From a virus, in IMG/VR virus record IMGVR_UViG_3300033149_003380, positions 1 through 45,094 of that record: a stretch of 45,094 nucleotides of DNA; one strand, given 5' to 3'. Position numbers and translations under genes: made by a program. Under the pieces are notes generated by a model. The model had not been told where the DNA came from. It worked only from the letters and a program-made list of their open reading frames with translations, and ran no database searches. Below, piece after piece: positions 1 through 45,094 of the stretch; the first letter of the stretch is position 1; every line of letters begins with the position of its first letter.

Positions 1-34
1 ATCAACAAAAAGCGGAAATTGAAAGAGAAAAACA
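1..34. repeat. Terminal direct repeat, left copy (assembly closure)
   Basis: These 34 bases are identical to the last 34 bases of the window (45061-45094). A coding frame continues through the join, so this looks like the overlap of a circular or circularly permuted genome written out linearly. It is too short to be a typical physical terminal repeat. Confidence 0.9.
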
Positions 35-161
35 TATAAAACGCATTAGGGCTATTCAAGAACAAAAACATAAAAAAGAACAAGAAAAAAGAATGTCTCA
101 AATCAAAGAAACAAAACACAAAGAAGAAGATTTATCAATTTATAACAAGGATTTAATATGA
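1..161 (+). CDS. C-terminal part of the junction-spanning coiled-coil protein
   Basis: This is the 3' end of the gene that starts at 44592 and runs through the circular join. Read together the gene is 630 nt and encodes 209 residues. This part is almost entirely Lys, Glu, Gln and Arg (many KEQEK-type stretches), typical of a long charged alpha-helix or coiled coil. The stop TGA at 159-161 overlaps the next ATG in an ATGA arrangement, so translation of the decoration-like gene at 158 is probably coupled. No family is recognised. Its place between the glycan genes and the virion proteins suggests a structural or assembly role, which is inference only. Confidence 0.75.
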   Translation, partial: QQKAEIEREKHIKRIRAIQEQKHKKEQEKRMSQIKETKHKEEDLSIYNKDLI

Positions 162-598
162 GCGGATATCCAACACTAAACGAAGTTACATTAGATGAAA
201 GCGATAACACTGGAACTAGCGGAACCATTACTAAAAAAGCATCTTTATATGGATGGGATGGTTCTGATAAGGTTCGGGTTAAAGTTGATTCTAATGGAGC
301 CATAGCCACTTCTCCCGAAGGGGCATCTTGCGGAACAGATACGACCACCATTACTACGGCAGGCACAGCGGTTCAATTGCCTAATCATGCCTGTAAAAGA
401 TGTTTTATTCAGTCATATGAAGGAAACGCTGGCACTATTGCTGTTGGAGATAGTAACGTAGTAGCCGCGGCCGCTTCTTTACGAGGCAAGGCGCTTTATC
501 CAACCCAAGGAGATTGGTTTTATGTCAATAACACTAATTTATTATATGTAGACTCCACAGCAAATGGAGACAAGGTTAGCATTTATTATGAGAATTAA
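158..598 (+). CDS. Virion decoration/fibre-type small structural protein
   Basis: A 146-residue protein, Thr/Ser/Gly-rich and predicted all-beta. The C-terminal 80 residues (from about residue 60) follow a pattern common in small phage virion proteins: a TAGTAVQLP-type strand, then GTIAVGDS, a turn, YVNNTNLLYVDS and a final NGDKVSIYYEN strand. That layout resembles head-decoration or fibre-tip domains. Two Cys (CKRC near residue 80) are unusual for such a protein. It starts within an ATGA overlap with the upstream coiled-coil gene and ends inside the start of the next gene, so it belongs to the late virion operon. The exact role is unknown. Confidence 0.6.
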   Translation: MSGYPTLNEVTLDESDNTGTSGTITKKASLYGWDGSDKVRVKVDSNGAIATSPEGASCGTDTTTITTAGTAVQLPNHACKRCFIQSYEGNAGTIAVGDSNVVAAAASLRGKALYPTQGDWFYVNNTNLLYVDSTANGDKVSIYYEN

Positions 599-3500
599 AA
601 AACTTTTAGTATTTACATTTGTATCCATAATAATTTGTATTGCCATTATAGCATTAATGAATTCGTGGGCTAATTATGACAATGAAACTGAAGTCCCGTC
701 TGATTTTGGTGCAATGACATTTTGGATGTATAAAAATTCCCAATTACAACCAGTGGTTTCCACTTGGAATATTTTGTCTTCTGGCTCTGTTAATTTTGAT
801 AACACAGTATCTATTAGTGGGGCTTTAAATTTTGGAAGTCTTATCAATTGTGACACTATAGATACAGACGCAAACGGAGTTCCTAGTTGTGGGACCGATG
901 AAACAGGCTCTGGTTCTGGTATGATTTTACACAATTTATTGGGTTCTTGGCACGCAGATACCAATCCAGCGTCAGTATCAAGGGGAAGCCTTATTTATGG
1001 AAATTCTACGCCCAAGTGGTCAGAATTAACAATTGGAGCGTCTAATTCATTTTTACTAAGCGATGGTACAGATGTTAAGTGGGACGACAGTGCTACAAGT
1101 TTATTTTTAAGCAATGATTTATATGTTGGCGGAATAGGGCTTGACGACACAGGCTCAGCAGTAGCTGGCTCTACCTTAATAGGAATACCTGCTTTATCGG
1201 GGGCAACATACACAACCCAAGAACACTACAATAGATTATCCCAGTCAGCTGGAAGAACATCTGGTGGGGGTATAACTGATAATGGAGATGGAACAGTTGC
1301 GGTTGCCGCTGGAACTGGCTTTATAAAAGCAACTGACAGTGACGCAGCCGAACTTTTGTCTTTTGATTGGGCCGCCTCTTCAAGTGTTGAGATAATAACG
1401 GATGATACAATCTATATCGGAATTATTTATAATTCAGGAACTCCCAAAATAGACTGCAGGACAACCGATGTTTGGGACCTAGATACAGAGTTTCCATTGG
1501 GAAGTGTTGTTAATATTGGTGGACATACCAATATACTTCAAAACCCTTGGTGGGTCGGGGACAGCATTACAAATATCATAGAAAGAACTCAATCATTTGG
1601 CTGGATTACAAGAGATGAAAGAATTAAAGGGCTAATAATATCAAAATCAGGAACTCGCAATCTTGATTATACGGCTGGAACACTATGGTCAAGATTAACG
1701 GAATTTGATATACCAGCGTCAACAGCCGCCGCTTTTGAAACATATTACAGGGATGGATCTGGCGGCTGGACAGTAGAAGAGGGCATTACCCAGTGGTCAA
1801 TAGAAGATTATGATGATGGAGACGGGACACTGGCAAGTTTGTCAGCTAATAGATATGCGAATATCTGGGTATTTATGGAAACAGACGGCGAACCCGCAAT
1901 AGTATATCCGCAAGCACAATTTACAAATGCCGCTGCGGCTGGATTAGAAAAACTGCCGTCAACACTTCCGCCAACTCTAACAGAGGCAGGTATATTGCTT
2001 GGAAGGATTACAATACAGGATGGAGTTGATGAGCCAGTTGAAGTCCAGTCGGCTTTTGTGGATGTAATTGAAACCGCGCTTGTAACAGACCATGGAAACC
2101 TTGGCGGACTAAACGATGACGATCATACCCAGTATGTTTTATCAAATGGAACAAGGGCAATGACATCTGATTGGACTTTTGGTTCAAATGATTTATTCGC
2201 AAGTTCAAGTTTCTTTTTGGAAGGATTATCCGTTGATGGCACAGCGAGTATTTCTGGAACACTTGATGTAACTGGGGCAATAACTGGAAACCTGACAGGT
2301 AACGCCGATACTGCAACAGCCCTAGCTGCCAATGGAGCTAATTGTGCTGCCGGACAATATCCTTTAGGAATTGACGCTAGCGGAGCAGTTGAAGGCTGTA
2401 CTGCTGATAGCGATACTACTTATACTGCTGCAAGTCCATTAAGTTTAGTGGGGACCGTGTTTAATATTGATCTAGCATCTACAAGTGGGGGCGGTTATTT
2501 GTCTAGCACAGACTGGGACACCTTTAATTCTAAGTGGGATTCTGTTTCTGATATTGGAGATGGAACAATTACAGAAATTAAGCTTGATATAAACTCAGCG
2601 CCTACCGAAGAATATATTTTGGGTTGGAATGGAACAAAGTTGGATTATTTTGCCACCACTTCTTGGGATACCAATACTACTTATACAGCGGGAGGAACTT
2701 TATTAGATTTAACGGGCACAACATTTAGTATAAACGAAGGAACATTAACTAATGGTAAGGGCTGTAAATTTGTAACGGGAACAGGCATTGTTTGCGACCA
2801 AGATTATTTATTAACAGTTGATATTTCAGATAATACTAATCTTACGGCAGGAACAAATATTACTTTATCAGATGACACTCTAAATGTAGACGATGTCTTT
2901 GTGTTAACCGCGGGTGACTTGATTACTGGAAACATAGTAAGCTCAGGAAGCTTTGAAATTGACAACACAGTTTCTATAAGCGGCCAATTAGCATTTGGAA
3001 ATCTTATCAATTGTGACACTATAGATACAGACGCAAACGGAGTTCCTAGTTGTGGGACCGATGAAACGTCTGCTGGGGGATTATCCGCTCATAACCTATT
3101 GGGAAGTTATCACGGAGACACGCTTCCCGCTTCAGTATCGGCAAATAGTTTAATTTATGGAGGAGAAACAACTTGGCAATTGTTCTCTGCCCCAACAGCA
3201 TCAAGTAGTTTTTTACAATACAATGGAACAAGTTTGAGCTGGAACGATTTAATAGTATCTGTAGGAAATATGAACGCAGAGGACTTTGGAGATTTTACTT
3301 GTAATGGAACCGCTTGTACTAATGATGCCGATAGTATAGCCCTAGCCACTGATACAACTGGAAACTATGTAGCCACAATAGCCGATAGCGGCAATTCTGT
3401 TATAACTGTAGCCAACTCTGGTTCGGAAAATGCCGCAGTAACCTTAACAATAACCGCAGACGGGATAGATGATACCCATATTGATTGGGGAACTGGAGCC

Positions 3501-4043
3501 AACCAAGTAAGCATAGCAGACTTATCGGGAAATCAAATTTCAGGAGCCTTAGCTTGGGACTTTGGAGCAGCCACAAGTTTTGAATTGCCCAACGCAGCAT
3601 CTTTAACCTTAGACGCTAACGGAGAAGCATATATTGATACAACCGCAGACCAATTAAAGTATTACTCTGGCGGAGAAATTCATTCAATAGTAGCCACTCG
3701 TTCATTTTCTTTTATACTGGGAAATGACCACATAACATCAGCTTCTTGGGCGGTTGAAACTCAATTTACCGAGCCAATAACTATTACTAAGATTAGTTGT
3801 AGGGCAAAAAGCGGAACTAGCTTTCAGTTAGAACTATTAGAATGCGACGCTGACGCTGGCTCTTGCACCGATGTTGATAGCACAATTACGTGTGCCACTA
3901 CAACAACTTATGATGACGGGTTTTTAACAAATCCTTCAATAGATGCCTTAGACAAAATTATAGCTTCTACTTCTGACGGAGCCGTGTCAGGAGCTGTAGA
4001 AACTGGCGCTGTTGAGGTTTGGTATAAGATGACCGCTGAATAA
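588..4043 (+). CDS. Large modular beta-rich fibre-like protein with N-terminal membrane segment
   Basis: 1151 residues from ATG 588. I prefer this start to the in-frame ATG 24 nt upstream because an AAGG sits at 572-575 and the protein then begins with a clean positively charged signal or anchor (MRIKKLLVF followed by about 18 hydrophobic residues). The rest is low-complexity Thr/Ser/Gly/Asn beta structure. It includes the LSSTDWDTFNSK motif seen in many metagenomic tail-fibre-like proteins and two copies of a roughly 105-residue module (about residues 63-168 and 784-888) that share an exact 65-bp DNA repeat. The C-terminal 110 residues look like a Cys-containing beta-sandwich. A fibre or a displayed surface protein would both fit; the export-type N-terminus is odd for a fibre. 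Confidence 0.6.
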   Translation: MRIKKLLVFTFVSIIICIAIIALMNSWANYDNETEVPSDFGAMTFWMYKNSQLQPVVSTWNILSSGSVNFDNTVSISGALNFGSLINCDTIDTDANGVPSCGTDETGSGSGMILHNLLGSWHADTNPASVSRGSLIYGNSTPKWSELTIGASNSFLLSDGTDVKWDDSATSLFLSNDLYVGGIGLDDTGSAVAGSTLIGIPALSGATYTTQEHYNRLSQSAGRTSGGGITDNGDGTVAVAAGTGFIKATDSDAAELLSFDWAASSSVEIITDDTIYIGIIYNSGTPKIDCRTTDVWDLDTEFPLGSVVNIGGHTNILQNPWWVGDSITNIIERTQSFGWITRDERIKGLIISKSGTRNLDYTAGTLWSRLTEFDIPASTAAAFETYYRDGSGGWTVEEGITQWSIEDYDDGDGTLASLSANRYANIWVFMETDGEPAIVYPQAQFTNAAAAGLEKLPSTLPPTLTEAGILLGRITIQDGVDEPVEVQSAFVDVIETALVTDHGNLGGLNDDDHTQYVLSNGTRAMTSDWTFGSNDLFASSSFFLEGLSVDGTASISGTLDVTGAITGNLTGNADTATALAANGANCAAGQYPLGIDASGAVEGCTADSDTTYTAASPLSLVGTVFNIDLASTSGGGYLSSTDWDTFNSKWDSVSDIGDGTITEIKLDINSAPTEEYILGWNGTKLDYFATTSWDTNTTYTAGGTLLDLTGTTFSINEGTLTNGKGCKFVTGTGIVCDQDYLLTVDISDNTNLTAGTNITLSDDTLNVDDVFVLTAGDLITGNIVSSGSFEIDNTVSISGQLAFGNLINCDTIDTDANGVPSCGTDETSAGGLSAHNLLGSYHGDTLPASVSANSLIYGGETTWQLFSAPTASSSFLQYNGTSLSWNDLIVSVGNMNAEDFGDFTCNGTACTNDADSIALATDTTGNYVATIADSGNSVITVANSGSENAAVTLTITADGIDDTHIDWGTGANQVSIADLSGNQISGALAWDFGAATSFELPNAASLTLDANGEAYIDTTADQLKYYSGGEIHSIVATRSFSFILGNDHITSASWAVETQFTEPITITKISCRAKSGTSFQLELLECDADAGSCTDVDSTITCATTTTYDDGFLTNPSIDALDKIIASTSDGAVSGAVETGAVEVWYKMTAE
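840..904 (+). repeat. 65-bp direct repeat, copy 1
   Basis: Identical base for base to 3003-3067 inside the same gene. It encodes the start of a repeated module (LINCDTIDTDANGVPSCGTDE). Flanking module sequence has diverged, so the core is under conversion or is a recent duplication. Confidence 0.95.
3003..3067 (+). repeat. 65-bp direct repeat, copy 2
   Basis: Second exact copy of 840-904, in the same reading frame, opening the C-terminal copy of the module. Recombination between the copies would delete about 2.16 kb in frame (721 codons). Confidence 0.95.
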
Positions 4044-4045
4044 GT

Positions 4046-6607
4046 ATGAATAAATTGTGGAAAAAAATAACAGATTTCTTTAATAAAACTTGGATTAAAA
4101 CAAAACAAATATCTCACAATGTTTGGATGTGGGTTAAACGACAATGGAAAAAGCTTTTATTGCTTTTAATTCCTATAGCTATGGCAGCGGGATTAACACA
4201 GCCACTTTTGATAGATAAAAGTTTTGAAAACCTACCAAATGTAGAAAAAATAGCTAACATATACAAGGTAGATTTAGGAAAATACAATGAAGTTGAAATT
4301 AAAGACAATGCCCCAGAGGTTAAATTAAAAAAATGGGGAGACGAAACTTGGATTAAAATACGACCATCAGTAACATTTGGGGGAAAATTTGGAGCAGAAA
4401 TAAAACCCAAACAAGAAAATGGCAAATTAAAATTTATTGATATCGGCACAGAAATTCATTTATATCCACTAGAGCCAAGCGAAGAGTATGAGGGGGGTGG
4501 GTTTGAATATGAGGTTATTTTAAAATCAAAACCTCCCATAAATATAATGAGCTTTGACATAGACACACAAGGACTTGAGTTTTATTATCAACCGCCTTTA
4601 AATGAAGAATATCCCAAATCAAACAATTGTTCATCAACTGAATGCGATACAAGTGGAGATGGTGAATTGGATTCATTTAGGCCCAAAAATATAATTGGAA
4701 GTTATGCAGTTTATCATAAAACAAAAACAAATTATATTGTAGGACAAACAAATTATAAAACGGGGAAGGCATTTCATATTTATAGACCTAAAATTATAGA
4801 TAGTGCTGGAAATTGGACATGGGGAGAATTGAATGTAGATGAAAAAAGGGGAAAGTTAACCATAACCACACCTCAAGACTTTATAGATAGTGCTGTTTAT
4901 CCCATAAGACATGCTACTGGTTTAACTATCGGATATACGACGGGAGGAGGCAGCACAAAGGCTATTAGTGCAGACAGAATGTATGGAACAACATATAATA
5001 ATACTGCTAGTGCAACTGGTTTGGTAAGCAAGATTACGGCTTATTTCTCGGGTTATTTTGGAGGGGATAATGGTAAGGGTGTAATGGTTGAAGACTCGGG
5101 TAAAACAATTATATCTAATGGAGTTACTCCTGCTAATTCAATAGCTGCTGGATTAAATTGGGTTGATTTTACTTATTCTACGCAACCAACAATTAGCAAT
5201 GGTACTGATTATGTAATGATGATTATTACTGATGAAAGTCAAATTCGTTACGATAGTGGTTCTTATGGTTTTTATGATACAAGTAATAGTTATGCCAGCC
5301 CACAAAATCCAACAGATGGTACTACTGACACTAATAATTATTCTGTCTATGCAACCTATACAGCAAACCCAGCAACTGTTATCACGGATTATGAAACAAA
5401 TGTAACCGATACTACAGCAACTTTATGGGGAACAGTAGATATGGGGGGTTCTAGCAGTGTAAGTGCTTACTTTGAATATATTGCCTCTATTACCGAGGCT
5501 TACGATACTACCAGCGTTGACCAAACAATAACTGTGAGTGATAATTATAGTCAATCTTTGACTGGACTAACGGCATTATCACCATATAGTTATAGAGCGG
5601 TAGTAAGTGAATCGGCTACTCCCAATTATGGAGATGATGATAAATTTTATACTGGAGATGTTGCCACAATTTCTTATACGGAAAATGATTTTAATGCTGG
5701 CATTTTAGATAATGTTTCAACAAGTGCTTCTTCTGGATTTATTGAGCTTACAAGCGCAAAGGGAGGAGGCATAGCCACAACATCGGAAGGATTTGAAGGG
5801 GCAACATTTCCACCAATCAGTTTTGGTAGCGGGTGGACAACGGGAGGTAATGCTAATTTTTTTAGAAGCAGCACTCAATATCAGGCAGGGTCTTATTCGG
5901 CAGAAGGAGGAGATATTGCCGATAGTCAAAGTACTTGGCTTGATTTAGATTATACTTGTGATAGCGCAGATTGTGCTTTAAGTTTTTATTGGAAAGTAAG
6001 CAGTGAAACTGACTACGATTATTTGGTTTATTGTGAAGATATAGATGATACTTGTAGTAGAACCACTTATACTTTACGAATTTCTGGCAATACTGCGTGG
6101 GCATTAGTTCATAGACCAGATTTGTCAACGGGAGCACATAGTTTTAGGTGGGGATATTTTAAAGATAGTTCAGTTAGTGAATTGTCTGATACTGGGTGGA
6201 TTGATGTTGTTTCAATAGGAGATACAAGTACGGGTTATGCTGAATTTGGAAACTGGACAGCCCCACCCCTTGATGTTAGTAGTATTTCAAATGTAGATAC
6301 TAGTAAATTTAACTTTTATGCTAGTACATCAGCAGGGACTACTTTTTTAACAGCTTCTACCTCTTTTCATACAAGCTCTACATCAGAACCGGGTAATTGG
6401 GACGACGCCACAAATGGAAGCACTATAACTGGAGCTTCAGGAGATTTATCTGGTAAATGGTTATGGGTTAGATTCTTTTTAGAAACCACATCATCAGCTT
6501 CTACCCCTTATTTGCATTGGACTGGTTATGGGATAAATGAAGCAGCAACTCCTCCGCCAACTACCGAAGAGACAATACCGCCACCGATAATAATTTTTGG
6601 AGACTAA
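4046..6607 (+). CDS. Membrane-anchored/secreted beta-sandwich protein (FN3-like and MAM/LamG-like domains)
   Basis: 853 residues. The N-terminus is basic and amphipathic, with one transmembrane segment at about residues 36-53 (LLLLLIPIAMAAGL). Residues about 60-300 form a domain I do not recognise. About 450-540 resembles a fibronectin type III domain (TDTTATLWGTVD ... LTGLTALSPYSYRAVV). About 590-730 resembles a MAM/concanavalin-like sandwich (GFEG start, Cys pairs, SFRWGYFKD). The C-terminus is Pro-rich. It begins 2 nt after the previous gene. Such architecture is typical of bacterial cell-surface proteins; in a phage it could be a receptor-binding virion protein or a host-surface-displayed product. 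Confidence 0.55.
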   Translation: MNKLWKKITDFFNKTWIKTKQISHNVWMWVKRQWKKLLLLLIPIAMAAGLTQPLLIDKSFENLPNVEKIANIYKVDLGKYNEVEIKDNAPEVKLKKWGDETWIKIRPSVTFGGKFGAEIKPKQENGKLKFIDIGTEIHLYPLEPSEEYEGGGFEYEVILKSKPPINIMSFDIDTQGLEFYYQPPLNEEYPKSNNCSSTECDTSGDGELDSFRPKNIIGSYAVYHKTKTNYIVGQTNYKTGKAFHIYRPKIIDSAGNWTWGELNVDEKRGKLTITTPQDFIDSAVYPIRHATGLTIGYTTGGGSTKAISADRMYGTTYNNTASATGLVSKITAYFSGYFGGDNGKGVMVEDSGKTIISNGVTPANSIAAGLNWVDFTYSTQPTISNGTDYVMMIITDESQIRYDSGSYGFYDTSNSYASPQNPTDGTTDTNNYSVYATYTANPATVITDYETNVTDTTATLWGTVDMGGSSSVSAYFEYIASITEAYDTTSVDQTITVSDNYSQSLTGLTALSPYSYRAVVSESATPNYGDDDKFYTGDVATISYTENDFNAGILDNVSTSASSGFIELTSAKGGGIATTSEGFEGATFPPISFGSGWTTGGNANFFRSSTQYQAGSYSAEGGDIADSQSTWLDLDYTCDSADCALSFYWKVSSETDYDYLVYCEDIDDTCSRTTYTLRISGNTAWALVHRPDLSTGAHSFRWGYFKDSSVSELSDTGWIDVVSIGDTSTGYAEFGNWTAPPLDVSSISNVDTSKFNFYASTSAGTTFLTASTSFHTSSTSEPGNWDDATNGSTITGASGDLSGKWLWVRFFLETTSSASTPYLHWTGYGINEAATPPPTTEETIPPPIIIFGD

Positions 6608-6647
6608 ACATTTAATATTTTAATACTAATATACAAGGAATAAATAA

Positions 6648-7346
6648 ATGAATCTTTATAACGCAAGTCTTCCGATTGGAATAGAAAATCATATATTGTT
6701 TTTAACCAACACAACTACTTCTGATTTCTCTCAAAACCAAATGAAGGCAAATATAAATAGATGGCTACACAGATTTAGCGATGAAATTATGGATGCTATG
6801 GAGGGATGGGACTTTTCTGGACAAACCGACCAAACTATAGACTTGGTTGCTGATACACAATCTTACTCTGTTCCTACTGGAATTCTTAAAATAAAAAGAA
6901 TTGAAATTGATTACAATGGAGATGGGGTTTATTACAAAGCAGAACCTCTTGATATTAACGATATGGGACATGGCACCGATAGCACAAGCCTTGCTGGGCG
7001 TTTTAGTACAACATCTCCTTATTATGACCTAAGAGCTGGTTTTATTGACTTTTATCCAATTCCTGACACCAATGTTACAAATGGAGTAAAAATTTGGTGT
7101 GAAAATGAAATCACGGAACTATCAGCCGATACCGACGAACCCGGAATTGCCGAGCCATTTCATATTGGATTGGCTTATGGAGCGGCCAGAGATTGGTTTG
7201 AAAGAGAAGGCAATACAAAAATGGTTAGAGCAATGGACAAAAACCTTAAAGAAGTAATTAGAAAAATGAGAGAATTTTATAGCACTCGAGATTTATCGGC
7301 TCCATGGATGATGAAATCAACATTAAGTAGCGAGGACTACGAGTAA
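6648..7346 (+). CDS. Head-tail adaptor-like protein
   Basis: 232 residues, preceded by an AAGGA Shine-Dalgarno at 6636-6640. The N-terminal half is helical (RWLHRFSDEIMDAMEGWDF). A beta segment follows with the motif TQSYSVPTGILKIKRIEID, characteristic of phage adaptor/connector proteins that follow the pattern 'Y-LP-hydrophobic-Lys/Arg-hydrophobic'. A helical C-terminus (AAYGAARDWFEREG type) completes it. In T7-, P22- and SU10-like viruses this protein joins the portal dodecamer to the tail nozzle. The beta-propeller gene 1 nt downstream fits that order. The assignment rests on motif style and context. Confidence 0.55.
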   Translation: MNLYNASLPIGIENHILFLTNTTTSDFSQNQMKANINRWLHRFSDEIMDAMEGWDFSGQTDQTIDLVADTQSYSVPTGILKIKRIEIDYNGDGVYYKAEPLDINDMGHGTDSTSLAGRFSTTSPYYDLRAGFIDFYPIPDTNVTNGVKIWCENEITELSADTDEPGIAEPFHIGLAYGAARDWFEREGNTKMVRAMDKNLKEVIRKMREFYSTRDLSAPWMMKSTLSSEDYE

Positions 7347-7347
7347 T

Positions 7348-8814
7348 ATGAAAAAAACTTTAATTATAGAAGATTTTTATGGTGGTCAATCAAATTCTAA
7401 TATTAAAGGAAAAAGAGGAGAATATGCTTTTTCCCAAGATTTTGACATACTTTCAGACGAAGGAATGCTACAACCGCAACTGGCATTAAAAAACGATAAT
7501 TCTGGAACGGTCGGAACATCATCTTCTATTAGGGGATACATCAAAGCAAGCGATGGGAATATATATGGAATTGGAATTTCAAGCGGAAACAATAGGTTAT
7601 TTAAAAAAACATCAATTACAGGAGATTGGTCAACAGTAGTTACTGCTAGCGGGTCATCTTCTCCAACTGGAGGAATATGGGAATATGCTGATTATCTATA
7701 TTGGTTTAATTCATCAACGGTAATTTCTCAATATGGTCCATTGTCAGGAAGTCCATCATTAACTGAAACATGGGACACCATATCTGGAGCGACATTAGTT
7801 ACCGCAAGCGTTCATGCAGACAATAAAATATATTTTTATGAAAGATATAATGTTTATCGTTATGACGGCACAACCAAACCAAATGCAGCAGGAATAATGT
7901 TAGATTTACCCACCAATTGGAGAATTAAGGATATATGGTCAGAAGGAAATAATCAATTTATTTTAGCTAATGATGTTGAAAATAATGTTACTTCAAAAAT
8001 ATTTATTTGGGATCCAACATCAGAAGTGGGAACAACTACGTGGAATGATGATGTAGATATTGGAGACTATAATGCCCAATCAATCAAAAAAGCTGGAGAT
8101 AGATTTTATATCATCTGTGCTATGTGGGATTATAAGATTTATTCTTGGGCAGGAACAGGCTATCGTATTAGATTGGCAAAAAGTATACCAGTTAATTCTA
8201 CGGCATCTTTTTCTGTTAATTCTAATGCCGTTGATGTAAAAGATGGAATATTATATTTTGCTACTACTTGTTCTGTAAGTGGCTTTAATAATGGCGTATA
8301 TGCTTATGGCCATAAGAATTCAAATAAACCGAAGTCTTTATGGCTAGATAGAGTAAATCACTTAAATGATCTATCAAGCATTACCGCTAGGGCATTAAAA
8401 TGGATAGAAAAATCAGGAGAACTAAACCTTCATTTAAGCTTTGATGATGGAACCAACGATTATTCTAATAGAGAAGACACAAATTATTCTTCCAATGCTG
8501 TTTATGAAACAATTAACATTGCTCCATGGAAGGGACAAAAATCACAACTCAAAAGATTAATTTGTCATCATCAACCATTGCCAGCTTCAACAAAATTTAC
8601 TTTTAAAATAAAAACTGATTTTGCGTCTAGTTGGACGACTATTGGAGACTCTGATACAACCAATGATACTGAAAAAGATTTTTTTGGCGATGATTCCCAA
8701 AACGCACTAGCTATAGGGAATTTTCATCAAATTAGAGTAGAAGCAACTTCGGCTACCACTAACAGACCACAATTAATAGATTTAACAATGGAATTTGAGG
8801 CAAGAGGAAAATGA
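7348..8814 (+). CDS. Beta-propeller-like tail protein (possible nozzle)
   Basis: 488 residues beginning 1 nt after the adaptor-like gene. The sequence has repeated four-strand-like blocks with aromatic/Gly signatures (DGNIYGIGISS, DNKIYFYERYNVYRYDG, GDRFYIICAMWDYKIYSWAG, DGILYFATTC), as in beta-propellers. The last 120 residues form a separate beta domain. T7-like nozzle proteins are built around propellers and follow the adaptor, so a nozzle or tail-hub role is reasonable. There is no signal peptide. It overlaps the next gene by 4 nt (ATGA). A virion-associated propeller of other function cannot be excluded. Confidence 0.5.
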   Translation: MKKTLIIEDFYGGQSNSNIKGKRGEYAFSQDFDILSDEGMLQPQLALKNDNSGTVGTSSSIRGYIKASDGNIYGIGISSGNNRLFKKTSITGDWSTVVTASGSSSPTGGIWEYADYLYWFNSSTVISQYGPLSGSPSLTETWDTISGATLVTASVHADNKIYFYERYNVYRYDGTTKPNAAGIMLDLPTNWRIKDIWSEGNNQFILANDVENNVTSKIFIWDPTSEVGTTTWNDDVDIGDYNAQSIKKAGDRFYIICAMWDYKIYSWAGTGYRIRLAKSIPVNSTASFSVNSNAVDVKDGILYFATTCSVSGFNNGVYAYGHKNSNKPKSLWLDRVNHLNDLSSITARALKWIEKSGELNLHLSFDDGTNDYSNREDTNYSSNAVYETINIAPWKGQKSQLKRLICHHQPLPASTKFTFKIKTDFASSWTTIGDSDTTNDTEKDFFGDDSQNALAIGNFHQIRVEATSATTNRPQLIDLTMEFEARGK

Positions 8815-9932
8815 GCGAACAAAATTTCTATAAAAAAGAAGATGACTTAGAACAAAAAATAGAAGCTATTATTTATAAAAAACTATATGACGAACCATTG
8901 GCCTTTCCGTCTTTTCCTTCAACCCCAACTGGGTTTCCATCCAATCCTTATGATGTAGCCAATAAACATTATGTAGACGAAAATAGACCAGTTACCTTTG
9001 ATTTTGGCGACGGTTCTGATGGAGACGTAACCATTTCAAGCAATACCACTTTAACAAGTGATATGTATTACAATAATTTGACTGTTAATGGTGGTGTAAC
9101 ATTAAAAACAGGAGGATATAGAATATGGGTTAAAAACAAACTTGTTAATAATGGAACAATTTCTAATAATGGCGGTAGTGGTGGCGATGCTGGTGATTAT
9201 ACCACTCCCGGTGCTGCTGGTGCTGCTCCCGGCACAGGATATGGCACTGGCGTAGCTGGTAAAGCTGGAAGCGACGCAGGAAACGTGAACGGACAAGGTA
9301 GTGCCAATGGAGTTGCTGGGGTAGCAGGAGACAATAAATCAAATTGTTTAATTGGAAATGGTGCTGCTGGTGGGGCAGGTGGAGACACTGGTGGAGGAAC
9401 TGGTGGTGCGGCAGGAGCAGGAGGAACAGCAACCGCCGCTACAAACAAACCTTTTGCACATACTCAGCTTATTACTTTATTAGATTTTATTGGCGGAAGC
9501 AATCCCACTAAATATGAAGCTGCCACAGGAGCAGGAAGCGGTGGTGGTGGTGGTTGTTGGGCTGAAGATACCGGAAATGGAGCTTCTGGCGGGTCTGGTG
9601 GCGGTTCGGGTGGCTCAGGAGGATTAGTAGCTATTTATGCAAAATACTTAGAAAACAACGGAGCCATAACTTCTCATGGAGGCAATGGAGGAGCTGGTGG
9701 TGCTGCTGATTGTAAAAGCGAACCAAATAGCCATGGCGGAGGCGGTGGCGGAGGAGCTGGCGGCTCTGGCGGTTTAATGGTTTTAGTTTATCATAAAAAA
9801 ACTGGACAAGGCACTACAACTGTTAGCGGAGGAACTGGTGGTTCTGGCGGTAGTGGTTGTGGAACCTCGGGTTCTGATGGGAGCGATGGTTCTAATGGAA
9901 CCGCGGGTAAAATAATTTCAATACAAGCTTAA
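8811..9932 (+). CDS. Glycine-rich adhesin/tail-tip protein
   Basis: 373 residues. Residues 1-60 look like an attachment domain, and residues 60-115 form short strands (TTLTSDMYYNNLTVNGGVTL). From about residue 120 to the end it is extremely Gly-rich (GGSGG, GGNGGAGG, GGGGGGGAGG), interrupted by strands such as LVAIYAKYLENNGAI and GLMVLVYHKK. Alternation of poly-Gly runs with short hydrophobic strands recalls the polyglycine-II sandwich of T-even-like adhesins (gp38 type), which bind host receptors. It starts in an ATGA overlap with the propeller gene. The codon choice is GC-rich only because glycine codons are. Confidence 0.55.
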   Translation: MSEQNFYKKEDDLEQKIEAIIYKKLYDEPLAFPSFPSTPTGFPSNPYDVANKHYVDENRPVTFDFGDGSDGDVTISSNTTLTSDMYYNNLTVNGGVTLKTGGYRIWVKNKLVNNGTISNNGGSGGDAGDYTTPGAAGAAPGTGYGTGVAGKAGSDAGNVNGQGSANGVAGVAGDNKSNCLIGNGAAGGAGGDTGGGTGGAAGAGGTATAATNKPFAHTQLITLLDFIGGSNPTKYEAATGAGSGGGGGCWAEDTGNGASGGSGGGSGGSGGLVAIYAKYLENNGAITSHGGNGGAGGAADCKSEPNSHGGGGGGGAGGSGGLMVLVYHKKTGQGTTTVSGGTGGSGGSGCGTSGSDGSDGSNGTAGKIISIQA

Positions 9933-9950
9933 TAACAAGGAATAATTAAT

Positions 9951-11354
9951 ATGGCTCAATTAAAAGAAGGAAACTATTATCAAGTTCAAGGAGAAAATCA
10001 AGTATATACTTTTTCTCCTGAAGGATATTTAAAAACTACTACGCCACCACCCAAGGTGACCCCTAGTTTAATTTCACAAGGAATAGTTGAAAAATATTCT
10101 CAACCGCCAGCTCAAAAAACCGAAGAAAATATCCCAACAGCTACCGACTTAAGTGCTGCTATTTCAGGGGAACAACCAGAGCTTTTTAGGGAAGAAAGTG
10201 GCTATAAAGTATATAAAAAAGAAGGCACACAGATAGAATGGTTAAATATGCCAGCAGAACAATTTACCGCCACTTACGGACCTCAGGCGTGGGAACAAAT
10301 TAAAATCATTCCCGACATTGATGCTTTTGCCAATCAACTACAAGAAGAAGGAATTAGAGGGCTTCAGAATTCTGTTCAAGAATTAACTCAAAACGCCCTT
10401 ACTCAATATACGGAAACCCCAGAATATAAACAAAAATTAGCTGCGGCAGAATCAGCTATTGATCAAGAAATCAAGTTTATGGAAGAAGCACCCACTAAGT
10501 TTTGGGAAAAATTTTGGCAAAAACCAGAAAATCAAAAGAAAAAGGAAGAATATCAGGTATGGAAAAAAGAATTGGCAGAATTAGATGCTCAATATGAAAC
10601 ATCAAAACTATATCAAATGAAACGAACTGTTCCCGGATATATTATGATAGGAGAATCTAAAATTTTACATCAACAATATATTGCAGACAGAGCTACTATG
10701 TTAGCTAAAGGGGCGATTATTCAAGATGATTATGATAGAGTTATTGACTTTGGCAATCAAGCATTTGAAGCATATTTAAACACATTAGATAAACGATTAG
10801 AATTTGAATACACAAAACTTGACAGAGTTTATGGATTACCAGAACAAAGACGACAAGAAGTATCGTTTCAATTAGATGTGGTTAGGGAACAATTAAACAG
10901 CCTTCGAGAAGAACAAGATACCCGTGTTGCTAATTGGCAGAAAAACTTATCTCTTTACCCAGAATATACTGGCAAGCCATGGATGTCTATTGAAGAACAA
11001 GAAGAATTAATGAAACCATTTTACAAAGAAGAAAGAATTTTTACCAAACAAGAAAGAGCTGCTGATATTGCTAGAAAATTACAATTAGCTGGCGAAGGCA
11101 AAACGGGTACCACCCCAGAAGAAACAATAGATGTTGCTAAAGAATTTATGGATGACAAAAATGCTGGGATGCCTTATGAAGATGCTATTAATTTATATGC
11201 TGCTGACCTTGGAGAAGAATGGATTAAAAAACAATATGAAGGCGGAACAACACCATTATCAGAAATGCCCACCTCATTAGAAAAGCCAAAAAAGGAAAGC
11301 TTCTTTAAAAAACTATTTAAGCCAAAAGGATTTGGTTTAATACTAGGAAAATAA
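9951..11354 (+). CDS. Helical internal virion protein, probable ejection protein
   Basis: 467 residues, preceded by AAGGAA at 9938-9943. It is mostly alpha-helical and highly charged, with coiled-coil stretches at about residues 165-220 and 270-330 and a Pro/Thr-rich N-terminal segment. There is no signal peptide. The C-terminus is basic with a short hydrophobic end (KKLFKPKGFGLILGK), which might contact membrane or DNA. It sits between the tail adhesin and the 837-residue protein, with 1 nt between them. Podoviruses carry such pairs of internal proteins that leave the capsid with the DNA. No family is recognised, so this rests on composition and position. Confidence 0.45.
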   Translation: MAQLKEGNYYQVQGENQVYTFSPEGYLKTTTPPPKVTPSLISQGIVEKYSQPPAQKTEENIPTATDLSAAISGEQPELFREESGYKVYKKEGTQIEWLNMPAEQFTATYGPQAWEQIKIIPDIDAFANQLQEEGIRGLQNSVQELTQNALTQYTETPEYKQKLAAAESAIDQEIKFMEEAPTKFWEKFWQKPENQKKKEEYQVWKKELAELDAQYETSKLYQMKRTVPGYIMIGESKILHQQYIADRATMLAKGAIIQDDYDRVIDFGNQAFEAYLNTLDKRLEFEYTKLDRVYGLPEQRRQEVSFQLDVVREQLNSLREEQDTRVANWQKNLSLYPEYTGKPWMSIEEQEELMKPFYKEERIFTKQERAADIARKLQLAGEGKTGTTPEETIDVAKEFMDDKNAGMPYEDAINLYAADLGEEWIKKQYEGGTTPLSEMPTSLEKPKKESFFKKLFKPKGFGLILGK

Positions 11355-11355
11355 T

Positions 11356-13869
11356 ATGAGCAGGTGGTTGCAACAAACAAAAACAACATCTACCACGGGC
11401 AGATGGCAGGCTATTCAAGAAAAAAAGCCCCAAAACAGATGGCAAGCACAAACGGCACTAAAAGAACCTATTAGTAAATTTATGACTGGAGCATGGTATG
11501 AAAAAGTGTTTGACCCATTAATGGCGGGGCAATATGCTATTGCCGGATTGGGACGTAAGGCACTTAAAATGGATGATGCTGGAGCAATTGAGGGCATTAA
11601 ACAACGAGCTACGTGGGTGGATATTGTTAAAGAAAAATTTCCCTATCAACCAACAACTGATTGGAAGTATAATTTTATTAGAGAACTTGGAAGAACACTT
11701 GTTGGAACTGGCCTTGACATCGCATTAGATCCTCTATGGGTTCTTCCTCCTGCTAAAATTGCCAAAATGTTTAAATTAGAAAAAGCAGTTAAAGCAATTG
11801 CCGAAACAAAACCAGTAGCAAAAATTATAGAAAAAGTTGGACCAAAAATTATAACTAGATTTGGTCAACCAACACAATATGTAAAGCTAGCCAAAGATAC
11901 AAATATAAAAATTTTAAACAGAGAATTACGAGCACTAGAAATAGGACAACCAATAGCAGGGCTTTCTAAGGCAGAACAATTACGAGTAGCCCAACTAATT
12001 AAAGGTGGTATATCTGTTGGTGATATAGAAAAACCATTAAGGGCAGTTGCAGATCCAGCAATAGAGGAATTTAAAAGATTAGGAAAGAGGGCGGTACAAG
12101 AAGGACTATTAAATGAAGATGCTTTTTATGAGCATTTTGGTAGGTATATGCCCAGATTATATAAAACCAAAGAAATGCCAACAGGAGCTGTTAGATTTTT
12201 TGGGGACAAAAAACCCATTAGGGCAAATCTTGACCGATTTAAAGCAAGAAAAGATATTCCAGAGGATATAAGGGCGGCACTAGGAGAAATAAAAGAAGCT
12301 GGCTATCCAACTACAAAGGGATTGGCACAATTGGGACAAGCAGTGGAAAGAGCAAAATTCTTTAGAAAAGTAAATAAAATATATGCTAAGCCAAAAGCAT
12401 ACAAGGATTGGTTACAATTACCTAAAACCAAAGCATTGGGAGATTTGAGTGGCAAGTGGGTATCTAAACCAATCTATGAAGACATTCAACAGTTTATAAG
12501 AGTTGCGTCTAAAGGAGAAAGGGTTTATAGAACTGCGTTGGGAACATGGAAATACGGAAAAGTTATTGCTAATCCAGCAACTCATTTAAGAAATATATAT
12601 GCCAATTTTATTTTAGCTGATTTAGGGGGATTATCACCCCTTCGGGTAGATATTTATGGATTAGCGTTAAAAGAACTAAAAACTAAAGGAAAATATTATA
12701 AAGAACTTAAAAAGGTTTCAGACATATTACACGAAACTTTTTATGCAAGAGAAATTAGTGATTTATTAAAATCTTTTGAAACTAGTCAGGGGACAACAGC
12801 ATTTCAAAAAATGGCTAATGGTATTCAAAAGCTTATGAAAAAAGGAGGGAATATTTATCAGGCAGAAGAACAGTGGTCAAAAATGGCATTATATATTTAT
12901 AAAAGAAAAAAGGGATTATTGCCAGAACAAGCCGCAAAAGAAGCAGAAAAATGGCTCTTCAATTATAGAGAAGTTCCTCCGTTAATTGAAACCTTGCGAG
13001 GCAGTAGAGTAGGTGGTGCGTTAGGGTTTTTATCGGGAGCATATCCTTTTATTACCTTTTCTTATAAAGCTATACCAAGAATATTTGAAGTGGCAATGAC
13101 CAAGACGCCAAGATTAACAAAATGGATGAAAATGTATCATGGCATTGATTTAATGATGGAACCACCGCCAGCCAAAGAAATGTTGCCTGATTATATGGGC
13201 AAGGGAATGTTTTTAAAATTACCATTTAAAGATAAGTATGATAGATTTCAATATTTAGATTTGAACTTTATTTTGCCATGGGGCGATATTGGTGAAGTTG
13301 GCAATACATTACGACCAAACCATCCTTTGTGGACAACAATATATTCCTTAATTCTAAACAAACACCCTCTTGGATGGGACATTGTTAAACCGGGATCTAC
13401 CAAACAAGAAGCAAGAGAAGCAATTACTGATTATTTATATAAACAACTTACGCCTTCTCCGTCTCCAGCTATTCCGGGCATAACAAAAGGAGGATATTCT
13501 TACCAAAAAATTATATCAGCACTACGAAAAGAAGAAGATTATTCTGGTAAGGTTAGAAGCGTTAAATCTGCTATTATGGCAGCACTAACAGGGCTGAAAA
13601 CTACCCCAATAGATATAGAAATTGAAAAAGAAAGAAGAGAGGCAGAAAAACTATATGATATTCGAGAAATTCAATCAAGAATTCGCAATCTTTATATTTT
13701 AAAAAAGCGTAATATTCTTACAGATGATCAAAAAACAAAACTAGAAAAAGCTTATCAGGAAAGAATAAAAAAACTTGGCGGTAAAGAATATACACCAAGC
13801 AATAATTGGTTAGAAAAAAAGGGTTTCTTAAAAGAAAAATCAAGATGGCAAAAAGCTCAAGGCATTTGA
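11356..13869 (+). CDS. Large internal virion protein (LPD-type, ejection protein candidate)
   Basis: 837 residues. The segment at about residues 400-440 (IANPATHLRNIYANFILADLGG) and that at about 535-580 (WLFNYREVPPLIETLRGSR ... GAYPFITFSYKAIPRI) resemble the large polyvalent-protein associated domains found in big phage internal or injected proteins. The rest is helical and basic, with no signal peptide and no visible enzyme motif. Its length and its position as the last virion gene before the holin-like gene suit an ejection protein that crosses the cell envelope during infection. It ends with TGA, confirming TGA as a stop here. Confidence 0.55.
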   Translation: MSRWLQQTKTTSTTGRWQAIQEKKPQNRWQAQTALKEPISKFMTGAWYEKVFDPLMAGQYAIAGLGRKALKMDDAGAIEGIKQRATWVDIVKEKFPYQPTTDWKYNFIRELGRTLVGTGLDIALDPLWVLPPAKIAKMFKLEKAVKAIAETKPVAKIIEKVGPKIITRFGQPTQYVKLAKDTNIKILNRELRALEIGQPIAGLSKAEQLRVAQLIKGGISVGDIEKPLRAVADPAIEEFKRLGKRAVQEGLLNEDAFYEHFGRYMPRLYKTKEMPTGAVRFFGDKKPIRANLDRFKARKDIPEDIRAALGEIKEAGYPTTKGLAQLGQAVERAKFFRKVNKIYAKPKAYKDWLQLPKTKALGDLSGKWVSKPIYEDIQQFIRVASKGERVYRTALGTWKYGKVIANPATHLRNIYANFILADLGGLSPLRVDIYGLALKELKTKGKYYKELKKVSDILHETFYAREISDLLKSFETSQGTTAFQKMANGIQKLMKKGGNIYQAEEQWSKMALYIYKRKKGLLPEQAAKEAEKWLFNYREVPPLIETLRGSRVGGALGFLSGAYPFITFSYKAIPRIFEVAMTKTPRLTKWMKMYHGIDLMMEPPPAKEMLPDYMGKGMFLKLPFKDKYDRFQYLDLNFILPWGDIGEVGNTLRPNHPLWTTIYSLILNKHPLGWDIVKPGSTKQEAREAITDYLYKQLTPSPSPAIPGITKGGYSYQKIISALRKEEDYSGKVRSVKSAIMAALTGLKTTPIDIEIEKERREAEKLYDIREIQSRIRNLYILKKRNILTDDQKTKLEKAYQERIKKLGGKEYTPSNNWLEKKGFLKEKSRWQKAQGI

Positions 13870-13958
13870 TGTAAATCCGAAATGCCAATCCAATCACATA
13901 AAAATAAAATGCTCATAATAAGCAAACCACCTAATAAAATTATCCAAAAGGTTTTCAT
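13857..13958 (-). CDS. Possible 33-residue membrane peptide (leftward)
   Basis: A short leftward frame beginning MKTFWIILLGGLLIMSI, then FLCDWIGIS, a plausible single transmembrane peptide, in the otherwise empty gap after the 837-residue gene. There is no convincing ribosome binding site. It overlaps the end of the rightward gene by 13 nt. It could be chance; similar short membrane peptides elsewhere in this genome keep it worth listing. Confidence 0.2.
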   Translation of the reverse strand: MKTFWIILLGGLLIMSILFLCDWIGISDLHQMP

Positions 13959-13997
13959 ATAATCTAACATAACAAATCAAAATAAGGTTGTCAAGCA

Positions 13998-14186
13998 ATG
14001 ACTAATTATAGAAACAATATTCAAGACAAACGACTTGAAAAAATAGAAAAACATATTGAAATTATTAACCACGAATTCGGCTATATTCAGGCTGATGTTG
14101 CGTGGCTTAAAAGATTTTTCTGGCTATTAGCAGGAGCTACAATTAGCGGGCTAATAGTGGGTTTATTAAATTTGTTCTTTAAATAA
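13998..14186 (+). CDS. XhlA/holin-like small membrane protein
   Basis: 62 residues: an N-terminal amphipathic coiled coil (residues 1-38, KRLEKIEKHIEIINHEFGYIQAD) and one C-terminal transmembrane segment (about 40-60, FFWLLAGATISGLIVGLLNLFF). This is the layout of hemolysin XhlA-like phage proteins, which work with holins in host lysis. AAGG at 13982-13985 provides a weak ribosome binding site. It opens the lysis-like module but is followed by an unrelated-looking small-gene cassette before the protease, second holin and CHAP hydrolase. Confidence 0.6.
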   Translation: MTNYRNNIQDKRLEKIEKHIEIINHEFGYIQADVAWLKRFFWLLAGATISGLIVGLLNLFFK

Positions 14187-14197
14187 AGGAGGATTCA

Positions 14198-14380
14198 ATG
14201 AGATTTATAGCGGTATTTCAGGGACTTAGTGGTCAAGAATTTAAGGTTTGCGAAGATGAACAAAAGGCCTATTGGTGGATTCGAATCAAGATAGCGATTG
14301 AGCAGAAACAATATCCCTTTTACGAACCCCATTTTCAAATCTTCTACGGATGCCCTATTGCTCACATGGGAACGCTTTAA
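14198..14380 (+). CDS. Small protein of unknown function, first of a tandem pair
   Basis: 60 residues with a strong AAAGGAGG site 5 nt upstream of the ATG. It is predicted alpha/beta with an N-terminal strand MRFIAVFQG. It resembles the next protein (MIYLAVFYV, then charged strand, then a W-rich helix, then an aromatic strand), so the two are probably a tandem duplication. Codon use is GC-richer than the virion genes. The stop TAA overlaps the next start (TAATG). No function is recognised. Confidence 0.6.
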   Translation: MRFIAVFQGLSGQEFKVCEDEQKAYWWIRIKIAIEQKQYPFYEPHFQIFYGCPIAHMGTL

Positions 14381-14547
14381 TGATATACTTGGCTGTGTTT
14401 TATGTAAGAGGAAAATATCTGGTTAAAGAATGCCCAACCGAAGAAGAAGCTCGATGGCAAATACAGCAATGGATTGGTGTGGCACATAACGAAGCTTACG
14501 AGTGGGTTATTTACTTTTCTATTCCCAAAAACAAAGGAGGGTCATAA
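14380..14547 (+). CDS. Small protein of unknown function, second of a tandem pair
   Basis: 55 residues starting at the ATG within TAATG, so it is translationally coupled to the gene before. The order of features (LAVF strand, Lys/Glu-rich strand, EEEARWQIQQWIGVA helix, YEWVIYF strand) parallels its neighbour, suggesting paralogy. The stop overlaps the next start (TAATG), and an AAAGGAGGG site for the following gene lies inside its last codons. The function is unknown. Confidence 0.6.
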   Translation: MIYLAVFYVRGKYLVKECPTEEEARWQIQQWIGVAHNEAYEWVIYFSIPKNKGGS

Positions 14548-14822
14548 TGTCAGCCATTAAAGCTATTAAGTACAGGGATGGACCAAGGGCTCTTAACCTT
14601 GTGGTAGGCAAAGAAATCCACCAAATTCTAAACTATGCCAAAAAGATGCGTATAATGATAAATGAACCAGAAGTAAGGTTGCTTTTTGACCACGAACTCG
14701 AAGCCTATGTTCGCAAAAAGATTCAGCTAGAGTTTATCGACTCTTATGTTCATCTGTGCGACTGGTTGGGAATTGAAATCGTATCTTTGCAATGGAAGGA
14801 GGAAAAAGATGAATCTACATGA
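14547..14822 (+). CDS. Small helical protein of unknown function
   Basis: 91 residues starting at ATG 14547, chosen because of the strong AAAGGAGGG at 14534-14542 and the one-base overlap with the previous stop. It is mostly helical with many charged residues (IHQILNYAKKMRIMINEPEVR) and a C-terminal strand; no Cys cluster or membrane segment is present. It lies in the same tightly packed operon with canonical Shine-Dalgarno sites, unlike the weak sites in the virion operon. No family is recognised. Confidence 0.6.
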   Translation: MSAIKAIKYRDGPRALNLVVGKEIHQILNYAKKMRIMINEPEVRLLFDHELEAYVRKKIQLEFIDSYVHLCDWLGIEIVSLQWKEEKDEST

Positions 14823-14976
14823 GTTACCCTATGTGATTGAGATTGTCAAAATCTGGATACTCAGAACTGAAGTAGGAGTGGGATTTACCCACCAAGAAAA
14901 AAGCGACATTTCCCCAAAGAACCAAGCCAAGCTCAAGCGTATCCTAAAGCTACTTCAGGAGCTCAAAAATGCTTGA
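14809..14976 (+). CDS. Small helical protein of unknown function
   Basis: 55 residues. ATG 14809 follows AAGGAGGAAAA, and the gene overlaps the previous one by 14 nt. It has two helices with a central loop (EKSDISPKNQAKLKRILKLL), suggestive of a small DNA- or protein-binding domain, but no motif is diagnostic. It overlaps the following membrane micro-gene by 8 nt. The function is unknown. Confidence 0.55.
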   Translation: MNLHELPYVIEIVKIWILRTEVGVGFTHQEKSDISPKNQAKLKRILKLLQELKNA

Positions 14977-15049
14977 AGGAACGATTGTAGCTATAGTAGG
15001 GTTGTTATGTATCATAATACTCTACAAACTCTCTGAGGAGGCAAAATGA
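14969..15049 (+). CDS. 26-residue single-pass membrane peptide
   Basis: A very short gene: MLEGTIVAIVGLLCIIILYK, then a charged tail ending in two Glu, Ala and Lys. It is one transmembrane helix with an acidic C-terminus. It overlaps the gene before by 8 nt and the JAMM-like gene after by 4 nt (ATGA). The ribosome binding site of the next gene (GAGGAGG) lies inside it. The packing makes it more credible than an isolated frame of this length. Regulatory or lysis-related micro-proteins have this form; the role is unknown. Confidence 0.5.
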   Translation: MLEGTIVAIVGLLCIIILYKLSEEAK

Positions 15050-15516
15050 AGGTATTAGCGGTATTCTTTGTTGTGATTCTCTTGATGTTCTCTGCTTCTA
15101 GTGACATTTCCCAAGAAGAAGACGGAAATGGCGGCGTATATCATAGCGCTGAAGAATTTCTCAGAGCTATGTTAGAACTCACAATTCCCCTACGAATGGC
15201 TAAAGGAAATCTGTTTGATGGCGTTTTAAAACCCCCCAGCGAACTTGCTTTCTTCTTGTTCAAAGACGGAGATTTTTTTGTGGTTACCAACGACCTTGAA
15301 AACTCAATTTTTATTCCTGACACCGAGAACTTTTTCCGCAAACAAGGCAAAGAAATCAAAGACCTTATCCTTGTTTATCACAACCACAATATTCCAAGCA
15401 GATTTTCCAAAATAGACATTAGATTCTATCGCTACCTCAAAAAGCGTGGATTTAAAGGTATTTTCGGCATCTACTACCCATTCAACAAAACCGTCAAAAT
15501 CCTAAATGACCGATGA
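15046..15516 (+). CDS. Exported JAMM/MPN-like protein (degenerate metal motif)
   Basis: 156 residues with an N-terminal signal peptide (MKVLAVFFVVILLMFSASS) after a strong GAGGAGG site. Around residues 110-125 it has YHNHNIPSRFSKID, close to the JAMM metalloprotease motif H-x-H-x7-S-x2-D but with six rather than seven residues before the Ser (H112, H114, S121, D124). Glu66 could be the family's upstream Glu. JAMM domains in phages usually occur cytoplasmically in tail-assembly proteins, so an exported version within a lysis-like region is unusual; peptidoglycan peptide cleavage would be one possibility. It is followed by a strong hairpin. Confidence 0.45.
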   Translation: MKVLAVFFVVILLMFSASSDISQEEDGNGGVYHSAEEFLRAMLELTIPLRMAKGNLFDGVLKPPSELAFFLFKDGDFFVVTNDLENSIFIPDTENFFRKQGKEIKDLILVYHNHNIPSRFSKIDIRFYRYLKKRGFKGIFGIYYPFNKTVKILNDR

Positions 15517-15529
15517 GTCCTCTGCCCAA

Positions 15530-15566
15530 GGGAAGGATAACGCAAGCATTGTCCTTCCCATCTTTT
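15530..15566 (+). terminator. Hairpin terminator after the small-gene cassette
   Basis: GGGAAGGATAA pairs with TTGTCCTTCCC over 11 bp (one G-U) around an 8-nt loop, followed by ATCTTTT. The stem is GC-rich for this genome and closes the 14198-15516 operon. Confidence 0.75.
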
Positions 15567-15621
15567 CCCTGCACATCAATATGTTGGTGTTAAGAGCAAA
15601 GATTATAATTAATTTTAATAT

Positions 15622-16593
15622 ATGAAAAATATAATACCAAAACAATATAGAAAAAATTACAAAGGCTGTTTTAAAAATCCGTTTGATCCCAGAGATATAG
15701 TTTTAGGAGATATTCCTTATATATCAGACCCCAACGCTCCCTCATGGGAAGAAGGATTTGATAATGAACAAAAATATGGCAAGCTTAAACGAGAACATCA
15801 AGGCTCTAGTTTAAGTTGTGTTGGTCAAGCGTGGAGCAAATATCTTGAAATGCTAAATTTAATAGAAGAAAAAAAGTTTGTTGATTTATCTGCTAGAGAT
15901 ATTTACTCCCAAATATATTTACATAATGGCGGAGCATATATAAGAGATGGCGCAATAAAGTGCGTAAGAAATGGCGATGCCAAAGAAAAGTTTGTTCCTT
16001 CTTATAAAGATGGAAAACCGCCCACAGAAGAATTTATGCGTAAAAAACCAGAAATCACCCCAGAATACATTACAAGTAGAGCCAGATATAAAGCTAAAAG
16101 TTTTGTATATTTAGATACTCATTGGCCATTAAGGTCAGAAGATTGGGAACATATGAGACAAGTAATTTGGCAGTTTGGCGGATTTGTTTCTGGCTATCAA
16201 CATCACGCTATGTATTTTTCTGCTTATAAATTAATTAATGGAAAGAGGGCAATACGAGGTGTTAATTCTTATGGCGAGGGCTCGGATAGATGGTATATAG
16301 AAAATGATACTCATGAATTATTTGATATTACTTTCTTATACGACCTGCCCAACCCGCCCGACAAAATACACATGTTAAAATTAATAGGAAACAAAAATAA
16401 TAAAAGGGTGTATATTATTATTAATGGAAAAAGACTTTGGGTTAAAGATCCCAGCATGTTTAATGATGGTTTTGTTGAAAAAATTCACGGAGATTGGAAT
16501 AACATTCAATGGATTGACACAAAAGAAGTCACAAAATACCCATTGATTAAAATGACATTCGCCCAATTTGTAACTCATTATTTTGATAATTAA
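15622..16593 (+). CDS. Papain-like (C1A) cysteine protease
   Basis: 323 residues, no signal peptide. The papain-family hallmarks appear in order: Gln60 and Cys66 in HQGSSLSCVGQAW (oxyanion Gln and catalytic Cys), His195 in GYQHHAMYF, and Asn215 in RGVNSYGEGSDRWYI, matching the N-S-W-G region. The C-terminal 70 residues form an extra beta domain that may bind a substrate. It sits directly before a small holin and a CHAP hydrolase, so a role in lysis or in processing envelope or virion proteins is plausible. Substrate unknown. The start lacks a clear Shine-Dalgarno sequence, as is common in the AT-rich part of this genome. Confidence 0.7.
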   Translation: MKNIIPKQYRKNYKGCFKNPFDPRDIVLGDIPYISDPNAPSWEEGFDNEQKYGKLKREHQGSSLSCVGQAWSKYLEMLNLIEEKKFVDLSARDIYSQIYLHNGGAYIRDGAIKCVRNGDAKEKFVPSYKDGKPPTEEFMRKKPEITPEYITSRARYKAKSFVYLDTHWPLRSEDWEHMRQVIWQFGGFVSGYQHHAMYFSAYKLINGKRAIRGVNSYGEGSDRWYIENDTHELFDITFLYDLPNPPDKIHMLKLIGNKNNKRVYIIINGKRLWVKDPSMFNDGFVEKIHGDWNNIQWIDTKEVTKYPLIKMTFAQFVTHYFDN

Positions 16594-16594
16594 T

Positions 16595-16774
16595 ATGAGC
16601 AAATTTAAGTCACGTAAATTATGGATGGCAATTATTGCCGCCTTGCTTATTGTAGCAAACCAAGGATTTGAATTAGGATTACCAGAAGAAGCTATTAATA
16701 AAATAGCTATGTTGGTAATGTCATATATTCTTGGGCAAGGAGCAGTAGATGCCGTTGGAGGTTTAAAGAAATAA
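16595..16774 (+). CDS. Small holin
   Basis: 59 residues from ATG 16595, one base after the protease stop. It has a basic N-terminus (SKFKSRKLW), two hydrophobic segments (about 9-23 and 34-52) separated by GFELGLPEEAINK, and a short tail ending GLKK. This layout, including the LGLPEE turn and YILGQGAVDA, matches small phage holins that pierce the cytoplasmic membrane. The CHAP hydrolase frame opens 5 nt after its stop. Confidence 0.7.
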   Translation: MSKFKSRKLWMAIIAALLIVANQGFELGLPEEAINKIAMLVMSYILGQGAVDAVGGLKK

Positions 16775-16784
16775 GGCATAGCCT

Positions 16785-17183
16785 ATTTGTAAAATCAAAA
16801 CAGTTTTAATACTTGTTGCGATTTTAGCATCTTGCTTTCCCTTAACGCTTATTTCCGATGATACAGTTTGGTATCCCGACTTAGAAGACAGAAATACTTC
16901 TTATGTTAGGGCGCTGTATATTCCAGAAGCACCACCCATGTGCTCGTGTGTTGATTTTGTACAAGAATTAGGACTTAAGGTTGGGGGAAACGCATGGCAC
17001 ATTAGAGCAAATATAATTAATCCCGCAGAAGGAATAGGAGTTTTATTGCCTAATCATATAGCATATATATTAGCTGTTGAAGATGATAGCATAATAATAA
17101 TGGAAAGTAATTTCTCCCGTTGTAAAATTACCTTTCGTAGAATTTATAAAAACGACCCTCAAATAAGGGGATATGTAAAATAG
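16785..17183 (+). CDS. CHAP-domain endolysin with signal peptide, non-ATG start
   Basis: Read from ATT 16785 the product is 132 residues: a signal peptide (KIKTVLILVAILASC) followed by a CHAP amidase/endopeptidase core with Cys55 (CVDFV), His91 (PNHIAYI) and the ESN triplet (Glu107, Asn109). The first in-frame ATG is 16938, only two codons before the Cys pair, which would leave no room for the N-terminal part of the fold. AAGG at 16773-16776 lies 8 nt before ATT. TGT stands at 16788, where an ATG would give MKIKTVL. Either ATT or ATC initiates, or a point mutation destroyed the start. It likely cleaves peptidoglycan after export. Confidence 0.6.
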   Translation: MCKIKTVLILVAILASCFPLTLISDDTVWYPDLEDRNTSYVRALYIPEAPPMCSCVDFVQELGLKVGGNAWHIRANIINPAEGIGVLLPNHIAYILAVEDDSIIIMESNFSRCKITFRRIYKNDPQIRGYVK

Positions 17184-17184
17184 T

Positions 17185-17205
17185 TTATCCACAGACTTAT
17201 CCACA
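17185..17205 (+). promoter_or_regulatory. Two perfect DnaA boxes
   Basis: TTATCCACA occurs at 17185-17193 and again at 17197-17205, 12 nt apart in the same direction, in the gap between the lysis module and the early genes. Both match the bacterial DnaA consensus exactly. They may recruit host DnaA for replication or control the adjacent promoter. Confidence 0.65.
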
Positions 17206-17212
17206 GATAGAC

Positions 17213-17241
17213 TTGACAAACTATTTTTCTTAAACCATACT
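17213..17241 (+). promoter_or_regulatory. Sigma-70-type promoter for the early region
   Basis: A perfect -35 TTGACA (17213-17218) and CATACT (17236-17241, 4 of 6) are separated by 17 nt, 8 nt downstream of the DnaA boxes. Transcription would start near 17248 and read the early operon. A GAGGAGGG follows at 17251 but no start codon is placed for it. Confidence 0.55.
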
Positions 17242-17319
17242 AAAATATATGAGGAGGGAGCTATTTACAATAAACGCACCTCACAACAATAGGCACTATA
17301 ACCTACTAATTTTTTATCT

Positions 17320-17345
17320 ATCGTAGTATTCACTACGATTTTATT
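17320..17345 (+). terminator. Hairpin with T tract abutting the first early gene
   Basis: ATCGTAGT pairs with ACTACGAT across a 4-nt loop, followed by TTTTATT and then directly the ATG at 17346. It has the form of an intrinsic terminator yet lies inside the leader of the early operon, so it may attenuate transcription. Confidence 0.5.
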
Positions 17346-17624
17346 ATGCCAGCAAAAGGAACCAAACTTACAGCACAAGCAAAAGAAAAAATTAGCAAAA
17401 CCCACAGAAATAATCAATATGCTAAGGGGTGTACTTGTTATGATGTTCACGTTGTAACAAAAGAAAATTCTGATTACTTAAGAATTATGAAAAAACAATT
17501 AAGCGCTAAAGAATATAAAAAGGTCGAAAAAAGATATATGCATCATATTAACTATCCTAATAGGGCATATCAAGAAGGGCTTACAGAAAGAGATATTAAA
17601 AAAATAACTCAATATGAAATTTAA
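17346..17624 (+). CDS. Small early protein, NUMOD3-like N-terminus
   Basis: 92 residues. The N-terminal GTKLTAQAKEKISKTHRNN resembles the NUMOD3 DNA-binding helix found beside homing nucleases, but no nuclease domain follows. The rest is basic and helical with a Cys pair (CTCYDV) and HHINYP. It is the first gene after the early promoter and attenuator-like hairpin and has no Shine-Dalgarno site. Its last codons overlap the next gene by 11 nt. A DNA-binding early regulator is possible. Confidence 0.5.
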   Translation: MPAKGTKLTAQAKEKISKTHRNNQYAKGCTCYDVHVVTKENSDYLRIMKKQLSAKEYKKVEKRYMHHINYPNRAYQEGLTERDIKKITQYEI

Positions 17625-17799
17625 ACTTCAAGCCATAGACGAAAAAAGCGACATAATTATTTATGAAGGACATTGTTATTCTCGCGAAGGATTAGAAGAA
17701 GAGCTGTTAAGAAAAATGGATAACGCCATACGAGAATATGTTAACAAAATTAATGACGAACTTCAAGCACTTGAAAAAGAATCTTTGCCAAAGATGTAA
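17614..17799 (+). CDS. Small early protein of unknown function
   Basis: 61 residues, overlapping the genes before (11 nt) and after. The N-terminal half has strands (MKFKLQAIDEKSDIIIYEGH) and the C-terminal half is an acidic helix (EEELLRKMDNAIREYVNKIN). No motif is diagnostic. Tight overlap supports it being real. Confidence 0.5.
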   Translation: MKFKLQAIDEKSDIIIYEGHCYSREGLEEELLRKMDNAIREYVNKINDELQALEKESLPKM

Positions 17800-17941
17800 T
17801 TGGCCATTAGCCGATAATGAAGAAAGGTGGTGCCATACGTGCTACCAAATTATTAAAGATGAGATGATTGATTGTGATATTGAATATCTAAGATTACAAG
17901 AATATGAGAACTCAAAAGAAAAAAGCACAATTAAGACGTAG
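17738..17941 (+). CDS. Small zinc-ribbon protein
   Basis: 67 residues with a clear zinc-knuckle pattern, CQRCNWPLADNEERWCHTCY (two CxxC pairs 12 residues apart), followed by an acidic helix. The start is uncertain: ATG 17738 overlaps the previous gene by 62 nt and ATG 17753 by 47 nt. It also overlaps the HNH gene by 38 nt. Such mini zinc ribbons are common in phage early regions and often bind nucleic acid or protein. Confidence 0.5.
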   Translation: MLTKLMTNFKHLKKNLCQRCNWPLADNEERWCHTCYQIIKDEMIDCDIEYLRLQEYENSKEKSTIKT

Positions 17942-18275
17942 AAACGATAAGCTTTGGGCTACTTTAATTTTAAAAAGAAATCCTAATTGTGAGGTATGTG
18001 GGAAAAAAGCAACTGACGCTCATCACTTTATTCCAAAAGGCCTTTCTTCTAAATTAAGATATTCGCGTAACAACGGAGTATCTCTTTGTAGAGGTTGTCA
18101 TTTTGCCTTACACACCAAATCAGATCCAACCATTGTTTCTACTATAATAGAAAAGAGAGGCAAAATATGGCTTAAAAAATTAAAGCAAATCAAAGGAAAA
18201 AAGCCATCTATTTCTACAAATACTATAAGGTGGTATGAGGAAACATATGAAAAACTTAAAAAATCCTATCATTAA
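17904..18275 (+). CDS. HNH-type nuclease, NinG-like
   Basis: 123 residues, basic. The core has CEVCGKKATDAHHFIPKG, then NNGVSLCRGCHFALH: two CxxC zinc pairs around a DAHH catalytic segment and a final HxxxH-like turn, as in HNH endonucleases and lambda NinG (Rap) recombination proteins. The N-terminus (LWATLILKRNP) also fits that group. In the early region it could act in recombination or replication-intermediate processing. It is not related to the intron-borne HNH gene at 32547 beyond the shared fold. Confidence 0.6.
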   Translation: MRTQKKKAQLRRRNDKLWATLILKRNPNCEVCGKKATDAHHFIPKGLSSKLRYSRNNGVSLCRGCHFALHTKSDPTIVSTIIEKRGKIWLKKLKQIKGKKPSISTNTIRWYEETYEKLKKSYH

Positions 18276-18420
18276 AACTAAATTACTGCGACTTATAGGC
18301 AAAGAAATGACTTCCTATGAGGATTTTCACGAATTTAATAAAGATTATGGAGATATATTAGAAGCACTAGAAGAATCAGCAGATGACTGGTGGTTTGAAT
18401 ATGTCTCTAAATTCAAATGA
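18235..18420 (+). CDS. Small acidic early protein
   Basis: 61 residues, starting inside the end of the HNH gene. AAGGTGG at 18226-18232 supports ATG 18235; ATG 18247 is an alternative with GAGGA upstream. The protein is helical, with an acidic Trp-rich end (EESADDWWFEYV). Its TGA forms an ATGA overlap with the next gene. The function is unknown. Confidence 0.5.
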   Translation: MRKHMKNLKNPIIKTKLLRLIGKEMTSYEDFHEFNKDYGDILEALEESADDWWFEYVSKFK

Positions 18421-18596
18421 AAGTAGTTATGCATATACCAACAGAACCCTATGGATATATGGAGGTGGAAATAGAAGGCACTCCCGAGGATATTGTGCGA
18501 CAATACTTTTTAATTAAAAACACTTGGAAAAAGGTCGAAGTTGAAGAATTGGAAAAGTCTAAATTAGAAGACGATCCATTTAAGGTTATTAAATAA
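18417..18596 (+). CDS. Small acidic protein of unknown function
   Basis: 59 residues beginning in an ATGA overlap: MKVVMHIPTEPYGYMEVEIE, then an acidic helix and a short C-terminal strand ending KVIK. Its beta-then-helix form and tight coupling on both sides (the next ATG is 1 nt after the stop) make it credible. No family is recognised. Confidence 0.6.
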   Translation: MKVVMHIPTEPYGYMEVEIEGTPEDIVRQYFLIKNTWKKVEVEELEKSKLEDDPFKVIK

Positions 18597-18597
18597 T

Positions 18598-18939
18598 ATG
18601 ACTACTAGAACCATAAAAACCCTAAAACATAAAATGGTAAACACTCAATATGGAGAAAAAGCTAAATGGTTAATAACTTTTGAAGAAAGCCCAAATCAAT
18701 TAATTGATAGTTTTGTAGGTAATTGGAATAAGAACTGGAAAATAGGCACAAAAATAGAAATAAAGCCAGAACAAATTCAATCTAGGCAATGGGAGGGTAA
18801 AACATATTATACCCTTAAAGCCCCGCCAGAGGCTCGTTTTGGGGGTGTTAGCAAAGAAGCTTTTGATATTTTAGTTGAAAGGGTTGATACCATAGAGAAA
18901 ACCCTTAAAGAACGATGGAATGCGGAACTAAACGGATGA
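18598..18939 (+). CDS. OB-fold-like protein, possible single-stranded DNA-binding protein
   Basis: 113 residues. The central part reads like an OB fold: KAKWLITFEE strand, a W-rich turn (GNWNKNWKIGTKIEI), a basic strand and WEGKTYYTLKAP, followed by a helical C-terminus (FDILVERVDTIEKTLKERW) that may form a coiled coil. Similar short proteins in early phage regions act as single-stranded DNA-binding proteins, and it lies close upstream of the replication-initiator-like gene. No acidic C-terminal tail is present, so the call is tentative. Confidence 0.4.
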   Translation: MTTRTIKTLKHKMVNTQYGEKAKWLITFEESPNQLIDSFVGNWNKNWKIGTKIEIKPEQIQSRQWEGKTYYTLKAPPEARFGGVSKEAFDILVERVDTIEKTLKERWNAELNG

Positions 18940-19274
18940 CAATTAGAAATATGATAGCTGAGCGTAGAGATAGGATTTTATCAAGCAAACCAATAAGCAA
19001 AGATGAGTTGGCAAATATTGGCATAGAATTGGCAACTTTACTGGTAAATGTTGGTCAAAACTGCGCAAAACTTGAACAAAAAGCGTATAATTATAAGAAA
19101 AAACGGATGCAAAACGGAAACTTTTCGGACGCAAAAGCGGAAACATTTATGCGCTCCTCAAACCACTGGCGAGCATTCCGTGAAGCTAAAATCCTCTATG
19201 AAACCACTCAAGAGCTCATAAGAATGATAAAAACCAAAATAAAAGATGTAACTTTTGAGTTAGAAAATTTATAA
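18936..19274 (+). CDS. Helical early protein of unknown function
   Basis: 112 residues from ATG 18936, which overlaps the previous stop as ATGA; an earlier in-frame ATG (18915) is less likely. It is fully helical and basic, with heptad-like patterns (ELATLLVNVGQNCAKLEQKAYNY). It might form a dimeric coiled coil. There is no known domain. Its coupling to the OB-fold-like gene suggests they act together. Confidence 0.5.
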   Translation: MTIRNMIAERRDRILSSKPISKDELANIGIELATLLVNVGQNCAKLEQKAYNYKKKRMQNGNFSDAKAETFMRSSNHWRAFREAKILYETTQELIRMIKTKIKDVTFELENL

Positions 19275-19308
19275 AAGTTGCAAAAAAGTGAAAAAAAAGT
19301 GAAAAAAA

Positions 19309-19425
19309 ATGAAATTTTTTGAAATAATTTGGTTAACTTTGGCAATTATCGGTTTAGTGTTCTGTTTTGCCATATTTTTCATGGGAGCGGTTGCTTTCAT
19401 CCTAATTATTGGCACGCTTTTTTAG
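19309..19425 (+). CDS. 38-residue hydrophobic membrane peptide
   Basis: MKFFEIIWLTLAIIGLVFCF and a further hydrophobic stretch ending GTLF: about 30 consecutive hydrophobic residues, enough for one long or two short membrane passes. The start region is an A-rich run with three similar GTG/ATG-AAAA starts, so the exact start is uncertain. It lies just upstream of a good promoter. Confidence 0.4.
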   Translation: MKFFEIIWLTLAIIGLVFCFAIFFMGAVAFILIIGTLF

Positions 19426-19429
19426 GCGG

Positions 19430-19458
19430 TTGACTTATATTATAAAATTTAGTCTAAT
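19430..19458 (+). promoter_or_regulatory. Promoter for the replication-initiator gene
   Basis: TTGACT (19430-19435) and TCTAAT (19453-19458) are separated by 17 nt; each matches 5 of 6 consensus bases. Transcription would start near 19465, 12 nt before the ATG at 19477, giving a very short leader. Confidence 0.6.
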
Positions 19459-19476
19459 TATAAATTTGAAGCTAAT

Positions 19477-19896
19477 ATGAAGTATATTTCCATTGTTGAT
19501 TGGGACAAATACCAACATTATAAAAAGGAATATAGGGAGGGAATTAGGAGGATGAGTTGGATAAAATTTTATCCACAGGTTATTGACAGTGAGAAGATTT
19601 GGCCCCTCTCACACGACATGAGGTACATATACTTTGCCCTTTTGCTACTATCATCCCGCAAAAATAACTATATCCCCTATAATTTAAGGTATATTAAAGA
19701 AAGGATTTGTCATCACAAATATAACATCATGCGTTTAGAAAAGACAATAATTAGCTTGAAAAACGCTGGTTTAATAAGGATTATTGGTAGCAAGAGTATA
19801 CCAAAAAAATACCAATCTGCTACCTTAGATAAGATAAGAATAGATAAGATAAGAATATATAAGAAAAATTTATTAAATAAAATTAAAATAACTTAA
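19477..19896 (+). CDS. Replication initiator/replisome-organizer-like winged-helix protein
   Basis: 139 residues. The segment MSWIKFYPQVIDSEKIWPLSHDMRYIYFALLLLSSRKNN and what follows to LISLKNAGLI matches the N-terminal winged helix of phage replisome organizers and lambda O-type proteins, which bind repeats in their own gene and load helicase. The C-terminus is short and basic (KIRIDKIRIYKK), encoded by the tandem repeat at 19828-19857, and lacks a DnaD/loader domain. A DnaA box (19569-19577) also lies inside the gene. It has its own promoter. The call rests on fold style and position. Confidence 0.45.
   Translation: MKYISIVDWDKYQHYKKEYREGIRRMSWIKFYPQVIDSEKIWPLSHDMRYIYFALLLLSSRKNNYIPYNLRYIKERICHHKYNIMRLEKTIISLKNAGLIRIIGSKSIPKKYQSATLDKIRIDKIRIYKKNLLNKIKIT
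19828..19857 (+). repeat. Two tandem 15-bp repeats, iteron-like
   Basis: GATAAGATAAGAATA occurs twice back to back near the 3' end of the initiator-like gene and is followed by a 50-nt stretch that is nearly all A/T. Iterons plus an AT-rich unwinding zone inside the initiator gene is the arrangement of lambda-type origins. Confidence 0.6.
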
Positions 19897-19902
19897 TTAT
19901 TT

Positions 19903-20319
19903 ATGTTTTTCTTTCAACTAAATAAGACTTTTATATTTTTATTACTAGTAATTATTTTATTGTTATTATTAATATTAGCCGCCACGCTTAAAAATGTGGT
20001 AGTGGTTGAAAACCTACAAGCTAAAATCTCTCCAATAGAAAAAATTTATTTCGCTAGAGTTACTGCCTATTCGCCGATGGAAACTTGCGGTCCTTGTATA
20101 ATGGCAAGCGGAAGATATGTTTATATAGGGGCTATTGCTTGTCCAAGGGCCATTCCATTGGGCACAAAGGTCGAAATAGGCGGAACTCTTTATACTTGTG
20201 AAGACAGAACAGCATTATGGCTAGAGCAACAAAGAGGACCAACTTTTGATATTTTTATGTGGAGATATAAAGATGCGTTAAATTTCGGCTCTCAGAGGAT
20301 TTTAGTACGCGAACTATGA
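19903..20319 (+). CDS. 3D-domain cell-wall protein with membrane anchor
   Basis: 138 residues. Residues 8-28 form one uncleaved-looking membrane helix (FIFLLLVIILLLLLILAA). Residues 48-138 form a 3D domain (double-psi barrel, MltA/RlpA-like) with the three conserved Asp: D101 in CEDRTAL, D116 in PTFDIFM and D124 in YKDAL. Start and end motifs are ARVTAYSP and GSQRILVREL. Cys 62, 65, 80 and 99 could form disulfides outside the cell. 3D proteins cut or bind peptidoglycan glycan strands. An early-region location, away from the lysis genes, suggests action on the host wall early or superinfection interference. Confidence 0.7.
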   Translation: MFFFQLNKTFIFLLLVIILLLLLILAATLKNVVVVENLQAKISPIEKIYFARVTAYSPMETCGPCIMASGRYVYIGAIACPRAIPLGTKVEIGGTLYTCEDRTALWLEQQRGPTFDIFMWRYKDALNFGSQRILVREL

Positions 20320-20493
20320 TATGGGTATCGCCTGCCCCTAAAAATGCGACAGAACGCAAAATTTGAGCAATGAGAGCATATTATTTAACATTAAAGGTCG
20401 GTTAAAAAACAACTTAATTAAAAAATAAGGAAATCATCAAAGAAGAAAAGGAAAATAAATAAATTAACCAACAATTAAGTTTGTTAAAAAAAT
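20320..20493 (+). other. Intergenic stretch without a supported gene
   Basis: 174 nt with no frame longer than about 11 codons that carries a credible ribosome site. There is a short AAGGAAA-rich stretch near 20430-20455. Nothing else is recognised. Confidence 0.5.
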
Positions 20494-21070
20494 ATGAGCA
20501 AGAAGTACAAGATAACCCAGACTACAAAAAAAATATGGCGATTTAACTCTCTATCAAATAGAGGCATTAAAAGATTTCGCCAATGTTAAAAAAGGTGAGA
20601 AAGGAGGGTATATTGAAAAAGAGGATAACTTAAGCCAAGATGGTGACTCTTGGGTTTCTGGGAATGCTAGGGTTTCTGATGATGCCAAGGTTTTTGATAA
20701 CGCCAAGGTTTATGGCGACGCTGAGGTTTTTGGCGACGCTGAGGTTTCTGGGAATGCTGAGGTTTTTGGCGACGCTTGGGTTTGTGGGAGTGCTGAGGTT
20801 TATGGGAGTGCTAGGGTTTATGGAGACGCTGAGGTTTATGGAGATGCCAAGATTTTTGAAAGCTTGAAACTAGTAGGAGGACGTTTTTATCACACAAAAG
20901 AAATATCAGAAGAAATAGAAAAGATTAAATTAGACGATAATTATGAAATTCTGTGTAGTGAACCAAAATTAAAAGAAAAGGAGGAAGAAAGATTAGAAGA
21001 AATGATAGAAATTGACGGGAAAAAAGTATCTAAACAAACAATTAAAGAAGCGTTGAGGAATTACTTATGA
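20494..21070 (+). pseudogene. Left-handed beta-helix (hexapeptide-repeat) protein, frameshifted at an A8 tract
   Basis: ATG 20494 starts MSKKYKITQTTKK, then the frame runs into a stop at 20589. The frame continuing YGDLTLYQIEALKDFANVKK begins at 20534, immediately after eight A residues (20526-20533), and stays open to 21070. The join restores the phage protein type that starts 'YRIKALRDF-VKKGDLGGYIEKE' and continues with hexapeptide repeats (about a dozen units such as GNARVS, GDAEVF, GDAEVY), a left-handed beta-helix. The C-terminus is acidic and helical. One extra A (or assembly error) separates the parts; polymerase slippage on A8 could also restore the frame. Joined product about 191 residues. 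Confidence 0.75.
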
Positions 21071-21088
21071 TTACTAAAAGGAAAATAA

Positions 21089-21298
21089 ATGATTATAATT
21101 GAAATTTTAGCTTCATTAGGAGTAATTGTCAGTTTCTTGTTAATATCTTTTAAAGAGAAGCTTGGCTTCCTAATAGGTATATTGGCTCAGACATTATGGA
21201 TCCTTTACGGAATTTATTATCATCAATGGGCTTTTACCATAATGAGCATATTCTTGTTTGGAGTTTGTGTCTGGGGCTATATTAATTGGAGCAAATAA
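21089..21298 (+). CDS. Small three-helix membrane protein (PnuC-like segment)
   Basis: 69 residues with three hydrophobic helices: about 2-19, 25-42 and 46-66. The pattern GFLIGILAQTLWILYGIYY followed by FGVCVWGYINW is reminiscent of half of a PnuC-type nicotinamide riboside transporter, whose Trp-rich repeats look similar. Phages often carry such short membrane proteins beside NAD-salvage genes, but none is visible here. AAAAGGAAAA precedes the ATG. Treat as an unknown membrane protein with weak PnuC resemblance. Confidence 0.5.
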   Translation: MIIIEILASLGVIVSFLLISFKEKLGFLIGILAQTLWILYGIYYHQWAFTIMSIFLFGVCVWGYINWSK

Positions 21299-21302
21299 AC
21301 TT

Positions 21303-21506
21303 ATGAAAGAAGATAATTGGGAAGAAGAACTCGATGAATTGATAGGAGCATTAATCAAGGATGTTCATTTTGAACGCACTTATCCAGCCCATACAGCTTA
21401 TTATCAGATTGATCTTAATGCTCTTAAAAGGAAACTTAGAAAGGTTTTAACTCAAGTCAAAGCCCAAGCCAAGAAAGATTTAATTAAAAAAATTAAGAAA
21501 TTATGA
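21303..21506 (+). CDS. Small charged helical protein of unknown function
   Basis: 67 residues from ATG 21303, the first ATG after the previous stop. It has an acidic N-terminal helix (EDNWEEELDELIGALIKD) and a strongly basic C-terminus (KRKLRKVLTQVKAQAKKDL). The stop overlaps the HAD gene start as ATGA. No family recognised. Confidence 0.55.
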   Translation: MKEDNWEEELDELIGALIKDVHFERTYPAHTAYYQIDLNALKRKLRKVLTQVKAQAKKDLIKKIKKL

Positions 21507-21835
21507 ACCAACCACTAAAAGACGAAGACCTTAAATGGGCATCAGTAGATTTAGATCAGACGCTAGCAACCTCAAAATATCCCAAATTTGAACTAGGAAA
21601 ACCCATTAAAGGAGCAAAAAAAGCATTAGAAAAACTAACAGAAGATGGTTGGAAAATAATTATTTATACATCAAGAGGATGGTCGGATTACGACAAAATA
21701 GAAAAATGGTTAATTAAACACAAAATCCCCTTTAGAAGAATAGTATGTGGAAAGCTATTTGCCAGATATTACATAGACGATAGGGCAATAGAATTTAGGG
21801 GTGATTGGAACGAGGTTTTAGATAAAATATTATGA
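21503..21835 (+). CDS. HAD-superfamily phosphatase
   Basis: 110 residues. HAD motifs are in order: motif I VDLDQTLAT (Asp16 nucleophile, Asp18), motif II IIIYTSRG (Thr56/Ser57), Lys84, and motif IV ARYYIDDRAIEF (Asp92, Asp93). There is no cap domain, as in compact phage nucleotide or polynucleotide 3'-phosphatases. The substrate is probably a nucleotide or nucleic-acid end, by analogy with small phage HADs; the sequence does not decide. It is coupled on both sides through ATGA overlaps. Confidence 0.75.
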   Translation: MNQPLKDEDLKWASVDLDQTLATSKYPKFELGKPIKGAKKALEKLTEDGWKIIIYTSRGWSDYDKIEKWLIKHKIPFRRIVCGKLFARYYIDDRAIEFRGDWNEVLDKIL

Positions 21836-22182
21836 CCACTAAAAAGAAAACAAGTAAAAAGAAAAAGGACAGAACAAAACCTACCCATATAATGACAGAC
21901 AAGGGACTTGAAGAATTGCCTCTTAAAAAGTTTTATAAAAATTCTATGACAAAACTACAACAATTAACCAAAAAAGAGCTAAGAATTAAAAAAGGATTGG
22001 TGTTATGTGAGAATTGTGATACTCCAGCAAGTTGGGAGCATTCCATAGCTTGTGGGTGGGTTGGATGTTCTCCTTGTATTTTGGGCGAAAGCAAAAGCTT
22101 TGATATAGAAGACTTAATTGCCGAAGAATATATTAGCGACTTTTTAGAAGAATTTAATGAAATAAATAAAAAACATGATTGA
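21832..22182 (+). CDS. Lys-rich protein with a Cys-rich zinc-binding-like core
   Basis: 116 residues. The first 20 residues are almost all Lys and Thr. The core CENCDTPASWEHSIACGWVGCSPC has five Cys and a His spaced like a zinc ribbon or treble clef. The C-terminus is acidic and helical. A nucleic-acid-binding role is plausible from the basic tail plus the metal site. It is coupled to the HAD gene (ATGA) and overlaps the next gene by 8 nt. Confidence 0.55.
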   Translation: MTTKKKTSKKKKDRTKPTHIMTDKGLEELPLKKFYKNSMTKLQQLTKKELRIKKGLVLCENCDTPASWEHSIACGWVGCSPCILGESKSFDIEDLIAEEYISDFLEEFNEINKKHD

Positions 22183-22438
22183 TTGGTCAAAAAATCCACT
22201 AAGACAAATAAACACTATAAAATCCAATGAGAAAAAGATTATAATAATCGCTGGACACAGATTGGAGTTTGAAAACTACCTAAACCAGCGAGGGTTAACA
22301 GATTCTGAGGCGTTGTATGGCTGGTGTGATGAAGTAATGGCGGGCGTAGAAGCCAAGGATGTCATTACGATAGGAACTTGGTATGAAGATGATAAGAATT
22401 ACGATTTATTAGAATTTGCCAAAACAAGAATAAGATAA
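22175..22438 (+). CDS. Small conserved-looking phage protein
   Basis: 87 residues, alpha/beta, with an N-terminal strand KKIIIIAGHRLEFENYL and a later segment DVITIGTWYEDDKNYDLLEFAK. The layout (strand, acidic/aromatic helix, strand, helix) looks globular and well packed. I do not recognise the family. It lies 2 nt before the adenine methyltransferase gene. Confidence 0.5.
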   Translation: MIDWSKNPLRQINTIKSNEKKIIIIAGHRLEFENYLNQRGLTDSEALYGWCDEVMAGVEAKDVITIGTWYEDDKNYDLLEFAKTRIR

Positions 22439-22440
22439 TT

Positions 22441-23037
22441 ATGAAAGATTGGACTGGAAATAAAACCTCTTCAATAACCACAGGCGGATTTCACAATAAT
22501 TCAAAGCACGAAAGAGAAAAGCATGATTTTTATGCTACCAATCCAACAGCATTAGAAGAGTTATTAAAGAGAGAGAAATTTGAGAATGTATGGGAATGTG
22601 CGTGTGGGCTGGGACACTTGTCAGATGTTTTGAAAAAACACAACATACATGGAAAATCAAGTGATTTAATTGATAGGGGATATGGAGAACAAATAGATTT
22701 TCTAAAACACAAAATTGATTGGGATGGTGATATTATTACTAATCCACCATATAGGCAAGCAACAGAATTTGTTTATAAGGCATTGAATACTTTAAAAATA
22801 GGAAGGAGAGTGGCAATGATTTTTCCTCAAAGATATTTATCAAGCAAAACAAGATTTAAATTATTTACAAGATTTCCACCACAATTTGTATATGCCTTTA
22901 GTGGACGAGTATCTTGTGCTTTAAATGGAGATTTTAAAATTCATTCCAATTCGGCAGCGGTGAAACAATTTTGCGGTGGATTGGAGATAAAGAACAAAAC
23001 AAACTTTTATGACAAAACTCCAAGAACTAAAAAATAA
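22441..23037 (+). CDS. Dam-like adenine-N6 DNA methyltransferase, C-terminus frameshifted
   Basis: 198 residues. Family motifs: HDFYATNPTALEELL, SAM-binding motif ECACGLGHL (52-60), SSDLIDRGYG, catalytic NPPY (101-104), and FPQRYLSSKTRFKLF through CALNGDF. After NGDF (about residue 165) the frame loses the family ending (YAWFVW...G-GEP-I-WI). The +2 frame from 22941 encodes QFGSGETILRWIGDKEQNK and stops at 23012 in an ATGA overlap with the next ATG. That overlap is the norm in this operon, so it is probably the ancestral end. An indel with loss of about 12-14 codons likely occurred near 22935. The SAM and catalytic core is intact; activity is uncertain. Confidence 0.75.
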   Translation: MKDWTGNKTSSITTGGFHNNSKHEREKHDFYATNPTALEELLKREKFENVWECACGLGHLSDVLKKHNIHGKSSDLIDRGYGEQIDFLKHKIDWDGDIITNPPYRQATEFVYKALNTLKIGRRVAMIFPQRYLSSKTRFKLFTRFPPQFVYAFSGRVSCALNGDFKIHSNSAAVKQFCGGLEIKNKTNFYDKTPRTKK

Positions 23038-23401
23038 AATAAATGAAGCTGTGCCCGAGATTTTAGAATTGAAGTTTGGGTGTAGGATAAAAAGTTATTG
23101 TTATCCAGATACAGATATTGTTATTGATGATGCCATAGAAATAGACAGCTTGGTTGGTGGAAAGTATGCCACACACGAGAGAGATAATATAGAAATCCTT
23201 GGCAGACCAATAACCCTTGAAGATGTTTTGGTGGCGATAGAAAAACAACACGAGGTTATATTAACAGTGGTAAAAAATGATAATGGAACTCACATTACTA
23301 ATGAATTTGCCGAAGTTTTAAGGTCTTGGAAATGGGGTAAACCCCTATCCCAACAACCAAAAGAAACAATAGGTTTCTTATATAACTTACTTTGTAAATA
23401 A
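23009..23401 (+). CDS. Phage protein of unknown function
   Basis: 130 residues, globular alpha/beta. The central ERDNIEILGRPITLEDVLVAI segment is a type I associate with a widespread uncharacterised phage family, but I cannot name a function. A basic/aromatic C-terminus (LRSWKWGKPLSQQPKETIGF) follows. Its ATG overlaps the presumed ancestral stop of the methyltransferase frame, implying they were cotranslated. Confidence 0.55.
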   Translation: MTKLQELKNKINEAVPEILELKFGCRIKSYCYPDTDIVIDDAIEIDSLVGGKYATHERDNIEILGRPITLEDVLVAIEKQHEVILTVVKNDNGTHITNEFAEVLRSWKWGKPLSQQPKETIGFLYNLLCK

Positions 23402-23421
23402 AATCACATAGGAGGTGAGAG

Positions 23422-24048
23422 ATGAGAAAACTCATTATTCTCATTCTGATAATGTTCTTTACAATCACTTGTGTAACCTTTAATCTTATTAAAAAGCTCG
23501 ATCCAGAAATCGGGGAATGGTTTGACATCCACGAAATTCTAATGGGGGGAAAAGTTCCAGATTGGATTGAAGAAGGCAACTACATTGAGAGAGACTACTT
23601 TTTAAGATTGCCAAAAGAATATCAACAAAAGTATGTGGAAATCTTCTGGCAATTACGAATGGAAGGAGCTGATGAGATTTTTTACGACAGACTTGAAGCG
23701 GCCGAAGCAATGTTTGGCAAAGAAGGAAAAGATGGCTGGCGAACAGACAGAGGACAAATTTTAATCAGATGCGGTATGCCCGATTTCACTGAATATTACA
23801 AGAACGGACAAATGATGCTCCGAAGCGAGGGTATGGTTGACAGCACCTACATAATGGTTTGGACATACTGGAAGCCAAATCAAAGATATGCCATTTTCAC
23901 CTTTGAATTCAGACCGCCTAATTCTTGGAGGCAAGCCATAACAGGAATTGTTGATACGGGAAATCAGCAGGCGGTAATCCGCAATTCCCTTAAAATGTTT
24001 TATCCAGTTGAGGAAAATTGGAACAAGTGGTTAAACATTATCTATTAA
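23422..24048 (+). CDS. GWxTD-domain exported protein
   Basis: 208 residues with an N-terminal signal or anchor (MRKLIILILIMFFTITCVTF) and AGGAGGTGAG upstream of the ATG. The middle has the hallmark GWRTDRGQILIRCGMPDF (about residues 105-122), preceded by the usual YFLRLPKEYQQKYVEIFW helix and followed by VWTYW and a beta end. This is the bacterial GWxTD domain, normally found in chromosomal, exported proteins of unknown function. In a phage it looks like a gene captured from a host. Codon use is GC-richer than the flanks, and a strong hairpin follows. Confidence 0.7.
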   Translation: MRKLIILILIMFFTITCVTFNLIKKLDPEIGEWFDIHEILMGGKVPDWIEEGNYIERDYFLRLPKEYQQKYVEIFWQLRMEGADEIFYDRLEAAEAMFGKEGKDGWRTDRGQILIRCGMPDFTEYYKNGQMMLRSEGMVDSTYIMVWTYWKPNQRYAIFTFEFRPPNSWRQAITGIVDTGNQQAVIRNSLKMFYPVEENWNKWLNIIY

Positions 24049-24053
24049 TTAAC

Positions 24054-24088
24054 AGCGGGGCTACGAGTAAAAAGCCCTTAGCCCCGCT
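24054..24088 (+). terminator. Strong GC-rich hairpin after the GWxTD gene
   Basis: AGCGGGGCTA and TAGCCCCGCT pair perfectly over 10 bp around a 15-nt loop, 6 nt after the GWxTD stop. The T tract is weak (AATTTCT). The stem resembles that at 25634-25692, at the other end of the same cassette. Confidence 0.6.
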
Positions 24089-24095
24089 AATTTCT

Positions 24096-24413
24096 ATGAT
24101 TAATCTTAAAACAACAAAGGAGTTAAAAGATATATCGCTTAAGATATATAATAAATTAGAATTAGAAAAATGGTTGTTTTATTGTGCACTGGATAGGTGT
24201 TTGATTTGTAAGGGTTTTAAGGGGTCGTTTCTTTTAAATAAAAAAATAAATGGAGTTAAAACAAAAGTAATTAATCCATCTTTTCTTTTACATCTTTATA
24301 CTGCTCACGGGCTTCCGCCAACAATAGTAATAGATAAATATATTAAAGATGTATATAAGTTTTCTCAGGACAGAGAAAAAGCAACAATTTTTTATGACAA
24401 CTTTTATTTATAA
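24096..24413 (+). CDS. Cys/His-containing protein of unknown function
   Basis: 105 residues from ATG 24096, just after the hairpin; the upstream in-frame ATG would run through the hairpin and is rejected. CALDRCLICKG (three Cys) and HLYTAHGLPP (two His, about 40 residues later) could bind zinc like a C2H2 finger. It is AT-rich in composition, unlike the cassette genes on either side, so it may be an original early gene with the cassette inserted around it. The function is unknown. Confidence 0.45.
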   Translation: MINLKTTKELKDISLKIYNKLELEKWLFYCALDRCLICKGFKGSFLLNKKINGVKTKVINPSFLLHLYTAHGLPPTIVIDKYIKDVYKFSQDREKATIFYDNFYL

Positions 24414-24425
24414 TCTTAAAATATA

Positions 24426-24459
24426 GTTGTCAACAATAAATATAGAGTTGTCAACAATG
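24426..24459 (+). repeat. Two 12-bp direct repeats upstream of a small operon
   Basis: GTTGTCAACAAT occurs at 24426-24437 and 24448-24459, 22 bp apart (two helical turns), each preceded by ATATAG. The pair lies 48 nt before the gene at 24507 and contains TTGTCA, a -35-like hexamer. A similar GTTGTCAAGCAATGA overlaps the start of the gene at 13998. It may be an operator or a duplicated -35. Confidence 0.5.
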
Positions 24460-24506
24460 AGTATTTTTAAAAAATAAATAGCGAAATTACTTGAAAGGAG
24501 GAAACA

Positions 24507-24701
24507 ATGATTACAACTATTCATATGAAATGCAAACCAAAAGAGTCAGAAGACGATTTTTTGAAAAGAGTAGCGGTATTTCGGAAAATGATTCAAAAGA
24601 AATATCATGCCCCAGCCACCTTTCAGCTTATTTGGGATTATGGCAAACGCAAATATGTGGAAGCTATAATCTATTTTCCCCATAAGGAGAAAACAAAATG
24701 A
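24507..24701 (+). CDS. Small protein of unknown function
   Basis: 64 residues after a strong AAAGGAGG site. Strand-helix-strand layout (ITTIHMKCKPKES, DDFLKRVAVFRKMIQKKYH, YVEAIIYFP) recalls the small tandem-pair proteins at 14198 and 14380, which share the canonical ribosome sites. Its stop overlaps the phosphoesterase ATG (ATGA), so the two are cotranslated. No function recognised. Confidence 0.55.
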   Translation: MITTIHMKCKPKESEDDFLKRVAVFRKMIQKKYHAPATFQLIWDYGKRKYVEAIIYFPHKEKTK

Positions 24702-25618
24702 AGTGGACAAAACAACAAAAAGAAATTCTTTTAAGGTGTAAAACAGACAAAGAATTACACAAACACTTTCCTCTTCACAAAATTGATGTTTTGAGACGCT
24801 ATCAGAGGAGGTTTAAAAACAATATTCCCAAAGGACGATTGCGAAAAGCTATTCTTTTGCCAGATATTCACCACCCTCATCACGATATTGCCGCTTGGAA
24901 TGCTGTATTAAAATTTCTGAAATGGTTTCAACCTGACATCGTGGTTCTACTTGGAGACGCAATGGAGATGAGAGCCATTGACCACTGGAAGAGAGAAAAA
25001 GGAGATTTAAAATCCTTTGAGGGCATTCGACTGCTATACGATTATGGATTGTTCGAAGACGAGATTATGAAGCCAATTGAAGAACTTTTGCCAAACGCAG
25101 AAAAAGTTTATATGGGAGGTAATCACGAAGACTGGATTAACAAGGTAATCAACCAGAACCCCCAATTAGAAGGAATGATTGAGCTGGAAAAGGTTTTACA
25201 ACTAAAAGAAAGAGGCTGGAAGTGGATTCCGTGGGTCTCCAAAGATAGAGCTACCAATACTGTTCGGGGTGTTTACAAAATAGGTAAATTGACTATTTTT
25301 CACGGACACTACACCAACATTTATCACGCCAGAAAAACAGCAGACAGCTATTCAAAATCAACTGCCTATGGACATACACACGATATTCAGTCGTATACCA
25401 AAGTTCACGTTGATGATGTGGGAGATTATCACACCTCTCAATCAATTGGTTGTTTGTGTAACAAATCCCCTGAATTTATGAGGGGCAGACCAAACAGATG
25501 GGTTCACGGCTTTGGGGTAATGTATGTTCGCCCCTCAGGACATTTTAATTTGTATGTCCCTATTATTATCAATGGCGTATTTAATTTCGCCGACAAAGTT
25601 TTTGACGGAAACAAGTAA
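24698..25618 (+). CDS. Calcineurin-like metallophosphoesterase
   Basis: 306 residues. Residues 1-40 look like a small helix-turn-helix (WTKQQKEILLRC ... IDVLRRYQRRF). The metallophosphoesterase signature follows in order: DxH in LLPDIHHPH (D56, H58), GD in VVLLGDAME (D87), GNHED (141-145), HGHYT and GHTHD. All metal ligands are present, so it is probably an active phosphodiesterase on nucleotides or nucleic acid. The N-terminal DNA-binding-like part would point to nucleic acid, which is inference. AAGGAG lies upstream and a large hairpin follows. Confidence 0.8.
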   Translation: MKWTKQQKEILLRCKTDKELHKHFPLHKIDVLRRYQRRFKNNIPKGRLRKAILLPDIHHPHHDIAAWNAVLKFLKWFQPDIVVLLGDAMEMRAIDHWKREKGDLKSFEGIRLLYDYGLFEDEIMKPIEELLPNAEKVYMGGNHEDWINKVINQNPQLEGMIELEKVLQLKERGWKWIPWVSKDRATNTVRGVYKIGKLTIFHGHYTNIYHARKTADSYSKSTAYGHTHDIQSYTKVHVDDVGDYHTSQSIGCLCNKSPEFMRGRPNRWVHGFGVMYVRPSGHFNLYVPIIINGVFNFADKVFDGNK

Positions 25619-25633
25619 TTTCGCTACCTTAAA

Positions 25634-25692
25634 GCAGGGGCTAAAATCCAACAACAAGGAGCTGTCGCAAAAAAAAGGCAGTTAGCCCCTGC
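25634..25692 (+). terminator. Hairpin closing the phosphoesterase operon
   Basis: GCAGGGGCTAA pairs perfectly with TTAGCCCCTGC over 11 bp with a 37-nt A-rich loop, followed by CTACCTTTT. The stem sequence resembles the hairpin at 24054, suggesting both ends of the cassette share origin. Confidence 0.55.
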
Positions 25693-25701
25693 CTACCTTT
25701 T

Positions 25702-25851
25702 ATGAAAAAAAAGTTTAGTTTAAGATGTAAAATATGTAATAAAGAGTGTGGTAAAGTAATACCACCCGCAAGGGGGGAATTTCAATGTCCAAAATGTAAA
25801 AAATTATTTGAATATCAAACAATACCAAAATTAGTTATTAAAGAAAAATAA
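25702..25851 (+). CDS. 49-residue zinc-ribbon protein
   Basis: MKKKFSLRCKICNKECGKV, then ARGEFQCPKCKKLFEYQ: two CxxC pairs about 18 residues apart, the classic mini zinc ribbon. It begins 9 nt after the hairpin. Tiny ribbons of this type often bind nucleic acids or accompany polymerases. The following gene begins 1 nt after its stop. Confidence 0.6.
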   Translation: MKKKFSLRCKICNKECGKVIPPARGEFQCPKCKKLFEYQTIPKLVIKEK

Positions 25852-25852
25852 T

Positions 25853-25966
25853 ATGATTAGAATAAATCTAATAAAAAATTTGGGTGGGTGGTCAATATTA
25901 TTTATAGAAATTGGTTGGTTATATATTAAAATTGGTTTATGGGAAAAACAACCACCAAAAAAATAA
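25853..25966 (+). CDS. 37-residue membrane peptide
   Basis: MIRINLIKNLGGWSILFIEI, then a further aromatic hydrophobic stretch (GWLYIKIGLW) and a charged EKQPPKK tail: probably membrane-associated. It follows the zinc-ribbon gene with a 1-nt gap. It is the last gene before a strong terminator. Short length limits confidence. Confidence 0.35.
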   Translation: MIRINLIKNLGGWSILFIEIGWLYIKIGLWEKQPPKK

Positions 25967-26000
25967 AAGGAAGATAAACTAATAATTAAATAACACAACA

Positions 26001-26058
26001 GCTTTTATATTAAAAGCACCGCAATAGAGCTTATATTAAGGTCGGGCGGTGTTTTTTT
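26001..26058 (+). terminator. Double-palindrome intrinsic terminator before the sigma-like gene
   Basis: CACCGC (26017-26022) pairs with GCGGTG (26046-26051) and is followed by seven T, a clear intrinsic terminator. A second palindrome, GCTTTTA-TAT-TAAAAGC (26001-26017), overlaps its base, and CTTA-TAT-TAAG lies in its loop. The T run ends only 4 nt before the next ATG, so it may attenuate the sigma-like gene. Confidence 0.75.
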
Positions 26059-26062
26059 ATTT

Positions 26063-26368
26063 ATGTTAGAACAATTTGACCCAACAATTATTAAATTAGC
26101 CAAATTTTATCATATCCCCAATATGGACTGGCAAGATATAGCCCAAGAATTGCGGTTACATCTATGGCTCAAATTAAAAACCCACAATCCTCGCAAGTTT
26201 GATGACTGGGCATATATTGCTTGTAAAAAGAAAATTATTGATTTATGGCGAAAGCAAACCCATTCTCGTAGCTCCAAAAATATACAATTTATTAGTTTAG
26301 ACGCATTAAAAGAGAAAGGGCTTGATATTTCTGAAAGTTCCGTCGTCTTTAATAGTAGAGATGGTTAA
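26063..26368 (+). CDS. Sigma-70 region-2-like transcription factor
   Basis: 101 residues. MDWQDIAQELRLHLWLKL matches sigma region 2.1-2.2 (core RNA polymerase contact) and KFDDWAYIACKKKIIDLWRKQTH matches 2.3-2.4 (-10 recognition and melting). No region 4 helix-turn-helix follows; the last 30 residues look unstructured. A short phage sigma-like protein could redirect host RNA polymerase to late promoters, and it sits at the early/late boundary directly before the terminase region. It has no Shine-Dalgarno site and begins right after a terminator. A 5-bp hairpin overlaps its stop. Confidence 0.6.
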   Translation: MLEQFDPTIIKLAKFYHIPNMDWQDIAQELRLHLWLKLKTHNPRKFDDWAYIACKKKIIDLWRKQTHSRSSKNIQFISLDALKEKGLDISESSVVFNSRDG

Positions 26369-26376
26369 TCTCAAAA

Positions 26377-26431
26377 ACAGACAAGCCAAATACTCTGGTC
26401 TGTGCCGTTTTAGATAACGGCTTCTTTGGCT
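26377..26431 (+). ncRNA. Interleaved dyads, candidate H-type RNA pseudoknot 1
   Basis: ACAGAC (26377-26382) pairs with GTCTGT (26398-26403), and AGCCAAA (26384-26390) pairs with TTTGGCT (26425-26431). The pairs interleave (A-B-A'-B'). A third stem, GCCGTT/AACGGC with a 6-nt loop, sits between. Loop 1 is a single nt across a 7-bp stem, the classic feasible geometry when read on the + strand. On the minus strand it ends in TTTTT and could instead terminate the leftward genes. Confidence 0.5.
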
Positions 26432-26472
26432 AATAAAAAAAGAGACGACACCGCAATGCCGCCCCTTTCTCA

Positions 26473-26649
26473 TTAAATATTTGCCCCCGCCAACAAATAA
26501 CAAAGCAATAATACAAATACAGCAACCCAGACATAAACTATCAATCTACCCTTGAAAGCAACCCACGCTCGTTTTCTACTTGCCCATTTTTGAAGCTGTT
26601 GTCTGTTATAATTGACCATTGGAGCAAAATCTTTATCAATATATCTCAT
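26473..26649 (-). CDS. 58-residue leftward membrane protein
   Basis: Starts MRYIDKDFAPMVNYNRQQLQ, then a basic stretch (KWASRKRAWVAFKGR) and one transmembrane helix (about 38-55, LIVYVWVAVFVLLLCYLLAG). It is one of only two credible leftward genes. Its upstream 40 nt closely match those of the other leftward gene at 26935, which supports expression from a shared element. The function is unknown; a small host-envelope effector is possible. Confidence 0.55.
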   Translation of the reverse strand: MRYIDKDFAPMVNYNRQQLQKWASRKRAWVAFKGRLIVYVWVAVFVLLLCYLLAGANI

Positions 26650-26654
26650 ATTAA

Positions 26655-26684
26655 TTGTAAAGAGCCAATAACAACCCTTATAAT
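26655..26684 (+). promoter_or_regulatory. Duplicated promoter-like element, copy 1
   Basis: TTAATTGTAAAG ... CCTTATAATTA lies directly upstream of the leftward gene that starts at 26649. Read rightward it is TTGTAA-N18-TATAAT with a perfect -10; read leftward it is the leader of the gene. Copy 2 is at 26941-26970. Confidence 0.5.
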
Positions 26685-26703
26685 TACTTGTTAACTTACT
26701 TTA

Positions 26704-26741
26704 TAGGCAACACTTCAAGCCGTTGATTGAAATGTCGCCTA
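26704..26741. other. Long imperfect hairpin between the leftward genes
   Basis: TAGGC-a-ACA-c-TTCAA pairs with TTGAA-a-TGT-c-GCCTA: 13 bp with two single mismatches around an 8-nt loop. It lies just after the stop of the leftward gene 26750-26935 and downstream of rightward promoter copy 1. There is no T run on either strand, so its role (terminator, small RNA or operator) is unclear. Confidence 0.5.
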
Positions 26742-26749
26742 AAAATAAA

Positions 26750-26935
26750 CTAAATATCCTCTTCTGTAATTGCTTTTGGCATTAAATCCTCTGTCTTTTG
26801 TGTTTTTATCAATTCTGCTACTCTTTGAGCGTATTTTTCTGTAATTTTTCTTTTATCGCCCGCCTCAATAGTAATAATTACGGGCATATCATTTAGCTCT
26901 TTGTTGTTTTCAAACCAATAAACTAATTTTTTCAT
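26750..26935 (-). CDS. Leftward small acidic protein
   Basis: 61 residues: a strand-rich start (MKKLVYWFENNKELNDMPVI and ITIEAG) followed by a charged helix (RKITEKYAQRVAELIKTQ) and an acidic tail. The composition is protein-like and no competing rightward gene exists. A TTGACA-N17-TAAACT promoter reads leftward into it from 27080, which would place the interleaved dyads at 26977-27038 in its leader. No family recognised. Confidence 0.55.
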   Translation of the reverse strand: MKKLVYWFENNKELNDMPVIITIEAGDKRKITEKYAQRVAELIKTQKTEDLMPKAITEEDI

Positions 26936-26940
26936 TTTAA

Positions 26941-26970
26941 TTGTAAAGGTTCAACGACACACCTTATAAT
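26941..26970 (+). promoter_or_regulatory. Duplicated promoter-like element, copy 2
   Basis: TTGTAA (26941-26946), 18 nt, TATAAT (26965-26970). It is preceded by TTTTAA and followed by TAAATAT. A rightward transcript would start near 26977, exactly at the first base of pseudoknot 2. Copy 1 has the same hexamers and spacing, but the spacers differ. Confidence 0.5.
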
Positions 26971-26976
26971 TAAATA

Positions 26977-27038
26977 TCCCTGCGACTAAACGGCAAGTAA
27001 AATCGCAGGGAATAAGTATTCATATATCTTGCCGTTTA
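26977..27038 (+). ncRNA. Interleaved dyads, candidate structured RNA/pseudoknot 2
   Basis: TCCCTGCGA (26977-26985) pairs perfectly with TCGCAGGGA (27003-27011), and TAAACGGCAAG (26987-26997) pairs perfectly with CTTGCCGTTTA (27028-27038). The two stems (9 and 11 bp) interleave, so they form either a pseudoknot or two mutually exclusive hairpins (a switch). Loop 1 is 1 nt on the + strand. It sits 118 nt before the small terminase gene. Confidence 0.6.
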
Positions 27039-27051
27039 ATCGTCTATTATA

Positions 27052-27080
27052 AGTTTATTAAATAAAAAATACCTTGTCAA
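27052..27080 (-). promoter_or_regulatory. Leftward promoter
   Basis: On the minus strand, TTGACA (27080-27075) and TAAACT (27057-27052) are separated by 17 nt; a perfect TATAAT also occurs at 27051-27046 but 23 nt away. Transcription would proceed through the dyad element into the leftward gene at 26935. Confidence 0.45.
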
Positions 27081-27122
27081 GTGTTTTAAAAACAACCCCA
27101 ATTTACGACCATTTTAACCAAG

Positions 27123-27131
27123 TTATCCACA
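27123..27131 (+). promoter_or_regulatory. DnaA box upstream of small terminase
   Basis: An exact TTATCCACA, followed by GG, 24 nt before the ATG of the small terminase gene. It matches the pair at 17185-17205. Confidence 0.5.
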
Positions 27132-27155
27132 GGTAGAGAATTAAACAAAAAAAAT

Positions 27156-27545
27156 ATGCCTACGCCAAAACAAGAAAAATTCGTAAATAAAATGTTAGAA
27201 AATGTCAATAGTCCAAAGCCCAAGAGTTTAACAAAAATCGGGGAGGAGAGTGGCTATGGCAAAATAGCAAAACAACCCTCGCGCATTATTCGTTCAAGGG
27301 GAGTTCAAAAAATTCTAAAAAAATATGGCATTACAAAAGATAAGGTAGCAGAGCTATACAAAGATGATTTAGATGCCTTAAAAGAATTCAAAAAGAATAA
27401 CCCGGAGTGGTTTGCCCAAGCGTCTCCTGAGACCATAAGGAAGCTTACAATGGATTTGGCAAAGTTAACAGGATTAGAAAACAAAGAAGGCAAACACGAC
27501 AAAAGAAAGCTCAAAAGATTGCTCATTGAAGAATACGGGGAATAG
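27156..27545 (+). CDS. terS: Terminase small subunit-like DNA-binding protein
   Basis: 129 residues, basic and helical. The N-terminus (PTPKQEKFVNKML) and the helix-turn-helix-like block (KIGEESGYGKIAKQPSRIIRSRGVQKILKKYG) resemble small terminases, which bind the packaging site and recruit the large subunit. About 306 nt separate it from the large subunit gene. It has a weak leader and no Shine-Dalgarno site. The C-terminus is very basic (KEGKHDKRKLKRLL). The identification is by pattern plus position. Confidence 0.65.
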   Translation: MPTPKQEKFVNKMLENVNSPKPKSLTKIGEESGYGKIAKQPSRIIRSRGVQKILKKYGITKDKVAELYKDDLDALKEFKKNNPEWFAQASPETIRKLTMDLAKLTGLENKEGKHDKRKLKRLLIEEYGE

Positions 27546-27594
27546 ATTTAAAAAAAAGAATTTAAAATATATATAGTAGATAACAATAAGAGAT

Positions 27595-27641
27595 AGAACT
27601 AATGAGAGTTGTTAAGAACTAAAAGAACTAATAAGAACTAA
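27595..27641 (+). repeat. Four AGAACTAA direct repeats, packaging-site candidate
   Basis: AGAACTAA begins at 27595, 27615, 27624 and 27634. Intervals of 20, 9 and 10 bp are close to helical turns, so a bound protein could contact all copies on one face. Its place directly after the small terminase gene suits a recognition site for that protein. Confidence 0.5.
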
Positions 27642-27719
27642 TTACCCAACGTCTCCACTTTTACTACCTATACTCCCTAATACCCTTCTTTAATAAAGTT
27701 TTAAATAAAAATAAGTATA

Positions 27720-27833
27720 ATGAAGCTAATTAAAGTCGCACAAGATATGTTAAGCGACGTAATGACCCCTCCGATAAGAATAATCTTACGCTTGAAAAAT
27801 AATATTATACTACTCTACGAAAGTTTTGTTTGA
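27720..27833 (+). CDS. Possible 37-residue peptide in the terminase spacer
   Basis: MKLIKVAQDMLSDVMTPPIR and a hydrophobic end. It overlaps TATAAT and several dyads, has no ribosome site and no supporting neighbour overlap. Listed for completeness; it is probably not translated. Confidence 0.15.
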   Translation: MKLIKVAQDMLSDVMTPPIRIILRLKNNIILLYESFV

Positions 27834-27851
27834 TTTATACCTTTTTTTAAT

Positions 27852-29165
27852 ATGAAAGGATGGAATAAAATTGAAAAGATACTCGGTTATAACCCTAATA
27901 AATGGCAAAAGGAAGTAAGAGCCGATAAGAGCAGGTTTAAAGTAATTTGCGCTGGCAGAAGATCTGGAAAGTCATTTTATGTTGCTCATGACACTAAAGA
28001 CGGGGTAATGGCTGATTTATTTAAAGCCAATCAAAAGGTTCTTATTGTTGCTCCAACATATCGGCATACGCAAAGGGTGTGGAATACGGTCTTGAACGCC
28101 GTGTATAGAATACAAAAATGGGGCAGGGAGAATAATGATGAACTTTTAAAAAACATCATACATAGAGTTCATGATTCTAAGGGCGACTTTTCCATAGAAA
28201 CCATATTTGGAACCACTGTTGAGGCATGGTCGGCTGATGATCCCGAAAAATTGGTTGGAATGGGAAATACCAAGGTTATTATTGACGAGGCTGGTTTGGT
28301 TAAAGACAAAGCATGGTCTCAATCATTAAGGCCAACTTTAGCTGATTTTAAGGGAGGAGCAATTTTCATTTCGACGCCGAAGGGAGAAAATTGGTTTTAT
28401 GATATTTGGATGAAAGGACAAGACGAACTAGATACCGAATGGAGATCTTGGAAATATACGACCTATGATAATGAACACATAGACAAAAACGAGATTGATT
28501 CTATGGCCAAGGATATGTCTGATGTGGAGTATTCCCAAGAAATTATGGCTGAATTTATTCACGGAATGGGCAAAATGTTTGGGAATGCCTCAAGATGTAT
28601 AAGAGGAGCTTTAAGAAAGCCAGATAAGAATAAAACGTATTTAATGGGCGTAGACCTAGGAAGAAAAGTAAGTTTCACGGTTATTGTGATAATTGACCCA
28701 GAAGATAGGCAGGTTGTATTTTTTGACCGATTTCACGGAATTCATTGGAGGCAACAGATAGAAAAAATTAAAAAAGCCTATTTTGATTATAACTCTCCGC
28801 TTGGCTGTATTGATGCCACTGGTTCTGGTGGGGATATGTATTACGAACAATTACTTGAAAATGGGGTTGGATTAGAGCCTTATATTTTTAGTGGCGGTTG
28901 GGGAAAGTCAAAAAGACAACTTATGGATAAATTGGCTGTTTTAATTGAAAGAAAACAAATATTTTTTCCCAATGTGCGACAATTGCTTAATGAACTAGCG
29001 GCCTATAAAGTAGAACAATCAGAGGCTGGAAATATTAAATATGGAACATTTGGCAAGTTTACCGATGATTGTGTTGACGCATTAGCTTTGGCGTGCTGGA
29101 ATCTTCCAGTGGAAATAAGATCTAGCGAGGCAGAGCTAATTAGTCCACCAATAACGGATTATTAA
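27852..29165 (+). CDS. terL: Terminase large subunit
   Basis: 437 residues. ATPase: Walker A CAGRRSGKS (33-41), Walker B KVIIDEAG (Asp145, Glu146), coupling motif ISTPKG (174-179). Nuclease: Asp268 in GVDLGRK, Asp321 in CIDATGSGG, and the acidic cluster FTDDCVDALAL (Asp405-409) at the end. All catalytic residues are present. It powers DNA translocation into the procapsid and cuts the concatemer. The length is typical. The start lacks a Shine-Dalgarno site. Confidence 0.95.
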   Translation: MKGWNKIEKILGYNPNKWQKEVRADKSRFKVICAGRRSGKSFYVAHDTKDGVMADLFKANQKVLIVAPTYRHTQRVWNTVLNAVYRIQKWGRENNDELLKNIIHRVHDSKGDFSIETIFGTTVEAWSADDPEKLVGMGNTKVIIDEAGLVKDKAWSQSLRPTLADFKGGAIFISTPKGENWFYDIWMKGQDELDTEWRSWKYTTYDNEHIDKNEIDSMAKDMSDVEYSQEIMAEFIHGMGKMFGNASRCIRGALRKPDKNKTYLMGVDLGRKVSFTVIVIIDPEDRQVVFFDRFHGIHWRQQIEKIKKAYFDYNSPLGCIDATGSGGDMYYEQLLENGVGLEPYIFSGGWGKSKRQLMDKLAVLIERKQIFFPNVRQLLNELAAYKVEQSEAGNIKYGTFGKFTDDCVDALALACWNLPVEIRSSEAELISPPITDY

Positions 29166-29178
29166 CAAGGAAAAATAA

Positions 29179-30945
29179 ATGCCTTATTCACCATCTGATA
29201 TAGAACAAGAGGCCATTAAGATTCTTCGTAACGAGGAAGCGGAATGGCGAGAAGGTCATGCTTATTTGACCGACAAAATTTTATTTAAAACAAGGAATAT
29301 TATTAAACGAGCTAGGAAAAATTACTTTAGCACGTTTGACGTTGAAAGAGACCCTATAACCAATAGAAAAAAAATATTCTTACCTTTAACTAGAGATATG
29401 GTAGAAACCACAGTTAAGAATATTGATTTAGATGTTAAGGATGTATTGGTAAAAGCAAAAAACAGCAACTCTTATGGAATTGCTGCTTTGGCAACTTATA
29501 TTTTACGTAATGCATTACATCAACTAAGATTTGGTCAAATTCTGAACAGAATTATTAGAAAAACATGCGTAGAGGGGGTTTCGGTTTTAAAGACTATGAA
29601 AACAGGAAAAAAGAGCGAGCCATACAAGTTTTCATTAGTTGAAAACCTTAATTTTTATACTGACCCATCAGCCAACTTTTTAAAGGAATCTTCTGGCAAC
29701 CTAGAAAGGCATTGGATGAGCATTGATGAACTTAAATCATTTCCATGGAAAAACATTGAATATGCCGCTGGAACAACCTCTGTTGAAAGAATTGCTGATT
29801 TGCAGGCAATTAAAACTCAGGTTCCCTATGTTGAAGTTTGGGAGCGTTGGGGGAAAATGCCTGCTTATTTAGTTACTGGCAAACCCGAGGACAAAAAACG
29901 ATATATTGAAGGAACTATTATTATTTCTAATTTAAAAGGAGAACCAATAGTTCATTTAATTGCCGAAAATAAAACCGGTAAACGACCATATACAGAGTTT
30001 AGAACGAAAACTTACGATGGTAGGTGGCTTGGCATTGGATTGGGAGAAGATCTAGACCAATTACAATCGTCTATTAATGAAACATTTAATATCAGGTTAA
30101 ATTCTGCCAGAACAAAACAGCTTGGTATTTGGAAATATAGAAAAGGCGCAGGAATTAAGCCCCATGAGATAAGACAGCTATATGCTAATATGGGAATTGG
30201 AGTTACTAGAATGGACGACTTAGAAGAATTACGAACCGAAGACATTAAGCCCAGTTCTTATCGAGACACAGAAGAGGCGTATTTGTGGGCCCAAAGAATG
30301 ACTGGAGCTTGGGAAATGTCTAGAGGAGAGCAACTTCCAAGAGTACAACCAGCCACTACGGCCGTATTACAGGAGAGGGGAGCAAAAAGTGGTTTTAACC
30401 TACAACAAGAAGAATTGGGATTTGCTTTAAGTGCGTTTTTTGAAGAGGCTTTTGCTCCAGCTATATTTAATTCACTAAAAGACGGAGAAGAAATTGAAAT
30501 TATAGAAGAACCACGATTATTTGAGGCTATGCTTAAAGACTTAGAAGCCCAAAGGGCGGCTGGTAGGGCGGTTAATATAGAAAAATTCCGCAGAACAAAA
30601 ATGTTTAAAGTTGATAAAGCCTCTTTGTTTGATCCAGAAGCAATTATGAATTCTATCCAAATTCATATTACAGGAGAAGAATTTAATAAAGAATTATTAA
30701 TACAGCAACTAAATACCATTCTTGGTAGTTATGGTCAGCTTCCCGGCCTACAAATAGATCCAAATGCCATTGTGAAAGAAGCATTGGACATTATGGGTTT
30801 GGGCGGAGACAGGTTTATGGCAAAAACGCCATCTGGAATTCTCGCCCCACAGCAACAACAGCAACAAAGACCAGTTCAACGACCAACCGAGGCCATTGGT
30901 CAATCAGCCACATTAGAAGGAATGGGAATGGGTGCTGGATTATAA
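29179..30945 (+). CDS. Portal protein
   Basis: 588 residues, starting 13 nt after the terminase with AACAAGGAAAA upstream. It is rich in helices, with a long central helical part and a Gln-rich C-terminal tail (APQQQQQQRPVQRPTE). The segment RLNSARTKQLGIWKYRKGAGI and the position between terminase and scaffold support a portal of the P22/SU10-like short-tailed type. It forms the DNA channel ring at the capsid vertex. No internal disruption is visible. Confidence 0.8.
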   Translation: MPYSPSDIEQEAIKILRNEEAEWREGHAYLTDKILFKTRNIIKRARKNYFSTFDVERDPITNRKKIFLPLTRDMVETTVKNIDLDVKDVLVKAKNSNSYGIAALATYILRNALHQLRFGQILNRIIRKTCVEGVSVLKTMKTGKKSEPYKFSLVENLNFYTDPSANFLKESSGNLERHWMSIDELKSFPWKNIEYAAGTTSVERIADLQAIKTQVPYVEVWERWGKMPAYLVTGKPEDKKRYIEGTIIISNLKGEPIVHLIAENKTGKRPYTEFRTKTYDGRWLGIGLGEDLDQLQSSINETFNIRLNSARTKQLGIWKYRKGAGIKPHEIRQLYANMGIGVTRMDDLEELRTEDIKPSSYRDTEEAYLWAQRMTGAWEMSRGEQLPRVQPATTAVLQERGAKSGFNLQQEELGFALSAFFEEAFAPAIFNSLKDGEEIEIIEEPRLFEAMLKDLEAQRAAGRAVNIEKFRRTKMFKVDKASLFDPEAIMNSIQIHITGEEFNKELLIQQLNTILGSYGQLPGLQIDPNAIVKEALDIMGLGGDRFMAKTPSGILAPQQQQQQRPVQRPTEAIGQSATLEGMGMGAGL

Positions 30946-30949
30946 TAAT

Positions 30950-31078
30950 ATGCCAATTAGTTGTCCCAATGGCGAAAAACCACGCTTTAGATGGAAAGGA
31001 AATGTTAGATTAGCATTTTGTGGAAATAAAGTTGTAGAAGTTAAAAAGAAGCATGGTAAAGCCAAAAAAGTTAAATGA
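30950..31078 (+). CDS. 42-residue basic protein between portal and scaffold
   Basis: MPISCPNGEKPRFRWKGNVR, then LAFCGNKVVEVKKKHG and a Lys-rich end. It starts 4 nt after the portal stop and ends in an ATGA overlap with the next gene. Two Cys and a strongly basic tail suggest a nucleic-acid or structural contact. Small genes in this position occur in many phages of this type. Confidence 0.6.
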   Translation: MPISCPNGEKPRFRWKGNVRLAFCGNKVVEVKKKHGKAKKVK

Positions 31079-31356
31079 AATATAAAGAAGAAATCAAAGA
31101 ATTTTTTAAGTCTCCAGCAGGACAGGAGCTGCTTAAAGAACTTAAAGTATCTGTTAATAATTTAGATACAGTTCGTAACTTAGACGAACATATGTCCGTT
31201 AAGGACATTGGAATTGAACAAATAACCAATAGAAAGGTTATTAGTATTATTGAAACATGGATTGGTATTATAGTGGACAATTTAACCTATGATGCCATTG
31301 AAACGCCAAAAGAAGAAGATATATTTGAAAGATTAGAAAAAACCGTTAAACAATAA
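31075..31356 (+). CDS. Helical protein in the head operon
   Basis: 93 residues, alpha-helical (EEIKEFFKSPAGQELLKELK; KVISIIETWIGIIVDNLTYD), with an acidic end. The ATGA overlap couples it to the basic micro-gene. Position suggests a head accessory protein. No domain is recognised. Confidence 0.55.
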   Translation: MKYKEEIKEFFKSPAGQELLKELKVSVNNLDTVRNLDEHMSVKDIGIEQITNRKVISIIETWIGIIVDNLTYDAIETPKEEDIFERLEKTVKQ

Positions 31357-31391
31357 AGGTCGATTAGCGGAATTAACTCTTTAACAAAAAT

Positions 31392-32030
31392 ATGGTAGAT
31401 GAAAAAAACAAACCTTCTTCAACCGACCCTTCAGCAGAAGACGTTACTTCTGAAGGAGGCGAGGAAGATGTTAAATCATCTCCTGATGTAGGCGAAAAAT
31501 TAGACGCCGAAGAACAGCAGGCGATTGAGGAAGGCGAAAAAGAAATTTTACAAAACTTATCCATAGAAGAACTTAATCGTTTTACTGGGCGTCAATTTAA
31601 GGATAAGGAGGATTTTCTAAAGCACTATAAGAATCTCAATTCGTTGATTGGTAAGAAGGCATTAGCAGAGCCAATTCCCGAAGACAAATTTGTCACCAAG
31701 GAAGAATTAGCTTTGTTGGATAAATATCCAGAAGCCAAACCTTACTTACAACAATTAGAGAAACTCAAAGGTGCTAATGAAAGCCTTACCCAAACTTACG
31801 AGACTCAATTGAAAGATATAATTGAGAAAGCTCGTGCCTATGAGAAGTCGAAAGAAGAGGAAAAAACCCAAGGCATTGAACCTTCAAGCAAGATTCCTTC
31901 CGAAAAAGTTGAAAAGGTTGCCGAGATTACTCAGGCACTGAAGAACCCATCTAAAGACAATAAATGGGGACAAAATAAAAGCGACCTAGAAACTATTTTA
32001 GTGGAAGAAGCTTTGGGTGAAAATTTATAA
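31392..32030 (+). CDS. Scaffolding protein
   Basis: 212 residues, very acidic N-terminus (Ser/Glu/Asp-rich to about residue 50), then FTGRQFKDKEDFLKHYKNL, a pattern frequent in phage scaffolds, a long coiled coil (about 100-160) and a basic/acidic mixed C-terminal helix. It lies between portal and capsid genes, the usual place. It shapes the procapsid and is then removed. Confidence 0.7.
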   Translation: MVDEKNKPSSTDPSAEDVTSEGGEEDVKSSPDVGEKLDAEEQQAIEEGEKEILQNLSIEELNRFTGRQFKDKEDFLKHYKNLNSLIGKKALAEPIPEDKFVTKEELALLDKYPEAKPYLQQLEKLKGANESLTQTYETQLKDIIEKARAYEKSKEEEKTQGIEPSSKIPSEKVEKVAEITQALKNPSKDNKWGQNKSDLETILVEEALGENL

Positions 32031-32041
32031 GGCGAAATTAA

Positions 32042-33544
32042 GTGAAAAAGTTCTTTAAATTGTGGAACATTTTATTTGGAAAGTTAAGCATTGGTTGTGC
32101 CACTGACGAAGAATTAAGAACCTATGGTGATGTTTCTCGTAAAGAGGACGTGCTCGGTTTAGTTGAAATTCTTACCGCCACAGAAGATTATTTTCTAAAT
32201 AATCTTGGTAAGACAACCGCTACCGATATGGTACACATCACATTAACCGATACCCTTAGGAGCGTTGCAACAGCAGCAGTAGCTGAAGGTGGAGACTATA
32301 CAATGTTGGCTAGAACTACACCTTCTAGACTACAGAATATAGTTGAAATCGTTGCCATTCCTTATTCGGTTACTAGGTCACAACAGCAAATTACCAAACA
32401 CACTGGTGTAAACGAATTAGCTCGACAAACAGCTAAAGCTATTAAAGAATGGGCTGACGCAGCTGAATTTGATATTGTTCGAAGCACATTGACTTCTGGA
32501 GCATCTGGAACTACCCCGAAGATGAGTAAACTTAAAAATAAAATATATGAATTGTTTAAATTGTGGAAAGCCAAAACCAAACAAGCGTGCGAAACTATGT
32601 CGCAAATGCTATTTGGAAAAAGCGAAAGAATTTTTGCCTCCAACTATATTTAAAAAGGGACAAAATTCTGGAAAGAAACATCCATTATGGAAAGGGGGAA
32701 TGATAATTTATTGGAGAAATAAAGTATTAAAAAGGGATGATTATACTTGTAAAAATTGTGGGTTAAAAGAACCAAAGATAATGGATGTTGCTCACTTAAA
32801 ACCTATTAATGGAAATAAAAATAGGAGGTATAAACCACAAGATCCAAACAATCTTATAACATTATGTCCTAATTGTCATAGACGATTAGACAAAGGGCTT
32901 CTAAAGTATACTGCTCATCTAAAACCCCGCTAAAACGGTGAACTCCCAAAGAACGCCGTGCTAGCAGAGACAATGACCGTATGGGTCGTCTCGGGCAAGT
33001 GTAGAGACTTTACACGGGGCTCTCCGAAAGGAGATGAAGACAAAGTCCATTTATGGGTATACTGGAAGCTATTAGTCGTGCCGAAACTTATTCAGCACAG
33101 TCTTCTGGAACAGCTTTTGCTACCACTATTCTTTCTTTAATGATGAAGGATAGTTGGGATGATGGTAATGGCGATGTTGCTACCGACCTATTTGTTGGTT
33201 CTTATTTAATGGATGTTATTGACCGATTTACCACAAAGACTAATGTTATGATGAACCTTCAAGGAGCTCGTGAAATCACTATGGCTACTTCAGTATTTGA
33301 AACTAGCTTTGGTAGATTAAATGTTCACAAGCACCGACACCTTCAAATTTCAACTGATGCTACTGGTCGAGTATTATTGCTCCGACCTGACAAGTTGAAA
33401 ATTGCTTATCTCCAAAGACCATTTATTGACACAGGATTAGCAAGAAGCGGTGATTACGACAAACGAGCAGTTGTTGGTAAGTTAACATTAGAAGTTAGAA
33501 ATCAACTTGGTCATATTTACCACACCGGATTCAATATTGGCTAA
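32042..33544 (+). CDS. Major capsid protein (SU10/DUF5309-like), interrupted by a group I intron
   Basis: Exon 1 is 32042-32527 (162 codons) and exon 2 is 33056-33544 (162 codons plus stop). Spliced, they give 324 residues with the junction ...GTTPKMS|GILEAISRAE. Family features: RTYGDVSRKEDVLGLVE near the start, KEWADAAEFDIVRSTL, then MKDSWDDGNGDVATDLFVG and a jelly-free HK97-type C-terminus (RVLLLRPDKLKIAYLQRPF). The only in-frame start is GTG 32042, preceded by GGCGAAA. The first 20 residues look foreign to the family, which usually starts near ATDEELR. Unspliced mRNA would end at 32653. It is the head shell subunit. Confidence 0.85.
32528..33055 (+). mobile_element. Group I self-splicing intron (528 nt) in the capsid gene
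   Basis: Exon 1 ends in U (32527) and the intron ends in G (33055). P1: exon AGATGAGT (32520-32527) pairs with GCTCATCT (32913-32920), 7 Watson-Crick pairs plus the terminal U-G. P10: exon 2 GGTATAC (33056-33062) pairs with GTATACT (32906-32912). P3: CCGTG 32956-32960 with CACGG 33013-33017. P4/P5: GAGAC/GTCTC and GACC/GGTC (32967-32992). P7: GACTTT 33006-33011 with AAAGTC 33042-33047. P8: TCTCC-GAAA-GGAGA (33021-33034), a GNRA loop. Removal restores the reading frame. Confidence 0.92.
32547..32933 (+). CDS. Intron-encoded HNH homing endonuclease
   Basis: 128 residues in the P1 loop of the intron. Residues 3-22 form a zinc ribbon (CLNCGKPKPNKRAKLCRKC). Then comes GGMIIYWRNKVLKRDDYTC and an HNH core, CKNCGLKEPKIMDVAHLKP ... 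NNLITLCPNCHRRLDKG, with two CxxC pairs, the central His and the Asn. The last codons (AHLKPR) are written in the P1 internal guide sequence, so protein and ribozyme share bases. HNH enzymes of this type cut intron-less alleles and spread the intron. It is presumably translated from unspliced mRNA. Confidence 0.88.
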   Translation: MNCLNCGKPKPNKRAKLCRKCYLEKAKEFLPPTIFKKGQNSGKKHPLWKGGMIIYWRNKVLKRDDYTCKNCGLKEPKIMDVAHLKPINGNKNRRYKPQDPNNLITLCPNCHRRLDKGLLKYTAHLKPR

Positions 33545-33567
33545 GATTAGAAAATTGTCATAGATTA

Positions 33568-33644
33568 CCATAGTTGCCTTGTCTATGGCTCGCTGGGGCG
33601 CTCAGGTCTGACCCGTTCGCCCCAGTCGGGTCAGGCAGTCATAG
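33568..33644 (+). other. GC-rich interleaved-dyad structure after the capsid gene
   Basis: CTGGGGCG (33593-33600) pairs with CGCCCCAG (33618-33625), and CTGACCCG (33608-33615) pairs with CGGGTCAG (33627-33634); both are perfect 8-bp stems and they interleave. CCATAG/CTATGG (33568-33588) and CTATG/CATAG (33583-33644) add outer stems. It occupies nearly the whole gap after the capsid stop and is far richer in GC than its surroundings. There is no T tract. It could be a pseudoknot (1-nt crossing loop is favourable on the minus strand), a pause or processing site, or DNA operators. Confidence 0.6.
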
Positions 33645-33645
33645 C

Positions 33646-34014
33646 ATGGATAAAAAATTACAACAACATTATGAATTATATTGGAACGTATTAATGGTTC
33701 AATATAAGAAATTTGGACGCAAAGGATTAATTGATAGTATTATTAATGTTTATAAGGACAATTATCCTATCAATTATAAAAAGTTTTGCGATGCCTGTAA
33801 AACCAAAAGACGATATTTAAAAAATGAATTTGCAGATGCTGGTGATCCCAATTTTGAAATGAGACAATTGTATGCTTTACCAAAACCAGTGCGAACAACA
33901 TGTCAAAAAATAATTAATAGACTTCCAAACGAATCAAAGTTTGAAGAAACATTGTCAGAAAGAAAGTGGCTTTGGGAAAACTATCCACAATTTCGTGTAG
34001 CAAAAAAATATTAA
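33646..34014 (+). CDS. Helical protein of unknown function after the capsid gene
   Basis: 122 residues from ATG 33646; the upstream in-frame ATG would run through the GC-rich dyads and is rejected. It is basic and helical (HYELYWNVLMVQYKKFGRKG), with two Cys (CDACK) and an aromatic C-terminus (RKWLWENYPQFRVAKKY). It lies between the capsid gene and the glycan cassette. Role unknown; it could be a head protein or the first member of the cassette. Confidence 0.5.
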   Translation: MDKKLQQHYELYWNVLMVQYKKFGRKGLIDSIINVYKDNYPINYKKFCDACKTKRRYLKNEFADAGDPNFEMRQLYALPKPVRTTCQKIINRLPNESKFEETLSERKWLWENYPQFRVAKKY

Positions 34015-34024
34015 TTTAAAATTT

Positions 34025-36358
34025 ATGAAGATAGCTTTATGCTTAATAGTAAAACCAGATGATGCCGAAGCAGATGTATTATATAGAGCATTATCAACCG
34101 ATGCTTTGTATAAAAAATTTGATGGAGTTTTTATTACTATTACGGGAGAAAACGAAAAGGTTGAGGCTCAGGCTAAACAAATACCAAACGCACATATCTC
34201 TCATTTTAAATGGGTTGATGACTTTGCTAAGGCAAGAAATTTTAATTTTAGTCAAGTTCCAAAAGACTATGATTGGATAATGTGGATTGATGCAGATGAT
34301 ATTGTAAAAGGTTCTAAGTGGATTAGAAAAATTGCGGAACAAACCGACCCAAGAGTATCTGGAATTGTTTTCTTTTATTTATATGATTTTGATGAATATG
34401 GTGAATGTACGGTTAAACATAATAAAATTAGGTTAATTAAAAACGATGGTTCTTATAAATGGGTAGGAGAATTACATGAAGATTTAATGCCCAATAGAAA
34501 AACTGTTTGTTTACACAATAAGCAAGTACAAGTTTTGCACCTTACAAATCACAAAAGAGTAAACATAGCTATTCAGCGAAATCTTAAAATAACCGAAAAA
34601 GCTTTAAAGAAAAAACCAAACGATCCCAGAAGCTATTTTAATTATGCCAATGCATTACATCAATCGGGTAGATTTATGGAGTCTATTAAGGCATTTTTTG
34701 ATTTTATTCCTATGTCTAGTTCCGAGGAAGAACAATTTTTGGCATGGAATCGTATAGCTTATACCTATTTTAAAATGAGGGATTTAGAACGTTCTGTAGA
34801 AGCGGCCCTAGAAGCATTACGAATTAGGCCGTGGTATCCTGATGCGTATTTTACATTGGCTCAATCGTTTTTTGATTTAAGAAAGTTTAAACATGCTAAG
34901 GAGTTTTTAGTTACGGGACTTACAAAAGATACACCAGAATTTACATCTATTGTGTGGAATCCAAGAGATTATGATTATAACCCAATGTCTTTATTGGCAA
35001 AAACATATATTCAATTAGCTGATTATAAAAGGGCTTATAAGATTTTAAACAAAATGGTTGATATGTTCCCTAAAGACAAAAAGGTTAAAAGTTTTCGTGA
35101 TGAAATTTATAAAGTGGTATTAGAAATGGATAAAGTTGATGAAATTTGTGAAGCCGCTAAAGATTGTAAAAATAAATTGGCACTTAAAGCTTTGTTTGCT
35201 AAAATCCCAAAGCACCTTAGAAGCCATCCAAAATTATGTCATTTAAAAAACGTTCATTTTGTAAAAACTAAGTCAAGCGGGAAAGATTTGGCTATTTATT
35301 GTTTTGAAACTATGAAAAGATGGGATGGCAATTCTAAGGATGTAACTGGTTCAGAGGAGGCGGTAATTAATATAGCACCTTTGTTAGCTGATCTTGGATG
35401 GAATGTTACGGTATACAATTCTTGTGGTTATAAGGCGAAAAAAATAGGCAAAGTATGGTGGAGACCATTTTGGGAATTTAATCCAAGAGATAAATGGGAT
35501 GTGTTAATTGCGTGGAGACACCCATTATTATTTGACCATGGACAAGAATTAGGGGCTGTTGCTAGATATGTATGGTTACATGACGTGTTAGAACAAACAG
35601 AGTTTCCAAATCATAGAGTTAAAAATATTGATAAAATTATTCCTTTATCTCAATGGCACAGAGATTTATTTCCAGCTATTCCAGATAATAAGTTTATGAT
35701 TTCGGCTAACGGCATTAATCAGAAATATTTTGAGAAAAAAGTAAAACGCAATCCATACAAGTTGGTTTGGTCTTCTTCTCCAGATAGAGGATTACATTGT
35801 TTGTTAAATTTATATCCAGAAATCAAAAAACAAGTTCCAGAGCTAACATTAGACATATTTTATGGATGGGGCACATTTGATAGTATTTATAAAGATGATG
35901 CCGAACAACAGAAGTGGAAACAAGATATTATGAACAAAATTCAAGAATTAGAACCGTTGGGAGTAAAATATCATGGTATGGTAGATCACGAAACAATGGC
36001 AGAAGAATATATGAAATCGTCTATATGGGCCTATCCTACCGAATTTACGGAAATTAGTTGTATTACGGCTATGAAATGTCAATTGGCAGGTGCTGTACCA
36101 ATTACAACCGACGTTGCCGCTCTTAAAGAGACGGTTCAATTTGGTCGCAAATTACATTGTTCTAATATTTATTCTAATAAAAAAGCCCAAAAGAAATTTG
36201 TTAAATATGTTGTAGACGCATTAAAAGATCAAGCGTGGTTAGAGCGAACTCGTAAAAAAATGATTCCTTGGGCTAAAAAATTTAACTGGGATACTGTAGC
36301 ATATCAATGGTCTAATGAGTTTAAAAATGCCCTACAATCTAAGAGAAACACTAAATGA
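34025..36358 (+). CDS. Three-part glycosyltransferase: GT2, TPR, GT4
   Basis: 777 residues. Residues 1-190: GT-A (family 2) fold with ALCLIVKPDD, WVDDFAKARNF and the DxD-type WIMWIDADD (89-92), as in SunS-like enzymes. Residues about 195-370: tetratricopeptide helices (YFNYANALHQSGRFMESIKA; YFTLAQSFFDLRKFKHAKEF). Residues about 420-777: GT-B (GT4-like) fold with VTGSEEAVINIAPLLADLGW and the nucleotide-sugar region YPTEFTEISCITAMKCQLAG. Two catalytic domains in one chain imply two successive sugar transfers; TPR may hold a protein acceptor. It opens the glycan cassette and overlaps the next gene by 4 nt. Confidence 0.8.
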   Translation: MKIALCLIVKPDDAEADVLYRALSTDALYKKFDGVFITITGENEKVEAQAKQIPNAHISHFKWVDDFAKARNFNFSQVPKDYDWIMWIDADDIVKGSKWIRKIAEQTDPRVSGIVFFYLYDFDEYGECTVKHNKIRLIKNDGSYKWVGELHEDLMPNRKTVCLHNKQVQVLHLTNHKRVNIAIQRNLKITEKALKKKPNDPRSYFNYANALHQSGRFMESIKAFFDFIPMSSSEEEQFLAWNRIAYTYFKMRDLERSVEAALEALRIRPWYPDAYFTLAQSFFDLRKFKHAKEFLVTGLTKDTPEFTSIVWNPRDYDYNPMSLLAKTYIQLADYKRAYKILNKMVDMFPKDKKVKSFRDEIYKVVLEMDKVDEICEAAKDCKNKLALKALFAKIPKHLRSHPKLCHLKNVHFVKTKSSGKDLAIYCFETMKRWDGNSKDVTGSEEAVINIAPLLADLGWNVTVYNSCGYKAKKIGKVWWRPFWEFNPRDKWDVLIAWRHPLLFDHGQELGAVARYVWLHDVLEQTEFPNHRVKNIDKIIPLSQWHRDLFPAIPDNKFMISANGINQKYFEKKVKRNPYKLVWSSSPDRGLHCLLNLYPEIKKQVPELTLDIFYGWGTFDSIYKDDAEQQKWKQDIMNKIQELEPLGVKYHGMVDHETMAEEYMKSSIWAYPTEFTEISCITAMKCQLAGAVPITTDVAALKETVQFGRKLHCSNIYSNKKAQKKFVKYVVDALKDQAWLERTRKKMIPWAKKFNWDTVAYQWSNEFKNALQSKRNTK

Positions 36359-37197
36359 TTTCAGTTGTTATAGTGGCCAAAAACGAGTTTCAACATCTTT
36401 GGCACACTATTCACAATTTAAACTTCCGATTACAAAATTATGACCACGAAATAATTTTAATCGATGATAATTCTGATGAATATTTGACTAGAGAATATTT
36501 TTCTAGTTTTGCTAATGTAAAATATCATCGAGTTATGTTTAATGCAATTTCTCCCTCTAAACAATACGGACTTGACCAAGCTACAAATAACATTGTGTAT
36601 ATATCTGATGCTCATGTTTGTATACCACCTGATTTTTTTGAAAAAACACTAGTATTTATGAATGAGCATCCTAATTGCTCTGCTCTTTATACGCCGTTAA
36701 AATTTAAAAACAAAATAGAATACGCTCATTACAAGATAAATTTTGATACTTTTGAATGGGAAGGAAAACAACCTCGTAAAAAGCCATATAAGTGTATTAC
36801 AGGAAATCAAGGTTTATTTGTAATTAGAAAAGATAAATGGGCTGGGTTTTCACCTTTTGGCGGTTATGGTGTGGCAGAAGTATTTTGTGGATTAAGAAAT
36901 ACTATGTATGGCAATGAGTCGTGGATGTTGCCAGACACATATCATATTCATTGGATGGAGGGAAGAAAATATAATATTGACTATAAATTATTGCGAGCAA
37001 ATCATATAGCGGCCGCCTATGTTTTGGGGGGCAATCACAAGAAGGTATATGAATATTTTAGTAGCGAAATTCAACCATATATTAATAAAGCAGACTATAA
37101 TAACATAAAAGAATATTGGCAAGATTTAAGAAATAAAACATTAAAAGAAGCTAAATATAAAATTAATGATTCCGTTATTTTATCCCTCAATAAATAA
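36355..37197 (+). CDS. Family 2 glycosyltransferase
   Basis: 280 residues. N-terminal GT-A: ISVVIVAKNEFQHLWHTI, EIILIDDNSDE, ISDAHVCIPPDFF (the DxH replaces DxD), then TGNQGLFVIRKDKW and the aromatic FSPFGGYGVAEVFCGLR acceptor region. DAH in place of DxD is seen in some polypeptide/rhamnan-type family 2 enzymes. ATGA overlap with the previous gene; overlaps the aminotransferase by 32 nt. The sugar and acceptor are not predictable. Confidence 0.75.
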   Translation: MISVVIVAKNEFQHLWHTIHNLNFRLQNYDHEIILIDDNSDEYLTREYFSSFANVKYHRVMFNAISPSKQYGLDQATNNIVYISDAHVCIPPDFFEKTLVFMNEHPNCSALYTPLKFKNKIEYAHYKINFDTFEWEGKQPRKKPYKCITGNQGLFVIRKDKWAGFSPFGGYGVAEVFCGLRNTMYGNESWMLPDTYHIHWMEGRKYNIDYKLLRANHIAAAYVLGGNHKKVYEYFSSEIQPYINKADYNNIKEYWQDLRNKTLKEAKYKINDSVILSLNK

Positions 37198-38236
37198 AAA
37201 AGAATGTTTAAACGAACTAAAAGACACATTATCTGGCAGGTGGATTGGGGAAGGACCCAAGGTTAAAAAATTTGAAAAAGAGTTTTCAAAGAAGTTTGGT
37301 TTTAAATATTGTATAGCCGTTAATTCGGGAACAGCGGCACTACATCTTGCTTATATATTGGCTGGAATTAAAAAAGGAGACGAGGTTCTTTCGAGCGTTT
37401 TAACTTGTACAGCAACTCATCACCCATTATTGTGGTTAGAAGCAAAAATTAAATTTGTTGATATTGACCCAGAAACCTTAAATATGGATGTTTTGGACTT
37501 AGAGAACAAAATGACAGAAAAAACTAAGGCTATTGTTTTTACAGCATTAGGGGGAAGCCTAGAAGAACTAGACAAGGTAAAAGATTATAACTTCCCAATT
37601 ATTATAGATGCCTGTCAGGCTCTTGGACAAGAACCTATTTATGGGAACTATATAGCGTTTAGCTTTCAGGCGATTAAGAATTTGACTACTGGTGATGGAG
37701 GTATGTTGGTTGTTAGAAACAAAAAAGACTATGAAAGAGCTAAGCGATTAAGGTGGTTTGATATTGATAGAGACAAAAAAATCAAGCGAAGCTGGCAAGC
37801 GTGGGATAGGCGAGGAATTACATTTCAACAAGAAGAAATAGGATACAAATATCAAATGACAGATATAGATGCTTCTATTGGATTGGTTGGACTAAAAGAT
37901 TTTGATAAAAATTTTAAAAGACGAAAAAAGATAGTTGCTTATTACAATAAACACATTGTTAATCCGTTGGTTAAAAAAATTCCAAGCGGTAATTGGCTTT
38001 ATATGGTTTTAGTCAACAATAGAGATGGTTTTGCCTATTATTTAAAGAAAAATGGTATAGAAACAAATGTGGCACATATAAGAAACGATATATTTAAGGT
38101 GTTTGGTGGAAAAAGACAAAACTTGCCTAATATGAACGGAATTGAATTTCAATATTTGTGTATTCCATTACATCCCAATTTAACGCCCAAAGATATAAAA
38201 CATATTTGTAATATTATAAATCAATGGAAGGAATAG
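37166..38236 (+). CDS. DegT/DnrJ/EryC1-family sugar aminotransferase
   Basis: 356 residues. Features in order: GRWIGEGPKVKKFEKEF, CIAVNSGTAALHLAY (PLP phosphate site), FVDIDPETLNMD, IIIDACQALGQ (Asp148 binds the PLP ring), and the Schiff-base Lys171 in FSFQAIKNLTTGDGGM, followed by YKYQMTDIDASIGLVGL. All key residues are present. Family members transfer an amino group from Glu to a keto nucleotide-sugar. No matching dehydratase is encoded here, so the keto-sugar must come from the host. It starts inside the previous gene. Confidence 0.85.
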   Translation: MIPLFYPSINKKECLNELKDTLSGRWIGEGPKVKKFEKEFSKKFGFKYCIAVNSGTAALHLAYILAGIKKGDEVLSSVLTCTATHHPLLWLEAKIKFVDIDPETLNMDVLDLENKMTEKTKAIVFTALGGSLEELDKVKDYNFPIIIDACQALGQEPIYGNYIAFSFQAIKNLTTGDGGMLVVRNKKDYERAKRLRWFDIDRDKKIKRSWQAWDRRGITFQQEEIGYKYQMTDIDASIGLVGLKDFDKNFKRRKKIVAYYNKHIVNPLVKKIPSGNWLYMVLVNNRDGFAYYLKKNGIETNVAHIRNDIFKVFGGKRQNLPNMNGIEFQYLCIPLHPNLTPKDIKHICNIINQWKE

Positions 38237-38862
38237 TAAAACAATTTTTTGAACTATATTTACATCAAGGGCTGGGACAGAGAGCTAAATGGTGTGATAT
38301 TCCAACGCAAAAAAATCCCTTAGATGCTTGGATATTCCAAGAAATAATTTGCGAAACAAAACCAGATATTATTATTGAATGCGGTGCTGCTTGTGGGGGT
38401 TCAGCTCTTTTTATGGCAATGGTTATGGATAGAATAAATCATGGCAGAATTATTACTATAGAAATTAAAGAAATGAGAAACTGGGCAAGACATCCAAGAA
38501 TTACCTATTTAGTTGGAAGCTCTATTGATAAACCAATTATAGAACAAGTTCAAAAAATGATTAAGCCAGATGATAAGGTGATGGTTATTTTAGATAGCGA
38601 TCATCATAAAGATCACGTATATCAAGAGATGATAACTTATGCCCCAATGGTAACTCTCGGACAATATATGATAGTTGAGGATACTTTTTGGAAAGCAGAA
38701 GATAATTTAGGGCCAAAAGACGCTGTTACCGAATTTATAGAACAAAACCCAGATATGTTTACCATAGACAAAGAAAGAGAAAAGTTTTTGATTACATATA
38801 ATCCCGGTGGGTTTCTTAGAAGAAATTATGAAACAAGCAAAGTACAAAAATCCAAGGAATAA
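38224..38862 (+). CDS. CmcI-like SAM-dependent methyltransferase
   Basis: 212 residues. DIIIECGAACGGSALFMA is the SAM-binding loop, followed by GRIITIEIKE and a metal-site-like VMVILDSDHHKDHVYQE, then GQYMIVEDTFW. This order is that of cephalosporin-hydroxylase/CmcI and rhamnosyl O-methyltransferases, which methylate sugars or small metabolites. In the cassette it would cap or tailor a sugar. Overlaps the aminotransferase by 13 nt. Confidence 0.75.
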   Translation: MEGIVKQFFELYLHQGLGQRAKWCDIPTQKNPLDAWIFQEIICETKPDIIIECGAACGGSALFMAMVMDRINHGRIITIEIKEMRNWARHPRITYLVGSSIDKPIIEQVQKMIKPDDKVMVILDSDHHKDHVYQEMITYAPMVTLGQYMIVEDTFWKAEDNLGPKDAVTEFIEQNPDMFTIDKEREKFLITYNPGGFLRRNYETSKVQKSKE

Positions 38863-39706
38863 TGTCGTTAAAAATCCAGCCATTGCGTGCGTAATGCCAA
38901 TTTTTGTGCCAGAAGGTCAAATTGAAAACTACGATGTTCGTTCTAATGTTAATCCAAATAAATATTATGAATTTACCGAAAACAAACTAGAAAGTATTAA
39001 ATTTACTTTGGCTTGTTATAAGCACTATAAAACTCAATTAGATTACGATTTAATATTGGTAAATAACGACTCAAGAGACAAAGAGACATTACAATTTTTG
39101 AAAAAATTTCCAAAAGTATACCATAGAGAAAATAGGGGATTTAGTTTTGGGGCATATCAATATATCTGGGATAAGTTTGGAAATCAGTATGAATATTATT
39201 TGTTTCACGAACAAGATTGGGGACCAGCAAAAGATTATTGGTTGGAAGAAATTTTAACAAGATTTTTGTCAGATAGAGAAATTGGAGCGGTAGGAAATAC
39301 GATAGAGGATAGACCAACCGACCCCATTGGCAATGTTGAATCTTTAAAAGAGATTTTAGGAACACAAAGAGAGCGACTTTATAATTTGGATGGTGCTTAT
39401 ACTTTTACAAGTTCTAGGGTTTTACGACAAAGCGGAATAGAGGTTTTAGAGTGTGAGCCACATACAAGTTTAAATGCAATGTATAATGAAATATTGTTTC
39501 AACAGCCAATTTTGGAACAAGGATATAAATTGAGTTCGTTTGATGATAATAAGCATATAAGGGTTGCTGGCATATCAATTTATGATATACACCCCAAATA
39601 TAATAAATTAACCAATTTTGCCCCAATTATTCAAGGAAATGCACGATTTTTTTCAAGACGAATCGCTAACCACTTCAATTGGTATGATAAGCGAAAAAGA
39701 TATTAA
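38828..39706 (+). CDS. GT-A-type glycosyltransferase-like protein
   Basis: 292 residues from ATG 38828, inside the end of the methyltransferase gene (the in-frame ATG at 38807 is an alternative). Family 2-like features: IACVMPIFVPEG, YDLILVNNDSRD, ENRGFSFGAYQYIWD (nucleotide-sugar region), and LFHEQDWGPAKDYWLEE in place of the DxD segment. The C-terminal part is mixed beta/aromatic. Probably transfers a sugar; donor unknown. Confidence 0.6.
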   Translation: MKQAKYKNPRNNVVKNPAIACVMPIFVPEGQIENYDVRSNVNPNKYYEFTENKLESIKFTLACYKHYKTQLDYDLILVNNDSRDKETLQFLKKFPKVYHRENRGFSFGAYQYIWDKFGNQYEYYLFHEQDWGPAKDYWLEEILTRFLSDREIGAVGNTIEDRPTDPIGNVESLKEILGTQRERLYNLDGAYTFTSSRVLRQSGIEVLECEPHTSLNAMYNEILFQQPILEQGYKLSSFDDNKHIRVAGISIYDIHPKYNKLTNFAPIIQGNARFFSRRIANHFNWYDKRKRY

Positions 39707-40085
39707 GTTTTTTAGAAAATCGGAAATGTGGAACAAGGAAGCGGAAAATTTTGTTCGTAAACTAAATTTTTCTAGCCCTTATCATAATTTATGGTCTTGT
39801 ATTTATTCTGACCCTAAACCAGTAAGCGGTTGCTTATTATTAACGTTTGATGGTATTATAGTTCTTTTTCATTTGTTCACTCTAAAATCTAAACGCAGAA
39901 AAGGATATGCCCGTATTGTGGTTAAAAATGCCATTGAAGCGCTTAACAGAACCCCTAATCACATTTTATTGGCACGTTCAATAATAGACTCTAATGCTTC
40001 TAAATTATTTAAGTCTATGGGATTTGTATCTAATCATCATATCGACCATACCAGAACAATTGTGTGGCAATATTTTAGAGAATGA
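39684..40085 (+). CDS. GNAT-family acetyltransferase
   Basis: 133 residues from ATG 39684 (overlap of 23 nt with the previous gene). The acetyl-CoA motif A is LKSKRRKGYARIVVKNAIEAL (R-R-K-G-Y-A), preceded by strands GCLLLTFDGIIVLFHLFT and followed by ILLARSIIDSNASKLFKSMGF, the typical motif B. It would acetylate an amine, plausibly the amino sugar produced by the DegT enzyme. ATGA overlap with the next gene. Confidence 0.75.
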   Translation: MISEKDIKFFRKSEMWNKEAENFVRKLNFSSPYHNLWSCIYSDPKPVSGCLLLTFDGIIVLFHLFTLKSKRRKGYARIVVKNAIEALNRTPNHILLARSIIDSNASKLFKSMGFVSNHHIDHTRTIVWQYFRE

Positions 40086-40882
40086 ACCAACAGGAATTAA
40101 AAAAACTTATTAAAAGAAAGCTTCCAACGGACAAAGCACTTAAGCGGGTAGAAATTCTTATAATGAAATGGGCATTGCCCAAAATAGAAACTCAATGTAT
40201 TACTCAATTAATAAATAACACATCATATCCATATAAGTTGGTGATTTTAGACACTAGGGCATTGAGCAAAAATCGTAAGGGTCAATGGTGTGGAATTAAT
40301 ACTTCTAAAATTTGGAACTATTTTATTAAAAATTCTACTTGTGATTATCTTTGTATAATGGATTCTGATGCTTTTGTTGAGCCAAACTGGTTATCGGAGG
40401 CAATGAAAGTATTTAAAAAATATCCAGATGCTGGTGTTGTAGCCCCTGTTTCTAGAAGGCTAGGTATTCCTGAAAGTCAACACCTACAAGAAATAGAACT
40501 TCAGCACAAAACCCATACCCACAAAGCAAGCTCACATGTTTCGGGATATTGTTTCGTTTTTAAAAAAGAAATGTTAAAAGATGTTGGATTATTTGATGAA
40601 GATTTTTATTATTTTGGTCAAGATTCCGATTGGTGCGAGAGAATACAAGAAAATGAAAAATGGAATATCTATATTTGCCCTACAATGATAGTGGACCATG
40701 GTACTGATGAGGGTTGGAGCATTTCATCAAAAAAAGCACAAGAATCTCACGAATGTATTTGGGAGTGGCAGGAAGATACCGCTTATGCTCAAAAATTAGC
40801 ACAAATTAAAAAGAAAAAGCGAGGCAAAAATCCTAACTTATATCCATGGGGAGGAGTTGCTTGGCAAGAACATAATTTATGA
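40082..40882 (+). CDS. Family 2 glycosyltransferase
   Basis: 266 residues. CDYLCIMDSDAFVEPNWLSEA carries DSD (the DxD metal site), followed by AGVVAPVSRR, HVSGYCFVFKKEMLKDVGLFDE, FGQDSDWCERIQ (catalytic acidic segment) and VDHGTDEGWSI. The C-terminus is basic. ATGA overlaps on both sides. Probably a polymer or side-chain sugar transferase. Confidence 0.85.
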   Translation: MNQQELKKLIKRKLPTDKALKRVEILIMKWALPKIETQCITQLINNTSYPYKLVILDTRALSKNRKGQWCGINTSKIWNYFIKNSTCDYLCIMDSDAFVEPNWLSEAMKVFKKYPDAGVVAPVSRRLGIPESQHLQEIELQHKTHTHKASSHVSGYCFVFKKEMLKDVGLFDEDFYYFGQDSDWCERIQENEKWNIYICPTMIVDHGTDEGWSISSKKAQESHECIWEWQEDTAYAQKLAQIKKKKRGKNPNLYPWGGVAWQEHNL

Positions 40883-41316
40883 AATTAAATTTAGGATGCG
40901 GAGAACAATATTGGGAAGGATATAAAAACATTGATATATCTAATGCCGTACCAGCCGACCAATATTATGATATTAATCATGGCATTAAAGAAAAAAACAA
41001 TAGCGTTGATGAAATTCACGCTGGTTGTGTATTAGAACAAGTTGATGATTTTGTTTTTGTTTTAAACGAATGCTGGCGAGTTCTTAAAAAAAACGGAACC
41101 TTAAAAGGATACGTGCCCTCTACTGCTTCTAACGTATTATTTGTAGACCCAATGGACAAACGATTTTTTACAGAAGAATCTTTTCAATATTTTAATGTTG
41201 ATTCTGCTCTTTGGAAGCAGTTTGGAAAAACATACGGATTTAAGCCATGGCAGATTTTATTGGTTAAAACAGAACCAAATGGAATAATTCACTTTGAGTT
41301 AATGCCCACAAAATGA
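40879..41316 (+). CDS. SAM-dependent methyltransferase (class I)
   Basis: 145 residues, compact Rossmann type. MKLNLGCGEQYWEGYKNIDI is motif I plus the Asp of motif II; NSVDEIHAGCVLEQVDDFVF and ECWRVLKKNGTLKGYVPS are motifs IV-V. It lacks an added substrate domain, as in small sugar or lipid methyltransferases. Coupled by ATGA overlaps on both sides within the glycan operon. Confidence 0.75.
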   Translation: MKLNLGCGEQYWEGYKNIDISNAVPADQYYDINHGIKEKNNSVDEIHAGCVLEQVDDFVFVLNECWRVLKKNGTLKGYVPSTASNVLFVDPMDKRFFTEESFQYFNVDSALWKQFGKTYGFKPWQILLVKTEPNGIIHFELMPTK

Positions 41317-42251
41317 AAATAGCTATTACAACAGCAATTGAACAAGAGCCTTATGCTATTGACCATTTAGGGGTTAAACAGGGATTGGATTGGATGGGAT
41401 GGGACTACTTAATTGCCGACCCAATTATACGAGGAGCAGAAGATGCTATAAGCAGAATTATTAAATTTAAACCAGACATAGTAGTTCATTATATGGATAT
41501 TATGTTGAAGTCCAAGGCCCCAGAAATCATAGCAAAGGCAATTAAAACCAAGCAAGTTTTTTGGGAAATGGACTATCGACCAATGGCACATAATACAGAA
41601 AATTCTTATGATGGACAATGGAACCATTGGTTGACCCAAGCACCTTATTTAGATCACATTTTTTTGTCAAACAAAGGACAAATAGACTGGTGGGAAAAAG
41701 AATGGAAAACCCCTGTAAGTTATTTGCCTCATGGCTGTTATATACCAGATAAACCTAAATATGATCCAAGATTTGTTTGTGGGTGTGTATTTATTGGTTC
41801 TATGATAAACAGCGAACCATTTGTTCAAAGAACAAAATTAATAGAAAAAATAAGAAAATATATTCAAATAGCCCACATAAATTCACATAACCCAGAAGAA
41901 AGAAATGAAAATTGGAAAAATATGCCAGCTATTTATCATTCCGCAGACACAATATTAGACATATCTCATTTTTGGGATAATCCCGGATATGCCTCTGGAC
42001 GTTATTTTTATTCGGCTGGACTTGGGGGGTGTTCTATAACAAAACAATTTCCTGATTGTAAACAATTATATCCTGATGGGACTAAAGTGTATTTTAATAC
42101 GCCAGAAGAAGCTATAGAAAAAATTAAATATTATCAAAAACATTCTCGTGCTAGAAATATTGTTAAGCAAAAAGCATTTGAACATACTAAAAAATATCAT
42201 AATTTTAAATTAAGATTTCAAAAAATTTATGACACTCTTACAAAAAGTTGA
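41313..42251 (+). CDS. GT-B glycosyltransferase (CgeB-like)
   Basis: 312 residues. Two Rossmann-like halves: N-terminal HLGVKQGLDWMGWDYLIAD and DIVVHYMDIMLKSKAPEII; C-terminal VCGCVFIGSM, PAIYHSADTILDISHFWDN and GRYFYSAGLGGCSITKQFPD, then YFNTPEEAIEKIKYY. This is the CgeB/GT4-related type. As the gene directly before the APS reductase it is one of two GT-B candidates for a sulfoquinovosyl transferase (the other is the C-terminal half of the 777-residue enzyme). That link is inference. Overlaps the APS reductase gene by 23 nt. Confidence 0.7.
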   Translation: MKIAITTAIEQEPYAIDHLGVKQGLDWMGWDYLIADPIIRGAEDAISRIIKFKPDIVVHYMDIMLKSKAPEIIAKAIKTKQVFWEMDYRPMAHNTENSYDGQWNHWLTQAPYLDHIFLSNKGQIDWWEKEWKTPVSYLPHGCYIPDKPKYDPRFVCGCVFIGSMINSEPFVQRTKLIEKIRKYIQIAHINSHNPEERNENWKNMPAIYHSADTILDISHFWDNPGYASGRYFYSAGLGGCSITKQFPDCKQLYPDGTKVYFNTPEEAIEKIKYYQKHSRARNIVKQKAFEHTKKYHNFKLRFQKIYDTLTKS

Positions 42252-42876
42252 ACAAGCTAAAACAATTATATCAGATTATATTAAGAAATATCCAAAAATT
42301 TGTTTGGCCTGCTCTTGGGGAAAAGATTCAATGGTATTATTACATATTGCTCGACAGGTCAAAAAAGATATTTCTGTAATTGGAGTTATGACTCCATTTA
42401 AACCAACGGAAACCAAAAAATATAGAGATAAAATGGTTCGAAAATGGAATATACGATTTACTCAATTTAGTGCCAAAACCATTGATAGACCTAGCGACCC
42501 CGAAGAATGTTGTAATCATTTTAAGGTTAAGCCATTAAAAAAAGCACTAAAAGCTTATGACGCTTGGATTAGTGGAGTGCGTAAAACCGAAGGTATTACT
42601 AGAACAAAATTCAAATATGTAGAAAAAAAAGATGGATTAGTGAAAATTAATCCAATTCTGGATTTTACAGAAAAAGATATATGGCGTTATTTAGCCATTT
42701 ATCATATTCCTGTTAATCCAATGTATAAACAAGGTTATCGCTCTTTGGGTTGTTTGCCTTGTTCGGCTCCAGAGCAGGACGAGAACGAAACCGAAAGAGA
42801 AGGACGATGGAAGGGAACACACAAGCATTGCGGGGAATGCGGAATTCATTCCCAATCAATGAGAATCCCAAAATAG
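42229..42876 (+). CDS. cysH: [4Fe-4S] adenylylsulfate (APS) reductase
   Basis: 215 residues. PP-loop SWGKDS (29-34); cluster ligands Cys94-Cys95 (PEECCNHFKVKPL) and Cys175/Cys178 (SLGCLPC); WISGVRKTEGITR for the sulfonucleotide; and the C-terminal GECGIH with redox Cys204, after ERxGRW (190-194). The CC...CxxC set marks the assimilatory APS-using type: APS + thioredoxin gives sulfite and AMP. All key residues are present, so it is probably active. It overlaps the UDP-sulfoquinovose synthase gene by 40 nt, so the two are translated together; sulfite is the co-substrate of that enzyme. No ATP sulfurylase is encoded, so APS must come from the host. Confidence 0.88.
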   Translation: MTLLQKVEQAKTIISDYIKKYPKICLACSWGKDSMVLLHIARQVKKDISVIGVMTPFKPTETKKYRDKMVRKWNIRFTQFSAKTIDRPSDPEECCNHFKVKPLKKALKAYDAWISGVRKTEGITRTKFKYVEKKDGLVKINPILDFTEKDIWRYLAIYHIPVNPMYKQGYRSLGCLPCSAPEQDENETEREGRWKGTHKHCGECGIHSQSMRIPK

Positions 42877-43982
42877 ATGTATTTATATTGGGAATAGATG
42901 GATATTTAGGATATTCATTAGCTCTTTATTTAAAAAACAAAGGCTATACCATAGCTGGTATGGACAATTTTTCTCGTAGAAATATGGTAACCGAAGTAGG
43001 TGGACATTCTGCTATTCCTATTGATGATAGAAAGGTTGATTGGGATGTGTGGCAAGGCAATGTTACTGATTACGATGCTCTTAAAGGCGTTTTACAAACA
43101 TATAACCCTAAAACCATAGTACATTTTGCCGAACAACCATCAGCCCCATATTCTATGATTGACTGGAAACACGCTTCTTTTACACATATTAATAATGTGG
43201 TTGGCACTCTGAATGTTTTGTGGGCAATGAAAGAGGTTTGTCCAGAAGCACATTTAATTAAATTGGGAACTATGGGAGAATATGGCACCCCCAATATAGA
43301 CATACCAGAAGGATTTTTTACCATTACTTATCGAGGACGAAAAGACACCCTACCATTTCCCAAACAAGCAGGAAGTTGGTATCACCAAACCAAAGTTCAC
43401 GACTCAAACAATATTATAATGGCTTGTAAAATATGGGGACTAAGAAGCACGGATATTAATCAAGGACCCGTTTATGGCGTAAAAACCAAAGATATGGATT
43501 TAAAAGAATATAAAACTCGCTTTGATTTTGATGGTGTGTTTGGAACTGCTCTTAATAGATTTGTTGCTCAGGCATTAATTGAATATCCATTAACCGTTTA
43601 TGGAAAAGGGGGACAAACAAGGGGTTATTTACATATCAACGATTCAATGGAGGCCATTGAAATAGCGATTAAAAATCCACCAAAACAAGGAGAATATAGG
43701 GTATTTAATCAGTGGGCTGAAAAGTTTTCTATTAATGAATTGGCTGATATAGTAATTAAAACCGCAAAAACACAAGGACTTAAAGCAGAAAAAATTGAAA
43801 ACCCCAGAATAGAACTAGAAAAACATTATTATAATCCAGATCATCAGACTTTATATGATATGGGCTGGAAGCCGAGAAAAATGAAAATTATGCTACCAGA
43901 AATGTTTAAAGACTTAAAACCATTTGTGGATAGAATAGAGGCTAAAAAGGATTTTATTAAGCCCAATATTAAATGGAAATAA
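42837..43982 (+). CDS. sqdB: UDP-sulfoquinovose synthase (SQD1/SqdB)
   Basis: 381 residues from ATG 42837 (42807 is an alternative). NAD site GIDGYLG (19-25); VTEVGGHSAIPI; FAEQPSAPYSMIDWKHA; NNVVGTLNVLWAM; KLGTMGEYGTPNIDIPEG with catalytic Thr145; GSWYHQTKVHDS with Tyr182 and Lys186; DINQGPVYGVKT; TRFDFDGVFGTALNRF; YGKGGQTRGYLHI; RVFNQWAEKFS; HYYNPDH. This is the complete SQD1 signature and is unlike ordinary UDP-glucose epimerases. It converts UDP-glucose and sulfite into UDP-sulfoquinovose. The next gene, 1 nt downstream, is a glycosyltransferase. Confidence 0.95.
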   Translation: MRNSFPINENPKIDVFILGIDGYLGYSLALYLKNKGYTIAGMDNFSRRNMVTEVGGHSAIPIDDRKVDWDVWQGNVTDYDALKGVLQTYNPKTIVHFAEQPSAPYSMIDWKHASFTHINNVVGTLNVLWAMKEVCPEAHLIKLGTMGEYGTPNIDIPEGFFTITYRGRKDTLPFPKQAGSWYHQTKVHDSNNIIMACKIWGLRSTDINQGPVYGVKTKDMDLKEYKTRFDFDGVFGTALNRFVAQALIEYPLTVYGKGGQTRGYLHINDSMEAIEIAIKNPPKQGEYRVFNQWAEKFSINELADIVIKTAKTQGLKAEKIENPRIELEKHYYNPDHQTLYDMGWKPRKMKIMLPEMFKDLKPFVDRIEAKKDFIKPNIKWK

Positions 43983-43983
43983 T

Positions 43984-44619
43984 ATGAAATTATCAATTAT
44001 CGTTCCTATTATAAATTTGAATAAAAAAATTCAAGACTTAACCGACAAGTGTTTGTCGTCTATTCGCAAATATACAACCGTTCCTTATGAGTTAATTATA
44101 ATTGATAATGGCAATGCCGATAGATGGAGTGCTGATATAACAATTAAAAATGCCAGAAATGTTGGTAATGGCAAGTCTTGGAATCAAGGCTTAAAATTGT
44201 CTAGTGGGGAGTTTTTATTATTAATAGACAATGATACTGAGATTTTACATAAAGAGTGGGAAAAAGCCCTTATACGGGCTTTTGACGACCCATTGGTAGG
44301 TATATCCTTCCCAGCTACTAAAAATCGCGATGAGGACGATTTTAACGAGAAATTAAGCGGATTTTTTTGGATGATGCCCCGCAGGACATTTGAAAAAGTT
44401 GGATTAGTAGACGAAGGATATGGTTTGGGTAATTTTGAGGATACTGATTATTATATGAGAACCAAGGAAGCTGGGCTTAAACTTGTTTCTGTTCCTGAAA
44501 CAAAAATAAAACATTATTCTAGAGCAACTTGTGATCAAATACCAGAAGTACAACAAATTTATCAAATTAACGAACAAAGATATTTTAATAAATGGAAAGT
44601 TCTTCCGATGCTGAATTAA
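43984..44619 (+). CDS. Family 2 glycosyltransferase
   Basis: 211 residues. KLSIIVPIINLNKKIQDLTD, YELIIIDNGN, GKSWNQGLKLSSGEFLLLID and DND (LIDNDTEIL) form the GT-A core; FFWMMPRRTFEKVGLVDEG and NFEDTDYYMRTKEAG give the acceptor and catalytic region (ED motif); IKHYSRATC ends it. Directly after the UDP-sulfoquinovose synthase gene, it is a further candidate to use that donor, although known sulfoquinovosyl transferases are GT-B. It overlaps the start of the junction gene by 28 nt. Confidence 0.8.
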   Translation: MKLSIIVPIINLNKKIQDLTDKCLSSIRKYTTVPYELIIIDNGNADRWSADITIKNARNVGNGKSWNQGLKLSSGEFLLLIDNDTEILHKEWEKALIRAFDDPLVGISFPATKNRDEDDFNEKLSGFFWMMPRRTFEKVGLVDEGYGLGNFEDTDYYMRTKEAGLKLVSVPETKIKHYSRATCDQIPEVQQIYQINEQRYFNKWKVLPMLN

Positions 44620-45094
44620 CTTGGAAAGAAAGCGATATTATCGCACAAGCCAAACAGCACAATCAACAACAAAAAAAAGAACGATATGTAAATGATATTC
44701 AAGAATCTTTTGGCTTAACAAGAGATTTAGATTATTATGATTTATTACAATTTTTCGATATTCAAAAAGAAGATTTGTTTAATAGAGAAGTAATAAGAAA
44801 GATAGATACTATATATGAGTATTTAAAAGAAAAAGGAAATGTTTTAAAAGAAGCAAAAAGACTTGATATACAACTAGGAAGACCCCTTTTAATGAATAAG
44901 TTAAATAAATTTTATAGCGAAATTCATTTATGGAATCTTGAGAAAGGAATTCAAGACAAACGCACAAGAGATATTAAAACCGAACAAATGATTAAAGAAA
45001 AAAAACAACTTCTTCAGTCTCGCTTATTAGATAAAAAGAAAGCACAAGAAAAAGCAAAATATCAACAAAAAGCGGAAATTGAAAGAGAAAAACA
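44592..45094 (+). CDS. N-terminal part of the junction-spanning coiled-coil protein
   Basis: Starts MESSSDAELTWKESDIIAQA inside the end of the last glycosyltransferase gene and is open to the window end, continuing at position 1 (stop 161). This part is mixed helical (DYYDLLQFFDIQKEDLFNRE, KEAKRLDIQLGRPLLMNKLN) before the Lys/Glu/Gln-rich coil. The central block RLDIQLGRPLLMNKLNKFYS might be a small helical DNA- or protein-binding domain. No family recognised. Confidence 0.75.
   Translation, partial: MESSSDAELTWKESDIIAQAKQHNQQQKKERYVNDIQESFGLTRDLDYYDLLQFFDIQKEDLFNREVIRKIDTIYEYLKEKGNVLKEAKRLDIQLGRPLLMNKLNKFYSEIHLWNLEKGIQDKRTRDIKTEQMIKEKKQLLQSRLLDKKKAQEKAKYQQKAEIEREK
45061..45094. repeat. Terminal direct repeat, right copy (assembly closure)
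   Basis: Identical to bases 1-34. Removing one copy gives a 45,060-bp circle in which the coiled-coil gene is continuous. Confidence 0.9.

Follow-up and report, generated by a model that had tools for sequence, protein, structure and literature searches.

Two interleaved helices of 9 bp with no loop to cross them raise the question of whether both can coexist in one RNA or whether they are the two states of a switch. A locus with interleaved stems lies in the phage DNA analysed here over its whole length of 45,094 nt (the window), a 45-kb genome with terminase, capsid and tail genes, in which nearly all genes are read rightward and gene 1 and gene 2 (Table 1) are the only supported leftward ones. 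The first and last 34 bp of the window (1–34 and 45061–45094) are identical, so that the genome is probably complete and circularly assembled. A scan of it for tRNA and tmRNA found none, and a provirus search for the host with the capsid protein in genome contigs gave no match.

Table 1: Features of the leftward operon, its leader and the element behind the capsid gene; all positions are those of the window.
Feature	Position	Strand	Sequence and remarks
−35 hexamer, leftward promoter	27075–27080	−	TTGACA; spacer 17; promoter matches consensus at 10/12
−10 hexamer, leftward promoter	27052–27057	−	TAAACT
DnaA-box-like box	27121–27131	−	TGTGGATAA/TTATCCACA; near leftward promoter
9-bp stem, perfect	26977–26985 / 27003–27011		TCCCTGCGA / TCGCAGGGA (plus-strand letters)
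11-bp stem, perfect	26987–26997 / 27028–27038		TAAACGGCAAG / CTTGCCGTTTA (plus-strand letters)
Stem X, 5' arm	27028–27042	−	CGATTAAACGGCAAG; 15 bp with one U-G on minus
Stem X, 3' arm	26983–26997	−	CTTGCCGTTTAGTCG; pairs with 27028–27042
Stem Y, 5' arm	27001–27011	−	TCCCTGCGATT; 9-bp stem extended to 11 bp, one U-G on minus
Stem Y, 3' arm	26977–26987	−	AGTCGCAGGGA; overlap with X up to 5 nt
Possible outer stem (speculative)	26964–26971 / 27053–27046	−	ATTATAAG with CTTATAAT; listed as pair
Translation-start hairpin of gene 1	26936–26968	−	AAGGT-GTGTCGTTGA-ACCTT, then TACAATTAAA, ATG 26935; copy before 26649
Gene 1, 61 aa	26750–26935	−	coding score resembles structural genes
Hairpin between genes 1 and 2	26704–26741	−	15 bp, two G-U on minus; gene 2 leader z −5.7
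Gene 2, 58 aa	26473–26649	−	hydrophobic stretch near C end; low coding score
Terminator-like hairpin and U tract, operon end	26430–26471	−	16 pairs, 6 G-U on minus
Second interleaved element	33569–33645	+	after major capsid gene, before ATG 33646

The original prediction of perfect, interleaved stems of 9 and 11 bp holds, and their interleaving exceeds that of shuffled sequence. When the 220-bp intergenic region was shuffled 5000 times with dinucleotides preserved, three shuffles gave any stem of comparable quality and none an interleaved pair this strong; 20 shuffles of the entire window likewise yielded no equally strong interleaved pair, and a separate script run on the leader element gave 0/3000. 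The 11-bp stem lengthens to 15 bp (26983–26997 with 27028–27042) with one mismatch in DNA (14/15), and at full extension its arms (X) therefore overlap those of the other stem (Y), the overlap after G-U extension being 3–5 nt. The speculative outer stem would need a transcription start upstream of 27053. No further copies of the arms exist in the genome, and neither an exact motif search of viral contigs nor a DNA search of phage records gave a match.

Searches with the portal, terminase and capsid proteins retrieved records of uncultured phages; in the annotated phage collection no portal relative was found and capsid matches were only about 30% identical. Two of the relatives, L153 and L127, are the only firm ones with the leader element, and their divergence is too great for covariation to be followed column by column. 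In L153 the plus strand between the leftward operon and the terminase reads CCGCTTCG CTT GACACTACC AAA CGAAGCGG ATACGATAAATGC GGTAGTGTC, where the pair CCGCTTCG/CGAAGCGG is interleaved with GACACTACC/GGTAGTGTC (2/3000 shuffles). The order is the same as in the window and the spacing similar, and no letters are shared. The element of L127 (TCACTAGAG / CTTGTTCTGC / CTCTAGTGA / GCAGAACAAG; 0/1000 shuffles) ends 18 nt before the first leftward ORF, and in both phages a promoter and a box of the same kind as in the window adjoin the element. A weaker case in L177 sits in a rightward leader (4/1000 shuffles), and in L134, L103, L100, L155 and L140 the promoter is present and the interleaved element absent. 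Selection on the pairing, as had been predicted, is supported by L153 and L127, which keep the complementarity with wholly different sequence; the compensatory changes to be looked for in relatives take the form of wholesale replacement in these two cases, there being no close relative for a pair-by-pair comparison. As the letters are unrelated and the pairing is kept, the function must reside in the structure. Template switching can generate interleaved inverted repeats, and an element arising in this way or by chance, without function, would fit its absence from several relatives; in view of the 0/5000 shuffles and of the perfect interleaved pairs that two relatives possess independently at this position, such an origin is hardly credible.

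The sense strand was judged from promoters and from wobble pairs. A sigma-70-type promoter, with its hexamers 17 nt apart, inside the expected 16–18 nt, and in an arrangement kept in relatives, faces leftward beside the element, and the leftward transcript would start near 27045, 3 nt ahead of where pairing begins on the minus strand. The element had been proposed to be the leader of the gene at 26935, and the leftward TTGACA-17-TAAACT match (27080–27052) agrees with this and is better backed by relatives: a TTGACA promoter beside a TTATCCACA/TGTGGATAA box is also found in L153, L127, L103, L100, L140, L155, L177 and L134. Nucleotide 26986 gives an A-C mismatch in both extended stems on the plus strand and a G wobbling with U on the minus strand, where X with 15 bp and Y with 11 bp are both unbroken because the G-U pair forms in either alternative. 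At the first position past each Watson–Crick stem in the window, L153 and L127, stems that had been detected without regard to strand, the strand read from the promoter has six G-U against one A-C. This bias favours the minus strand as the sense strand, which is a lean and not a proof; the hairpin at 26704–26741 shows a G-U bias towards the same strand, and in the general scan the opposite-strand scores of L153 and L127 were about equal to those of the sense strand.

A rightward reading starts from a TTGTAA-N18-TATAAT match at 26941–26970, which ends 6 nt ahead of the element and had suggested a rightward transcript from 26977. The terminase transcript would then open with an H-type pseudoknot, folded from the plus-strand RNA, that protects or regulates it, and the plus-strand loops (1, 5 and 16 nt; 3, 3 and 13 nt in L153) are indeed nearer to the classical H-type than those of the minus strand. 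This part of the prediction is not supported. Promoter-like matches in the region of the element are no more frequent than in its shuffles, and the match belongs to a 41-bp motif that is repeated before gene 2 at 26646–26686 (TTGTAA-N18-TATAAT copy at 26655–26684). Each copy directly adjoins the start codon of a leftward gene and, in the leftward direction, gives a 5-bp hairpin followed by UACAAUUAA-AUG; TTGTAAAG-N-TTATAATTA has two exact matches in the window and none in shuffles, and a like start-hairpin design precedes small leftward genes in L092, L093 and L153. As the motif abuts two leftward starts and relatives share the design, we read TTGTAA-N18-TATAAT as a leftward translation-start region, the supposed promoter being its reverse complement. 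A search for a clear counterpart of the rightward promoter in L153 found none, and together with the A-C mismatches on the plus strand this makes a rightward leader quite unlikely.

The location in a divergent control region near the terminase genes and the TTATCCACA box at 27123 could also point to a site in double-stranded DNA, namely the operator of a dimeric regulator, a replication origin marked by the DnaA-like box or a terminase site. Since the arms have no second copy in the genome, the relatives keep complementarity and not sequence, and the G-U bias favours one strand, we regard such a site as very improbable. Nothing found here speaks for binding by the small terminase, which had been suggested as a check. 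Perfect TTATCCACA (DnaA-box) sites occur in the window at 27123, 17185, 17197 and 19569. That the pairing is conserved and the letters are not speaks against a ligand-binding riboswitch as well as a DNA operator, and favours an element recognised by its structure.

The product of gene 1 has no PHROG or Pfam match, and no homologue of it was found by sequence in viral contigs, phage records or 23 related records; the same searches with the protein at the position of the small terminase gave none either, apart from a weak 35% partial match in L174. L134 keeps the order of a sigma-region-2 gene, a small hydrophobic leftward gene, a second leftward gene and the divergent terminase, and its second leftward gene is 51% identical to a gene in the long leftward operon of L092. 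In the window a short ORF that matches sigma-70 region 2 only (PF04542) adjoins the leftward genes (26063–26368) and is 42% identical in L134 (6429–6749). In composition-corrected folding over the whole record, the minus-strand segments 26935–27014 and 26675–26754 rank second and fifth. Two generalisations were rejected: leftward leaders are not more structured than rightward ones (mean z −1.35 vs −1.20), and not every leftward leader is interleaved, most having plain two-tier hairpins or little structure.

Most spacers of the L092 leftward operon carry a long two-tier hairpin, then a small start hairpin. Two-tier spacer hairpins with a recurring internal loop (5' CUGA ... 3' AUGAG) were seen in L092 (3400–7650, minus strand), L134 (7020) and L155 (885). 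The long hairpins in most L092 spacers and in the spacer here, the start of the element at the predicted 5' end and the interleaved stems without conserved letters would also agree with a structure-only barrier, in which 5'-terminal hairpins act against 5'-end-dependent decay or mark a processing site without any switching. A single hairpin would suffice for this, leaving the two perfect interleaved stems unexplained, and we do not consider it a likely explanation. Two further leaders were noted in passing. A 13-bp hairpin with a 37-nt loop lies at 25632–25694 before a 49-aa CxxC ORF (start near 25702; leader z −5.6), and in the leader of a glutaredoxin-like gene in L091 (320–440, minus strand) an outer stem encloses two interleaved pairs, CAGTATGCC/GGCATACTG and CTCTGTGTA/TATACAGAG.

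Can X and Y then form together? On the sense strand the loops measure 16/5/1 in the window, 13/3/3 in L153, 3/6/2 in L127 and mostly about 5/3/0 in the element behind the capsid gene described below, which leaves a crossing loop of 0–3 nt against a stem of 9–15 bp. A classical H-type pseudoknot requires several nucleotides to cross a 9-bp stem. By this geometric reasoning the short crossing loop and the overlapping stems make a complete classical pseudoknot unlikely. Of the predicted ‘pseudoknot or switch’, competing hairpins or a partial pseudoknot fit the data better than the complete classical form. For the 81-nt minus-strand piece 26970–27050, folding gives two states of −21.1 and −20.8 kcal/mol, 0.3 apart, a near-equality limited to this piece as the isolated hairpins have −19.7 (X) and −17.0 (Y); L127 strongly prefers Y.

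The pairing, the conservation of its topology, the strand asymmetry and the promoter and start-region context can be read directly from the sequence. The element probably works in cis as the RNA leader of the operon formed by the two leftward genes; made from the minus strand, it would adopt two states and control translation or decay. In the mechanism that we infer, comprising the transcription start, the competition in vivo and the regulatory role, the transcript from the TTGACA/TAAACT promoter would begin about 3 nt ahead of the first paired base, and X would join the 5' end of the mRNA to the loop region of hairpin Y. The two stems would compete for the 3–5 shared nucleotides at similar energy or, alternatively, a shortened X might form together with Y as a partial pseudoknot. 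The translation or decay of the operon mRNA could then be set by the ribosome, by a nuclease or by a protein that recognises the structure, with control acting upstream of the A+U-rich start region that bears its own small hairpin.

The second interleaved element, behind the major capsid gene, consists of S1 (CTGGGGCG/CGCCCCAG) and S2 (CTGACCCG/CGGGTCAG) enclosed by P1 (CTATG/CATAG), and was equalled in none of 3000 shuffles. A scan of 1.97 Mb for interleaving gave 49 matches, which include some contigs counted twice under two locus names, vs five in one full shuffle, and the majority lie directly 3' of the major capsid gene ahead of the next start codon. A search directed at 54 post-capsid regions found an interleaved pair in 40 (38 distinct), of which 31 have the enclosing stem P1; of 400 trials with shuffled regions, 14 came up to the threshold and none to the region's own score. 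Several regions that were scored negative, L087, L107 and L108 among them, yet visibly carry an interleaved pair, and others have a plain hairpin only. All four Watson–Crick pair types occur at each position examined of S1 and S2, in sequences that had been selected for pairing. Of the 929 leaders in the relatives, 37 score as interleaved, the gene 1 leader of the window included, vs three in one shuffle. Comparison of the capsid-gene element with Rfam gave no credible match, and it possibly outweighs the gene 1 leader element in importance. The capsid gene itself is split by about 0.5 kb in the window (about 32500–33055) and at the same place in L090, L091 and L103, and is continuous in other relatives; the interruption gives a weak group I intron signal (RF00028, 14.5 bits, E 0.56).

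Tentatively, these elements might represent a new class of regulatory phage RNA whose only defining feature is topology; they would switch translation, either as bistable RNAs or as strained pseudoknots, and be used at least twice in the same phages. In this proposal, which we regard as possible and not yet as probable, the loop of a hairpin shows perfect complementarity to the strand beside it and no letters are conserved, the stems would have about 8–11 bp and the loops about 5/3/0 or 13–16/3–5/0–3, and the sites would be the leftward operon at its 5' end and the gap that separates the major capsid gene from its downstream neighbour. If true, a family of interleaved-stem leaders held by structure across a large group of uncultured phages would evade sequence-profile searches, and such leaders would broaden the known RNA-level control in DNA phages.

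Among described RNAs, Rfam 15 gave no match at gathering level in the window, L153 or L092, and relaxed thresholds gave only weak, chance-level matches. The candidate manA-II RNA (RF04315; 23.5 bits, E 0.045–0.26, minus strand) was rejected, as its gathering score is 100 bits and many consensus pairs are broken. A literature search, which is weak negative evidence, found no description of such an element. Bacterial attenuators and the expression platforms of riboswitches use mutually exclusive hairpins, and like these the leader would have two hairpins competing for shared nucleotides. In contrast to them no U tract follows either stem and no ligand-binding letters are conserved; a search for a terminator-like site at 26977–27045 on both strands found none, and the element is thus not an attenuator. 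In the T7 early operon RNase III sites lie between small early genes, a position in which L092 and, ahead of gene 2, the window likewise have long hairpins interrupted by internal loops. The element itself differs from these sites in that it comprises two interleaved stems where they have one hairpin. The closest known system is the translational operator of gene 32 in T4, T2 and RB69, in which an A+U-rich stretch containing UUAA repeats comes after a leader pseudoknot and overlaps the start region, and which has been termed possibly the sole viral pseudoknot in translational autoregulation (PMC3014915). Like it, the element here would be a phage mRNA leader in which interleaved stems precede a start codon and an A+U-rich stretch. 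The T4-type pseudoknot, however, is built of two coaxially stacked helices and is bound by gp32, the single-strand binding protein, whereas the helices here are long (9–15 bp) and overlapping with a crossing loop of 0–3 nt, and gene 1, with 61 aa and no PHROG or Pfam match, does not qualify as a single-strand DNA-binding protein. As gene and loop geometry differ, we do not file the element as a T4-type gene 32 operator; at most it may work like one. Judged by its sequence it is a real, selected structure and an undescribed variant of phage leader RNA with a putative function.

Follow-up and report, generated by a model that had tools for sequence, protein, structure and literature searches.

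The sugar sulfoquinovose occurs in the sulfolipid of plants and bacteria and in archaeal N-glycans. It is strongly acidic, and its C-S bond resists sulfatases. SQD1 and Agl3 are the enzymes that combine UDP-glucose with sulfite in its synthesis, and sulfite is itself released by APS and PAPS reductases. When cysH, the gene for a reductase of this type, is found in a virus, it is usually taken to serve host sulfur assimilation, in which sulfite is converted to sulfide and then to cysteine. To our knowledge, decoration with a sulfonated sugar has been described on no virus. The two genes have nevertheless each been reported from viruses. A putative UDP-sulfoquinovose synthase was reported in 2020 from a Mu-like Cariaco Basin phage (PMC7785012), and the auxiliary metabolic genes of viruses commonly include cysH (PMC9301287). 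An earlier note on the DNA described here knew of no phage in which cysH was paired with sqdB and glycosyltransferases, and the literature searched likewise yielded no published pairing of viral cysH with sqdB. Within that literature, the novelty of the present locus is the cysH-sqdB pairing only, since viral sqdB alone and viral cysH have already been published.

The phage record and its glycan cluster

The window, meaning the whole 45,094-base stretch of DNA analysed, is the linear IMG/VR virus record IMGVR_UViG_3300033149_003380, with a GC content of 35%. Judged by its predicted terminase, head, adaptor and tail fibre genes, it is a tailed-phage contig. The phage hallmark, a terminase large subunit, lies at 27852 to 29165 on the plus strand (phrog_2, 178 bits), although its database matches are 27-30% identical and uninformative on the host. 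Profile searches place a head-tail adaptor family match at 29179-30945 and a tail fibre at 564-4043. The major head protein gene (32042 to 33544, plus strand; phrog_1328) is broken into two pieces that share a frame (32042-32653 and 33053-33544), separated by about 400 bases, with an HNH-like ORF at 32547-32933 inside. The major head gene of a second phage, G002, is split in the same way (L269 9947-11435) and also has an HNH-like ORF in the insert, as if a mobile intron had interrupted both genes; a search of the window gave no Rfam match for the putative intron. No tRNA genes were found in the window.

The head genes are followed by a tightly packed glycan cluster that extends from 34025 to 44619. 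Besides the cysH/sqdB pair, it contains six glycosyltransferases, two methyltransferases, one DegT aminotransferase and one acetyltransferase, all on the plus strand. Near its start, profile searches identified a glycosyltransferase with TPR repeats (34025 to 36358), followed by a family-2 glycosyltransferase (36355 to 37197), a DegT/DnrJ/EryC1 sugar aminotransferase (37166 to 38236), a CmcI/rhamnosyl O-methyltransferase-like protein (38224 to 38862), a second family-2 glycosyltransferase (38807 to 39706), a GNAT acetyltransferase (39618 to 40085) and a third family-2 glycosyltransferase (40082 to 40882). A SAM methyltransferase (40879 to 41316) and a PF13524 glycosyltransferase (41313 to 42251) precede the pair, the latter overlapping cysH by 23 nt, and a further family-2 glycosyltransferase (43984 to 44619) lies immediately 3' of sqdB. 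The pair itself consists of cysH at 42229 to 42876 and sqdB at 42837 to 43982. As the earlier note had claimed, the two ORFs overlap by 40 nt (42837 to 42876) when sqdB starts at the ATG at 42837; the overlap becomes 70 nt if it starts at the in-frame ATG at 42807. The overlap was dropped as proof of coupling because 11 of the 12 junctions between genes as called from 36355 to 44619 also overlap.

G002, a distant relative of the window phage, shares this glycan cluster, in which glycosyltransferases again stand on either side of the cysH/sqdB pair. Identity between the two phages is 31% for the terminase, 36% for the head-tail adaptor, 58-64% for the head protein, 49% for cysH and 45% for sqdB. 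Within the cluster, it is 52% for the DegT aminotransferase, 56% for the SAM methyltransferase, which in G002 is directly 5' of sqdB, 59% for the glycosyltransferase at 41313 and 44% for the one at 43984, whose counterpart follows the pair. The order of cysH and sqdB is reversed in G002, but their adjacency is kept. Because the whole cluster is common to both, the window and G002 are not independent origins, and their pairs are inherited from one ancestral cluster. Host contamination was ruled out, since head genes and tail-fibre genes bracket the glycan cluster and it shows synteny with the cluster of phage G002. The G002 cluster additionally possesses an APS kinase-like gene (L019 5218-5583) and a sulfotransferase-like gene (L019 1736-2392), a hint that glycans bearing sulfur may be a wider theme here. 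This kinase would drain APS unless the CysH of G002 uses PAPS. A gene for a DUF2061 small membrane protein overlaps cysH in G002 (L019 7610-7870) and in another viral contig (L023 5667-6017), downstream in one and upstream in the other.

The reductase and the SqdB-family protein

The 215-residue product of cysH matches PF01507 with 140 bits and the NCBIfam phosphoadenylyl-sulfate reductase model NF002537 with 179 bits, above the cut-off of 154, and falls below the cut-off of the APS reductase model TIGR02055. The Fe-S cluster cysteines of the CC...CxxC pattern are present as C94, C95, C175 and C178, and the catalytic-cysteine motif ECG[IL]H is formed by E203, C204, G205, I206 and H207. All five cysteines are invariant in a nine-row alignment that sets the window protein beside six relatives from viruses and two from cells. 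The AF2 model has a pLDDT of 85, with low confidence in the ECGIH tail, and its best fold match in the PDB is the assimilatory APS reductase 2goy. A loop reads SWGKDS. Based on these features, the protein is predicted to be an Fe-S (P)APS reductase type, and either APS or PAPS would release sulfite. The earlier description of a complete CysH-type reductase is thus borne out by the five cysteines and by NF002537, and its assignment as an APS reductase holds for the family and the cysteines; APS rather than PAPS as the substrate is less supported.

A complete CysH of this five-cysteine type was found in seven viral contigs. The remaining 63 viral CysH-family matches, mostly 22-28% identical, have no ECGxH as extracted, some of them being shortened by contig ends or match trimming. 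Among 50,697 phage records, no close homologue of either protein of the pair was found; the best full-length CysH match was 27% identical and the SqdB matches were 23-26% identical.

The second gene encodes a protein of 381 residues that PDB comparison, NF041015, Foldseek and phylogeny assign to the SQD1/SqdB family. Its match to SQD1 in the PDB has an E of 3e-121, the next family reaching 3.7e-9, and across its full length it shares about 49-52% identity with Arabidopsis SQD1. With Foldseek, the TM score to 1qrr is 0.91 at 49% identity, and the E values are 4.7e-45 for SQD1 and 1.8e-19 for GalE. In the SqdB tree, the protein lies inside the family, among viral sequences with weak support, and three outgroup SDR proteins on long branches are excluded at 99. 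The earlier note had named a placement among ordinary epimerases as evidence against its reading; neither the tree nor the fold places the gene there, and an ordinary epimerase identity is ruled out by sequence, fold and tree.

The residues T145, Y182 and K186 of the window protein, in the arrangement T145-M146-G147...Y182-H183-x2-K186, align with T145, Y182 and K186 of SQD1. The signature of UDP-sulfoquinovose synthases, [ST]MG-xn-YxxxK (PMC8987622), is present in the proteins from both the window and G002. The window protein also keeps H96 and M146, whose equivalents in Agl3 are essential (PMC4388408). The note had further regarded a loss of catalytic residues in close relatives as adverse, and this is partly the case in G002, where the catalytic Thr is replaced by Ser145 and the TPNIDI motif is lost, though the [ST]MG signature is kept. 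The window and G002 proteins are not joined in the tree, but a joint clade is not rejected (p-AU 0.14).

Position 101 departs from the characterized enzymes. Arg101 is essential in Agl3, and the R101A mutant is inactive (PMC4388408). It is present in SQD1 and Sinorhizobium SqdB but is replaced by Pro101 in the window protein and in 55 of the 58 distinct viral sequences. A cellular count of Pro101 in 80 of 80 sequences was biased by a scan pattern that contained [QM]PSAP and was left out of the evidence. In addition, NF041015 gives the window protein 501 bits, less than its cut-off of 575. These two properties would fit an SQD1-fold dehydratase or epimerase that no longer adds sulfite and instead performs 5,6-dehydration or some other sugar step, especially as Agl3 and SQD1 are themselves 5,6-dehydratases when sulfite is absent (PMC8987622). 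Chloroflexota relatives, moreover, adjoin HisD-family genes and not sulfur genes. Against this, a cellular relative with Pro101, from the Bipolaricaulota contig L106, scores 589 and passes the cut-off, and its gene belongs to a cysH-sat-sqdB run. The cut-off also misses likely members, and a score under it is no ground for exclusion, because the alphaproteobacterial SqdB of Sinorhizobium, encoded in an sqdB-glycosyltransferase operon, scores only 332. The GTMGEYGTPNID motif is likewise intact in the window protein, and a loss of sulfite addition appears quite unlikely. The note's identification of a UDP-sulfoquinovose synthase therefore stands as to family, fold and the Thr/Tyr/Lys residues, and is weakened by the NF041015 score and by Pro101. 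Because of this substitution, the label SqdB-family protein is preferred, and synthase activity is putative.

Recurrence of the pair in viruses and bacteria

The viral sqdB set comprises 68 contigs including the window, many of them fragments and some near-copies, with 58 distinct sequences. A search of the whole records with PF01507 found cysH in 3 of these (2 of the 67 beyond the window), and in all three it is adjacent to and overlaps sqdB. The order in L006 is cysH-sqdB with an overlap of 22 nt, sqdB being cut by the contig end, while in L019, which is part of the G002 record, it is sqdB-cysH with an overlap of 10 nt. The CysH proteins of these two are 46-49% identical to that of the window, and the three sqdB-linked proteins form one clade (support 85/95) within a less well supported viral group. 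The adjacency thus recurs in divergent genomes, namely the window, L006 and L019/G002, and, with sat between the genes, in L106.

In that bacterial contig, cysH, the ATP sulfurylase gene sat and sqdB form a run that is followed by GT2, membrane and methyltransferase genes. Among 80 cellular sqdB loci, no other had a cysH nearby. Genes of the histidinol-dehydrogenase and semialdehyde-dehydrogenase families are frequent next to the sqdB relatives in Anaerolineae (Chloroflexota; for instance L119 8206-9516), where they make up 12 and 11, respectively, of the 76 neighbours scanned.

Viral sqdB is not regularly accompanied by cysH. The other 65 of the 68 contigs, many of which are fragmentary records, are without it, and 4 of the 7 viral contigs with the five-cysteine cysH type are without sqdB. 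Many phages with either gene alone and no link between them had been named as a sign against the proposal; single genes do predominate, but the pair still recurs. A separate viral group (L002, L003, L004, L005, L008, L011, L012, L018 and others) carries sqdB in a replication module, far from glycan clusters and flanked by dCMP deaminase and ParB/DNA-methylase genes; 14 deaminase matches were counted among 122 neighbours.

The predominance of single genes is what would be expected if cysH and sqdB were adjacent only through the shuffling of glycan cassettes, with CysH boosting host sulfur assimilation and SqdB using host sulfite. In two contigs (L025 and L026), the five-cysteine cysH adjoins structural genes with no glycan cluster, and cysH is among the commonest viral auxiliary genes reported (PMC9301287). 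Shuffling alone, however, fits poorly with an adjacency that survives the reversal of order in G002, with the single clade of sqdB-linked CysH proteins and with the bacterial cysH-sat-sqdB run. Two of the four other viral cysH genes of this type also lie in sugar clusters, of a NeuB nonulosonic-acid-like or other glycan type without sqdB (L023 3029-10870; L027 3482-11561). Overall, a purely fortuitous adjacency seems unlikely. The earlier proposal that CysH feeds sulfite to SqdB accordingly draws its support from the recurrent pair, the CysH clade and the bacterial run, and loses the overlap as a strong argument, with mostly single genes also counting against it.

Proposed pathway and comparison with described systems

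The reading preferred here, which we consider probable, is that CysH would provide sulfite and SqdB would form a sulfonated sugar nucleotide, either UDP-sulfoquinovose or a close 6-sulfo variant, which the cluster glycosyltransferases would transfer to a virion or host glycan. The chemistry of such a phage sulfonation module is plausible. The analysis establishes which genes are present, their conserved residues and folds, the recurring overlap of the pair and a cellular precedent for the run of genes; from these we infer the activities, sulfite hand-off, product and target. No ATP sulfurylase was detected in the seven contigs with the five-cysteine cysH type, and an APS kinase was found in G002 only; therefore, APS or PAPS would be supplied by the host. 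Phage CysH would reduce it to sulfite, and SqdB would then oxidise and dehydrate host UDP-glucose and add the sulfite, with UDP-sulfoquinovose or a related UDP-6-sulfo sugar as the product. Attachment would fall to glycosyltransferases beside the pair; the likeliest are the two at 41313 and 43984, the counterparts of which flank the G002 pair. Against this step, no known sulfoquinovosyltransferase family was recognised. The acceptor may be a virion glycan or else the host surface, and the location of the cluster, with head genes on one side and tail-fibre genes on the other, favours the former. The narrower proposal, that this phage lineage builds a sulfoquinovose donor of its own, using APS and UDP-glucose taken from the host, and places the sulfonated sugar on virions or on the surface of infected cells, is offered only tentatively.

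Sulfolipid synthesis is the best-known role of SqdB, and the acceptors of the several cluster glycosyltransferases are unassigned, so that a real pathway could instead supply the sulfolipid (SQDG) of the host membrane while infection proceeds. This is highly improbable. No SqdX/SqdD-like neighbour of sqdB was recognised in the window. The accompanying methyltransferases, DegT aminotransferase, acetyltransferase and glycosyltransferases are typical of complex glycans, and the position of the cluster among virion genes also argues against a lipid product.

If the pairing works as proposed, some viral cysH genes would serve sulfosugar synthesis and not host sulfur assimilation, and sulfur genes in viromes would need a different interpretation. 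A strongly acidic, sulfatase-resistant sugar would also be added to the glycan tools known from phages, and it might influence adsorption or the way phages compete with one another.

Compared with described systems, the window CysH has the same CC...CxxC cysteines, ECGIH cysteine and fold as the reductases of Pseudomonas aeruginosa (2goy) and Mycobacterium tuberculosis (7lhr), but is only 25-27% identical to them. Its SWGKDS loop is nearer to PP-loop ATP enzymes than is the corresponding loop, SFSAED, in the reductase from L106. Membership of the PAPS_reduct family is common to the window and to reported viral cysH genes (e.g., PMC9301287), although most of the viral matches found here lack the catalytic cysteine motif that the window protein possesses. 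The SqdB-family protein shares with Arabidopsis SQD1 (1i24/1qrr) and Sulfolobus Agl3 the fold, the NAD-binding GxxGxxG, the TMG...YxxxK residues, H96 and M146, and differs from them in Pro101 and in being phage-encoded beside cysH. In L106, as in the window, cysH and a P101 sqdB form one run leading into glycan genes, but L106 has an ATP sulfurylase that the phage does not, and its CysH is in another clade. The Cariaco Basin phage likewise encodes a putative UDP-sulfoquinovose synthase; its genome is Mu-like, the main text of the paper mentions no cysH, and the authors propose host N-glycosylation under pressure (PMC7785012), whereas in the window the corresponding gene is joined to cysH within a glycan cluster.
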